A stretch of DNA of 41,037 nucleotides. It comes from Proteiniphilum sp. (GTDB taxonomy: Bacteria > Bacteroidota > Bacteroidia > Bacteroidales > Dysgonomonadaceae). Under the pieces are notes generated by a model. That model saw only the letters and a list, made by a program, of their open reading frames with translations. It was not told the origin of the DNA and did no database searches. Each line of letters opens with the position of its first letter. The stretch's first letter is position 1. A program made the position numbers and the translations under genes. The stretch covers positions 1 through 41,037 of the forward strand of contig JAHDQF010000074.1 in the NCBI GenBank assembly GCA_018433945.1, written 5' to 3'. Below are positions 1-41,037 of this stretch, one piece after another.

Positions 1-138
1 AATTGCGCTTTCAGTGAAATTCATTTCAGTGGCCAGGTTCTTTATGGTGAGGCCGCTGATTCCGGAGGTTGTAAGCAGTTTTCCCGTTGCTTCAATAATC
101 TCCAACTGTCTCGGTTTTATCTCCATTTTTATTTCCAT
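1..138 (-). CDS. TetR-family transcriptional regulator, N-terminal part
   Basis: The leftward reading frame from the ATG at 138 (a second in-frame ATG is at 126) runs off the window edge after 46 codons. The visible residues include SGISGLTIKNLATEMNFTES, which fits helices 1-3 of a TetR-type helix-turn-helix (threonine-initiated second helix, then the recognition helix). The ligand-binding domain lies outside the window, so the effector is unknown. It lies 126 bp downstream of a small leftward gene (265-585), and a perfect 12-bp palindrome at 678-689 sits at that gene's predicted transcription start, so the two may form one autoregulated unit; that is inference. Confidence 0.75.
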   Translation of the reverse strand, partial: MEIKMEIKPRQLEIIEATGKLLTTSGISGLTIKNLATEMNFTESAI

Positions 139-264
139 TGCTTCTTCTTTTGAGTTTATATAGATCATTTAATCTGTCTTCTTTTGATATTTCTATTTAA
201 TTTTTATCCGGATTTATTCGAAATACTTGTCGGTAACCTATTTTTAGTGTTATCGTTTGATATT

Positions 265-585
265 TCAAAAATATGGGGGTGATAGATAAAGCGAATTAAG
301 TAGTCTATCTGTATCTGGCAGCTCGGCCGTTTTTACAACCATTCCGTATTTCAAAAACAGATCCTCTGTCTTTTTATCCATTTCTGACACATAAATTACA
401 CGTATATGTTTTCTTTGCAGAAATAGCAATAATTCTTCGGTTGAAACGAATTTATCCTTTATGTATATGGTTTCAACTCCAATCACCATATCATGATTCA
501 CATCAAAAATCACCAAAGTTTCTTTTTCATTTTCAATATTGGTGAGTCTTTCAGCTGAAATAAAGAATGCTTTTCTTTCAATCAT
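265..585 (-). CDS. Small hypothetical protein, possibly NifX/NafY-like fold
   Basis: A 106-residue soluble protein with no signal peptide or membrane segment. An N-terminal strand-rich half (LVIFDVNHDMVIGVETIYI) is followed by a helix and a strand (LLLFLQRKHIRVIYVSEMD), then a second helix and strand (LFLKYGMVVKT). That pattern, a loop naming a position followed by a short beta strand and a Gly-containing turn, recalls the dinitrogenase-cofactor (NifX/NafY) fold, but no diagnostic motif is present and the assignment is weak. It is the first gene after the palindromic operator at 678-689 and is followed by the TetR gene, which suggests control by that repressor. Confidence 0.55.
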   Translation of the reverse strand: MIERKAFFISAERLTNIENEKETLVIFDVNHDMVIGVETIYIKDKFVSTEELLLFLQRKHIRVIYVSEMDKKTEDLFLKYGMVVKTAELPDTDRLLNSLYLSPPYF

Positions 586-619
586 ATACCCGTGATTTTA
601 CTTGTTCTTCGACATGCAA

Positions 620-638
620 ATCCATTCGGTGAATGGAT
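620..638 (-). other. 8-bp stem hairpin in the 5' leader
   Basis: The arms ATCCATTC (620-627) and GAATGGAT (631-638) pair perfectly around a 3-nt loop. This lies in the predicted ~100-nt leader of the leftward 265-585 gene. There is no T-run beside it, so it is not an intrinsic terminator. The rest of the gene-free stretch 586-993 shows nothing else apart from the -7 boxes listed. Confidence 0.35.
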
Positions 639-677
639 GAAAATATCGCTATTGTAGATTTCCTTTTGAATAAGTAA

Positions 678-700
678 GTGAACGTTCACATACAAAAATA
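678..700 (-). promoter_or_regulatory. Predicted promoter with 12-bp palindromic operator
   Basis: Reading leftward, a Bacteroidota-type -7 box TATTTTTG (700-693) is followed at once by the perfect palindrome GTGAACGTTCAC (689-678), which would cover the transcription start. Symmetric half-sites of the TGAAC type are common for TetR-family repressors, and a TetR gene is the second gene downstream. No good -33 TTTG is visible at the usual 19-21 bp spacing. Confidence 0.5.
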
Positions 701-955
701 CAACTGGAATCTTTGAAAAGATATCTTATTTGATTTATTTAACCTGACTTTATGTATTATTAACGTTGAATTCGAATGAAAAACAGACTATAATAGGAAA
801 AGTTGTATCTCTTCTTTGGTGAATATAATGGATGACCGTTGCATGCACCGACGGAAAATGGAATAATGATGCTGCGATGTAGCTAGTGATGTATACAAGT
901 GCTAAAATCATTTTTTTGACTAAAAAAACAGACGCTGGTTAAACAAAAAAAGCAG

Positions 956-963
956 TATCTTTG
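956..963 (+). promoter_or_regulatory. -7 box (TATCTTTG) before the HAD gene
   Basis: A perfect TAnnTTTG element 30 bp upstream of the ATG at 994. No convincing -33 TTTG is present at the right spacing, so this rests on the -7 box and its position alone. Confidence 0.45.
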
Positions 964-993
964 GGGTCGAATTGAAATTCAACAAACAGCAGC

Positions 994-1632
994 ATGGGAC
1001 AACTGAAAAATATTGTGTTCGACTTTGGAGGGGTGCTGATCGACTGGAGTCCTGTTTATCTCTATCGACAAGTCTTTGAAACAGAGGAAGAGATGAACTA
1101 TTTCCTGGAGCATGTTTGTCGCTACGACTGGAATCTGCTGCAGGATGCAGGACGCCCCCTGGATGAAGGTATCCGCCTTCTGCAGGAAAAACATCCGGAG
1201 TATGCCGAGGAGATCGGTTACTATTACGGCCGATGGGATGAGATGCTGGGAGGAACCATTGAAAAGAATGTGCGGCTTGTGGAACCGCTCAAAGCACGAT
1301 ACCGGGTTTATGGCCTCACCAACTGGTCGGCAGAAACACTTCCGCTGGCAATGGAGCGGTATGATTTTTTCTCCCTGTTAGACGGAATAGTGGTATCAGG
1401 AGAGGAGAAGATCGTCAAGCCTGACCCGGCATTGTACCGGATATTGCTGGAGCGGTATGGACTCAAAGCAGAAGAGTCACTTTTTATCGATGACAATGCC
1501 GCCAACATCGAAACAGCAGAGATATTGGGATTTCATACAGTGCATCTCACTCCCGATCTGGATCTGGAAGCCTTTCTGAAAGAGCAGGGTATCCTTTCCA
1601 AGGAGACCCCCAAAGCACCAGCCCAGGTGTAA
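994..1632 (+). CDS. HAD-superfamily phosphatase (YihX-like)
   Basis: A 212-residue cytoplasmic protein of the haloacid dehalogenase superfamily with all four motifs. Motif I is FDFGGVLID with nucleophile Asp10. Motif II is the Thr109/Asn110 pair in GLTNWS. The motif III lysine is Lys142 in VKPDP. Motif IV is FIDDN with Asp166/Asp167, which bind Mg2+. The helical insert between motifs I and II is a C1-type cap. The FDFGG form and length fit the YihX group of sugar-phosphate phosphatases, but substrate cannot be read from sequence. The gene stands alone; the start at 994 is the first ATG after the -7 box at 956-963. Confidence 0.85.
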   Translation: MGQLKNIVFDFGGVLIDWSPVYLYRQVFETEEEMNYFLEHVCRYDWNLLQDAGRPLDEGIRLLQEKHPEYAEEIGYYYGRWDEMLGGTIEKNVRLVEPLKARYRVYGLTNWSAETLPLAMERYDFFSLLDGIVVSGEEKIVKPDPALYRILLERYGLKAEESLFIDDNAANIETAEILGFHTVHLTPDLDLEAFLKEQGILSKETPKAPAQV

Positions 1633-1698
1633 TCATCTGCTTCAGCACATCTGTCGTATCTTATTGACTGAGATGGCATGATGATATTTTAACCAATC

Positions 1699-1733
1699 TT
1701 GCGCATCTCCTATTCAATATTTAACTACCTTTG
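1699..1733 (+). promoter_or_regulatory. Predicted metK promoter
   Basis: TTG at 1699-1701 and a perfect -7 box TACCTTTG at 1726-1733. The 24-bp spacing is longer than the usual 19-21, so the -7 is the stronger part. The predicted transcript would start about 1740, directly before the riboswitch. Confidence 0.5.
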
Positions 1734-1745
1734 CAGCCGTGAAGA

Positions 1746-1801
1746 TGATGTGGACAGATTTGAACTGCTTGCAACCACAGAAAAAAATGCTAAAACGATA
1801 A
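1746..1801 (+). ncRNA. SAM-II-type riboswitch in the metK leader
   Basis: A P1 stem TGTGG (1749-1753) / CCACA (1775-1779) encloses a loop reading AGATTTGAACTGCTTGCAA. It is followed by an A-rich linker and ATGCTAAAACG. This matches the known SAM-II layout: a short P1, an L1 loop of the GATTTAACCGTATTGCA kind, then a 3' GCTAAAA segment that folds back into a pseudoknot. SAM-II occurs in Alphaproteobacteria and Bacteroidota before methionine/SAM genes, which fits metK. The identification is by eye. Unusually, about 160 nt separate it from the metK start. Confidence 0.75.
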
Positions 1802-1883
1802 ATGCATTTCTCTTTCTCCTACTTGCTCAGATCTTCCTGTTCCCCTCATTCATTTTTTGACATTTTAATTATTTTCGGGCAAT

Positions 1884-1925
1884 ACTGTTCCCAATACTGT
1901 TTCGTGATAAAATGCACGGAACAGT
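1884..1925 (+). promoter_or_regulatory. Mutually exclusive hairpins between riboswitch and metK
   Basis: ACTGTTTCGTG (1896-1906) pairs with CACGGAACAGT (1915-1925): 11 bp, one G-U, 8-nt loop. The upstream near-copy ACTGTTCC (1884-1891) can pair with the same 3' arm GGAACAGT. The two 5' arms come from a tandem repeat (AATACTGTTCCC / AATACTGTTTCG). There is no U-run, so any control would act on translation or stability, not intrinsic termination. A role as expression platform is inference. Confidence 0.4.
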
Positions 1926-1961
1926 CAGTGAATGAAAATCCCGCTGCTAAATTTACATCAT

Positions 1962-3254
1962 ATGAATTATCTTTTTACCTCAGAATCGGTCTCGGAAGGA
2001 CATCCCGATAAGGTGGCCGATCAGATCTCGGATGCTTTGCTGGATGAGTTCCTGGCATATGATCCCCAATCAAAGGTAGCCTGTGAGACACTGGTGACCA
2101 CCGGTCAGGTGGTCCTTGCCGGTGAAGTGAAGTCAAAAGCCTATGTAGATGTGGCGGAGGTGGCACGTCAGGTGATTGCAAAAGTTGGTTATACCAGGAG
2201 TGAATACCGCTTTGAAGCGGAGTCATGTGGGGTCTTTTCCAGTATCCACGAACAGTCAGACGATATCAACCGCGGTGTGGATGCCGAGGTGCAGGGTGCA
2301 GGTGACCAGGGGATGATGTTTGGCTATGCCACCAATGAGACGGAGAGTTATATGCCGCTGCCCATTGACCTGAGTCATGCGCTTGTGCAGGAGCTGGCCA
2401 ACATCCGCAAGAACCAGCCGGATCTCATGCCCTATCTGAGGCCCGATGCCAAATCGCAGGTGACGGTTGAGTATAGCGAAGAGGGGGTCCCCCTGCGCAT
2501 CGATACCATTGTGATCTCCACTCAGCACGATGAGTTTGAACAGCCGCGCAACGACTGCGAAGAGGCGCAGTTGGAAGCCGACAGGAAGATGCAGTCGCGC
2601 ATCCGGTCGGACGTGAAGACGATTCTGATCCCGCGTGTGAAAGCGCAATACAGGGGGAGAAAGGATATTCACAAGCTGTTCGAGGGGGAGATAACCTATC
2701 ATGTCAATCCAACCGGTAAGTTTGTGATTGGTGGCCCCCATGGCGATACCGGTCTCACCGGGAGGAAGATCATCGTCGACACCTATGGCGGGAAAGCGCC
2801 GCACGGTGGGGGTGCTTTCTCCGGGAAGGATCCCTCGAAAGTGGACCGGTCGGCAGCCTATGCAGCCCGATATATAGCCAAGAACATGGTGGCAGCCGGT
2901 GTTGCTGATGAGATGCTGATACAGCTCTCCTATGCCATCGGCGTGGAGAAACCAATCAGTGTCTTTGTGAATACATTCGGGAAGAGCAACGTGAAGTTGC
3001 CGGACGGGGAGATCGCCAAAAAAATCAGCACCATGTTTGATCTGAGTCCCCGCGCCATTGAAAGGGAGTTGAAGCTGCGCAATCCCATCTATTTTGAAAC
3101 TGCATCCTATGGACATATGGGACGTACACCGCAGAAAGTGAAAAAGGAATTCAACTCCCGCTATATGAAAGAGCCGATCAGGATGGAGGTTGAACTATTT
3201 ACCTGGGAGGCACTGAATCATGTGGAGACGATCAGAAAAGAATTCGGATTATAG
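1962..3254 (+). CDS. metK: S-adenosylmethionine synthase
   Basis: Makes S-adenosylmethionine from methionine and ATP in the cytoplasm. The 430-residue product opens with [18 protein letters not shown], the N-terminal metal/ATP-binding signature, then has GAGDQG (about 112-117) and the glycine-rich GGGAFSGKD loop (about 282-290), all diagnostic of MetK. The length is that of the longer Bacteroidota form. An upstream ATG at 1932 would add ten residues without family support, so 1962 is chosen. The SAM-II-type riboswitch in its leader would give feedback control by the enzyme's own product. DUF4271-hemD follow from a separate promoter. Confidence 0.97.
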
Positions 3255-3270
3255 TGTACTTGTCTGTTTG

Positions 3271-3305
3271 TTTGATAAGAATACCCAAAAAGAGTCGTAA
3301 CTTTG
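3271..3305 (+). promoter_or_regulatory. Predicted promoter for DUF4271-hemD
   Basis: TTTG (3271-3274) and TAACTTTG (3298-3305) separated by 23 bp. The -7 box ends 24 bp before the ATG at 3330. Both elements match the Bacteroidota consensus; the spacing is slightly long. Confidence 0.5.
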
Positions 3306-3329
3306 TGGCAAGTGACCTGATGATTAAGG

Positions 3330-4229
3330 ATGCGACAACTGACCATCATTCCCGATACTGTTTCATCCCTTCCCTTTCACCTGATGAGAGCCGAAGAGGA
3401 TTCTCTCATGTCTCTCCCCTTGCAACCTCACTTCGGAGCATTCGAATATCTTCCCACAGACAGCAGCCGACTTTACTTCGTGGCTGATACAGTGACAGGC
3501 CGATCCCTGCAGATGCTCAGCGGATTTCATGCCGGCGATCCGCTACCCTTTTCACCCCTGCTACAGGGGTTCTTTTTTCTGCTCTTATTGCTCGGCCTGC
3601 TCTTGTTTGCCATCTTCTGCCGTACGGAGAGCCGCTCTTTTCAGGGCAGTTTCAGGAATCTTTTTACAGTGGGCAGATCAACGCCCCTGCTCAGAAAGGA
3701 GCAGGTGACAACAACCGAAACATGGGGTGAGCTTTTCTTGATTTTCCAGACTGTGATGATTGTCAGTATGTTGGTTTTTCAAGGTTTGTGGAATAAGGGG
3801 GTCTCAGCATTTGAAATTGGCAATCAACTGGAGCTGTTTGTATCGATCATGGGTGTGCTGACCCTTCTTACAGTTTTGAAAGTGCTTTCATACAGGGTGA
3901 TAGGAACATTCTTTCTCTCCGCTGACCTGAAAAATTGGGTCAAACAGTATACCCGGATGCTGGAACTGATTGGAGTTGTTCTGTTTCTGCCGGCTGTCTG
4001 TTTTATCTTCCTGCCGGAATGGGAAAAGCTACTGTTGATCTTCTTCGTTCTCATTTTTCTGATCACCCGTCTGGTCATAATCATCGGGTTATTAAATATT
4101 TTTGTTAAAAATAAAATCGGAGGGTTCTATTTTTTTGTGTATCTTTGCGGCACTGAAATTGCGCCCTGGTTGATACTCTCTAAAGGAGTCCTTTCAATGA
4201 TAAATATTGCTGGAATAAATATTATATGA
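3330..4229 (+). CDS. DUF4271 integral membrane protein
   Basis: A 299-residue protein with a polar N-terminal ~75 residues followed by about six hydrophobic segments, near residues 78-98, 137-155, 168-190, 210-228, 232-258 and 265-285. The C-terminal FFVYLCGTEIAPWLILSKG block is the conserved end of the DUF4271 family of Bacteroidota membrane proteins. These are usually encoded just before uroporphyrinogen-III synthase. Here its stop overlaps the hemD start by 4 bp (ATGA), so the two are translationally coupled. The biochemical role of the family is not known; the link to haem synthesis is by context only. Confidence 0.85.
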   Translation: MRQLTIIPDTVSSLPFHLMRAEEDSLMSLPLQPHFGAFEYLPTDSSRLYFVADTVTGRSLQMLSGFHAGDPLPFSPLLQGFFFLLLLLGLLLFAIFCRTESRSFQGSFRNLFTVGRSTPLLRKEQVTTTETWGELFLIFQTVMIVSMLVFQGLWNKGVSAFEIGNQLELFVSIMGVLTLLTVLKVLSYRVIGTFFLSADLKNWVKQYTRMLELIGVVLFLPAVCFIFLPEWEKLLLIFFVLIFLITRLVIIIGLLNIFVKNKIGGFYFFVYLCGTEIAPWLILSKGVLSMINIAGINII

Positions 4230-4990
4230 ACGCCCGGAAAGTAAAAAAAATACTGATTTCACAGCCCAAGCCAAACAGCGAGAAATCGCCCTATTATGAT
4301 CTCGCCGAGAAGTATCATCTGGAGATCCACTTTTACCCCTTTATCAAGGTTGAACGTGTCTCATTGAAAGAGTTTCGGCAGCAACGAATCAATATCCTCG
4401 ATTACACGGCTATTATTTTTACAGCTCGTACCGCTGTAGATAAGTTTTTCTCCATTTGCGAAGAGATGAAGATTACCATCCCCGAAACCATGAAGTATTT
4501 CTGTGTGTCGGAGACTGTTGCGCTCTATCTGCAGAAGTATATCCTTTACCGGAAGAGGCGGATTTTTTTTAGCCAGACCGGTAAAATAGACGGACTCAGC
4601 ATTGCTTTCACCAAGCATGCCAAGGAGAAGTTTCTTTTACCCGTTCCGGAGGAGCACAACGATGAGATCTCTAACTTTCTCGATGAGAAAAAGATCAATT
4701 ATACCAAAAGTGTGATGTACCGAACCGTCAGCAATCAATTTGAGCCGGGTGAGAAGCTCGATTATGACATGATCATCTTCTTCAGCCCGTTGGGCGTTCA
4801 TTCACTCCTTACCAATTTCCCTGACTTCAAACAGGGTGACATGGCCATCGGTTGTTTTGGCGGCACAACAGCCAAAACGGTGGAGGAGTTAGGTCTGCGT
4901 CTCGATTGTGTGGCTCCGCAGCCCGATTATCCTTCCATGGCAGCGGCACTGGAAGCATTCATCAAGGAGAACCACAAGAACCACAACTGA
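4226..4990 (+). CDS. hemD: Uroporphyrinogen-III synthase
   Basis: Cyclises hydroxymethylbilane to uroporphyrinogen III in tetrapyrrole synthesis. The 254-residue product has the two-lobed HemD pattern: an N-terminal KILISQPKP strand, IIFTARTAVDKFF (the family's conserved 'S/T-x-A-V' loop), a second lobe with YRTVSN and IIFFSPLGVHSLL, and the terminal IGCFGGTTAKTVEELG loop. HemD is poorly conserved, so the call rests on these loops, the length and the DUF4271 partner. A perfect TATCTTTG at 4140-4147 inside the upstream gene might give it an internal promoter, but there is no -33 partner. Confidence 0.88.
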   Translation: MNARKVKKILISQPKPNSEKSPYYDLAEKYHLEIHFYPFIKVERVSLKEFRQQRINILDYTAIIFTARTAVDKFFSICEEMKITIPETMKYFCVSETVALYLQKYILYRKRRIFFSQTGKIDGLSIAFTKHAKEKFLLPVPEEHNDEISNFLDEKKINYTKSVMYRTVSNQFEPGEKLDYDMIIFFSPLGVHSLLTNFPDFKQGDMAIGCFGGTTAKTVEELGLRLDCVAPQPDYPSMAAALEAFIKENHKNHN

Positions 4991-5014
4991 CTCAGCTGAA
5001 GAGTCTCTCTCCGG

Positions 5015-5060
5015 GTAAAAAGGGGAGCCGGTGAATTGTCGCGAACAAATTCACCGGCTC
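5015..5060 (-). terminator. Intrinsic terminator after tatD
   Basis: A 13-bp perfect stem, GAGCCGGTGAATT (5025-5037) and AATTCACCGGCTC (5048-5060), with a 10-nt loop. Read leftward the stem is followed by CCCTTTTTAC, so it terminates the leftward rnpA-yidD-tatD transcript. On the + strand there is no T-run, so it would at most weakly stop the convergent hemD transcript. Confidence 0.8.
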
Positions 5061-5089
5061 TCTTGGTTAATAATCCAGCTTGAAAACAA

Positions 5090-5791
5090 CTATTCCGACT
5101 CCTCCTCCTGGTCGGGGTACCAGGTTCTGGGCACCTCCAGTGTCGGGAATACCTTTCTGACATTCTTTGCGATGCGCAGTGAGAATTGCTCCGGGTCCAT
5201 GTTGAGGGAACGGGCAGCCTGCTGGTATATATCGCGGATCGACATCTCATCCTCATCGGTTTCGCAGAAGAGCGCATCGAGCGGTATCAATTGCATTGAG
5301 GCCACATTGATCTGGTCACCTACCGAGAAAAGGAATCCCTCCCGAATCAACTGCTCTGTCAACTCGGGCTTGCCGTGATAACCATGGATGATCCAGGGTT
5401 GTGTGGGACGGGTCTCACGTCTCACCCGTATCAGTTCCTCCCATGCTTTCACACAGTGGATAATCACCGGTTTACGGAGCCTCTCCGACAGCTCGATATG
5501 CCTCTTGAAGACCGGGATTTGTATCTCGAAAGCGGGTCCTTTGAGTCGGTCCAACCCGGTTTCGCCGATAGCGATGATGCGTGGGTTGGGTGCGATCTCG
5601 TTCAGATAGGCCATCTGTGTGTCACTGTCTTCCGAGTACCAGGGATGGATGCCACAGGAGAAAGCGTGACGGTTGTATGATTCTTTGGCTACTTCAAACT
5701 CAAGGGGGTATACATCGAAGATACACGAGTGATAGGGATCATCGTCTTCCTCGAGAAAAATCTGGTGTGTGTGTACGTCGTAATATTCCAT
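5090..5791 (-). CDS. TatD-family metal-dependent hydrolase
   Basis: A 233-residue TIM-barrel hydrolase of the amidohydrolase superfamily. The N-terminal YDVHTH motif (His7, His9) supplies the first two metal ligands. IAIGETGLDRL gives the conserved Glu, and VIIHCVKAWEEL and WIIHGYHG the next histidines. SVGDQI and FCETDEDE carry the late acidic residues. TatD proteins are metal-dependent nucleases or hydrolases acting on DNA ends; this shorter form is common in Bacteroidota and its substrate is not certain. It starts 3 bp after the yidD stop and is probably the last gene of the rnpA-yidD-tatD operon, followed by a strong terminator. Confidence 0.88.
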   Translation of the reverse strand: MEYYDVHTHQIFLEEDDDPYHSCIFDVYPLEFEVAKESYNRHAFSCGIHPWYSEDSDTQMAYLNEIAPNPRIIAIGETGLDRLKGPAFEIQIPVFKRHIELSERLRKPVIIHCVKAWEELIRVRRETRPTQPWIIHGYHGKPELTEQLIREGFLFSVGDQINVASMQLIPLDALFCETDEDEMSIRDIYQQAARSLNMDPEQFSLRIAKNVRKVFPTLEVPRTWYPDQEEESE

Positions 5792-5794
5792 ACG

Positions 5795-6067
5795 TTATTG
5801 TTCCTCTGCTTTCGACTTCTCTTTCCGGCGAAGGGGTTCCGGTACGGGATCGTAACCCGACCCTCCCCAGGGATTGCAACTCAATATGCGCTTTGCTGAC
5901 AAGTAGAACCCTCTGAAAGGCCCATGTTTCTTCAATGCTTCAATCGTATACTGCGAACAGGTAGGGGTGTAACGACAGCTGGGTGGCATGAGCGGAGAGA
6001 TGGCAGCCCGATAGAAATAGACGGGAAGCAATAATATCCACGTCAATAAAGCTTTGAATGGTTTCAC
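5795..6067 (-). CDS. yidD: Membrane protein insertion efficiency factor YidD
   Basis: A 90-residue protein with an N-terminal amphipathic segment ([20 protein letters not shown]) and the hallmark [15 protein letters not shown] motif (residues 31-45). It ends with the GGSGYDPVP block typical of YidD. The family assists YidC/Sec-dependent insertion of inner-membrane proteins. Its ATG overlaps the rnpA stop by 4 bp, the usual rnpA-yidD coupling, and tatD follows immediately. Confidence 0.95.
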
Positions 6068-6468
6068 GCTGTTGTTGGTTGATTGATTCTTTCCAGTTCC
6101 CTGATCGCTTTCACGATCCCTTTCTCTACCGTGTCAAAATCACTCAATTCGTCTTTTACATAGATGAAAGCGACGTCTATATATCCCTCTTTCCGGAGCA
6201 GCGCATCTTCAATCAGATGTTTGTTCAATCGATAGGCTTCTCTTACAAGCCTTTTCATCCTGTTACGATGCACTGCCGATTTAAGCCTCTTTTTAGGAAT
6301 GCTGATCAGTACCGACAGCGGCATTGCGCGGGAATGAGCTGTTTCCAGAAAAACTACCCGGAAAGGGTATGCCATAAAGGAACGGCCTTGGGTAAAGAGG
6401 GTTTCTATCCTTTTTTCACCGGTGACACGTTCTTCTTTTGTAAACTTATAGCATACCCCTTCATTCAT
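6064..6468 (-). CDS. rnpA: Ribonuclease P protein component
   Basis: The protein subunit of RNase P, which helps the catalytic RNA remove 5' leaders from pre-tRNA. From the ATG at 6468 it has 134 residues, with [17 protein letters not shown] at the N-terminus and the family signature [16 protein letters not shown] near the middle. Longer versions starting upstream (6480, 6495) are unlikely because the -7 box at 6511-6504 places the transcription start at about 6497. rpmH, usually next to rnpA, is not here, as is common in Bacteroidota. It overlaps yidD by 4 bp. Confidence 0.93.
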
Positions 6469-6503
6469 AGATAAAAGCATTCCTCCGAAAGCCATTACGC
6501 TGG

Positions 6504-6511
6504 CAAAGATA
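6504..6511 (-). promoter_or_regulatory. -7 box (TATCTTTG) of the rnpA operon
   Basis: A perfect leftward TAnnTTTG element 36 bp before the rnpA ATG. It decides the rnpA start, because longer open-frame starts would lie at or before the predicted transcription start. The -33 region reads TTTCC, only a partial match. Confidence 0.5.
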
Positions 6512-6574
6512 ATTGTTTTTGGAAATAAAATGGGCCTTTTCAAAAAAAATAGTGCAAATAGAAAGAGTGGAAGA

Positions 6575-7198
6575 TTATTTGCGTCCGAAGTCCGCGGGAA
6601 TTTCGCCCCATAATTTTGTTTCCCATTTGAGAACCGGATTTGTATAGCTGTTTTCTCGAAGCCATTTTTCAGCACGGGCTATCAGCTCAAAAAGGGGTTT
6701 GTTGCGTTCCGACTCTGTTTGTTTGGTGTTGCATTTCTTTTTGGCAACCCATTTGATGGCATTTACACTGTCGGAATAGACGGGAATTTTTTTGCCAATT
6801 TTCTTCAACAGTGCCAGCGCATGCACAATTGCCAGAAACTCACCGATGTTGTTTGTGCCTCCTACCAGCGGTCCCACATGAAAGATCTGCCGATTATCCG
6901 CCACATAAACACCGCGGTATTCCATTAATCCGGGATTGCCGCTGCAGGCAGCGTCAACAGCGATACTCTCTTTTACAATTTTTCCGGCCGTTGCAGGAGC
7001 ATCGGTTGCTTTTGTTTTTTTAGGGTTCAGATGTCTCCAGGGATTCTCTGAGAATGCTTTTTCAGCCTCTTCCCGTGTAGGAAAAGATTTGTACCGCGCA
7101 TTCCCGAATCCCGAAACCTGAGTCTTACATTCCTCCCACGACGCGTATATGCCCGGCTTTAAGCCCTGCCAAACAACATAGAATTTCTTTTGCGCCAT
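6575..7198 (-). CDS. rnhA: Ribonuclease HI with N-terminal viroplasmin domain
   Basis: Hydrolyses the RNA strand of RNA-DNA hybrids. The 207-residue product starts with a viroplasmin/caulimovirus-type domain (KKFYVVWQGLKPGIYASWEE, to about residue 48), which binds hybrids in eukaryotic RNase H1. A linker leads to an RNase H fold with IAVDAACSGNPG (first Asp), NIGEFLAIVHAL (Glu), PVYSDSVNAIKWV (second Asp) and the terminal GEIPADFGRK. This architecture is standard for Bacteroidota type-1 RNase H. The ATG at 7198 is chosen because the viroplasmin domain begins right after it; nine upstream residues from 7225 have no family support. Confidence 0.92.
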   Translation of the reverse strand: MAQKKFYVVWQGLKPGIYASWEECKTQVSGFGNARYKSFPTREEAEKAFSENPWRHLNPKKTKATDAPATAGKIVKESIAVDAACSGNPGLMEYRGVYVADNRQIFHVGPLVGGTNNIGEFLAIVHALALLKKIGKKIPVYSDSVNAIKWVAKKKCNTKQTESERNKPLFELIARAEKWLRENSYTNPVLKWETKLWGEIPADFGRK

Positions 7199-7211
7199 GA
7201 CAATCACCCTT

Positions 7212-7667
7212 TCACATCGATTCAAATATGTAGGGTGTAGGTTCCTCTTCCGTTGCCGGGTTCAACGGTATTGTTTCAATGGAGACAATACTGTCTACGA
7301 TAAACTTGGTGTTGCCACGCCAGGGTGGTGATCCAAAATATTCCTTGTAGTGAAGCTGTACCATTTTGCCACCCGCTACCATTAACTGATTCGCGAGATC
7401 CTCGTCTGCTACCGAAAAAACAAACTGATTCGATTGTAATTCGTCCGGTTCATCGGCGTAAGAACCTGATTCTATCAGCTCGCCTTCGTAAGTTTTAAAG
7501 ACAACTCCTTTGTTTACAAGGTAGTTTAGTTCACCGGATTTTACACCCGTAGTGTATACGTAATAGTATCGCACGTAAACAAAAATACCAAGTGCCAGGA
7601 TCAATATGCCGAGAAACCATCTCAGGCCCTTACGGCTCTTTTTCTTTTTTGGGGTCAGATCATCCAT
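7212..7667 (-). CDS. Hypothetical single-pass membrane protein
   Basis: A 151-residue protein with a very basic N-terminus (KKKKSRKG), one membrane segment (about residues 17-37) and a ~110-residue extracytoplasmic domain rich in beta strands, ending in TPYIFESM. No catalytic motif is visible and I do not recognise a named family, though proteins of this shape beside RNase H are seen in Bacteroidota. The start at 7667 (or 7673) is preferred to 7691 because the -7 box at 7696-7689 puts the transcription start near 7682. It lies 13 bp upstream of rnhA and probably shares its transcript. Confidence 0.7.
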   Translation of the reverse strand: MDDLTPKKKKSRKGLRWFLGILILALGIFVYVRYYYVYTTGVKSGELNYLVNKGVVFKTYEGELIESGSYADEPDELQSNQFVFSVADEDLANQLMVAGGKMVQLHYKEYFGSPPWRGNTKFIVDSIVSIETIPLNPATEEEPTPYIFESM

Positions 7668-7688
7668 AATCATCAATATGTTAGGTTG

Positions 7689-7696
7689 CAAAGATA
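7689..7696 (-). promoter_or_regulatory. -7 box (TATCTTTG), leftward
   Basis: A perfect -7 element reading leftward, with TTTC about 21 bp upstream as a weak -33. It would drive the membrane-protein gene and rnhA and is back to back with the rightward -7 box at 7760-7767. Confidence 0.5.
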
Positions 7697-7759
7697 CCTC
7701 TTTTTTGACATTTTATGGAAATTGTGGAATAAAATACCGGATAAATCTCCCAATTTAGC

Positions 7760-7767
7760 TATATTTG
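7760..7767 (+). promoter_or_regulatory. -7 box (TATATTTG) at the head of repeat copy 1
   Basis: A perfect TAnnTTTG element; transcription would start near 7774, where the composite repeat begins. If used, the whole repeat becomes a ~230-nt 5' leader of the C1B peptidase mRNA. No -33 match was found. Confidence 0.4.
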
Positions 7768-7769
7768 TT

Positions 7770-8000
7770 ATCGATATTCGCTTACGCAGTTATTCGCTTC
7801 GCGATATTCGGCTACGCCGTGATTCGTTCACTTCGTTCACGTTATTCGCTTCGCGGTATTCGTGCTTCGCACGTAACTACTGAATGTTTGCGATTAGAGC
7901 GTGCAAAGTCATGCTTGTTTGAACTTTGCCGAGCGTAGCAAACATCTAAATTTACAAAGTAAATTTGAACAACAACTGAACAACAACCGAATAACAAATA
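7770..8000 (+). repeat. Composite extragenic repeat, copy 1
   Basis: Three parts. (1) At 7770-7880, short units spaced by NTATTC, many able to form tiny hairpins: GGC-TAC-GCC, GTGC-TTC-GCAC, GC-TTC-GC. (2) An 89-bp core at 7881-7969 with stems TTTGC/GCAAA and AAATTTAC-AAA-GTAAATTT. (3) Two to three 11-bp units (GAACAACAACT, GAACAACAACC) running up to the peptidase ATG at 8005. The core recurs at 16367-16455 in the opposite orientation with about four mismatches. It fills the 300-bp gap before the peptidase; no open frame was found in it. Confidence 0.85.
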
Positions 8001-8004
8001 TTCT

Positions 8005-9174
8005 ATGAACAAATTTTTTACAATCTCTGCACTTTTTTTGGTGTCTCTGACCCTCTCGGCACAAAATGCATATACATTCACCGTGATTAAAGAAAATCCG
8101 ATTACCTCGGTGAAAAATCAAGCCAGTACGGGTACTTGTTGGAGTTTCTCGGGTGTAGGCTTCTTGGAATCCGAACTTATCCGTATGGGAAAAGGAGCAT
8201 ATGATCTCTCCGAGATGTATATTGTGAGGAGAAACTACGAGGATAAAGCGATCAAACATGCGCGCCTGCATGGCAACCTCAACTTCGCTCCCGGTGGATC
8301 CTTTGCAGATGTGATTGAGACCCTCGATGTTTACGGGGTGATGCCTGATGAGGCTTACAATGGTCTTCACTACGGTTCGGAGACACATAACCATGGAGAG
8401 CTGGACAGGGTATTGAAAAGTTACATGGATGGAGTGATCGGTGCCAAAAGCCTCTCGCCTGTCTGGAGTAAAGCTATCTCCGGAATCCTGGACAGTTACT
8501 TGGGGGAAGTGCCTCAAGCATTTACCTACGACGGAAAGGAGTACACGCCTGATACTTTTGCCGATGAGCTGGGACTGAATCAGGAGGATTACATCTCACT
8601 CACCTCATTCACCCATCATCCCTTTTATCAGCCTTTTGCCATTGAGGTACCTGACAACTGGCGCTGGGCGCTTTCTTACAACCTGCCCATGGGTGAACTG
8701 ATGGAGGTGATGGAACATGCGGTGATGGAGGGCTACACGATTGCCTGGGCTTCTGATGTGAGTGAAGCAGGTTTCTCCCGCAACGGCATTGCCATCGTAC
8801 CGGATGAGGAGGCTCCCGAAAATGCTGGCAGTGACCAGGCCAAATGGCTCGATCTCAGCAGCCGCGAACGGGATGCCGAGATCAGGGCTCGCATCGGTAG
8901 GCAGGTGTTGACTGAGAAAGTGATCACACAGGAGATGCGGCAACAGTCGTTCGATAACTATGAGACCACCGATGACCATGGCATGCAGATCTACGGGATT
9001 GCCCAGGATCAAAATGGAAACAAATTTTTCATGGTGAAGAACTCATGGGGTGAGACAGGAGCCTACAAGGGGCACTGGTACGCATCGTATCCATTCGTTA
9101 GTTACAAGACCCTGAGCATCGTGCTGCACAAGGATGCACTCCCGAAGGCAATCGCCCGGAAACTGGGCTTCTGA
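8005..9174 (+). CDS. Exported C1B (aminopeptidase C / bleomycin hydrolase-like) cysteine peptidase
   Basis: A papain-fold peptidase of 389 residues with a signal peptide (residues 1-19, cleavage after LSA). The active-site Cys45 lies in STGTCWSFSG, with the oxyanion Gln a few residues before it. His325 is in DDHGMQ and Asn346 in VKNSWG, completing the triad. The layout and length fit the C1B family found in Bacteroidota periplasm, where such enzymes trim peptides. The ATG is directly behind the composite repeat, whose last 11-bp units touch the start codon region. murF begins 25 bp downstream on the same strand. Confidence 0.9.
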   Translation: MNKFFTISALFLVSLTLSAQNAYTFTVIKENPITSVKNQASTGTCWSFSGVGFLESELIRMGKGAYDLSEMYIVRRNYEDKAIKHARLHGNLNFAPGGSFADVIETLDVYGVMPDEAYNGLHYGSETHNHGELDRVLKSYMDGVIGAKSLSPVWSKAISGILDSYLGEVPQAFTYDGKEYTPDTFADELGLNQEDYISLTSFTHHPFYQPFAIEVPDNWRWALSYNLPMGELMEVMEHAVMEGYTIAWASDVSEAGFSRNGIAIVPDEEAPENAGSDQAKWLDLSSRERDAEIRARIGRQVLTEKVITQEMRQQSFDNYETTDDHGMQIYGIAQDQNGNKFFMVKNSWGETGAYKGHWYASYPFVSYKTLSIVLHKDALPKAIARKLGF

Positions 9175-9199
9175 GGAAACGGATCTACTTCCACCATCT

Positions 9200-10504
9200 A
9201 TGCAGATAGCTGAACTCTATTCGTTGTTCCTCCAATATCCGTTGGTGACCACCGACTCCCGGATGTGTGAGAAGGGTGCCATCTTCTTTGCCCTCAAAGG
9301 GGCGCGTTTCAATGGCAATCTGTATGCCGGAAAAGCACTGGAAGCGGGTTGTGCCTATGCCGTAGTGGATGAGTGGCCGGAAGGGGTGGCTGCTGATGAG
9401 CGGATCATCCTGGTGGATGACGTGCTTCAATCGCTTCAGCAGCTGGCAACCTACCATCGCCGGAAACTGAAGATACCGGTGATCGGTATTACCGGCACAA
9501 ACGGTAAGACCACCACAAAGGAGTTGATTGCCGCAGGACTTGCCCGCAAGTTCAAGGTGGCCTTCACTCAGGGAAACTTCAACAACCACATCGGTGTACC
9601 GCTCACCCTGCTCTCCATGAACCAATCGCACGAGATCGCGGTGGTGGAGATGGGGGCCAATCACCCGGGTGATATTCGCCAGTTGTGCGAGATTGCTGAG
9701 CCCGACTACGGGCTGATCACCAACGTGGGGCAAGCCCACCTGGAGGGTTTCGGCACCTTCGGGAAGCTCGTTGCCACCAAGGGGGAATTGTATGATTACA
9801 TCCGTGCACACGGGGGCAAAGTGTTTGTGAACAGGGAGAATAAGATCCTCTATGATCTCTCCGAGGGCATGGACCGGATCCTTTATGGCAGGGACGACCC
9901 CTCGCTGTTTGCCTCCGGCACCCTCGGCGATGCCACCCCTTTCATGGCGTTCGACTGGCGCCGCTCCGACCGCTCCTACCGGGTCCGTACCCGCCTGGTG
10001 GGTGCGTACAATTTCGACAATGCAATTGCTGCTGTGGCCGTCTGCAGTTTTTTTGGCATCGATGGCGAGAGCATCAGCAACGCCCTGGAGACATATGAAC
10101 CCAGTAACCACCGGTCACAGTTCAGACGCACGGAGCAAAACGACCTGATTATTGACGCCTACAACGCCAACCCAACCAGCATGCATGCCTCGGTGGAATT
10201 CTTCGCTTCGATACCCACCTCCCTGCCCAGGATGGTGATCCTGGGTGAGATGAAAGAGCTGGGTGAGGTGCGTGATGAGGAGCATAAGAAGCTGGTGCAC
10301 TACCTGAGAGAGCTGGCATTCGACCGGGTGTACCTGGTGGGAAATGTCTTCCGTAACCTGATCCCTGCGGACGGGCCTTACCGGTTTTTTGAAGATGTGG
10401 AGTCGCTGATTGAATCATTAATCGCCGAGCCGGTAACCGGGCACTATATCTTATTGAAAGGGTCGCATTCGGTACAACTGGAAAAGGCTATCGATTATCT
10501 GTAA
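9200..10504 (+). CDS. murF: UDP-N-acetylmuramoyl-tripeptide--D-alanyl-D-alanine ligase
   Basis: Adds D-Ala-D-Ala to UDP-MurNAc-tripeptide, the last cytoplasmic step of peptidoglycan precursor synthesis. The 434-residue product has the N-terminal substrate domain (VTTDSR, FALKGARFNGN), the ATP-binding GTNGKTTTKE loop (residues 99-108), then NNHIGVPLTLL, EMGANHPGDI and ITNVGQAHLEGFG. The C-terminal domain has YNANPTSM and VILGEMKELG. The ATG at 9200 is chosen over 9134, which would overlap the peptidase gene. It ends 4 bp from the convergent metallophosphoesterase gene, with no visible terminator between them. Confidence 0.96.
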   Translation: MQIAELYSLFLQYPLVTTDSRMCEKGAIFFALKGARFNGNLYAGKALEAGCAYAVVDEWPEGVAADERIILVDDVLQSLQQLATYHRRKLKIPVIGITGTNGKTTTKELIAAGLARKFKVAFTQGNFNNHIGVPLTLLSMNQSHEIAVVEMGANHPGDIRQLCEIAEPDYGLITNVGQAHLEGFGTFGKLVATKGELYDYIRAHGGKVFVNRENKILYDLSEGMDRILYGRDDPSLFASGTLGDATPFMAFDWRRSDRSYRVRTRLVGAYNFDNAIAAVAVCSFFGIDGESISNALETYEPSNHRSQFRRTEQNDLIIDAYNANPTSMHASVEFFASIPTSLPRMVILGEMKELGEVRDEEHKKLVHYLRELAFDRVYLVGNVFRNLIPADGPYRFFEDVESLIESLIAEPVTGHYILLKGSHSVQLEKAIDYL

Positions 10505-10508
10505 GATA

Positions 10509-11639
10509 TTAATCAAATTTTACCGTCATCATCACCATCTCGGAGACCGTGCCGATGCGGTATTGCGCTCCCACCAGCCCGATGCCGGAGGTGACGTATA
10601 CATGCGTATTTCCCTTTTTCTTGTAGCCGTGCGCCACCTCGAAAACGATTTGTGTGGCAATATTGCCCGGAAATGCCTGGCCGTGATGGGTATGCCCATA
10701 CAGCGCAATGTCGGCACCCGCATCCACCTCTTCCTTCAAATGATCCGGCGTATGATTCAGCACGATCACCGGTTTGGTCATCTCCACACCTTGCGCAGCC
10801 AGAAGCTTCCCGACAGGTTTCCGGTTAAGAATGACCCTGTCTTCGCGTCCCACCACATAAAAAGCACTGTCTATGAGTACGGCCGAGTCGCGTAACAGGG
10901 TGATTCCGGCGTCGTTTAAAAGTTGTATCTTCTCCTCTGCTTCATATCGGTATTCGTGATTGCCGGTACAGGAAAACACGCCGAGAGGCGCCGATAAGCG
11001 CGCCAGCTCTTCGTCCATCCGCTGCTCCAGTACCGGATCGATTTGAGCATCGATGATGTCACCCACGAAGAGGATCAGATCGGGCTCCTGGGCCATGATC
11101 AAATCGACAAACCGTCTTGTATGCTCCCGGTTGATCATCCATCCCAAGTGCAGATCACCCACGACGGCAATGCGTACCGAATCCATATTCCCTGCCTCTT
11201 TGTGTATGGTGACAGGCAACTGCTGCACTACAGGATGAAGAAACTTGTAATGACCATGGATCATTATCCCCGCTACGATCAGGATGGGCGCCAGAAAAGT
11301 GATGGTTTTGTATTGCCGCGACCGATCTTTGAAACGCCACGATTTTCGCTGTATCTTTCTCAGGATGAGGTATGTAAGATCGATAAGCAGCCACAATCCA
11401 CTTGCGTAAAGGAGAAAGAGCATCCAGCTGGTGCCCATCACCCGGATGAATTGGTTGATGGGATCGGGAATGAGCCGATAGAAAAGCAATCCGAAAGCGT
11501 ATGCGAGCAGTTCAGTCCCGAAAATCAGAGACAGTATGATGCGTGCCCACTTTTTTTCATCAAAGGCATGCCAACCTTTCAGGAAGACCAAAATGTTGAG
11601 TGTAACGTGGGCAATAAATGCGTTGATCAGTGCGCGCAT
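10509..11639 (-). CDS. Membrane-anchored calcineurin-type metallophosphoesterase (YkuE-like)
   Basis: About 376 residues. Four hydrophobic segments in the first ~125 residues anchor it, and the C-terminal part is a calcineurin-type phosphoesterase. Metal ligands are visible in VVGDLHLGW, FVGDIID, TGNHEYR, VLNHTPD and LYGHTHHGQ, the five standard motifs. Relatives such as B. subtilis YkuE act at the membrane, some on lipid or nucleotide phosphates; the substrate here is unknown. The start at 11639 is preferred because the first membrane segment follows at once; the frame is open to 11720. Confidence 0.88.
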   Translation of the reverse strand: MRALINAFIAHVTLNILVFLKGWHAFDEKKWARIILSLIFGTELLAYAFGLLFYRLIPDPINQFIRVMGTSWMLFLLYASGLWLLIDLTYLILRKIQRKSWRFKDRSRQYKTITFLAPILIVAGIMIHGHYKFLHPVVQQLPVTIHKEAGNMDSVRIAVVGDLHLGWMINREHTRRFVDLIMAQEPDLILFVGDIIDAQIDPVLEQRMDEELARLSAPLGVFSCTGNHEYRYEAEEKIQLLNDAGITLLRDSAVLIDSAFYVVGREDRVILNRKPVGKLLAAQGVEMTKPVIVLNHTPDHLKEEVDAGADIALYGHTHHGQAFPGNIATQIVFEVAHGYKKKGNTHVYVTSGIGLVGAQYRIGTVSEMVMMTVKFD

Positions 11640-11757
11640 ATCAGGGCGTGTTTGGGATTGTGTAATAAAACAGAAGAATAGCCCTTTTTGTTTTTCCGGA
11701 ATCATTTTTCCCGTAGGCACCCTGTTATCTATTTTTCATTTTGTTGTTGGCACCCTG

Positions 11758-12360
11758 CTACAGATTCAGAAAGAAGGTAACCCACAGCGGTACGGAAAAA
11801 TCGATGATCATTCCGTGAAACAGGGCAATCACTCCATATTCTGTGCCGGAATACCGGGTAATGATCGGCAGCGTGGTATCCATGGTGGTGGCACCTCCGG
11901 CAGAGACAGGTGCCAGTTTTCCGAAATATTTGACCATCCAGGGTGCCAGCACCAGGACACTGAATTCACGCATAATATTTGCCAACAGCGCTACTGTCCC
12001 CAGCTCCGCTCCCCGGAACTCCGTGATCAGAATACTCGACAGCGAATAATAGGCAAAGCCGGCACCCACACTCAAACATTCGGTCAGGCTTCTCCCGGGA
12101 ATGAGCAGACTGACCAGTGCCACCCCGGCAAAGGTGCCGGCCGTAGTGGCCACCGGTACAAGCGTAATGCTCCAGCCAAATCGCCTGAGGGCGGCAAACA
12201 GGTTCTTGCCTGAGCCAATCTGCATGCCTACCAGAAAAAGCAGTGCATAGAGCACCCAGGTAGCGATGTCGCCGTCAAGCAACGCATCCGGCATCATTTC
12301 CAAAAGCGCCAGCACCACGCCGATGGCAAAAACGAGGATGTATATCAGCGATTGTTTCAT
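11758..12360 (-). CDS. lysO: LysO-family lysine exporter, C-terminal subunit
   Basis: A 200-residue, highly hydrophobic protein with about six membrane segments, corresponding to the C-terminal two-thirds of LysO/YbjE (DUF340). FLVGMQIGSGKNL, VALVSLLIPGRSLTECLSVGAGFAYYSLSS and the EFRGAELGTVALLANIMREF block are typical; the acidic and GAG/SLSS residues line the lysine path in this family. It starts 10 bp after the gene for the N-terminal half. In E. coli the two parts are one polypeptide; in many Bacteroidota they are separate genes, so this is a split gene and not a frameshift. Confidence 0.88.
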   Translation of the reverse strand: MKQSLIYILVFAIGVVLALLEMMPDALLDGDIATWVLYALLFLVGMQIGSGKNLFAALRRFGWSITLVPVATTAGTFAGVALVSLLIPGRSLTECLSVGAGFAYYSLSSILITEFRGAELGTVALLANIMREFSVLVLAPWMVKYFGKLAPVSAGGATTMDTTLPIITRYSGTEYGVIALFHGMIIDFSVPLWVTFFLNL

Positions 12361-12370
12361 ACTTCCTCTT

Positions 12371-12730
12371 TCATCCTATAGATTGTTTTCCATTTTGATC
12401 GTCTTCTTCCTCCGAACACGTGGGGAGGTTATTGACCGGAGAAGACTGTTCTGATCGTTTTTTCTTTCCGGCAAAGAAACGGGCAAAGACCCATTTCGCA
12501 CAGATCAAACTGCCCAGCGTTCCTCCCACAGTAAGAAGCAGTGCTTCCAGTCCGATGCCGGAGAAGTTGCTGATCACCTGCTTGTTGCTGCCTGTGGAAA
12601 CACCCAGAAAGAAGAGCAGCAGCATGATCACCACGCTCAACAGTGAACCTGTGTATTGCACGAAGCCGGTTTTCCGGAAAAGATATCCGGTCAAAATGCC
12701 GGTCGCAATGCAAAGAAGAATTGGAATCAT
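12371..12730 (-). CDS. lysO: LysO-family lysine exporter, N-terminal subunit
   Basis: A 119-residue membrane protein with three hydrophobic segments and the DUF340 N-terminal motif LLFFLGVSTGSNKQVI. It ends in a polar, acidic tail. Together with the 200-residue gene 10 bp downstream it makes up a complete LysO-like exporter (about 319 residues against roughly 300 in E. coli). The ATG at 12730 is supported by the -7 box TACTTTTG at 12753-12746, which leaves a very short leader; the longer frame from 12748 would start at or before the transcription start. Confidence 0.85.
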   Translation of the reverse strand: MIPILLCIATGILTGYLFRKTGFVQYTGSLLSVVIMLLLFFLGVSTGSNKQVISNFSGIGLEALLLTVGGTLGSLICAKWVFARFFAGKKKRSEQSSPVNNLPTCSEEEDDQNGKQSIG

Positions 12731-12745
12731 GGAACAATTTTTCAG

Positions 12746-12753
12746 CAAAAGTA
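12746..12753 (-). promoter_or_regulatory. -7 box (TACTTTTG) of the lysO pair
   Basis: A leftward TAnnTTTG element 16 bp before the ATG at 12730. It is compatible with a near-leaderless mRNA. No clear -33 element was found. Confidence 0.4.
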
Positions 12754-12816
12754 GGAAAAAGAAATGATGCCGGGAAACTTGGTAAGAAAGCGTAAATGGT
12801 CAAATGCAATGGATAT

Positions 12817-12853
12817 TGTTTCAGGCGCTCCGGAAAAGCGGGCGCCTGAAACA
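12817..12853. other. 12-bp perfect hairpin between divergent genes
   Basis: TGTTTCAGGCGC (12817-12828) and GCGCCTGAAACA (12842-12853) pair perfectly around a 13-nt loop that can add CCG/CGG pairs. No T-run follows on either strand, so it is not an intrinsic terminator. It lies between the divergent lysO pair and the barrel-protein gene and might act in a leader or as a protein site. Confidence 0.6.
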
Positions 12854-12971
12854 GGAATAATGGTGCCTGTGATCTTGTTAAAAATGTGTAATCATGAGAT
12901 GATTCAAATGACGAAACAAATTTATAGCTACTTTTAACTCTTCAAATGGACGAACGATATTTAAAACCACA

Positions 12972-15452
12972 ATGAAACAATCGGCAATATTAATTTTATG
13001 CTTTTTATTCTCGGTAAGCTTAACAGCCCAAACAGCAAGCATCACAGTTCAAAGTGTGACCATAAAGGGAAAGCTGGTATCGGCTGACGATCAGGAGCCG
13101 CTTCCTTACGCAACGATTTCGGTCTCCCGCGAAGCCGCTCCCGCAAACAGCATCAAAAAACTTGCCACCCGTGAAGACGGGGCTTTCTCTACCACATTGT
13201 CCCCCGGGAAATACATCTTCACCTTTCATTTTGTGGGGATGAACGAACTTGCAAAGCCGGTGGAGGTTACCGCTTCCCAAAATCCGCTGGATATGGGAGC
13301 AATCCCGATGACGGAGAGTGCCACTGAACTGGACGAATTGAATGTAACCGCACAAAGGCCGCTGGTGAAGGTGGAGATTGATAAACTGACTTACAGTGCG
13401 AAGGATGATCCGGAAGCAACTACCTCCAATGTGCTGGATCTGTTGCGTAAGGTGCCGCTGGTGACGGTGGACGGCGAAGATGAAATCCAGCTGAAGGGAT
13501 CTTCGAATTTTAAAATCTATCTGAACGGGAAACCCTCTAACATGATCTCCGGAAACCCTTCTCAGGTACTGAAAAGTATGCCGGCAAACAGTGTGAAGGA
13601 TATTGAGGTGATCACCGATCCCGGTGCAAAATATGATGCCGAAGGCATCGACGGCATCATCAACATCGTGACCGATAAACGGGCCGATGATGGTTATTCC
13701 GGTTCTGTCGGGGCCAATGCCGATGATTTCGGCGGTTATGGCGGCAACGCCTATCTGGCTACAAAATACGGCAAGTTTGGTTTCACCGGCAACGCGGGTT
13801 ACTACTATCATCACCGGCCGGAGTCGGAATCCAGCTTTGTGCGCAATGAATATGCACCCAACCCTGAAAATACCCTCACCCTTAACGGGACCAATAAGAG
13901 TGACGGGGGAGGCCTCTTTCTGAGCGGCTCCATGAGTTTCGAACCGGACACCCTCAATCTCTTTAACCTGTCGGCCTCCCGCTATGGCGGGAAGTTCAAT
14001 TCGTTGAACCAGCAGGAAGCTCTTTCCGTCGGTGCCCGTCCCTACAGCTACCATACACGCAGCGAAAGTGTCAGCCAGTACGGCGGCTTGAACCTGTCGG
14101 TCGATTATCAGCGCAGCTTCAAAAAGAAGGGAGTGTTGTTAACTGCCTCTTACCGGTTTGAGAACAATCCCAACGACAGTGAGTACGAAAGCGCCTATGA
14201 GGATGTGACGGGAACATTTTATTATTCCAATGGTTACCGTATCAAAAGTGCCAACGAAGCCGGCGGAAGCGAACACACCGGACAGGTGGATTATGTGAAC
14301 CCGCTGAACGGAAAACACAACGTTGAAGCGGGGTTAAAATATATTTTCAGGGATAATGCCAGTCGCGCCGACCATACGTACCTTGATGTGACAGATGATA
14401 CATGGAAGCCTGATTTGGAAAGAAAAAACGACCTGGATCATACCCAGCGCATCACCTCCGGTTATGCCGGCTATGGCTACAAAGCGGGAAAAATGGGGAT
14501 GAAGCTGGGATTGCGCGGTGAGCAAACGCAACAGGAGATTCATTTCATGAGTAGCGATCTCGATACCATTGTGCACACCAACTTCTTCGACCTGGTACCG
14601 TCGGTTACGCTCTCTTACCAGCTGGGGATGACGCAGACACTGCGGGGTGGTTACAACATGCGCATCTCCCGCCCGGGTATATGGTACCTGAATCCTTACG
14701 TCAATGACGTGGATCCGAACAATATCAGCTATGGAAATCCCCGGCTCGATGCGGAGCAACAACACAACTTCAACATCAATTACGGCTCCTTCTCACAGAA
14801 GGTGAACTTTAACCTTACCCTCAACTACTCTTTCGCCAAAAATGCCGTCACCGGCTATAGTTTTGTTGAGGATGGCGTGACACACAACACCTACGACAAC
14901 ATCGGGCGAAACCAGACTGTAGGTACGAATCTGTATGTGAGCTGGACCCCTACCCAGATGATCCGTACCTACCTCAACGGAGGGGTAAGTTATACCGATA
15001 TCCGGAGCACTGAGAACAGCGAATTGAAAAACAGCGGCTTCTCCGGACGTGCATTCGGGGGGCTCACCTTCACCTTCCCCAAAGATTTCAGGGTGGGAGC
15101 CAACGGGGGACTGTTTCTGAACCGTATTCAGTTGCAGACGGAACAGTCGGCCTTCTATTTCTATTCTTTCAGTCTGCAAAAAAGTTTCCTGGATAAAAAA
15201 CTCGACCTGGCCCTCAACATGCAGAATCTGTTTTCTAAATACAGGGCAATCACTTCTACCACCACCGGTGCAGGGTTTACCCAGAAAAACGAGTTTATGA
15301 ACCCCATGCGCAACTTCCGGCTGAGCGTTACCTACCGGTTTGGCGATTTAAAGACATCGTTGAAGAAGGTACAACGCACCATCACCAACGAAGATTTGTT
15401 GCAGGGAGAGAGCGGGCAGCAGCAGGGCACCACGCCCCCTGCCGGAAATTGA
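12972..15452 (+). CDS. Outer-membrane beta-barrel protein (OMP_b-brl_3, TonB-receptor-like)
   Basis: An 826-residue outer-membrane protein. A signal peptide (about residues 1-19, ending LTAQ) is followed by a carboxypeptidase-regulatory-like beta-sandwich (about 28-115, with GKLVSADDQEPLPYATISV). Next comes a plug-like domain (about 125-235, TAQRPLVKVEIDKLTYS, LNGKPSNMI, IEVITDPGAKYDAEGIDGIINIV). The rest is a long barrel of alternating aromatic strands ending in LSVTYRFGD. This is the OMP_b-brl_3 family, barrel proteins related to TonB-dependent receptors but without a SusD partner; the cargo is unknown. There is no SusD or TonB-system gene nearby. The C-terminal ~35 residues are a polar tail beyond the last strand. 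Confidence 0.87.
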   Translation: MKQSAILILCFLFSVSLTAQTASITVQSVTIKGKLVSADDQEPLPYATISVSREAAPANSIKKLATREDGAFSTTLSPGKYIFTFHFVGMNELAKPVEVTASQNPLDMGAIPMTESATELDELNVTAQRPLVKVEIDKLTYSAKDDPEATTSNVLDLLRKVPLVTVDGEDEIQLKGSSNFKIYLNGKPSNMISGNPSQVLKSMPANSVKDIEVITDPGAKYDAEGIDGIINIVTDKRADDGYSGSVGANADDFGGYGGNAYLATKYGKFGFTGNAGYYYHHRPESESSFVRNEYAPNPENTLTLNGTNKSDGGGLFLSGSMSFEPDTLNLFNLSASRYGGKFNSLNQQEALSVGARPYSYHTRSESVSQYGGLNLSVDYQRSFKKKGVLLTASYRFENNPNDSEYESAYEDVTGTFYYSNGYRIKSANEAGGSEHTGQVDYVNPLNGKHNVEAGLKYIFRDNASRADHTYLDVTDDTWKPDLERKNDLDHTQRITSGYAGYGYKAGKMGMKLGLRGEQTQQEIHFMSSDLDTIVHTNFFDLVPSVTLSYQLGMTQTLRGGYNMRISRPGIWYLNPYVNDVDPNNISYGNPRLDAEQQHNFNINYGSFSQKVNFNLTLNYSFAKNAVTGYSFVEDGVTHNTYDNIGRNQTVGTNLYVSWTPTQMIRTYLNGGVSYTDIRSTENSELKNSGFSGRAFGGLTFTFPKDFRVGANGGLFLNRIQLQTEQSAFYFYSFSLQKSFLDKKLDLALNMQNLFSKYRAITSTTTGAGFTQKNEFMNPMRNFRLSVTYRFGDLKTSLKKVQRTITNEDLLQGESGQQQGTTPPAGN

Positions 15453-15453
15453 T

Positions 15454-15499
15454 TTTGCGGTGAGACTTTTTTCTCCTATTTTTGATCATTAATTGATCA
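15454..15499 (+). promoter_or_regulatory. Predicted trmD promoter with inverted TGATCA pair
   Basis: TTTG (15454-15457), 19 bp, then TATTTTTG (15477-15484): an exact fit to the Bacteroidota -33/-7 pattern, the best in the window. Two TGATCA palindromes (15483-15488 and 15494-15499) separated by 5 bp cover the predicted start site near 15491 and could be an operator. Confidence 0.65.
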
Positions 15500-15567
15500 T
15501 TGGCCTGAACGTAAAAATTAGTTTTCAGGTTTTGAGCCAAAAAATTAGTTGTTGGATATCACAAAAG

Positions 15568-16242
15568 ATGAGGATTGATATTATTACCGTTTTGCCGGAA
15601 ATGATTGAGGGCGCACTTCACACGAGTATTCTGAAGCGTGCACAGGAAAAAGGACTGGTGGAATTCGGCCTTCACAACCTGCGCGATTATACGCTCGACA
15701 AACATAAACGGGTGGATGATTATCCCTTTGGCGGAGAAGCAGGGATGGTGCTGCAGATTGAACCGATAGACCGTGCCATCACGTATCTGAAGGCGCAACG
15801 CAATTATGATGAGGTGATCTACACATCACCCGACGGCGAACGGTTCACCCAGGCTACTGCCAACGAACTCTCCCTGATGCAGAACATCATCATCCTCTGC
15901 GGACATTACAAGGGAGTCGATTACCGGGTGAGGGAACACCTCATCACCCGGGAGATATCTATCGGTGATTTTGTGCTTACCGGGGGAGAACTGGTTGCGG
16001 CCATGATTGCCGACGCAGTCGTAAGAGTGATTCCCGGTGCCATTGGCGATGAGCAGTCTGCCCTTTCCGATTCGTTTCAGGATGGATTACTGGCTCCGCC
16101 CGTTTATACCCGGCCGGCAGAGTATAATGGCTGGAAAGTGCCGGAGGTGCTTCTTTCGGGTCATGAACGGAAGATAGCGGAATGGCGGCACAATCAGTCG
16201 GTGGAGCGTACCAAGCTGCTCAGACCCGATCTGATTCAATAG
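15568..16242 (+). CDS. trmD: tRNA (guanine-N1)-methyltransferase
   Basis: Methylates G37 of tRNAs, using SAM, to keep the reading frame. The 224-residue product begins [14 protein letters not shown] and contains GGEAGMVLQ and [11 protein letters not shown]. The trefoil-knot cofactor loop is [17 protein letters not shown], and [17 protein letters not shown] with PEVLLSGHE follow; all are TrmD signatures. The ATG at 15568 is the family start; an in-frame ATG at 15493 would add 25 unrelated residues. The usual partners rpsP, rimM and rplS are absent. The 11-bp repeat array begins four bases after its stop codon. Confidence 0.96.
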
Positions 16243-16245
16243 GTA

Positions 16246-16366
16246 TTCAGTAGTAATTCAGTAGTAACTCAGTTGTTGTTCGGTAGTTGTTCAGTAGTAA
16301 TTCGATTGTAATTCGATTGTAATTCAGTAGTAATTCGGTAGTAATTCGGTAGTAATTCGGTAGTAA
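16246..16366. repeat. Eleven tandem 11-bp units (TTCRGTAGTAA)
   Basis: Eleven back-to-back units with consensus TTCRGTAGTAA (variants TTCGATTGTAA, CTCAGTTGTTG, TTCGGTAGTTG) run from just after the trmD stop into the 89-bp core. Eleven bp is about one helical turn. The unit is not a multiple of three and carries TAG and TAA, so all + frames are closed. In copy 1 the matching tail has only two to three units, so copy number varies. Confidence 0.9.
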
Positions 16367-16550
16367 TTCAAATTTACTTTGTAAATTTAGATGTTTGCTA
16401 CGCTCGGCAAAGTTCAAACAAGTTTAACTTTGCACTCTCTAATCGCAAACATTCAGTTGTAACGCGAGTGTAACGAGCGAATAACATGAAATGAATAATA
16501 TGAGCGTAGCGAGTGAATAACGCGAAGCGAATTCCGTGCGCAGCACAAAA
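16367..16550 (-). repeat. Composite extragenic repeat, copy 2 (core and hairpin units)
   Basis: The 89-bp core (16367-16455) matches 7881-7969 in reverse complement with about four mismatches, including AAATTTAC-TTT-GTAAATTT. It is followed by the hairpin-unit part (16456-16550), e.g. GAGCGTAGCGAGTGAATAAC, CGCGAAGCGAATTC and GTGC-GCA-GCAC, which differs in detail from copy 1 but keeps the GAATAAC spacer. Together with the 11-bp array it fills the gap between trmD and rmlA. It lies head-on to copy 1 across about 8.3 kb. Confidence 0.85.
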
Positions 16551-16572
16551 CCTTGTAGAAACCGTATTGATT

Positions 16573-17460
16573 ATGAAAGGGATTGTATTAGCCGGCGGAT
16601 CCGGCACAAGATTGTACCCCATTACCAAGGGCGTCTCCAAGCAACTGCTTCCTATTTTTGATAAACCAATGGTTTATTACCCCATCTCAGCCCTGATGCT
16701 GGCAGGCATCAGGGATATCCTGATCATCTCCACACCGGTCGACCTGCCCGGATTCCGTCGTTTACTGGGCAACGGAGCCGACTATGGCGTGAAATTCACC
16801 TACGCGGAGCAACCCAGTCCCGATGGCCTCGCACAGGCGTTTATCATTGGGGAAGAGTTTGTTGGAAACGATGCTGCCTGCCTGGTGCTGGGTGATAATA
16901 TTTTCTACGGACACGGTTTTCCCGATTTGTTAAAAAAGGCGGTGGAAGATGCAGAAAATAATGGAGTGGCTACGGTATTCGGTTATTATGTGAACAATCC
17001 CGAACGGTATGGTGTCGCCGGGTTCGATGAAAAGGGAAAGGTATTCAGCATTGAAGAAAAACCTGCCGCACCGAAGTCCAATTGGGCGGTTACGGGTTTG
17101 TATTTTTATCCCAACAGCGTGGTGGAGATTGCGAAACAGATCAAACCCTCGGCACGCGGTGAGCTGGAGATCACTTCGGTGAACCAGGCTTTCCTGAACG
17201 AAGGGAAGCTGCAGATGCAGCGCTTCGGGAGAGGCTTTGCCTGGCTGGATACCGGCACCCACGATTCCCTCTCTGAGGCATCCACGTTCATTGAGGTGCT
17301 GGAGAAACGACAGGGCCTTAAAATAGCCTGTCTGGAAGAGATTGCCTGGCACAACGGCTGGATTTCTGTCGATGATCTCAGACGAATGGCGGAACCGATG
17401 AAAAAGAATCAGTACGGACAGTATCTGTTGAAATTGGTTGAGTCGGGTAGTGGGGATTGA
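16573..17460 (+). CDS. rmlA: Glucose-1-phosphate thymidylyltransferase
   Basis: Makes dTDP-glucose from dTTP and glucose-1-phosphate, the first step to dTDP-L-rhamnose. The 295-residue product has the nucleotide-binding loop [15 protein letters not shown] at the N-terminus, [22 protein letters not shown] (metal-binding Asp), [19 protein letters not shown] and LGRG-like [16 protein letters not shown]. The ATG at 16573 is chosen; the frame is open back into the composite repeat but without homology. It heads a same-strand cluster rmlA-rmlC-rmlB. Confidence 0.96.
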
Positions 17461-17503
17461 GATAGATTGTGGAAGCTTTAAATCTTTTTGAAAGTGATTG
17501 CGT

Positions 17504-18043
17504 ATGGAAGTCAGGCAAACAGAGATAGAAGGGCTGATCATCATTCAACCTAAGGTGTATGGCGATGAGCGGGGATATTTTTTTGAATCTTTTTCCATGA
17601 AAGAGTTTGAAGAAAAAGTAGGGAGAACGGTTTTTGTACAGGACAACGAGAGCAAATCGCGGTACGGTGTATTGCGTGGGCTGCATTTTCAGAAGCCGCC
17701 GTTTGCACAGGCCAAGCTGGTGCGTGTGGTGACAGGCCGTGTGCTGGATGTCGCCGTGGATATCCGGAATGATTCTCCCACATTTGGACGATACTTCTCG
17801 CTGGAACTGTCGGATGAAAATAAGACGCAACTGTTTATCCCCCGCGGCTTTGCACACGGATTTGCGGTGTTGAGTGATGAGGCTGTCTTTCAGTATAAAT
17901 GCGACAACTATTATTCCCCGGCACACGAAGGGGCTATACGCTGGAACGACCCCCGGCTGCACATCGACTGGCAGCTTCCCCCAGATGAAATCATCTTATC
18001 GGAAAAAGACAAAAATAACCCCCTATTATGCGACACATATTAA
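17504..18043 (+). CDS. rmlC: dTDP-4-dehydrorhamnose 3,5-epimerase
   Basis: Epimerises dTDP-4-keto-6-deoxyglucose at C3 and C5. The 179-residue cupin has DERGYFFESF, VQDNESKSRYGVLRGLHFQ (catalytic His in the RGLHFQ strand), VVTGRVLDVAVDIR and IPRGFAHGFAVLSD. The YYSPAHEGAIRWNDP loop holds the conserved Tyr. An in-frame TTG two codons upstream (17498) is possible, but ATG 17504 is simpler. The 3' end overlaps the rmlB start by 16 bp, indicating tight operon packing. Confidence 0.95.
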   Translation: MEVRQTEIEGLIIIQPKVYGDERGYFFESFSMKEFEEKVGRTVFVQDNESKSRYGVLRGLHFQKPPFAQAKLVRVVTGRVLDVAVDIRNDSPTFGRYFSLELSDENKTQLFIPRGFAHGFAVLSDEAVFQYKCDNYYSPAHEGAIRWNDPRLHIDWQLPPDEIILSEKDKNNPLLCDTY

Positions 18044-19059
18044 TCACAGGAGGTGCTGGCTTCATCGGCTCCCATGTAGTGCGACTGTTTGTCAATCAAT
18101 ATCCCGGCGATCAGATTATTAACCTTGATAAGCTGACCTATGCCGGCAACCTCTCCAATCTGAATGATCTGGAAGGAAAGCCCAATTACCGGTTTGTGGA
18201 GGCGGATATTTGCGACTTTGATGTCGTTCAGTCGATTTTTGAAACCTTTCAGATCGACGGGGTGATTCACCTGGCTGCCGAAAGCCATGTGGACCGGTCG
18301 ATTACCGACCCTTTCTCTTTTGCCAGAACCAATGTAATGGGCACGCTCACGCTGCTGCAGGCTGCCAAAGAGGCATGGAAAGGGCGCTACGACGGCAAGC
18401 TGTTTTATCATATCTCCACCGATGAGGTATATGGTGCCCTGGGTTTCGACGATATGCGCTTCACGGAAGAGAGCCGCTACGATCCACACAGCCCTTACTC
18501 CGCCTCAAAGGCGTCGTCCGACCATTTCGTACGGGCTTATCATGACACCTACGGGTTGCCCGTTGTGTTATCCAACTGCTCCAACAACTATGGCCCGAAC
18601 CAGTTCCCCGAGAAACTGATCCCTCTTTTCATCCAGAATATTCGACACAACAAACCGCTTCCGGTCTATGGAAAGGGGGAGAACATCAGGGACTGGCTCT
18701 ACGTGGAAGACCATGCGCGGGCCATCGATCTGATCTTTCACCGGGGCAGGGTGGGAGAGACCTATAATATCGGCGGAGGCAACGAGTGGAAAAATATCGA
18801 CCTTGTCCGGGTGATTATCAAAACTGTTGACCGGTTGTTGGGGAGAAAAGAGGGGGCATCGGAGAAGCTGATCACCTATGTGACCGATCGTGCCGGGCAC
18901 GATCTGCGCTATGCCATCGATGCATCGAAGCTCCGGGATGAACTTGGATGGGAACCTTCCGTACAATTTGAGGAAGGCATTGAGAAAACCGTCCGCTGGT
19001 ATCTGGATCATCAGGAGTGGCTCGATGATATAGCCAGTGGGGCTTATCAGCAACGATAA
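18028..19059 (+). CDS. rmlB: dTDP-glucose 4,6-dehydratase
   Basis: Converts dTDP-glucose to dTDP-4-keto-6-deoxyglucose with bound NAD. The 343-residue extended SDR protein has the NAD-binding ITGGAGFIGSH at the N-terminus. HLAAESHVDRSI, HISTDEVYG and the catalytic YSASK (in DPHSPYSASKASSDH) follow, then SNNYGPNQFPEKLIPL. Order A-C-B is one of the known rml arrangements. rmlD, the final reductase, is not in the window: the next gene is convergent and unrelated, so the cell either encodes it elsewhere or uses the keto-sugar for another product. Only 7 bp separate its stop from the convergent tpl stop. Confidence 0.96.
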   Translation: MRHILITGGAGFIGSHVVRLFVNQYPGDQIINLDKLTYAGNLSNLNDLEGKPNYRFVEADICDFDVVQSIFETFQIDGVIHLAAESHVDRSITDPFSFARTNVMGTLTLLQAAKEAWKGRYDGKLFYHISTDEVYGALGFDDMRFTEESRYDPHSPYSASKASSDHFVRAYHDTYGLPVVLSNCSNNYGPNQFPEKLIPLFIQNIRHNKPLPVYGKGENIRDWLYVEDHARAIDLIFHRGRVGETYNIGGGNEWKNIDLVRVIIKTVDRLLGRKEGASEKLITYVTDRAGHDLRYAIDASKLRDELGWEPSVQFEEGIEKTVRWYLDHQEWLDDIASGAYQQR

Positions 19060-19066
19060 CCAATGT

Positions 19067-20461
<1,395 letters not shown>

Positions 20462-20479
20462 TTAGTGGTTTTATCTTTA

Positions 20480-20487
20480 CAAATGTA
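20480..20487 (-). promoter_or_regulatory. -7 box (TACATTTG) of tpl
   Basis: A leftward TAnnTTTG element 31 bp before the tpl ATG. No -33 TTTG is seen at 19-21 bp. It is divergent from the rightward -7 box at 20568-20575. Confidence 0.45.
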
Positions 20488-20567
20488 ATGAATGTTTGAA
20501 AAACAGGGATCAGTTTTCCGATTTTTTTTCTGTCTCACCCATCGACTCCTGTCTGGTTGTTTTTTGC

Positions 20568-20575
20568 TATCTTTG
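20568..20575 (+). promoter_or_regulatory. -7 box (TATCTTTG) of the small HAD gene
   Basis: A perfect TAnnTTTG element 34 bp before the ATG at 20610. It shows that the longer open frame from 20496 is not the real start, since that would lie upstream of transcription. Confidence 0.5.
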
Positions 20576-20609
20576 TATTCCGTTAGAAACATCAAGAAAA
20601 AGAAAAATA

Positions 20610-21032
20610 ATGGTTATAGCAGTAGATTTCGACGGCACCATCGTAGAGCATGCCTATCCTGAAATCGGCAGACCTGTTCCGTTTGCCATTGAGACCCTCC
20701 TTCAATTACAGAAAGACAACCACAAGCTGATCCTCTGGACTGTTCGTGAGGGGCAACTGTTGCAGGATGCCATTGATTATTGCGCCGAGCGGGGACTCTA
20801 TTTTTACGCTGAAAATGCCAATTATCCCGGTGAAGATATAGAAAAAGCCCCCCGCAAGCTGAGGGCCGATCTCTTTATTGACGACCGGAACCTGGGTGGC
20901 TTACCGGACTGGGGCGTGATCTACAACGCGGTGAATGCCACCTTGAACAAAGGAAACGCCCTGCAGATCATGGCCGGAGCATCGGCAATGCCGGAACCCA
21001 GGAAGAATCGCGGGTTGTTCGGCAGAAGGTAA
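20610..21032 (+). CDS. Small HAD-like hydrolase (BT0820 type)
   Basis: A 140-residue minimal HAD protein. Motif I is AVDFDGTIVEH with Asp6 and Asp8, motif II is the LWTVREG segment, and motif IV is LFIDDRNLGG. There is no cap domain, as in the structurally studied Bacteroides BT0820 group, whose substrate is unresolved. The start at 20610 follows the -7 box at 20568-20575. The last ~25 residues (PEPRKNRGLFGRR) are a polar, basic tail. Confidence 0.82.
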   Translation: MVIAVDFDGTIVEHAYPEIGRPVPFAIETLLQLQKDNHKLILWTVREGQLLQDAIDYCAERGLYFYAENANYPGEDIEKAPRKLRADLFIDDRNLGGLPDWGVIYNAVNATLNKGNALQIMAGASAMPEPRKNRGLFGRR

Positions 21033-21301
21033 TGGAACGCATCATCTTTGTCATTCATGTTGCTGGTGATGCTTGAACTAAAACCTGAATTTGTTAGGAA
21101 TGAGTGCAATACCAAACTAAATCCCAGAGCATAACCAAAGGGTTGCTTTGAGCATTACCGGATGACGACACAACATCACGGAACGTAAATTTTTAAGCAA
21201 AATCCTTTTGAATCTGAAAATAAAGTGTTAAACTTGCAAAAATGAATGGTTCAGGCTTTCATAAACAATCTTGTGAAACTTGACAGCAAAAAATTAAAGA
21301 T

Positions 21302-21535
21302 ATGAAGCAATTCACATACAGGGTATTATTAAACAGGGAACCGGAAGGAGGTTATACCGTAACAGTACCGACTTTACCGGGGTGCATTACCTATGGGGAG
21401 ACAGTTGATGAAGCTATTGCAATGGCCAAAGAAGCCATTGGGTTATATATTGAAAGCCTCGTAGCACATAATGAACCTGTGCCCGATGAGTCGAACACGC
21501 TTGAATATGCCTTAACCCTCGAAGCGAGTGTATGA
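21302..21535 (+). CDS. hicB: HicB-family antitoxin
   Basis: A 77-residue HicB-like partial RNase H fold: YRVLLNREPEGGYTVTVPTLPGCITYGETVDEAIAMAKEAIGLYIES, the canonical antitoxin core. It is of the short type without a clear C-terminal DNA-binding domain. It comes before its toxin and overlaps it by 4 bp (ATGA), the reverse of the usual hicA-hicB order but common. Its 5' region and central part are repeated, with an internal deletion, at 22060-22165. Confidence 0.9.
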   Translation: MKQFTYRVLLNREPEGGYTVTVPTLPGCITYGETVDEAIAMAKEAIGLYIESLVAHNEPVPDESNTLEYALTLEASV

Positions 21536-21744
21536 GCAACACTCCATCATTGACGCCGAAGGATATTGTAAGAATTCTGAAGCAGAAAGGTTTCGTTTTA
21601 GACCGTAGTCGTGGAAGCCACCAGATTTGGTTTCATCCTATTTCCGGTAAACGTGTTGTTGTGCCCATGCACAACAAAGATATTCCTTCCGGAACGCTGT
21701 ATTCTATTCTTAAACAGGCTGGTATTGAGAAAGATGAGTTATAG
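21532..21744 (+). CDS. hicA: HicA-family mRNA interferase toxin
   Basis: A 70-residue double-stranded-RNA-binding-fold toxin. The catalytic His30 sits in RGSHQIWFHP, and VVVPMHNKDIPSGTLYSILKQAGI is the conserved second half. HicA cleaves mRNA and is held inactive by HicB. The start codon overlaps the hicB stop, so translation is coupled. All expected residues are intact, so the toxin is presumably active. Confidence 0.92.
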   Translation: MSNTPSLTPKDIVRILKQKGFVLDRSRGSHQIWFHPISGKRVVVPMHNKDIPSGTLYSILKQAGIEKDEL

Positions 21745-21857
21745 CACCATATGCTGTTGAGCATGCTGTTTTTGTACGGTCCAAATTCTTTCGGGCATTT
21801 TGTTGGCTTCTTTTTGCGGGGTTCATCGTTTGAAAGGGATTGAAAACCTCTCATTTG

Positions 21858-22046
21858 ATGCCTTTGTTGCCCGATTACTTCATCTACCCAAAAACATTGA
21901 GGATGATACCTTTCAGGTTATATGAAAAACTTGTGGCAGATTCCGAACTGGATGAGATTAAAGAATATCGCAGTGCCAAGGCTCATAAAGGGAATGCCAT
22001 CCCTTTTGAACAGGCTTTCAGGGAAATTGAGGATACCATAAAATGA
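21858..22046 (+). CDS. Short hypothetical ORF between hicA and the hicB remnant
   Basis: A 62-residue frame from ATG 21858 (ATG 21903 also possible). Its C-terminal part, LVADSELDEIKEYRSAKAHKGNAIPFEQAFREIED, is acidic, helical and protein-like. It recalls small toxin-antitoxin partners but I recognise no family. The first ~20 residues look like read-through of non-coding sequence. It may be the 3' relic of a larger antitoxin gene whose front was lost in the same rearrangement that left the hicB remnant just downstream. Confidence 0.35.
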   Translation: MPLLPDYFIYPKTLRMIPFRLYEKLVADSELDEIKEYRSAKAHKGNAIPFEQAFREIEDTIK

Positions 22047-22059
22047 AGTATTCTTTAAA

Positions 22060-22165
22060 AAATTAAAGATATGAAGCAATTCACATAGGCCAAAGAAGCC
22101 ATTGGGTTATATATCGAAAGCCTCGTAGCACATAATGAACCCGTACCCGATGAGTCGAACAACGC
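22060..22165 (+). pseudogene. Internally deleted hicB copy
   Basis: The segment AAAAAATTAAAGATATGAAG... repeats the leader and first codons of hicB (from about 21285). After CACATA it jumps directly to the GGCCAAAGAAGCCATTGG segment of hicB (21425 onward) and continues to GATGAGTCGAACA. About 100 bp of the gene are missing and a stop follows the start almost at once, so it cannot make HicB. A few point differences from 21302-21535 show it is not a recent copy. Confidence 0.85.
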
Positions 22166-22196
22166 TATCTTCGCTTAAATTTGCCTGCTGCTTACA

Positions 22197-22225
22197 TTGA
22201 CAAACGAAAATGTTCCTTACCTTTG
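22197..22225 (+). promoter_or_regulatory. Predicted glyA promoter
   Basis: TTG (22197-22199), 18 bp, TACCTTTG (22218-22225), a good Bacteroidota -33/-7 pair. It lies 31 bp before the glyA ATG at 22256 and rules out the longer frame that opens at 22181. Confidence 0.6.
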
Positions 22226-22255
22226 CAGATATTTTTACGCATAATATTCACCATA

Positions 22256-23536
22256 ATGGAACAGGATACACAACTCTTTGGGATAATCGAAAAGGAGCAG
22301 GAACGGCAACTGAAAGGCATTGAACTGATTGCCTCTGAGAACTTTGTGAGTGAGCAGGTGATGCAGGCCATGGGCTCTGTGCTGACCAACAAATATGCCG
22401 AGGGTTATCCCGGAAGAAGGTATTACGGTGGTTGTGAGGTGGTTGATATGAGCGAACAGCTTGCCATTGACCGGTTAAAAAAGATTTTTGATGCCGAATG
22501 GGCAAATGTGCAGCCGCACTCCGGCGCACAGGCCAACGCCGCCGTCTTCTTGGCTTGTCTGAAGGCGGGAGATAAGTTCCTCGGATTGAATCTCTCCCAC
22601 GGTGGCCACCTTTCACACGGCTCGCCTGTGAATTTCTCCGGTTTGATGTTTGAACCCATTGCATACAGCGTGCGGGAAGAGGATCAGCGGGTAGATTACG
22701 ACCAGCTGGAATCACTGGCACGCTCCGAGCGGCCCAAACTGATCATTGCCGGTGCATCGGCTTATTCGCGCGAGTGGGACTATGCTCGCATCCGCAGGGT
22801 GGCCGATGAAATAGGTGCCATCTTTCTGGTGGATATGGCACATCCGGCCGGGCTGATTGCGGCAGGGTTGCTGGAGAACCCGCTCAAGCACGCACATATT
22901 GTTACTTCCACCACCCATAAGACACTGCGTGGGCCTCGTGGCGGTGTGATACTGATGGGAAAAGATTTTGAAAATCCCTGGGGGATTACCACGCCCAAGG
23001 GTGAGGTGAAGATGATGTCGGCACTGCTGGATTCGGCTGTCTTCCCGGGCATGCAGGGAGGCCCCCTGGAGCACGTGATTGCCTCTAAGGCGGTTTCGTT
23101 TTACGAAGCACTGCAACCGGAATTCAAAACCTATCAGAGACAGGTTCAAAAAAATGCAGCCGTGATGGCCCAGGCATTTGCTGACAAGGGTTACAACGTG
23201 GTATCGGGTGGTACCGACAACCACATAGTGTTGGTGGACCTGCGAAGCAAGTTCCCCGGGCTGACCGGTAAGGTAGCAGAGAAAGCGCTGGTGGAGGCTG
23301 ACATCACCACCAACAAAAACATGGTACCCTTCGATAGCCGTTCGCCTTTCCAGACCTCCGGCCTTCGCTTTGGTACGCCGGCCATCACCACCCGCGGCGC
23401 AAAAGAGGAACTGATGGGTGAGATCGTGGAATTAATCGATACCGTTCTCTCGAATGTGGAGGACACGAAGACCATTGCATCGGTCCGTCAAAAAGTGAAT
23501 GAAACCATGAAACAATACCCGCTGTTTGCGTGGTAA
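22256..23536 (+). CDS. glyA: Serine hydroxymethyltransferase
   Basis: Interconverts serine and glycine with tetrahydrofolate, the main one-carbon source. The 426-residue PLP enzyme has [53 protein letters not shown] and the PLP-lysine motif [15 protein letters not shown], all standard. The ATG at 22256 is used because homology starts there and the promoter lies at 22197-22225. A terminator follows at 23604-23634. Confidence 0.97.
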
Positions 23537-23603
23537 GTAACGGCAATCATCCGTAAACAACCGTCGTGGAAAGGGTTACGGGAAATCAGACAATTGATGC
23601 AAG

Positions 23604-23634
23604 GAGGAATGGTTGAACTGTTCCTCTTTTTTTT
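23604..23634 (+). terminator. Intrinsic terminator after glyA
   Basis: GAGGAA (23604-23609) and TTCCTC (23621-23626), with an inner GTT/AAC pairing, are followed by eight T residues (23627-23634). The rest of the 338-bp gap before recG shows only a -7-like TATTTTTG at 23703-23710. Confidence 0.7.
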
Positions 23635-23874
23635 GAAATGACCTTTTCAAGTGAACGCAATAAGAAATTTGCAGTAGAAATGCTGTATTGCACAAAAAAC
23701 GCTATTTTTGTTATGCAGTAAAATAAAAACATGTGAATCATCACCCATGATGAAGAAAGAACCATAGAGTGAAACGGAAGACAGATACCAGTCGTTCCGG
23801 TTTGGAAATGGTTGTTGCAGGATAACAAGGGATAGTAAGGGATAAATTGAATCTGTACAAGTTTCGTAACGCAA

Positions 23875-25968
23875 ATGAACATCCTTCAGACCGACATTCA
23901 ATATATTCCCGGCGTAGGACCCAAAAGGGCAGAGATCCTGCAGAAGGAGATCGAGGTCTTCACGCTGGGCGACCTGTTGCGATGGTATCCCTATCGTTAC
24001 ATCGATCGCACACGGATGTATTTTGTAAGCGAGATTGACCAGTCACAGGCTTATATTCAGCTGAAGGGAAAGATCACCGCTTTCGAAATCTTCGGGGAAG
24101 GACACAAGAGGCGACTGGTGGCGCACTTCACCGACGGCACCGGCGTGGTGGAGCTGGTTTGGTTCCAGGGAATCCGCTACATCGAGAATAAATACAAGAT
24201 CAACCAGGAGTATATTGTCTTTGGTAAACCCAATCTCTTCAATGGCAGGTGGAACATCCCCCATCCCGAAATCGATCCTTTTATGGATGAGTCGGACCGG
24301 CCCGAAGGGCTGATGGCGATGTACAACACCACGGAGAAGATGAAGAGCCACTATCTCAACTCCGGGGCGATGCGGAAAATCATTGGAAATGCCTTCGGGA
24401 TGATCAAAGAGCGGCTGCCCGAATCGCTTTCTGCCGATGTGGTTCAGGAGGCGAAGCTGATGCCCTTCCACGATGCGGTGGAAAACATTCACTTTCCGAA
24501 GTCACCCGCTCTGCTGCGTGATGCCCGGTTCCGGCTGAAGTTTGAAGAGCTCTTTTATTTACAACTCAGCATTGTACGGTATGCCTCCGACCGGAAGGAG
24601 AAGTTAAAAGGGCTCCTCTTTCCGAAAGTGGGTCGCCACCTCAATACATTTTATAAAAAGAAACTGCCTTTCCCGTTGACCCACGCGCAGAAACGGGTCA
24701 TCAAAGAGATCCGGCGAGACACAGCCACCGGTAGGCAGATGAACCGCCTGCTGCAGGGTGATGTGGGCAGCGGAAAGACGCTGGTGGCAATCATGTGCAT
24801 GCTGATAGCCCTCGATAATGGCTTTCAGTCCTGTCTGATGGCTCCGACTGAAATTCTGGCGGCGCAGCATTTTGCGACTTTCTCGCAGATGCTCTCAGGA
24901 ATGGAGGTGAAGGTGGCGCTGCTGACGGGTTCCACCAGGAAGAAAGAGCGGGAAGTGATTCATGCTGCCCTGCTCAGCGGCGAGATTGATATCCTGATCG
25001 GAACCCATGCCCTGATCGAGGATATTGTGCAGTTCCGCAACCTCGGCTTTGTGGTCATCGATGAGCAACACCGCTTTGGCGTGGTACAGCGGGCCAAGCT
25101 TTGGGAGAAAAGCAGTCAGCCCCCTCATGTGCTGGTGATGACCGCCACGCCCATCCCCCGTACGCTGGCCATGACGGTCTATGGCGACCTGGATGTCTCG
25201 GTGATCGATGAGCTGCCTCCGGGCAGAAAGCCGGTGCGAACCGTCCATCGCTACGATGCCAAACGGGGTGCCCTTTATCAGTTTATCCGGGAACAGATTC
25301 ATGCGGGGCGGCAGGCCTATTTTGTCTATCCGCTGATCGAGGAGAGCGAGAAGCTCGACCTGAAGAATCTGGAAGAAGGGTATGAGCATATCAAAACTGC
25401 CTTTCCGGAGTTTACTGTCTGCAAGCTGCACGGGCGGATGAAGCAGGCTGAGAAAGACGAGGTGATGCGGCAGTTTGTTTCGGGTAAAGCGCAGATCATG
25501 GTCTCCACTACCGTGATCGAGGTGGGGGTGGATGTGCCGAATGCCAGCGTGATGGTGATCGAGAGCGCCCAACGGTTTGGCCTCTCCCAGCTGCATCAGC
25601 TACGGGGCAGGGTGGGAAGGGGCGCCGACCAGGCCTGGTGCGTGCTGATCACCCCCTACGAGCTTTCAGCCGATACCCGCAAGCGGATTGAAATCATGAC
25701 CGAAACCAACGACGGCTTCGTGATTGCCGAAGCAGATCTGAAGCTGCGTGGCCCGGGCGACCTGGAGGGGACTCAGCAGAGCGGAATCCCTTTCAACCTG
25801 CACATTGCCGACCTGGTGCGCGACAACGCCATCCTCTTCCGTGCCCGCGAGATAGCCGAAGGTGTCATAGCCAGAGATCCCGGTCTGGAGCAGCCGGAGC
25901 ACCTGGTGCTGAAGCAACAACTCAGCCGCCTGAGCGGTAACCGTTATGACTGGAGCCGGATCAGTTAA
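23875..25968 (+). CDS. recG: ATP-dependent DNA helicase RecG
   Basis: A fork-reversal and Holliday-junction helicase of 697 residues. The N-terminal wedge/OB domain (to about residue 160, with YIPGVGPKRAEIL) is followed by helicase motifs: Walker A GDVGSGKT from residue 295, APTEILAAQH, GTHALI, DEQHRFGV (motif II, DEQH), MTATPIPRTLAM (motif III). The C-terminal helicase lobe has FGLSQLHQLRGRVGRG (motif VI). The start at 23875 overlaps nothing. The last 17 codons and stop are duplicated in frame at 30526-30579, marking this 3' end as the edge of an insertion. Confidence 0.97.
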   Translation: MNILQTDIQYIPGVGPKRAEILQKEIEVFTLGDLLRWYPYRYIDRTRMYFVSEIDQSQAYIQLKGKITAFEIFGEGHKRRLVAHFTDGTGVVELVWFQGIRYIENKYKINQEYIVFGKPNLFNGRWNIPHPEIDPFMDESDRPEGLMAMYNTTEKMKSHYLNSGAMRKIIGNAFGMIKERLPESLSADVVQEAKLMPFHDAVENIHFPKSPALLRDARFRLKFEELFYLQLSIVRYASDRKEKLKGLLFPKVGRHLNTFYKKKLPFPLTHAQKRVIKEIRRDTATGRQMNRLLQGDVGSGKTLVAIMCMLIALDNGFQSCLMAPTEILAAQHFATFSQMLSGMEVKVALLTGSTRKKEREVIHAALLSGEIDILIGTHALIEDIVQFRNLGFVVIDEQHRFGVVQRAKLWEKSSQPPHVLVMTATPIPRTLAMTVYGDLDVSVIDELPPGRKPVRTVHRYDAKRGALYQFIREQIHAGRQAYFVYPLIEESEKLDLKNLEEGYEHIKTAFPEFTVCKLHGRMKQAEKDEVMRQFVSGKAQIMVSTTVIEVGVDVPNASVMVIESAQRFGLSQLHQLRGRVGRGADQAWCVLITPYELSADTRKRIEIMTETNDGFVIAEADLKLRGPGDLEGTQQSGIPFNLHIADLVRDNAILFRAREIAEGVIARDPGLEQPEHLVLKQQLSRLSGNRYDWSRIS
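25915..25968 (+). repeat. recG 3'-end direct repeat, left copy
   Basis: The final 54 bp of recG including the stop. It matches 30526-30579 at 51 of 54 positions. Two differences are synonymous (CGT/CGG, TAT/TAC) and the third exchanges TAA for TGA. It contains the inverted repeat CTCAG-CCGC-CTGAG and the near-palindrome CGGTAACCG. It looks like one arm of an attachment-type duplication. Confidence 0.85.
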
Positions 25969-26097
25969 ACAGCCATCCTGAAACAACTATTGCGATAATA
26001 ATCATTGAACTTGATCATAGGCATTACGGTCCAGCGCATAATTGACAGATATCCGGGATTTTTTGTTGCGAATGAAAGGTAATTGGAGTGAATTGAT

Positions 26098-26105
26098 TAT
26101 TTTTG
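26098..26105 (+). promoter_or_regulatory. -7 box (TATTTTTG) of the transglutaminase pair
   Basis: A perfect TAnnTTTG element about 30-60 bp before the candidate starts at 26136 and 26166. No -33 partner at normal spacing. Confidence 0.4.
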
Positions 26106-26165
26106 TGGTGTCCTGATATTTATTTCAATTATTTCATGAATCATTTTGTACGGGCCCTTATGACG

Positions 26166-28007
26166 ATGAAGTATTTTTTTCTGTTGTTAATCTCATTCTT
26201 TCCTATTTCCCTTTTATCTCAAAGCGAAGATGATAACATGATTATCAGCGACCAGCAATCTACCTATACTTATATGAAGGAAGATGATAAGGTCGTGGTA
26301 AAAGAGAGACAGGCTGTCACTTATTCGTGTATCAAGAATGTTCAACCTGTCACCTTTTATCGGTTTTATGACACAAATTCAGAGATAACCAAAATCAGGG
26401 TAAAGGGCGTAAAATCTTCATCTCCAGAATATAAGACTTATACAAAGGAAAATATATTCTATGACGATTGTAAAGTTTGTCACCTTAATTTACACTTTAA
26501 GGAAACAAATGAAGTAGGTACGGTAACTTACGAAAAAAAGTATAAGGATGTATATACATTCTCATTTATCAATATCGCAGAGAATCATTTCATCAGGAAT
26601 AAAACGATCCGGATCATTGTTCCGCAGTGGATGGAGATAGATATTGCAGAAAATAATTTCGATTCGGGAATTAGCAGATCAGTAACCGTAGATCCTAAAT
26701 CGGGGGATACAATATATACTTTTTACATAGAAAATCAGGAAGCATACAGATATGAGGATTTTATGCCCGATTATATGCTCGCGTTTCCTGCTATTCAAAT
26801 TGTTCCCCGAAGAGCAGTCATAAATAAAAAAACAGAATCGTATTTTTACAGCTTCGAACATATGTATAAATGGTGTAAGAGTAAGGCTGATCTAACCAAT
26901 AATGACCATACCGTAATTGCACAACTTGCCAAAGAAATAACCAAAGACTGCGAAACCGGTCCGGATAAAATTAATGCATTACTTAACTGGGTTCAGAATA
27001 ATATAAGATATGTCGCATTTGAGTATGGCATTCAGGGATTTAAGCCTGATGAAGCACAGGCTGTGATAAGAAAGAAATATGGAGATTGCAAAGGGATGTC
27101 CAATCTGTTGAAATGTTTGTTGATGGCGGAAGGATTTGATGCTCGTCTGGTATGGATAAACACTACGGAATCCGGTCGTGAATGGACATTGCCTATCCCT
27201 TCTGCCGATCATATGATATGTGCATTGAACGATAACAACGAATTTCATTTCTTAGACCCTACCGTCAAATTTATGCCTTTTGGTGAAATAGCTTATCCCA
27301 TTCAGGGAAAAATAGCCATGGTGGAAGATGGCGATCATTATCTGATGCTTCGCACCCCATCGTTTCCCCCATCCCATAATAGGACTCACCTGGTAAGTCG
27401 GTATAGGATTGAAGGTGGAAGATTAACAGGCCAATCGGAGTTGTCTTTCAGCGGAGAATCCAAATATGCAATGACCTCTTCTATCCTGTATACCGGAAAA
27501 ACCGATATCGGTATGTACTTGAATAATTTCCTGAAGCGCAACAATCCGGCCGATTCAATTCTGGAGATGGAAATCAAAGGGATAGAGACCGGCTCAGAAA
27601 AACTGTCTATATCTTACAAAGATCTGCGTCCTTCGTGTGTCCGGTCTTTCTCTGATGAGTTGTATATCAATCCTGATGTCTTTCAGGATTTTGCGATGTT
27701 AACCATTGATACGCTCAAAAGAAAGAATGATTATGTATTTCCTTTCAGTGAACACTATGAGAGTAGTATTCAGCTAGTAATTCCCGAAGGTTACCGGGTG
27801 GTAAATATGCCTACGGATATGGAGATACAGACAGATGATTACGCATTCAGTATTCGTTATGGTGTGAATGATGATCATATTCTGTATCATAAAGAGATTA
27901 CGATCAAAAAAACAACCTTGCCGAAATCAAATTTCCGTCAATGGAATGCAGACATAGAACTACTGAGAAACGCATATTTAAGACAGATCACACTTCAGAA
28001 AATTTAA
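26166..28007 (+). CDS. Exported DUF3857/transglutaminase-like protein with intact triad
   Basis: A 613-residue exported protein. From ATG 26166 it has a signal peptide (KYFFLLLISFFPISLLSQ); ATG 26136 is an alternative. An N-terminal beta-rich DUF3857 domain (about 25-250) is followed by a transglutaminase core (about 265-375) with Cys308 in YGDCKGMSNLL, His349 in SADHMICAL and Asp364 in FHFLDPT. The C-terminal ~230 residues are beta strands. Such proteins in Bacteroidota sit in the periplasm or envelope, and their substrates are unknown. It is AT-richer than recG next door. The next gene is a relative that lacks the triad. Confidence 0.85.
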   Translation: MKYFFLLLISFFPISLLSQSEDDNMIISDQQSTYTYMKEDDKVVVKERQAVTYSCIKNVQPVTFYRFYDTNSEITKIRVKGVKSSSPEYKTYTKENIFYDDCKVCHLNLHFKETNEVGTVTYEKKYKDVYTFSFINIAENHFIRNKTIRIIVPQWMEIDIAENNFDSGISRSVTVDPKSGDTIYTFYIENQEAYRYEDFMPDYMLAFPAIQIVPRRAVINKKTESYFYSFEHMYKWCKSKADLTNNDHTVIAQLAKEITKDCETGPDKINALLNWVQNNIRYVAFEYGIQGFKPDEAQAVIRKKYGDCKGMSNLLKCLLMAEGFDARLVWINTTESGREWTLPIPSADHMICALNDNNEFHFLDPTVKFMPFGEIAYPIQGKIAMVEDGDHYLMLRTPSFPPSHNRTHLVSRYRIEGGRLTGQSELSFSGESKYAMTSSILYTGKTDIGMYLNNFLKRNNPADSILEMEIKGIETGSEKLSISYKDLRPSCVRSFSDELYINPDVFQDFAMLTIDTLKRKNDYVFPFSEHYESSIQLVIPEGYRVVNMPTDMEIQTDDYAFSIRYGVNDDHILYHKEITIKKTTLPKSNFRQWNADIELLRNAYLRQITLQKI

Positions 28008-28020
28008 ATCGGATATATTT

Positions 28021-30224
28021 ATGACGACAAAGATTTCCGTTTTTTTTTATTTTTATTCATTCTATTCTCAATAAATGCTTTTGCCGATGATCGTCAGTCA
28101 CATGCAAAAACTGTAAGGGAAATGGTTTGGGCCTGGGATAAGCCCGAGTTTAAGGATTACGAATTGCCTGCCGGCCATGAAAACGAATCGGCAGTTATTC
28201 TTGCCCGTCATCAGCACATCGAAGCAACCAGCAAAAACCGGTTCAGGATGAATGCTCTTCTGTTCGGGGATGTTAACCGCGAGTTATTTTATACGAATAT
28301 CGACAGACAGATGGTCAAGATAAATGACCTGTCGGCATTGACCGAATTTGCGGAATTGTCATTCCGGGAAGAGGCTAAACTAAGCGGATATATGCGGTCA
28401 AACAAACTCAGAACAATCGTGGGTGCACGTGTGATCAAACCAGATGGCAGTGTGGCAGAGGTAGCGATCGACGAAGAGGCCGTAGCCATCACCGAAGGCA
28501 GGAAAGATAAAGACGTACTGAAGAAGGTAGCTATTCCTGGCTTGCAGGTGGGTGATATTCTGGATTATTTCGTGTGTGATGAGATGGAACTCGAAACTTA
28601 TAATGTTCCGCCCGAGATATTTACCTTTTTCGGTCAATATCCCATATTAAAATATTCCATCCATTGTGAATTCGGGAATAAACTCACTGTGGAATACCGT
28701 TCCGTCAATGGCGCTCCTGAAATGCAATTGACCACAGATGCCGATAACAATTATATACTTGACGCTGAAGCAGAGAATCTGATGAAGGTACCCGCATTCG
28801 ATGAAATACGTTGGTTTTCGCCTTACAGGAGTCTTCCCATGATTCGTATGTATGTGTTGAACAATTCGTCTAAATTGATATACAAATCGCCCAATGCCCG
28901 TAAAAGCGGCGTGCATGAAAATCTGCCTTATGACGAATATCTGAACGATGCCAAAACTTTTCTGGCAGCTCAGGAAAAGCAAATGTTCTGGATGAAGGAA
29001 ACCAACAGGAAAGTGAAAAAAACCGTATCAGAATATATTGAAAAGCATCCGTCAATGAATAAGGAAGAACTGGCGGTATTGTTGTATGATGCATTGCGTT
29101 TTCATTGGCCGAACGACTATGCCAATTATCCGCGATTGAAGTTTAATGTCAGGCTGCAGCAACTTTTTAAAGAGCATAATGTTTCGCACAACTTTTTGTT
29201 TGTTACAAGCAGGTTTGGTGCACGAAAAGACGACGTAGTTTCAGACGAAGATATGATAACCGGTTTATTGGCAAACGATAGCCAACTGTTCTTTTTCATA
29301 AACGGATACAGATATGCCGGAGAAATCCCGTCAATCTATCAGGGGGAGACCGCTTCTACGGTTGAGGTCGTAAAATATGCCATGAATAAGAAGTATGGTA
29401 TAGAAGGTAGTCAGGGACAATATGAAATTCCGGAGTCAAAAACCGATGATAATCTCTTAACCTCAGCGATTAAAGTAAATCTCTTTGCCAATAATCTACT
29501 ACAGTTGAATGTGACACGTAATCTCAAGTGTACCGGCAGCATGAAAGAAGACTATTGGCCGTTGGTGCTTTATGAAGATTGGGATAAAGAAATGAGGCAA
29601 AAGCTGGGGATAGGACAAACGTTGCTGGAAGAGTTACAGGAAAACAAATCAACCCGTAAACACATTGATGAATATGTCTCGGCATTGGAGAACCACAGGA
29701 AGAATCAAAAAGAGAATGTCGAACTGGAACTTACAGCATATCATGGACAAAAACCGGATAAGATCACAGACTATTCTTTCAGTGCGACAGGTACGACTGC
29801 TGACTGTCCTGCATTGGATTATACAGTATCCTATACCGTAGACGGGTTGGTGAAAAGTGCGGGAGACAACCTTATCCTCGACATAGGCAGACTGATAGGG
29901 CAACACTGGGAGCCGGATGAACGGGATGAAAAACGAAATATAGACGCCTATCTGCCGTCATCCATGCGGTTGAATTATAACATTGAGATAGAAATTCCCG
30001 AAGGATATGCCGTTGAGGGATTAGATGCATTATCTTCAGACTATTCAAACGATTACGGCGGATTTCACGCCGGTTATAGGTTTGAAGGGAACAAGCTCTT
30101 CGTATCGGTACATAAGATATATGAAAAGTCGTATGTTCCGGTTGATCAATGGAACGAAATGCTTCTGATCGCAAGGAAAACGAACGATTTTCAGGCAAAG
30201 ACAATTATTCTCAAAAAGTTATAG
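28021..30224 (+). pseudogene. DUF3857/transglutaminase-like partner, frameshifted in a T9 run
   Basis: The intact frame starts at ATG 28122 and encodes 700 residues with no signal peptide. ATG 28021, 13 bp after the previous gene, opens a frame that would give a typical signal peptide (MTTKISVFF... ending INAFA) if the T-run at 28040-28048 had ten Ts; with nine it stops at once. The body has a DUF3857-like N-terminal region and a transglutaminase-like middle whose catalytic Cys region reads FNVRLQQLFKEHNVSHNFLF, with no Cys. So the protein is probably an inactive partner, here either phase-off, mutated or misread by one base. Translation from 28122 would give a cytoplasmic form. Confidence 0.75.
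28040..28048 (+). other. Homopolymer T9 in the signal-peptide region
   Basis: Nine T residues; ten would restore the reading frame through a complete signal peptide into the 700-residue frame. A slippage-prone site of this kind is a candidate phase-variation switch, but a single-base assembly error would look the same. Confidence 0.6.
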
Positions 30225-30458
30225 CACGAAAATACAAAACCGGATCCGGTTCTGCAAACGCTGGCTGGCACCCCAGAGAAGACGTGTGCCAGGCATGGCA
30301 ACTAAGTTATGTAGTTATCAATCCATTCTTTTTACATTTCTCCAAAAATCGTATCTTTCTTCTATAAATTCCCCAATTCACGCACACGAACAGAACAAAG
30401 TGAAGTGAGGTAAAACGCTCAATTTTTATGGGTCTGTGTAAATGTATAAACTTTTATG

Positions 30459-30466
30459 TATATTTG
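30459..30466 (+). promoter_or_regulatory. -7 box (TATATTTG) before the recG-tail copy
   Basis: TATATTTG with TGTG 20 bp upstream (30435-30438). The nearest frame, from ATG 30472, reads 17 codons to a stop and then, still in the same frame, the duplicated recG tail. No gene to be expressed was found; the gap 30225-30635 otherwise shows nothing coding. Confidence 0.3.
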
Positions 30467-30525
30467 TTGCAATGAAAAAAATAAAAACCTTTACGTATTG
30501 TAACCGAAAATCCCGCGTTTTATAA

Positions 30526-30579
30526 CAACAACTCAGCCGCCTGAGCGGTAACCGGTACGACTGGAGCCGGATCAGTTGA
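30526..30579 (+). repeat. recG 3'-end direct repeat, right copy
   Basis: Encodes QQLSRLSGNRYDWSRIS and a stop, identical in protein to the end of recG but with synonymous codon changes. No recG sequence precedes it. It closes a 4.6-kb AT-rich block that starts at the left copy. The silent differences suggest the tail came from a related but distinct recG allele, not from a recent slip. Confidence 0.85.
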
Positions 30580-30635
30580 AATATATGGACACGTGTGGGG
30601 AACATAGGCTCACCCTTTAGGGTAAAGTTATTAAA

Positions 30636-31829
30636 TTAATACAAAAAACCAAACATCCATAATGGAATTTTGTTTTGAAAACCGTATTCAATATTGTCGG
30701 CGACTACAAAAGCGTTTTTAGTATTTTTTATCTGCTCGTCGCTCTTGCTTTTTCCGCCAATTTCAAAGGTGAACTTATCGTCCACCACAAAGTCGCCGCT
30801 ATCCACATATTCAATTTTGTGTTTGTAGGATAACTGATTGAGGAAGAATGTTTCCCGGATGTTGCCAATATCAGTGTTCGCTGATACCAGCGCAAAACTG
30901 ATATTTGAATTTTCCAGATATATTTTATCCGGTTTTTGCAGCTTGTTTACACCGTCGGCGTCTTTGTAGAGATGCTTTATCAATCCCGCTTCCTCAAGAT
31001 AGTGTAAATAGTTAATAAAAGTAATTCTTTCTATACCGATCCGTTGACTTAATTTACTAACATTTGGAATAAATGGAACCGATTCGGCGACAATTTGCAA
31101 CAGTTGCTTTATTTTTTTTATATATGCGACTTCAACGCCCCTCAACAGAGGCAGTTCTACCTCCAGAACCATATTGACGATTTCCTCAACCCGGTGGAAA
31201 TATAGTGCCGGCGCTTCGCCAAAAAACGGATAATACCCGTGTCGTAAATAGTTGGAGAAATGTTCCAGCGGTTTGATTTGACGCAACACTTCGGATGAAA
31301 TAGAACGCTGATTATTTAACAAATCTGACAGATTTACAATCTCAAAGCTTGTTTTGAAATTCATATTAAGATATTCCCTGAACGAAAGTCCCTGCATATA
31401 ATAAACCACAGCTCGCCGGCTTAAATCAACTTTTGAGTTAAGAATTTCAAGCATCGACGAGCCTGTAAATACTACTTTCAGGCTGGGAAAATCGTCGTAG
31501 ATATTTTTAAGCTCAACCGACCAGTTCGGATATTTATGAATTTCGTCGAGAAAAAGATTTTTACCACCACGTTTTGAAAATGTATCGACTAATTCCACCA
31601 ATTTATGTTCCGAAAACCAGATATTATCAGCGCTGACATACAAAGTGTGTTCATCGCCATATAGATTCTGCTTGATATATTGTAGCAAAAGCGTAGTTTT
31701 TCCCACACCTCGCGGACCAATAATTCCGATAAAACGATAGTTCCACTCGATTTCTTCCATTATGCCGCGGACAAAGTCAAGTCTTGTTTGCTCCACTTTC
31801 TGAGCTGATTTTTCCAATAAACCCTCCAT
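30636..31829 (-). CDS. AAA_14/DUF4143 family ATPase
   Basis: A 397-residue protein with an N-terminal AAA domain: Walker A GPRGVGKTTLL (about residues 36-46), Walker B NLFLDEIH and the sensor-1-like VVFTGSSMLEI. A winged-helix region follows (about 235-290, VSKLSQRIGIERITFINYLHYLEEAGLI). It ends in a DUF4143 segment with FFLNQLSYKHKIEYVDSGDFVVDDKFTFEIGGKSKS, similar to PD-(D/E)XK-like nuclease remnants. These ATPases are abundant, often near mobile DNA, and their role is not established. The ATG at 31829 is preferred to 31838. Promoter elements are tandemly repeated just upstream. Confidence 0.87.
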   Translation of the reverse strand: MEGLLEKSAQKVEQTRLDFVRGIMEEIEWNYRFIGIIGPRGVGKTTLLLQYIKQNLYGDEHTLYVSADNIWFSEHKLVELVDTFSKRGGKNLFLDEIHKYPNWSVELKNIYDDFPSLKVVFTGSSMLEILNSKVDLSRRAVVYYMQGLSFREYLNMNFKTSFEIVNLSDLLNNQRSISSEVLRQIKPLEHFSNYLRHGYYPFFGEAPALYFHRVEEIVNMVLEVELPLLRGVEVAYIKKIKQLLQIVAESVPFIPNVSKLSQRIGIERITFINYLHYLEEAGLIKHLYKDADGVNKLQKPDKIYLENSNISFALVSANTDIGNIRETFFLNQLSYKHKIEYVDSGDFVVDDKFTFEIGGKSKSDEQIKNTKNAFVVADNIEYGFQNKIPLWMFGFLY

Positions 31830-31850
31830 ATAAATCAATTTTGCGTATTC

Positions 31851-31925
31851 GACTATACAAAGATAGTGGTTTTTTGATTACTCTACTATACAAAAATAGT
31901 GATTTTTTGATTATTCGACTATACA
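31851..31925 (-). repeat. 33-bp tandem repeat carrying duplicated -7 boxes
   Basis: Two full units and part of a third, based on GACTATACAAARATAGTG plus TTTTTTGATTAYTC, period 33 bp. Read leftward each unit has a -7 box: TATCTTTG at 31865-31858 and TATTTTTG at 31898-31891. The nearer box is 29 bp before the ATPase ATG. The rest of the gap up to 32191 shows no recognisable gene. Confidence 0.7.
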
Positions 31926-32191
31926 TAATGAAAAACAGGTTTTTTTGCAAATATTTCATTGTTGCCATTATTGCTGTAGTCTTTGTCTTTCACTGTACTG
32001 AGATTTCCATTTTTACTGCATTTCTAATTTCCGGTAACAAACGGGAAACAACTGCCTGTCGGGAGAAGATATAAAGATGAGGTGAATAACATACTGGGGA
32101 CACAGGAATAACCCAGACCCATGATGATCTACACGTTGAAAAGGTCGGCGTTGAAGACCACAAGGATATCCTCACTCCAATCGGACCGTAT

Positions 32192-33172
32192 TTAACGAAC
32201 CTTTAAGACAACTTTGCCCACATGATTTCCTTCCTTCACATAAGCATGTGCTTTTTCCACATCCTCGAGCATGAATATTCGGTCAATGATGGGTTTGATT
32301 TTGCCTTCTGTAAACAGGGGTAAAACTTTTTGCACAAAGCGGCTGGTCAACATCGATTTTTCGGCGGTGGAACGAAGGCGCATCATGGTGCCCATTAATT
32401 TTCCTCTTTTGATCATCAAAAGCTGCAATGGCAATTCTACTTTATTACCTCGCAAAAGACCAATTTGCACGATTCTACCCTGAGTGGCCAGAACCTGAAG
32501 GTTGGAAAGCAGATAATCACCGCCGACCGGATCCAGAATGACATCCATTCCTTTAGGGCACAAATCAGGAAGAATCTCGGAAAACATTTCCTGATCATAA
32601 GCGATAGGACGTGACAACAGACCTAAACTTTTTAGCCGCTCGGTTTTTCGGCTGCTTGCCGTGCCAAATACGTTTAATCCCCAGGCATTGGCCAATTGGA
32701 TCGCTGCCGTACCCACACCACTGGCCGCGGCATGAACCAAAATGGTCTCGCCAAAAGCAGTATCTGCCTGTATCAGCGCATCATAGGCTGTAAAAAATAC
32801 TTCAGGAATCGCCGCGGCTTCCACAAAATCCAGACTTTGCGGAATTGGCATAAGCATGCTTTCGGGAACGATGGCTTTTTCCGCATATCCACCCCCCGGT
32901 AACAGGGCGAAAACCCGATCGCCCCTTTTCCACGTTGTCACGCCCTCGCCCACTTGAGCGATGATGCCCGCACATTCCAGTCCGGGAATTTCCTTTCCAT
33001 TCATTTTATAATCGCCGGGATATTGCCCCAGGACCTGTAAAATATCGGCGCGATTAACCGATGTTGCATGAACATCGATACAGACATGCCCATGAGGGCA
33101 AGGCAGATCGGAGATTTCCTGCATGACAAGCCTTCCCCTTTGCTGCTGACGATCTATTATTACTGCTTTCAT
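32192..33172 (-). CDS. NAD(P)H:quinone oxidoreductase, zinc-free MDR family
   Basis: A 326-residue medium-chain dehydrogenase/reductase of the quinone oxidoreductase (QOR/PIG3) type. The N-terminal GroES-like domain has NRADILQVLGQYPG and IPGLECAGIIAQVGEGV, and it lacks the zinc-binding cysteines of alcohol dehydrogenases. The Rossmann domain has ILVHAAASGVGTAAIQLA (the nucleotide loop) and DVILDPVGGDYL. It probably reduces quinones or enones with NADPH. The leftward promoter at 33214-33182 supports this start. The ATPase lies downstream but 360 bp away. Confidence 0.9.
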   Translation of the reverse strand: MKAVIIDRQQQRGRLVMQEISDLPCPHGHVCIDVHATSVNRADILQVLGQYPGDYKMNGKEIPGLECAGIIAQVGEGVTTWKRGDRVFALLPGGGYAEKAIVPESMLMPIPQSLDFVEAAAIPEVFFTAYDALIQADTAFGETILVHAAASGVGTAAIQLANAWGLNVFGTASSRKTERLKSLGLLSRPIAYDQEMFSEILPDLCPKGMDVILDPVGGDYLLSNLQVLATQGRIVQIGLLRGNKVELPLQLLMIKRGKLMGTMMRLRSTAEKSMLTSRFVQKVLPLFTEGKIKPIIDRIFMLEDVEKAHAYVKEGNHVGKVVLKVR

Positions 33173-33181
33173 ATGCTATTC

Positions 33182-33214
33182 CAAATCTACAATTCCGTAT
33201 GCCAAATTGCCAAT
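33182..33214 (-). promoter_or_regulatory. Predicted promoter of the quinone oxidoreductase gene
   Basis: Leftward ATTG (33214-33211), 21 bp, TAGATTTG (33189-33182), ending 9 bp before the ATG at 33172. Good match to the Bacteroidota pattern, with a very short leader. Confidence 0.5.
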
Positions 33215-33219
33215 TTAAA

Positions 33220-33262
33220 TAAAAAACAAAGCGCTGATAAGAATATTTTATCAAACGCTTTG
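33220..33262 (-). terminator. Terminator of the 33.4-kb lipoprotein gene
   Basis: CAAAGCG (33227-33233) pairs with CGCTTTG (33256-33262), and TGATAA with TTATCA inside. Read leftward the stem is followed by TTTTTTATTT, the usual layout of an intrinsic terminator. Confidence 0.65.
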
Positions 33263-33376
33263 CCATGTATAAGATTTCACCTGTTTTTGTGATAATAAAA
33301 AAGCAATCCTATTCTTACGGGAACATGAAAGTACAAAAAGTTTCTCAAATAATCACCCTTTTTCGGGAATTTCTTT

Positions 33377-34126
33377 CTATTCTTCGTCTATTTCTCCTGT
33401 TTCCAGGTCGGTAACATAGCGGCTCCCTGAAATTTCGATGGTAGCTTCCCCGTTGCCGGTGAAGGTAATCGTCCCTTCATAGCTGAACGAACCGCGTCCG
33501 CTGCCGCCTGTCATGGTGAAATGAATGGTACCGTTGTCGATTTCCTTAGGTTCCTTTTCAACAGCAACATTCACAAGCTCGAATTGAATGGTGGTCTGAC
33601 GGTTTGCCTGGTTACGGATTTTTGACTCGAACCCGCCGCTTCGTTGCCATGTACCGTTTATCAGGTACATATCGGAAGTATTTTCGATGTCTGTGATTTC
33701 AAAATCACCGCTCACCGAGTGTGTGGAACCCAATCGGGGTGCATCGAATGTACCGTTATAGCTAAAGCTTGCATCCAGCATAACCGGGTTCTCCGACTCA
33801 TCGCACGACAGCGCGTAATGGTAAGTTTTGGTGTTATTATAAGTAATTAAACTGGTTCCGGCAGAGGTGACGATGGTTGTGTCAGCCGATTCTCCACAAC
33901 TCAGTCTTCCCTCATTAACCGCCTCGCTGGCAAGTGTGGCGGTAGTTTCAATATCCGCCGTAATACCGGATGTTCCTTCTGACAAACTATAAGCCACCAT
34001 TTCGGCTGCTTCTGCTTCCGTAGCCGGTTCATCAGCTATCGATTCGTCATCCTTTTCACAGGAACTGAGAATTGACATTCCCGAAAGGGTAATGATACCC
34101 GCTAATAAAAGATTTCTTGTTTGCAT
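33377..34126 (-). CDS. Lipoprotein, paralogue of the gene at 39.2 kb
   Basis: A 249-residue predicted lipoprotein with lipobox LSSC (Cys23) followed by acidic residues (EKDDE). A helical segment (AEAAEMVAYSLSEG) precedes a beta-rich body with LSCGESADTT, YHYALSCDE and SYEGTITFTGNGEATIEISG. I do not recognise a named family. It is about 85% identical, by eye, to the 246-residue gene at 39172-39912. Its first codons (MQTRN) and entire upstream region instead match the Spy-like gene at 39943-40356, so this copy arose by joining that gene's promoter and start to the lipoprotein frame. Confidence 0.85.
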   Translation of the reverse strand: MQTRNLLLAGIITLSGMSILSSCEKDDESIADEPATEAEAAEMVAYSLSEGTSGITADIETTATLASEAVNEGRLSCGESADTTIVTSAGTSLITYNNTKTYHYALSCDESENPVMLDASFSYNGTFDAPRLGSTHSVSGDFEITDIENTSDMYLINGTWQRSGGFESKIRNQANRQTTIQFELVNVAVEKEPKEIDNGTIHFTMTGGSGRGSFSYEGTITFTGNGEATIEISGSRYVTDLETGEIDEE

Positions 34127-34228
34127 ACTGTTTTATTTTTTAAAATCCAGTTCAAACGTACTCCATCTGTGCCGCATGATGGAAAACTTTTCAACGAACG
34201 GCACATTCTTTTACACCAATTACCTGAC
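34120..34228 (-). promoter_or_regulatory. Duplicated promoter/operator block, copy 1
   Basis: About 109 bp nearly identical to 40350-40458. Read leftward it has a -7 box TACGTTTG (34160-34153), 27 bp before the lipoprotein ATG, and a conserved upstream stretch with GGTGTAAAAGAATGTGC. Conservation extends well upstream of the -33 position, suggesting a shared regulator site. Confidence 0.7.
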
Positions 34229-34331
34229 GGGTCAATAAACGGGATATTTGATTGGAATGTGGGGGATTTCCGCTATCGTCATCAATCAATCATTACGATA
34301 GTCCATCTGTTGTGGGCTCATAGTAGCTATT

Positions 34332-34889
34332 TCATTCATCGAGTTTCCCGACGACTTCATAAGCCGGTTTTTCAATATTTACCTGCTTATAAATGACGCC
34401 GTTGTATTCCATGAAAGGTTTGCCGTCGATTTCTATTTCAGCGGCATCGGAGGGAAGTGTGGAAACAATGGCGCCTACGGGAGGATCGGCGACCACGTAT
34501 TCCTTGCTGACTTCATCCAGCATGTAAAAAATTCCACCGGCATAAAAGAAAACACCGGGACCGACAACTACCCGAACGTAACCGGCAGGCAATGCCGCAA
34601 TCCGGATGCCCACGGGCGGCGCCGTGCGGATATAAACCCCGTTGCGGGACACATAAAATACCCCGCCATGATAATAATAAGGAACATTCCGGTAACGGAT
34701 AACAACAGCCTGCCGTGGCAGTTGAGTAACTGTCCTTACTAGGGGTTTTTTGCGGTAAACAACTGTTCCGCGGGGCCCTTGTACCACTGTGCGGCGAGGC
34801 GTGTTGACCACCCTTCGTTGTGCATATGCCTCTGAAACATCACCCAATAAAACGGCGATTAAAATAAATACAATATATTTTGCTTTCAT
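34332..34889 (-). CDS. Exported DUF6515-type protein
   Basis: A 185-residue secreted protein. A signal peptide (KYIVFILIAVLLGDVSEAYA) is followed by an Arg/Val-rich stretch, then YYYHGGVFYVSRNGVYIRTAPPVGIRI and a second similar unit, FFYAGGIFYMLDEVSKEYVVADPPVGAIV. A third, weaker one reads FMEYNGVIYKQV. The repeated 'G-V/I-F-Y ... Y ... P-P-V-G' unit is typical of DUF6515, a Bacteroidota envelope family of unknown role. The ATG at 34889 is used because it starts the signal peptide. It follows a Spy-like gene 49 bp upstream on the same strand and is probably co-transcribed. Confidence 0.85.
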   Translation of the reverse strand: MKAKYIVFILIAVLLGDVSEAYAQRRVVNTPRRTVVQGPRGTVVYRKKPLVRTVTQLPRQAVVIRYRNVPYYYHGGVFYVSRNGVYIRTAPPVGIRIAALPAGYVRVVVGPGVFFYAGGIFYMLDEVSKEYVVADPPVGAIVSTLPSDAAEIEIDGKPFMEYNGVIYKQVNIEKPAYEVVGKLDE

Positions 34890-34938
34890 AATTTTTATGT
34901 TTTTTAAATTACTTGTTAAATTGTTCAAATCCAACCTG

Positions 34939-35316
34939 TTACTTTCGTTCTTTGGCCATCTCCCTTGCTTGTTTTTGCAGTTCTTTCCGGTTGTCGAGGT
35001 AAAGCGCAAACTGTTTTTCATCCAGCAGCATTTTAAGCTTTTTGTCTTTCTCTTCCGATATTTTCCTGGCCGCTTTCAGTTTGTTTAGATTGCCGTTAAT
35101 GCCCTTGACTTTTTCCATTTTCAGCGCATACTCCAGGTTCAGTGAGTCAACTTTTACCAGTTGCGAATCGTTTAACTGCAGGTTTTCTTTCATCCATTCC
35201 GTTTGCATTTGGGCGCGTTCTTCGGGCGAAAATTGCATCCCGAAATTCTGGGCAAATGCGCCCAACGAAAAAAGGGTAACACAAATACCTGTTAAAATTA
35301 TTTTTCTCATAATCAT
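34939..35316 (-). CDS. Spy/CpxP-like periplasmic protein
   Basis: A 125-residue (123 if started at the second ATG, 35310) exported protein. The signal peptide ends near AFAQ, and the rest is almost wholly helical and charged. FSPEERAQMQTEWMKENLQLNDSQLVKVDSLNLEYALKM is followed by MLLDEKQFALYLDNRKELQKQ. It has the size and the 'L-x-L-x-x-x-Q' helix-hairpin pattern of the Spy/CpxP/LTXXQ group, ATP-independent periplasmic chaperones and stress sensors. No exact LTxxQ motif is present. It forms a unit with the DUF6515 gene and lies beside the response-regulator wreck. Confidence 0.75.
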   Translation of the reverse strand: MIMRKIILTGICVTLFSLGAFAQNFGMQFSPEERAQMQTEWMKENLQLNDSQLVKVDSLNLEYALKMEKVKGINGNLNKLKAARKISEEKDKKLKMLLDEKQFALYLDNRKELQKQAREMAKERK

Positions 35317-35380
35317 TGTTTTTATTACGGCTTAAAAATAATTCAATCCCGCTTACCAAAGAATTTTTTTCATCGAACGA

Positions 35381-35437
35381 CAGAATAAATTCAACAAACG
35401 ACCGGCCGGTTCAACCTATGAGCATTGAATAGATTCG
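35381..35437 (+). repeat. 57-bp direct repeat, copy A
   Basis: Identical over 57 bp to 36853-36909. It contains the 10-bp palindrome ACCGGCCGGT (35401-35410). The 30 bp that follow here (35437-35467) match a different place, the 5' part of the metalloprotease gene (37098-37127), so the sequence normally between them is missing. Confidence 0.9.
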
Positions 35438-35467
35438 AACGGGATCTTCCTTCATGGCCCGATCCGA

Positions 35468-35900
35468 TTACCGGTCCATCCATCGCTTAAAAACTGCGGC
35501 CTTGTCCTTACCAACAATAGGCTTTTCTTCCGGGGGGGGGTTCAACTCAAGTACCAGTTTGCCCTGAAACCAGTTCGTCGTAGTTGGTATCCAGATTTTT
35601 TTCCTGTATGAACTTTTGGCTGTAGTTGTCGTATTTCTGAAAAGCTTCCTCCAGTTCCTGTGCTTCAACAGGTTTGAGAAGGTAATCGAGGCTGTTTATC
35701 TTAAAAGCACGGATGGCATATTCGTCGTAGGCCGTCACAAAAATAATCAGACTTTCGATGTTCACCTCCTTCATGATATCGAAGCTCACCCCATCCGAGA
35801 GTTGAATGTCGAGCAGAACAATTTCCGGATGCGGGAATGGCTTTATGCCAATCCCGATGTCACCCTCGCTACCTTCAATGTCGATATTCTGAATTTTATG
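35468..35900 (-). pseudogene. LytTR-type response regulator, decayed
   Basis: Read leftward, a receiver-domain fragment lacks its first ~25 residues but keeps PEIVLLDIQLSDGVSFDIM (phosphoacceptor Asp), IIFVTAYDEYAIRAFKINS and DYLLKPVE. Just after DTNYDELV the frame is lost and nearly all the LytTR DNA-binding domain is gone. In another frame the final part resumes as GKLVLELNPPPEEKPIV and ends KAAVFKRWMDR, the usual C-terminus of LytTR domains. A run of nine Cs (G9 on the + strand, 35532-35540) lies in the tail. It has lost both ends of function: no start, no DNA-binding domain. Confidence 0.85.
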
Positions 35901-36228
35901 ACCGGCTGTGATTTGTAAGCGATATTTCAATACTATCCTTACTTATCTCTTTAATAAAATCATCACCCTCATAATAATATTTTGTTGGGTACGGATGAGT
36001 TTCTATAATTGGATACTTTATATTAACCTTTGCGTACAATTTCAAATTGTCAAAAACGTTATCACTAAACTGGTCGGAAATCAGTAGTAAATCAATATCA
36101 GACCATTCGTTTGTCATATTTTTTGCAGCAGATCCGAATAGAAATACTTTATGAAAAGTCAATCCAAGTGATTGGCAATCATTTACAAATGATTCTGCTG
36201 TTTTTATTGCAGTTTCTTTAGTAACCAT
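35896..36228 (-). CDS. MNT-type nucleotidyltransferase
   Basis: A 110-residue minimal nucleotidyltransferase. The core KVFLFGSAAKNMTNEWSDIDLLLIS carries the GS motif and the paired aspartates (SDID), and PYPTKYYYEGDDFIKEI completes the fold with a third acidic region. MNT proteins usually pair with a HEPN RNase as a toxin-antitoxin or AMPylation module. No HEPN gene is next to it, so it appears orphaned. The last residues (NHSRS) overlap the response-regulator fragment, suggesting the 3' end was altered by the junction. Confidence 0.82.
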   Translation of the reverse strand: MVTKETAIKTAESFVNDCQSLGLTFHKVFLFGSAAKNMTNEWSDIDLLLISDQFSDNVFDNLKLYAKVNIKYPIIETHPYPTKYYYEGDDFIKEISKDSIEISLTNHSRS

Positions 36229-36465
36229 AATCTTAGTTTGTATCGTTCGAAAGTTAGTAATAGTTTATCACAGAATGATCACGAACCTGTAAATTTTTTT
36301 GTATTTTCATACCCAAAAACTATTCGCCTGTTTATTTTGTTTTATATCACTAGAACAGGTGAATTTTTTCAGCAGCATATAGTAGGTAGTCATGAAGAGC
36401 AATTTTTGCTTTTTTCATTAGTACACCTAATCTTATGTTAGGTCAATACAAATGGAGGGAAAACT

Positions 36466-36684
36466 ATGAAAGCAGAGTTTACAGCAATTATCGAGCCGGC
36501 CCCGGAAGGCGGATATTGGTCTATTTGCCCAGAAGTCCCTGGAGCTAATGGACAAGGAGAAACAGTTGATGAAGCAAAAGAAAATTTGCGTCAGGCCATT
36601 GAATTGATCATGCAAGATCGAAGAGAAGATATTCTACGTGGTTTGCCTGACGATGCAATCCAAGATAAGGTTATTATTGCGTGA
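36466..36684 (+). CDS. hicB: HicB-family antitoxin (second module)
   Basis: A 72-residue HicB-like protein: FTAIIEPAPEGGYWSICPEVPGANGQGETVDEAKENLRQAIEL, the typical antitoxin core, without a C-terminal DNA-binding domain. It belongs to a different subgroup from the hicB at 21302. A Shine-Dalgarno-like GGAGGG (36452-36457) lies 8 bp before its ATG, unusual in this window, where most genes lack one, and a sign of foreign origin. The toxin follows with a 4-bp overlap. Confidence 0.9.
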   Translation: MKAEFTAIIEPAPEGGYWSICPEVPGANGQGETVDEAKENLRQAIELIMQDRREDILRGLPDDAIQDKVIIA

Positions 36685-36860
36685 AACGCAGAGATTTAGA
36701 ACGAATGTTGCGAATAGCCGGTTGTTATCTTAAAAGAGAAGGGGCTTCACACTCGCTATGGATTAATCCAAAAACTGGTGTCATAGAGGCAGTGCCTCGT
36801 CATAATGAGATCAAAGAACCTTTAGCAAAGAAGATATTGAAAAACCTAAATGCAGAATAA
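36681..36860 (+). CDS. hicA: HicA-family toxin starting at GTG (second module)
   Basis: A 59-residue HicA toxin using GTG within GTGA, overlapping the hicB stop. It reads KRRDLERMLRIAGCYLKREG, then ASHSLWINPKTGVIEAVPRH and NEIKEPLAKKILKNLN. The catalytic His is in GASHSLW, and the PRHNEIKEPLAKKI helix is canonical. Length and motifs indicate an intact toxin. Its final codons are the first bases of the 57-bp repeat copy B, so copy A at 35381 carries the tail of a lost hicA. Confidence 0.88.
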   Translation: MKRRDLERMLRIAGCYLKREGASHSLWINPKTGVIEAVPRHNEIKEPLAKKILKNLNAE

Positions 36861-36909
36861 ATTCAACAAACGACCGGCCGGTTCAACCTATGAGCATTGA
36901 ATAGATTCG
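36853..36909 (+). repeat. 57-bp direct repeat, copy B
   Basis: Begins in the last codons of hicA and ends in the gap before the metalloprotease gene. Identical to 35381-35437. Together the two copies flank 1.4 kb holding the response-regulator fragment, the nucleotidyltransferase and hicBA. Confidence 0.9.
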
Positions 36910-36972
36910 GTTATTGGTTGAAATTTTACGGAATTTGGTTTAAAAAATTTATCTTCATGCTTTCTGTTTTCA

Positions 36973-36980
36973 TATTTTTG
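36973..36980 (+). promoter_or_regulatory. -7 box (TATTTTTG) of the metalloprotease gene
   Basis: A perfect TAnnTTTG element 54 bp before ATG 37035. It lies in the segment that is missing from repeat copy A. Confidence 0.4.
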
Positions 36981-37034
36981 AAATGAGTTTGTTGCCGGTT
37001 GGCAGTAAAAGGTAAAAAACAGAAATTCAAAAAA

Positions 37035-37802
37035 ATGAAGCAGTTATTCAAATTCTTTCTGATACTGGGAGTTGGAACCATTCTTCTTTCCCGCTGTGAA
37101 CGGGATCTTCCTTCATTACCCGATCCGGAGAAAAAAGTTGTGATAAAACCCAACGACTTTCTTTCAGGGGAAAATTACGACCAGTTAACGGTGGAAATAG
37201 TCAGTGTAGAGGGATACCAACCTACAGGTGAGACGATCAATAATCTAAAAGCATTTCTGGAATCCCGGTTAAACAAGAGTGAGGGGATAGTGTTGGCCCC
37301 CGCCTTAGTCCCTTCGCCGGGTAAAGCGGTCTATTCGCTCGATGATATCAAAGAAATTGAACAGGAATACCGGACGCAATTTCCTGATCCGGAAGAAAAA
37401 AAGCTGACGGCATGGTTTTTCTTTGCCGATGCCGATTACGCCGAAAACGAGGACGACTCAAAAGTACTTGGTATCGCGTATGGCCCCACTTCCATGGTTA
37501 TTTTCGAAGAAACGATCCGGGAATTCAGCGGAGGGCGCGGTCAACCGTCAATACCCGTACTGGAAACGACGGTCACGGAACACGAATTTGGCCATATCCT
37601 GGGTCTGGTCAATAACGGTACAAAAATGGTTGTAAACCACCAGGACGACATAGCCAACGGAAAGCACTGCGACAATCAGGATTGCCTGATGTACTGGGCT
37701 GCCGAGCACAGCGGTCCGCTTATTAACTTTTTAACCGGTGGAAAAATCCCGCCGCTGGATCAAAACTGCCTGAATGATTTGAAAAATAACGGCGGAAAGT
37801 GA
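37035..37802 (+). CDS. Lipoprotein metalloprotease, archaemetzincin-like
   Basis: A 255-residue predicted lipoprotein (hydrophobic leader, LLSRC, Cys21). The zinc motif HEFGHILG is at residues 183-190, with Glu184 as general base. In place of the usual third His three residues on, the chain continues for about 18 residues (NNGTKMVVNHQDDIANGK). Then comes HCDNQDCLMYW, the HC-x4-C-x-M block of archaemetzincins, giving a third ligand His211 and a Met-turn (Met219). Related proteins are annotated in Bacteroidota as membrane metalloproteases; the substrate is unknown. The ATG at 37035 starts the leader. Confidence 0.82.
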   Translation: MKQLFKFFLILGVGTILLSRCERDLPSLPDPEKKVVIKPNDFLSGENYDQLTVEIVSVEGYQPTGETINNLKAFLESRLNKSEGIVLAPALVPSPGKAVYSLDDIKEIEQEYRTQFPDPEEKKLTAWFFFADADYAENEDDSKVLGIAYGPTSMVIFEETIREFSGGRGQPSIPVLETTVTEHEFGHILGLVNNGTKMVVNHQDDIANGKHCDNQDCLMYWAAEHSGPLINFLTGGKIPPLDQNCLNDLKNNGGK

Positions 37803-37899
37803 AGAACTTTTTTTATTTTCGTTCTCATAAACAGTTTCATTTCGGCAGCAAAAGAAACATAATGTAAATTCAATTTTTATTGTTTTCAAAGATATTCAT

Positions 37900-37907
37900 T
37901 ATTTTTG
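37900..37907 (+). promoter_or_regulatory. -7 box (TATTTTTG) of the AbiEi gene
   Basis: TATTTTTG with ATTG 17 bp upstream (37879-37882), 29 bp before ATG 37937. It favours that start over the open frame from 37880. Confidence 0.45.
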
Positions 37908-37936
37908 TAGTTGAATTTACTGTGCAATTGTATACT

Positions 37937-38746
37937 ATGAGTATAGAAAATAGAAATAAACTTAACTATTTGCTTCAGAAAAAGAATGCTGGCGGTCTGT
38001 ATTTTTCTGCATGGCTGAAAGAAAATGGCTATTCTGACCAATTGTTGAAAAAATATAGAGATTCGGGCTGGCTTACTTCTTTATCTAAAGGTGTAATGTA
38101 TCGCACCGGAGATAAACTGCGTTCTTTTTCAGTGTTGGAAAGTTATAATGAACAGTTGAAAAAAAACTACCATGTGGCGGCTCACTCTGCTTTAGAATTT
38201 TCAGGTTTTAATCATTATGTTCCTATGGGCAAACCGTTGTTAATGGTTGGACATCCCAAACATGAATCCGTTCCTTCCTGGATGTTGAAGGATGTTTTTG
38301 ACTACTCCTTGAAGTTTTTTTCAACTGAAACATTTTCTAAACCACAATTGGTAACATTAAGTTCTGAATATCCTCATGTACAAATATCAGTTTCTGAACA
38401 GGCTTTCCTTGAATGCTTATTATTGACGCCGAAATATTATTCCTATATGGATTTATTTTATATCATGGAGCAACTGACAACTCTTCGTCCGCAGGTTTTA
38501 CAATTAATATTGGAAAATACGAGTAATATCAAGGTCAAAAGGATGTTCCTTTATATGGCTGAAAAAGCCGGTCATTATTGGTTTGATTCGCTTGATATAA
38601 GCAAAATGCATTTGGGCACGGCAAAGCATAAATTAGTAGAAAACGGAGTTTATGTATCCAAATATAAAATAACGGTACCCAAGAGGACAAAGAACTTTGT
38701 GCTAAAGCCCAATCTGAATTTAATATGCGGTGTATGGCTCAAATAG
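37937..38746 (+). CDS. AbiEi-family antitoxin, toxin partner broken
   Basis: A 269-residue protein of the type IV toxin-antitoxin AbiEi family. The N-terminal winged helix (FSAWLKENGYSDQLLKKYRDSGWLTSLSKGVMYRTGD) is followed by the larger C-terminal domain with YHVAAHSALEFSGF and VSEQAFLECLLLTP. AbiEi represses its own promoter and counters the AbiEii nucleotidyltransferase toxin. The last ~20 residues (RTKNFVLKPNLNLICGVWLK) look unlike the family and probably result from the deletion that removed most of AbiEii immediately downstream. Confidence 0.85.
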   Translation: MSIENRNKLNYLLQKKNAGGLYFSAWLKENGYSDQLLKKYRDSGWLTSLSKGVMYRTGDKLRSFSVLESYNEQLKKNYHVAAHSALEFSGFNHYVPMGKPLLMVGHPKHESVPSWMLKDVFDYSLKFFSTETFSKPQLVTLSSEYPHVQISVSEQAFLECLLLTPKYYSYMDLFYIMEQLTTLRPQVLQLILENTSNIKVKRMFLYMAEKAGHYWFDSLDISKMHLGTAKHKLVENGVYVSKYKITVPKRTKNFVLKPNLNLICGVWLK

Positions 38747-38897
38747 TTTCATTCACGCAGAGTTGTATGGTGGAAAAATTGCAGCAGCTCTAAGTCGTCA
38801 GCATCCACGCGATTTATTCGATTGTAAATACATGCCTCTTGATTTACTTGAACAGGCAAAAGAAGGACTTATCTTTAATTCAATGGAAGTTGCTTAA
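38724..38897 (+). pseudogene. AbiEii toxin fragment
   Basis: A 57-codon frame with no start reads FIHAELYGGKIAAALSRQHP followed by RDLFDCKYM, the most conserved block of AbiEii (GK-x-AAL-x-RQHPRDLFD). AbiEii is normally about 270-300 residues, and the nucleotidyltransferase half (GS...DxD) is absent. The sequence after KEGLIF also departs from the family. The fragment overlaps the end of the AbiEi frame, so a deletion fused them. Confidence 0.85.
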
Positions 38898-39000
38898 TAT
38901 AAATAAACTAAAAGCTCAGAATCCCGTAAAACATCATCATGAAATGAAGAGGTTAAAAGATTTTTTTGGATGAATTGTGATAATCCGTGTTGGTGAATAT

Positions 39001-39031
39001 AAAAAGCGCCTCCTTGCGGGGGCGCTTTTTT
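39001..39031. terminator. Bidirectional intrinsic terminator
   Basis: AAAAAGCGCC and GGCGCTTTTTT form a 10-bp stem with a GC core. T-runs lie on both strands, so it ends the rightward AbiEi transcript and the leftward lipoprotein transcript. Confidence 0.85.
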
Positions 39032-39060
39032 GGGTTTTCCCAACACAATGCACTGAACGA

Positions 39061-39167
39061 TTAAGCCATGTATTCGGCGCCGGGATTACGCAGGCTATCA
39101 GTGATGCTGATGGTAATAATGCCTGAACGTGTAAATCCCCGCGGCCCTTCGCAGCCTTCGCCAAATT
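39061..39167 (-). pseudogene. Remnant of an exported/lipoprotein gene
   Basis: A leftward frame without a start reads GEGCEGPRGFTRSGIITISI and TDSLRNPGAEYMA, then a stop. The pattern of a Cys-rich turn, an R-x-G-x-I-x-I-x-I strand and N-P-G-A resembles parts of Bacteroidota lipoproteins, but I cannot name the family. It directly follows the 39.2-kb lipoprotein gene and ends before the terminator, so it may be the tail of a lost third gene of that operon. Confidence 0.35.
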
Positions 39168-39171
39168 TTTT

Positions 39172-39912
39172 TTATTCTTCTTCTACTTCACCTGTTTCCA
39201 AATTGGTAACGTAACGGTTTCCGGAGATTTCAATGATGGCTTCCCCGTTGCCGGTGAAGGTAATCGTTCCTTCATAGCTGAACGAACTGCGTCCGCTGCC
39301 GCCTGACATGGTGAAATGAATGGTACCGTTGTCGATTTCCTTGGGTTCCTTTTCAATAGCCACATTAACAAGCTCGAATTGAATGGTGGTCTGACGGTTT
39401 GCCAGGTTTCCGATTTTGGACTCAAACCCGCCGGTTCGTTGCCATGTTCCGTTGAACAGGTACATATCGGAAGTATATTCAATTTGCTTGATTTCAAAAT
39501 CACCGCTCACCGAGTGCGTGGAAGCCAGGCGAGGGGCATCGAATTCACCGTCATAGCTAAAGCTTACATCCAGCATAACCGGGTTCCCCGACTCATCGCA
39601 TTCCAGCGCATAATGGTAAGTTTTGGTGTTATGATAGGTAATCACGCTGGTACCTGTAGTAACCATGGTGGTATCTGCCGATTCACCACAACTTAGACTA
39701 TCAACCGCCACGTTGGCAAGTGCGGCGGCAGTTTCAATATCCGATGCAGTACCGGAGGTTCCTTCAGACAAACTATAAGCCACCATTTCGGCTGCTTCTG
39801 CTTCGGTAGCCGGTTCATCAGCTATCGATTCGTCATCCTTTTCACAGGAACTGAGAATTAACATTCCCGAAAGGGTAATAATACCCGCTAATAAAAGATT
39901 TTTTGTTTTCAT
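39172..39912 (-). CDS. Lipoprotein, paralogue of the gene at 33.4 kb
   Basis: A 246-residue lipoprotein (MKTKNLLLAG..., LSSC with Cys23) sharing the whole length of the 33377-34126 gene: the acidic N-terminal segment, two Cys-containing loops (LSCGES, LECDES) and the beta-rich C-terminal half. The start region differs: here MKTKN preceded by a short gap after the Spy-like gene, which is probably the ancestral order. It is probably the second gene of a Spy-like-lipoprotein operon. Function unknown; an envelope-stress output is inferred from context. Confidence 0.85.
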   Translation of the reverse strand: MKTKNLLLAGIITLSGMLILSSCEKDDESIADEPATEAEAAEMVAYSLSEGTSGTASDIETAAALANVAVDSLSCGESADTTMVTTGTSVITYHNTKTYHYALECDESGNPVMLDVSFSYDGEFDAPRLASTHSVSGDFEIKQIEYTSDMYLFNGTWQRTGGFESKIGNLANRQTTIQFELVNVAIEKEPKEIDNGTIHFTMSGGSGRSSFSYEGTITFTGNGEAIIEISGNRYVTNLETGEVEEE

Positions 39913-39942
39913 TGTTTTTTAATTTTTTGAAGTTGATGGTTA

Positions 39943-40356
39943 TTAAAAATCGTTCTCTTTTAGGTGGGCCAGAATGGTTTCCAGCCGGTTAATCCATTCT
40001 TTCCGAAAGTTTTCCACTTTTTGGATTTGTTCCGGAGTAAGAATAGTTTTCAATTCGGTGACTCGCTTTTGGTTGAGTGCCAGCAGTTCGTCGATGTTTT
40101 CGGTGATCGCATCTTTCCCTTTCAGGTAGGGCTGGATCAACTCAGCATATTTCACGTTAATCTGTAAGGCTTGTTCGGCCTGGGCTTCATCCATGTCCAG
40201 CCTATTTTTCAGGACCATGGTAACAACATGGGCACGGGTTTCCGGACTATTCCTGAACATATCACGGAGAGAGGCTTGCCTGCCCGGCGCAAAACTGCTT
40301 AACGTAATGATTACAAGCAGTGCTGCTGTTCCAATAAAAATGTTTCTTGTTTGCAT
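39943..40356 (-). CDS. Spy/CpxP-like periplasmic protein
   Basis: A 137-residue exported protein. The signal peptide (MQTRNIFIGTAALLVIITLS) is followed by a helical, charged body. LDMDEAQAEQALQINVKYAEL, LLALNQKRVTELKTILTPEQ and IQKVENFRKEWINRLE fit the Spy/LTXXQ group, and ILTPEQIQKVENF is the family's LTxxQ-type motif. It heads a leftward operon with the lipoprotein and is divergent from the sensor kinase, the usual layout for a target of that kinase. Its promoter block is duplicated at 34120-34228. Confidence 0.8.
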   Translation of the reverse strand: MQTRNIFIGTAALLVIITLSSFAPGRQASLRDMFRNSPETRAHVVTMVLKNRLDMDEAQAEQALQINVKYAELIQPYLKGKDAITENIDELLALNQKRVTELKTILTPEQIQKVENFRKEWINRLETILAHLKENDF

Positions 40357-40458
40357 ACTGTTTTATTTTTTAAAATCCGACTCAAACGTACTCCATCTGT
40401 GCCGCATGATGGAAAACTTTTCATCGAACAGCACATTCTTTTACACCAATTACCTGAC
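40350..40458 (-). promoter_or_regulatory. Duplicated promoter/operator block, copy 2
   Basis: Leftward -7 box TACGTTTG (40390-40383), 27 bp before the Spy-like ATG, with a partial -33 (TTTTC) 21 bp upstream. The ~110-bp block nearly matches 34120-34228. The match stops about 100 bp from the start codon, which marks the duplicated unit and perhaps the limit of a regulator-binding region. Confidence 0.7.
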
Positions 40459-40562
40459 CACTCAATAAGCGACTCGTTGAACATTTTTGCCTTTTGTTGA
40501 AGTTAAAATGGCGTTGGTTTAAACGGTTCTGCCAGAATTGCTTAATTTTGTAATTTTGAAGG

Positions 40563-41037
40563 ATGAAGAAAATGCTGTTACATATTAGCGTATGGTTAGT
40601 CTTTGCCTATTTCCTGTATATTTCCTTCGCGTTGTTTTTGCCCTGGGAGATGGCTGCCGGCAGGGCTCTTGCCGGCATTTCGCTCATCGCCGGTATGTTC
40701 TATGCTTCGGGGTGGGGGCTGGCAACCCAATTTCTGGTCAAACGCAAGCAATATGTTTTGTTCGGCGTGTTTGCCGTTTTGTTATGTATCCTGTTTTCAA
40801 TATTACGGGTCCAGATACTGGGTTTGTTTCCGGAATCCGTACCGTCTTTTACCGGCCGTGGGCCAAGAGAATTTTTGGAATCGGAAGGTTTGACCCCGCG
40901 CGGAAACTTGTTTCTAAACAGACGTCCTAACCGTGGCAGCGCTCCCTATGGAATTAGCTTCCTGATAAACCTACTTATCTTGTTCATCGCGACCTTGTTC
41001 AGGCTGTACGAACATCAGGCGTTGAAAGAGCAGGAGA
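40563..41037 (+). CDS. LytS/YehU-type sensor histidine kinase, N-terminal part
   Basis: A 158-codon frame cut by the window edge. It has three or four membrane segments in the first ~90 residues, a polar extracytoplasmic loop (PSFTGRGPREFLESEGLTPRG), a further membrane segment (ISFLINLLILFIATLF) and the start of the cytoplasmic linker RLYEHQALKEQE. That membrane domain and linker precede the His_kinase (LytS/YehU) domain in Bacteroidota kinases that work with LytTR regulators. The catalytic part is outside the window, so the call rests on this pattern. -7-like boxes lie at 40543-40558. Confidence 0.75.
   Translation, partial: MKKMLLHISVWLVFAYFLYISFALFLPWEMAAGRALAGISLIAGMFYASGWGLATQFLVKRKQYVLFGVFAVLLCILFSILRVQILGLFPESVPSFTGRGPREFLESEGLTPRGNLFLNRRPNRGSAPYGISFLINLLILFIATLFRLYEHQALKEQE

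What the first reader, a model, noticed from the sequence alone, without database searches (positions are those of the whole stretch)
25915..30579. AT-rich 4.6-kb insertion bounded by an in-frame duplication of the recG 3' end
The last 54 bp of recG recur at 30526-30579. Only three bases differ: two synonymous changes and TAA to TGA. The 4.6 kb between them is visibly AT-richer than recG and encodes two exported transglutaminase-like proteins. Elements that integrate at a gene's 3' end typically bring a replacement end and displace the old one, leaving this footprint, and silent differences imply the tail came from another allele. The repeat holds the dyad CTCAG-CCGC-CTGAG. No integrase is visible, so the element may be mobilised in trans, decayed, or inserted by homologous recombination.
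Basis: partly seen in the sequence, partly recalled or inferred. Interest (0 to 1): 0.85.

Follow-up and report, generated by a model that had tools for sequence, protein, structure and literature searches.

The report
Scar of a second recG copy
The duplicated end of the recG gene is real, but it looks like the leftover stump of a second recG copy brought together with the first by ordinary, error-prone recombination, not the footprint of a mobile element that carried the two genes in between.

Summary
The repeat is real: window 30526-30580 matches the recG end 25915-25969 at 52 of 55 bases. The element reading is not supported. In relatives the two genes between the tails (TG1, TG2) also stand after recG, usually before a convergent GH92 gene, with no second tail (5 of 5 TG-bearing recG loci tested; 0 of 17 relatives tested have one). 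Here GH92 follows too, about 15 kb right of the second tail, so the lineage-specific DNA lies right of the tail. A third tail, on contig C45, is joined to two more recG fragments and to the same right-hand flank, with 2-6 nt overlaps at each joint. So the tail is the stump of a second recG allele, not a short attachment site. One relative (G013) has two intact recG genes, another (G042) a decayed extra copy; G043 is undecided. Left of the tail is a truncated dispersed sequence, so the joint looks like a deletion. Best explanation: two recG-locus versions were joined by integrase-free recombination, then the redundant recG eroded. Single-step homology-facilitated illegitimate recombination is the main rival. 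A new instance of a known kind; modest interest.

The parts
23875..25968 (+). recG (resident copy, recG-A), 697 aa
   Evidence: NCBIfam RecG equivalogs, Pfam RecG domains; 95.1% nt identity to nearest relative G020, in line with dnaG 95.3, SHMT 91.8, ilvE 91.5
25915..25968 (+). 3' end of recG-A, first copy of the repeat
25967..26008 (-). 42-nt remnant of the 3' end of a convergent gene, 83% like the end of an amino-acid permease gene in relative G004
   Evidence: AA_permease_2 for the G004 gene
26103..28007 (+). TG1, exported transglutaminase-like protein
   Evidence: Pfam PF01841 E 2e-9; same place in relatives
28122..30224 (+). TG2, 700 aa, DUF3857 match below Pfam's cut-off
   Evidence: homologues follow TG1 in G010, G012, G045, G096
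30356..30468 (+). Copy of a dispersed intergenic repeat of the genus, ending in a TAnnTTTG-like -7 motif (motif recalled)
   Evidence: own genome C85, C45, C10, C4; 16 of 39 genus genomes (own included) matched some part of the 30225-30530 query
30504..30526 (+). Outer 23 nt of a dispersed sequence, truncated at the recG tail; longer copies (126/138 alike) on C87 and in G108, there near an IS1380-type transposase fragment
30526..30579 (+). Second recG tail: stump of a second allele (recG-B); the in-frame codon before it is TAA, so it is not translated as part of a longer frame
30580..30629 (+). Flank of recG-B, also follows the recG fragments on contig C45
30636..31838 (-). AAA_14 ATPase gene (DUF4143 part below cut-off), convergent to recG-B
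32192..33172 (-). PIG3-family quinone oxidoreductase gene; its low-coordinate end (32192-32375) is shared with C45; no match in the other 38 genus genomes at E <= 1e-40

Best explanation
The second tail is the stump of a second, slightly diverged recG (recG-B) that was followed by its own neighbours (ATPase, oxidoreductase and further genes). DNA carrying recG-B and these neighbours came to lie between the resident recG-TG1-TG2 and GH92 by recombination in or around conserved genes of the locus, without a site-specific recombinase, giving a genome with two recG copies as in relative G013. The redundant copy then eroded by deletions between short matches. In the window the last deletion ran from inside a dispersed element to 54 nt before the end of recG-B. 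On contig C45 another copy of the same block, beside dnaG-ilvE-CYTH, kept two more recG pieces. Shown: the allele relation, the C45 mosaic and its joints, the synteny in relatives, an intact double recG in one relative, absence of second tails in the TG-bearing relatives tested. Inferred: the lateral origin of recG-B, the order of events, and that both blocks lie in one cell rather than in two strains of one bin.
For: C45 mosaic: L009 8447-8545 = recG 25402-25500 (90%), 8540-8597 = recG 25693-25750 (95%), 8589-8683 = 30535-30629 (94%), 8680-8761 = 31785-31865 (96%), 8753-8968 = 32160-32375 (99%); exact overlaps at the joints 6, 2, 3, 4 nt, measured on the window's letters. C45's left side is syntenic with relatives up to about 8309. 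GH92 follows on contig C6, joined to the window by a 141-nt exact overlap. G013 has two full recG genes about 30 kb apart in direct order; among the ORFs between them I recognised no integrase by eye, without a family search. G042 has a decayed extra copy on C38. recG-A is no outlier against G020. Second tail in 0 of 17 relatives tested.
Against: The 30525/30526 joint itself has only 1 nt of overlap and its left parent is known only as a 23-nt fragment. No relative with an intact recG-B plus the 30580 flank was found: 21 of the other 38 genus genomes match 30526-30640, and none of these matches passes query base 62 of 115. The genome is a 92-contig assembly of 92% completeness; C45 may be a strain variant.
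Confidence: 0.48

Rival explanations
1. Single-step homology-facilitated illegitimate recombination (HFIR): one linear incoming fragment recombined homologously at one end (recG side or GH92 side) and illegitimately at the other, joining the TG version to the recG-B version in one event and leaving the 54-nt end behind. No stage with two full recG genes.
For: Same end product from one event; a footprint of this kind (new module with displaced older gene parts after it) is described for T6SS effector loci of Vibrio cholerae (PMC5361080, passages). HFIR is described with 3-10 bp micro-homology and insertions coupled to deletions (PMC3240628, passages).
Against: Only 1 nt overlap at 30526; the inserts described average about 1 kb and the process is rare; on C45 a recG copy has lost internal pieces step by step; recG-A shows no sign of replacement.
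Confidence: 0.3
2. One reading: an element of 4.6 kb carrying TG1-TG2 integrated by a site-specific recombinase at the recG 3' end, bringing a replacement end.
For: Two near-identical 54-nt ends flank the segment; TG1-TG2 was not found beside recG in the nearest relatives, as far as their contigs reach.
Against: TG1-TG2 follows recG without a second tail in relatives; among 80 Bacteroidales recG loci, 70 with at least 1 kb downstream, only 4 gave hits to their own tail, all of 15-27 nt at E 0.002-0.006, while the window and G013 as positive controls were found; C45 carries further recG pieces next to the tail; the left neighbour of the tail is a truncated dispersed sequence; no integrase seen.
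Confidence: 0.06
3. Assembly or binning artefact: strain mixture joined two haplotypes at a shared sequence.
For: Draft genome; C45 ends where it would merge with the window path (126 identical bases at its end); G042 shows a probable chimeric recG contig and G043 a possible one.
Against: Shared sequence at the 30526 joint is 1 nt and at the C45 joints 2-6 nt, far below usual assembly word lengths (recalled); C45's left flank and the window's recG side are syntenic with relatives.
Confidence: 0.1

Closest known systems
Displaced gene parts at Vibrio cholerae T6SS loci, attributed to something akin to homology-facilitated illegitimate recombination (PMC5361080; passages read)
   Same: Displaced remains of the old locus, in one proposed step the 3' end of an effector gene, are left downstream of the new module; no recombinase needed
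   Different: Here the gene is a housekeeping helicase whose resident copy stays intact, and a second decayed copy of the block exists elsewhere in the assembly
Rhs C-terminal displacement with orphaned 3' regions (cited in PMC5361080; the primary papers were not read)
   Same: Orphaned 3' ends as recombination scars
   Different: No new C-terminus is fused to recG here; recG-A is full length and matches the RecG models over its whole length
Integrative elements using the 3' end of a protein gene as attachment site (recalled)
   Same: Gene end duplicated at the far side of inserted DNA
   Different: No integrase seen, imperfect repeats, further recG pieces on C45, and relatives with the cargo but no second end

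Membership tests
Site-specific integrative element at a gene 3' end | Integrase gene inside the segment | tested here: not met
   Between the tails the frames of 100 aa or more are TG1, TG2 and two antisense frames of 110-111 aa; Pfam on TG1 and TG2 gives no recombinase; the two antisense frames were not searched
Site-specific integrative element at a gene 3' end | Displaced end limited to the att core, with no more of the target gene beside it | tested here: not met
   Met in the window itself, but on C45 two further recG pieces lie beside the same tail and flank
Site-specific integrative element at a gene 3' end | Cargo occurs with the second end in other genomes | tested here: not met
   0 of 5 TG-bearing relatives, one of them with TG remnants only
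Homology-facilitated illegitimate recombination product | One end homologous to the resident locus | tested here: inconclusive
   SHMT-recG and GH92 are recurrent flanks, but no breakpoint is visible in recG-A
Homology-facilitated illegitimate recombination product | Illegitimate joint with 3-10 bp micro-homology | tested here: inconclusive
   1 nt at 30526 (left parent known only as a 23-nt fragment); 6, 2, 3, 4 nt at the four C45 joints
Merodiploid recG followed by deletion | Two recG copies, whole or decayed, in the genome or relatives | tested here: met
   Stump and C45 pieces in G000, two full genes in G013, a decayed extra copy on C38 of G042; G043 undecided

The most novel reading that the evidence does not exclude
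The SHMT-recG-GH92 interval of these Dysgonomonadaceae is an integrase-free exchange hotspot in which recG repeatedly serves as a homologous anchor for importing cargo (TG pair, ATPases, polysaccharide-utilisation genes), leaving stumps of displaced recG copies that can be read as a record of past exchanges.
Probability: 0.28. Interest if true: 0.42.

Novelty: new member of a known kind. Interest (0 to 1): 0.25.

Why it matters
It warns that a duplicated gene end is not by itself evidence of a mobile element. It also gives a small, testable case of how accessory DNA can collect beside a DNA-repair gene without an integrase in sight.

Tried and rejected
Site-specific att reading (see rivals). 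The dyad as a functional site: present in 3 of 27 recG tails, coding. Plasmid or phage origin: the region 30226-32400 matched 2 plasmid records, both inside the ATPase gene, one annotated as AAA ATPase and one without annotation; TG2 matched one unannotated 4.5-kb record of the phage collection over its whole length at 28% (E 3e-79), not followed up; the dispersed 30504 sequence had no plasmid match. An apparent recG split in G042 (contigs C101/C102) was set aside as a likely assembly chimera at a conserved helicase motif, since its 3' half is at most about 49% like the other RecG held. The break of G020 contigs inside the recG tail looked like a second copy but is read as one gene split over two contigs with a short overlap. 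IS1380-mediated deletion: no transposase match in this genome (which itself warns that an empty answer without a positive control shows nothing), and the 138-nt shared segment lies beyond the 5' end of the transposase frame, so its membership in that IS is open. In one search the many 37-41% matches in frames of about 1,000-1,170 aa (taken for Mfd, name recalled) and the roughly 30% matches were dropped from the count of recG copies. The RecG tree used 27 rows; G042a and G042b were dropped and genomes whose recG surroundings I had not fetched were left out; TG presence on it needs 5 changes, no fewer than shuffled labels on average (5.5), and G007 (remnants) was labelled TG, G015 (partial TG2 elsewhere) not. 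The second-tail test took 17 of the relatives fetched; G013, G042, G043 (extra copies known or suspected) and G004, G011, G014, G016, G020, G022, G054 (short or split downstream) were not in it. A paper search for recG, genomic island, integration site and Bacteroid together gave 0 papers; Proteiniphilum with horizontal gene transfer and recombination gave 4 listed papers, none opened; HFIR gave 49 papers, 10 listed, 2 opened for passages.

Full report
Observation. The last 54 nt of recG (25915-25968) recur at 30526-30579 with two synonymous changes and a changed stop. The match is far beyond chance: E 3.2e-18 in the whole genome, while the best other placement in the window is 29 of 55, within the range of five shuffles. 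The in-frame codon directly before the second tail is TAA, so it is a stump, not an extended gene.

Where the window lies. The window is contig C73 of a 92-contig, 2.31 Mb assembly, 92% complete. The closest named matches of its RecG are mostly Proteiniphilum, Petrimonas and Fermentimonas records (the own record may be left out there). Contig C6 continues the window: the last 141 bases of C73 equal the end of C6, and a histidine kinase gene runs across the joint.

What is ancestral. Scanning relatives with window proteins shows a recurrent order SHMT-recG-GH92. TG1-TG2 lies between recG and GH92 in G012, G096 (another genus) and G010 (there 26 kb after recG), as deletion remnants in G007, and after recG in G045 (no GH92 in the held part). 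G015 has a partial TG2 near GH92 away from recG. In other relatives a Gfo/Idh-type gene follows recG instead (G020, G009, G023, G044, G047, G011). TG2 occurs in 11 of 101 family genomes, 6 of them of this genus. Between recG and TG1 stand different things in different genomes: DUF5686 in G045, AAA_14/DUF4143 in G096, and in the window a remnant of a permease end. None of 17 relatives tested, 5 of them TG-bearing, has a second recG tail in the 8-36 kb of DNA held downstream. In this genome GH92 lies on C6 at what would be window coordinate 45164. So the extra DNA is what follows the second tail. TG1-TG2 is nonetheless not simply vertical: this genome groups with TG-less relatives in the RecG tree, on which the TG label is no more clustered than chance, and TG2 of G000 and G010 (83%) is closer than TG2 of G010 and G012 (80%) although the RecGs are 83% and 93% alike.

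What the second tail is. A third tail lies on C45. There a chain of pieces follows dnaG-ilvE-CYTH, which is syntenic with relatives up to about L009:8309: recG 25402-25500, recG 25693-25750, 30535-30629 (tail plus 50 nt of flank), 31785-31865 (start of the ATPase gene), 32160-32375 (end of the oxidoreductase gene, to the contig end). Exact overlaps at the four joints are 6, 2, 3 and 4 nt, as expected for deletions between short matches. So the tail with its flank once belonged to a longer recG, followed by the ATPase and oxidoreductase genes. About 137 nt before the first recG piece on C45 match nothing else I hold. C45 ends with 126 bases identical to the window, as a branch of an assembly graph would; I infer that the junction into the shared oxidoreductase gene is in the reads.

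Relatives. In 39 genus genomes (own included) searched with RecG, G013, a one-contig genome, has two full recG genes in direct order about 30 kb apart, both with SHMT before and GH92 (one copy shortened) after. G042 has a decayed copy on C38 (residues 106-154, 447-534 and 507-696, one stop inside). G043 looked like a second copy reduced to residues 332-434 and 653-697 beside GH92, but its main recG contig (99.9% like G013) starts with 23 bases that occur exactly in that tail; the tail may therefore be the end of its only recG, and I do not count it. In a wider set of 80 Bacteroidales recG loci (70 with at least 1 kb downstream) only 4 gave hits to their own tail, of 15-27 nt at E 0.002-0.006, which I take for chance; the window and G013 were found as positive controls. 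The phenomenon thus looks local to this group and not a general recG attachment site.

The joint. Left of the tail lie a dispersed intergenic repeat (30356-30468) and 23 nt (30504-30526) that begin a longer dispersed sequence: C87 and G108 share 126 of 138 nt from the same first base. In the window this sequence is cut after 23 nt by the recG tail, with a 1-nt overlap. In G108 it lies beside a fragment of an IS1380-family transposase (NF033539, below its cut-off). A deletion running from this element into recG-B gives the joint directly.

Judgement. The recG-A copy behaves like other core genes against G020, so recG-B and what follows it are the likelier newcomers. I favour a two-copy stage followed by erosion, because G013 shows the start of that path and C45 the erosion. 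A single homology-facilitated illegitimate event gives the same end product and cannot be excluded; a like footprint is in print for Vibrio T6SS loci (PMC5361080, passages; mechanism in PMC3240628, passages). The demotion of G043 moved my odds slightly from the stepwise to the single-step route (0.52 to 0.48, 0.27 to 0.30) and the hotspot reading from 0.30 to 0.28. The element model is left with little support. Interest is modest: the process is known, the locus is new to me (I ran two paper searches that could have shown it).

Noticed in passing
window 30356-30468: About 90-nt dispersed intergenic repeat of the genus ending in a Bacteroidota-type -7 motif (motif recalled), perhaps a mobile or conserved promoter cassette; 16 of 39 genomes (own included) matched some part of 30225-30530
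   Followed up: partly
window 31839-31937: Three tandem 33-nt repeats upstream of the AAA_14 ATPase gene, part of the first also on C45
   Followed up: no
window 33377-34126 and 39172-39912: Two paralogous lipoprotein-like genes, 84% alike, without a family match at Pfam's cut-off, near two-component regulator genes or pieces: possibly a duplicated signalling cluster
   Followed up: no
window 37880-38746: AbiEi-type antitoxin gene; I saw no clear full-length partner among the neighbouring frames
   Followed up: no
G042 C102 (L282), 3102-5183: recG frame with a genus-type 5' part and a 3' half at most about 49% like other RecG held, followed by another gene's start; probably an assembly chimera
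   Followed up: partly
L009 8310-8446: 137 nt of unknown origin between the CYTH flank and the recG pieces on C45
   Followed up: partly
MT839222.1 1903-3969: A 4.5-kb record of the phage collection encodes a full-length TG2 relative at 28% identity; phage origin of that record not checked
   Followed up: no
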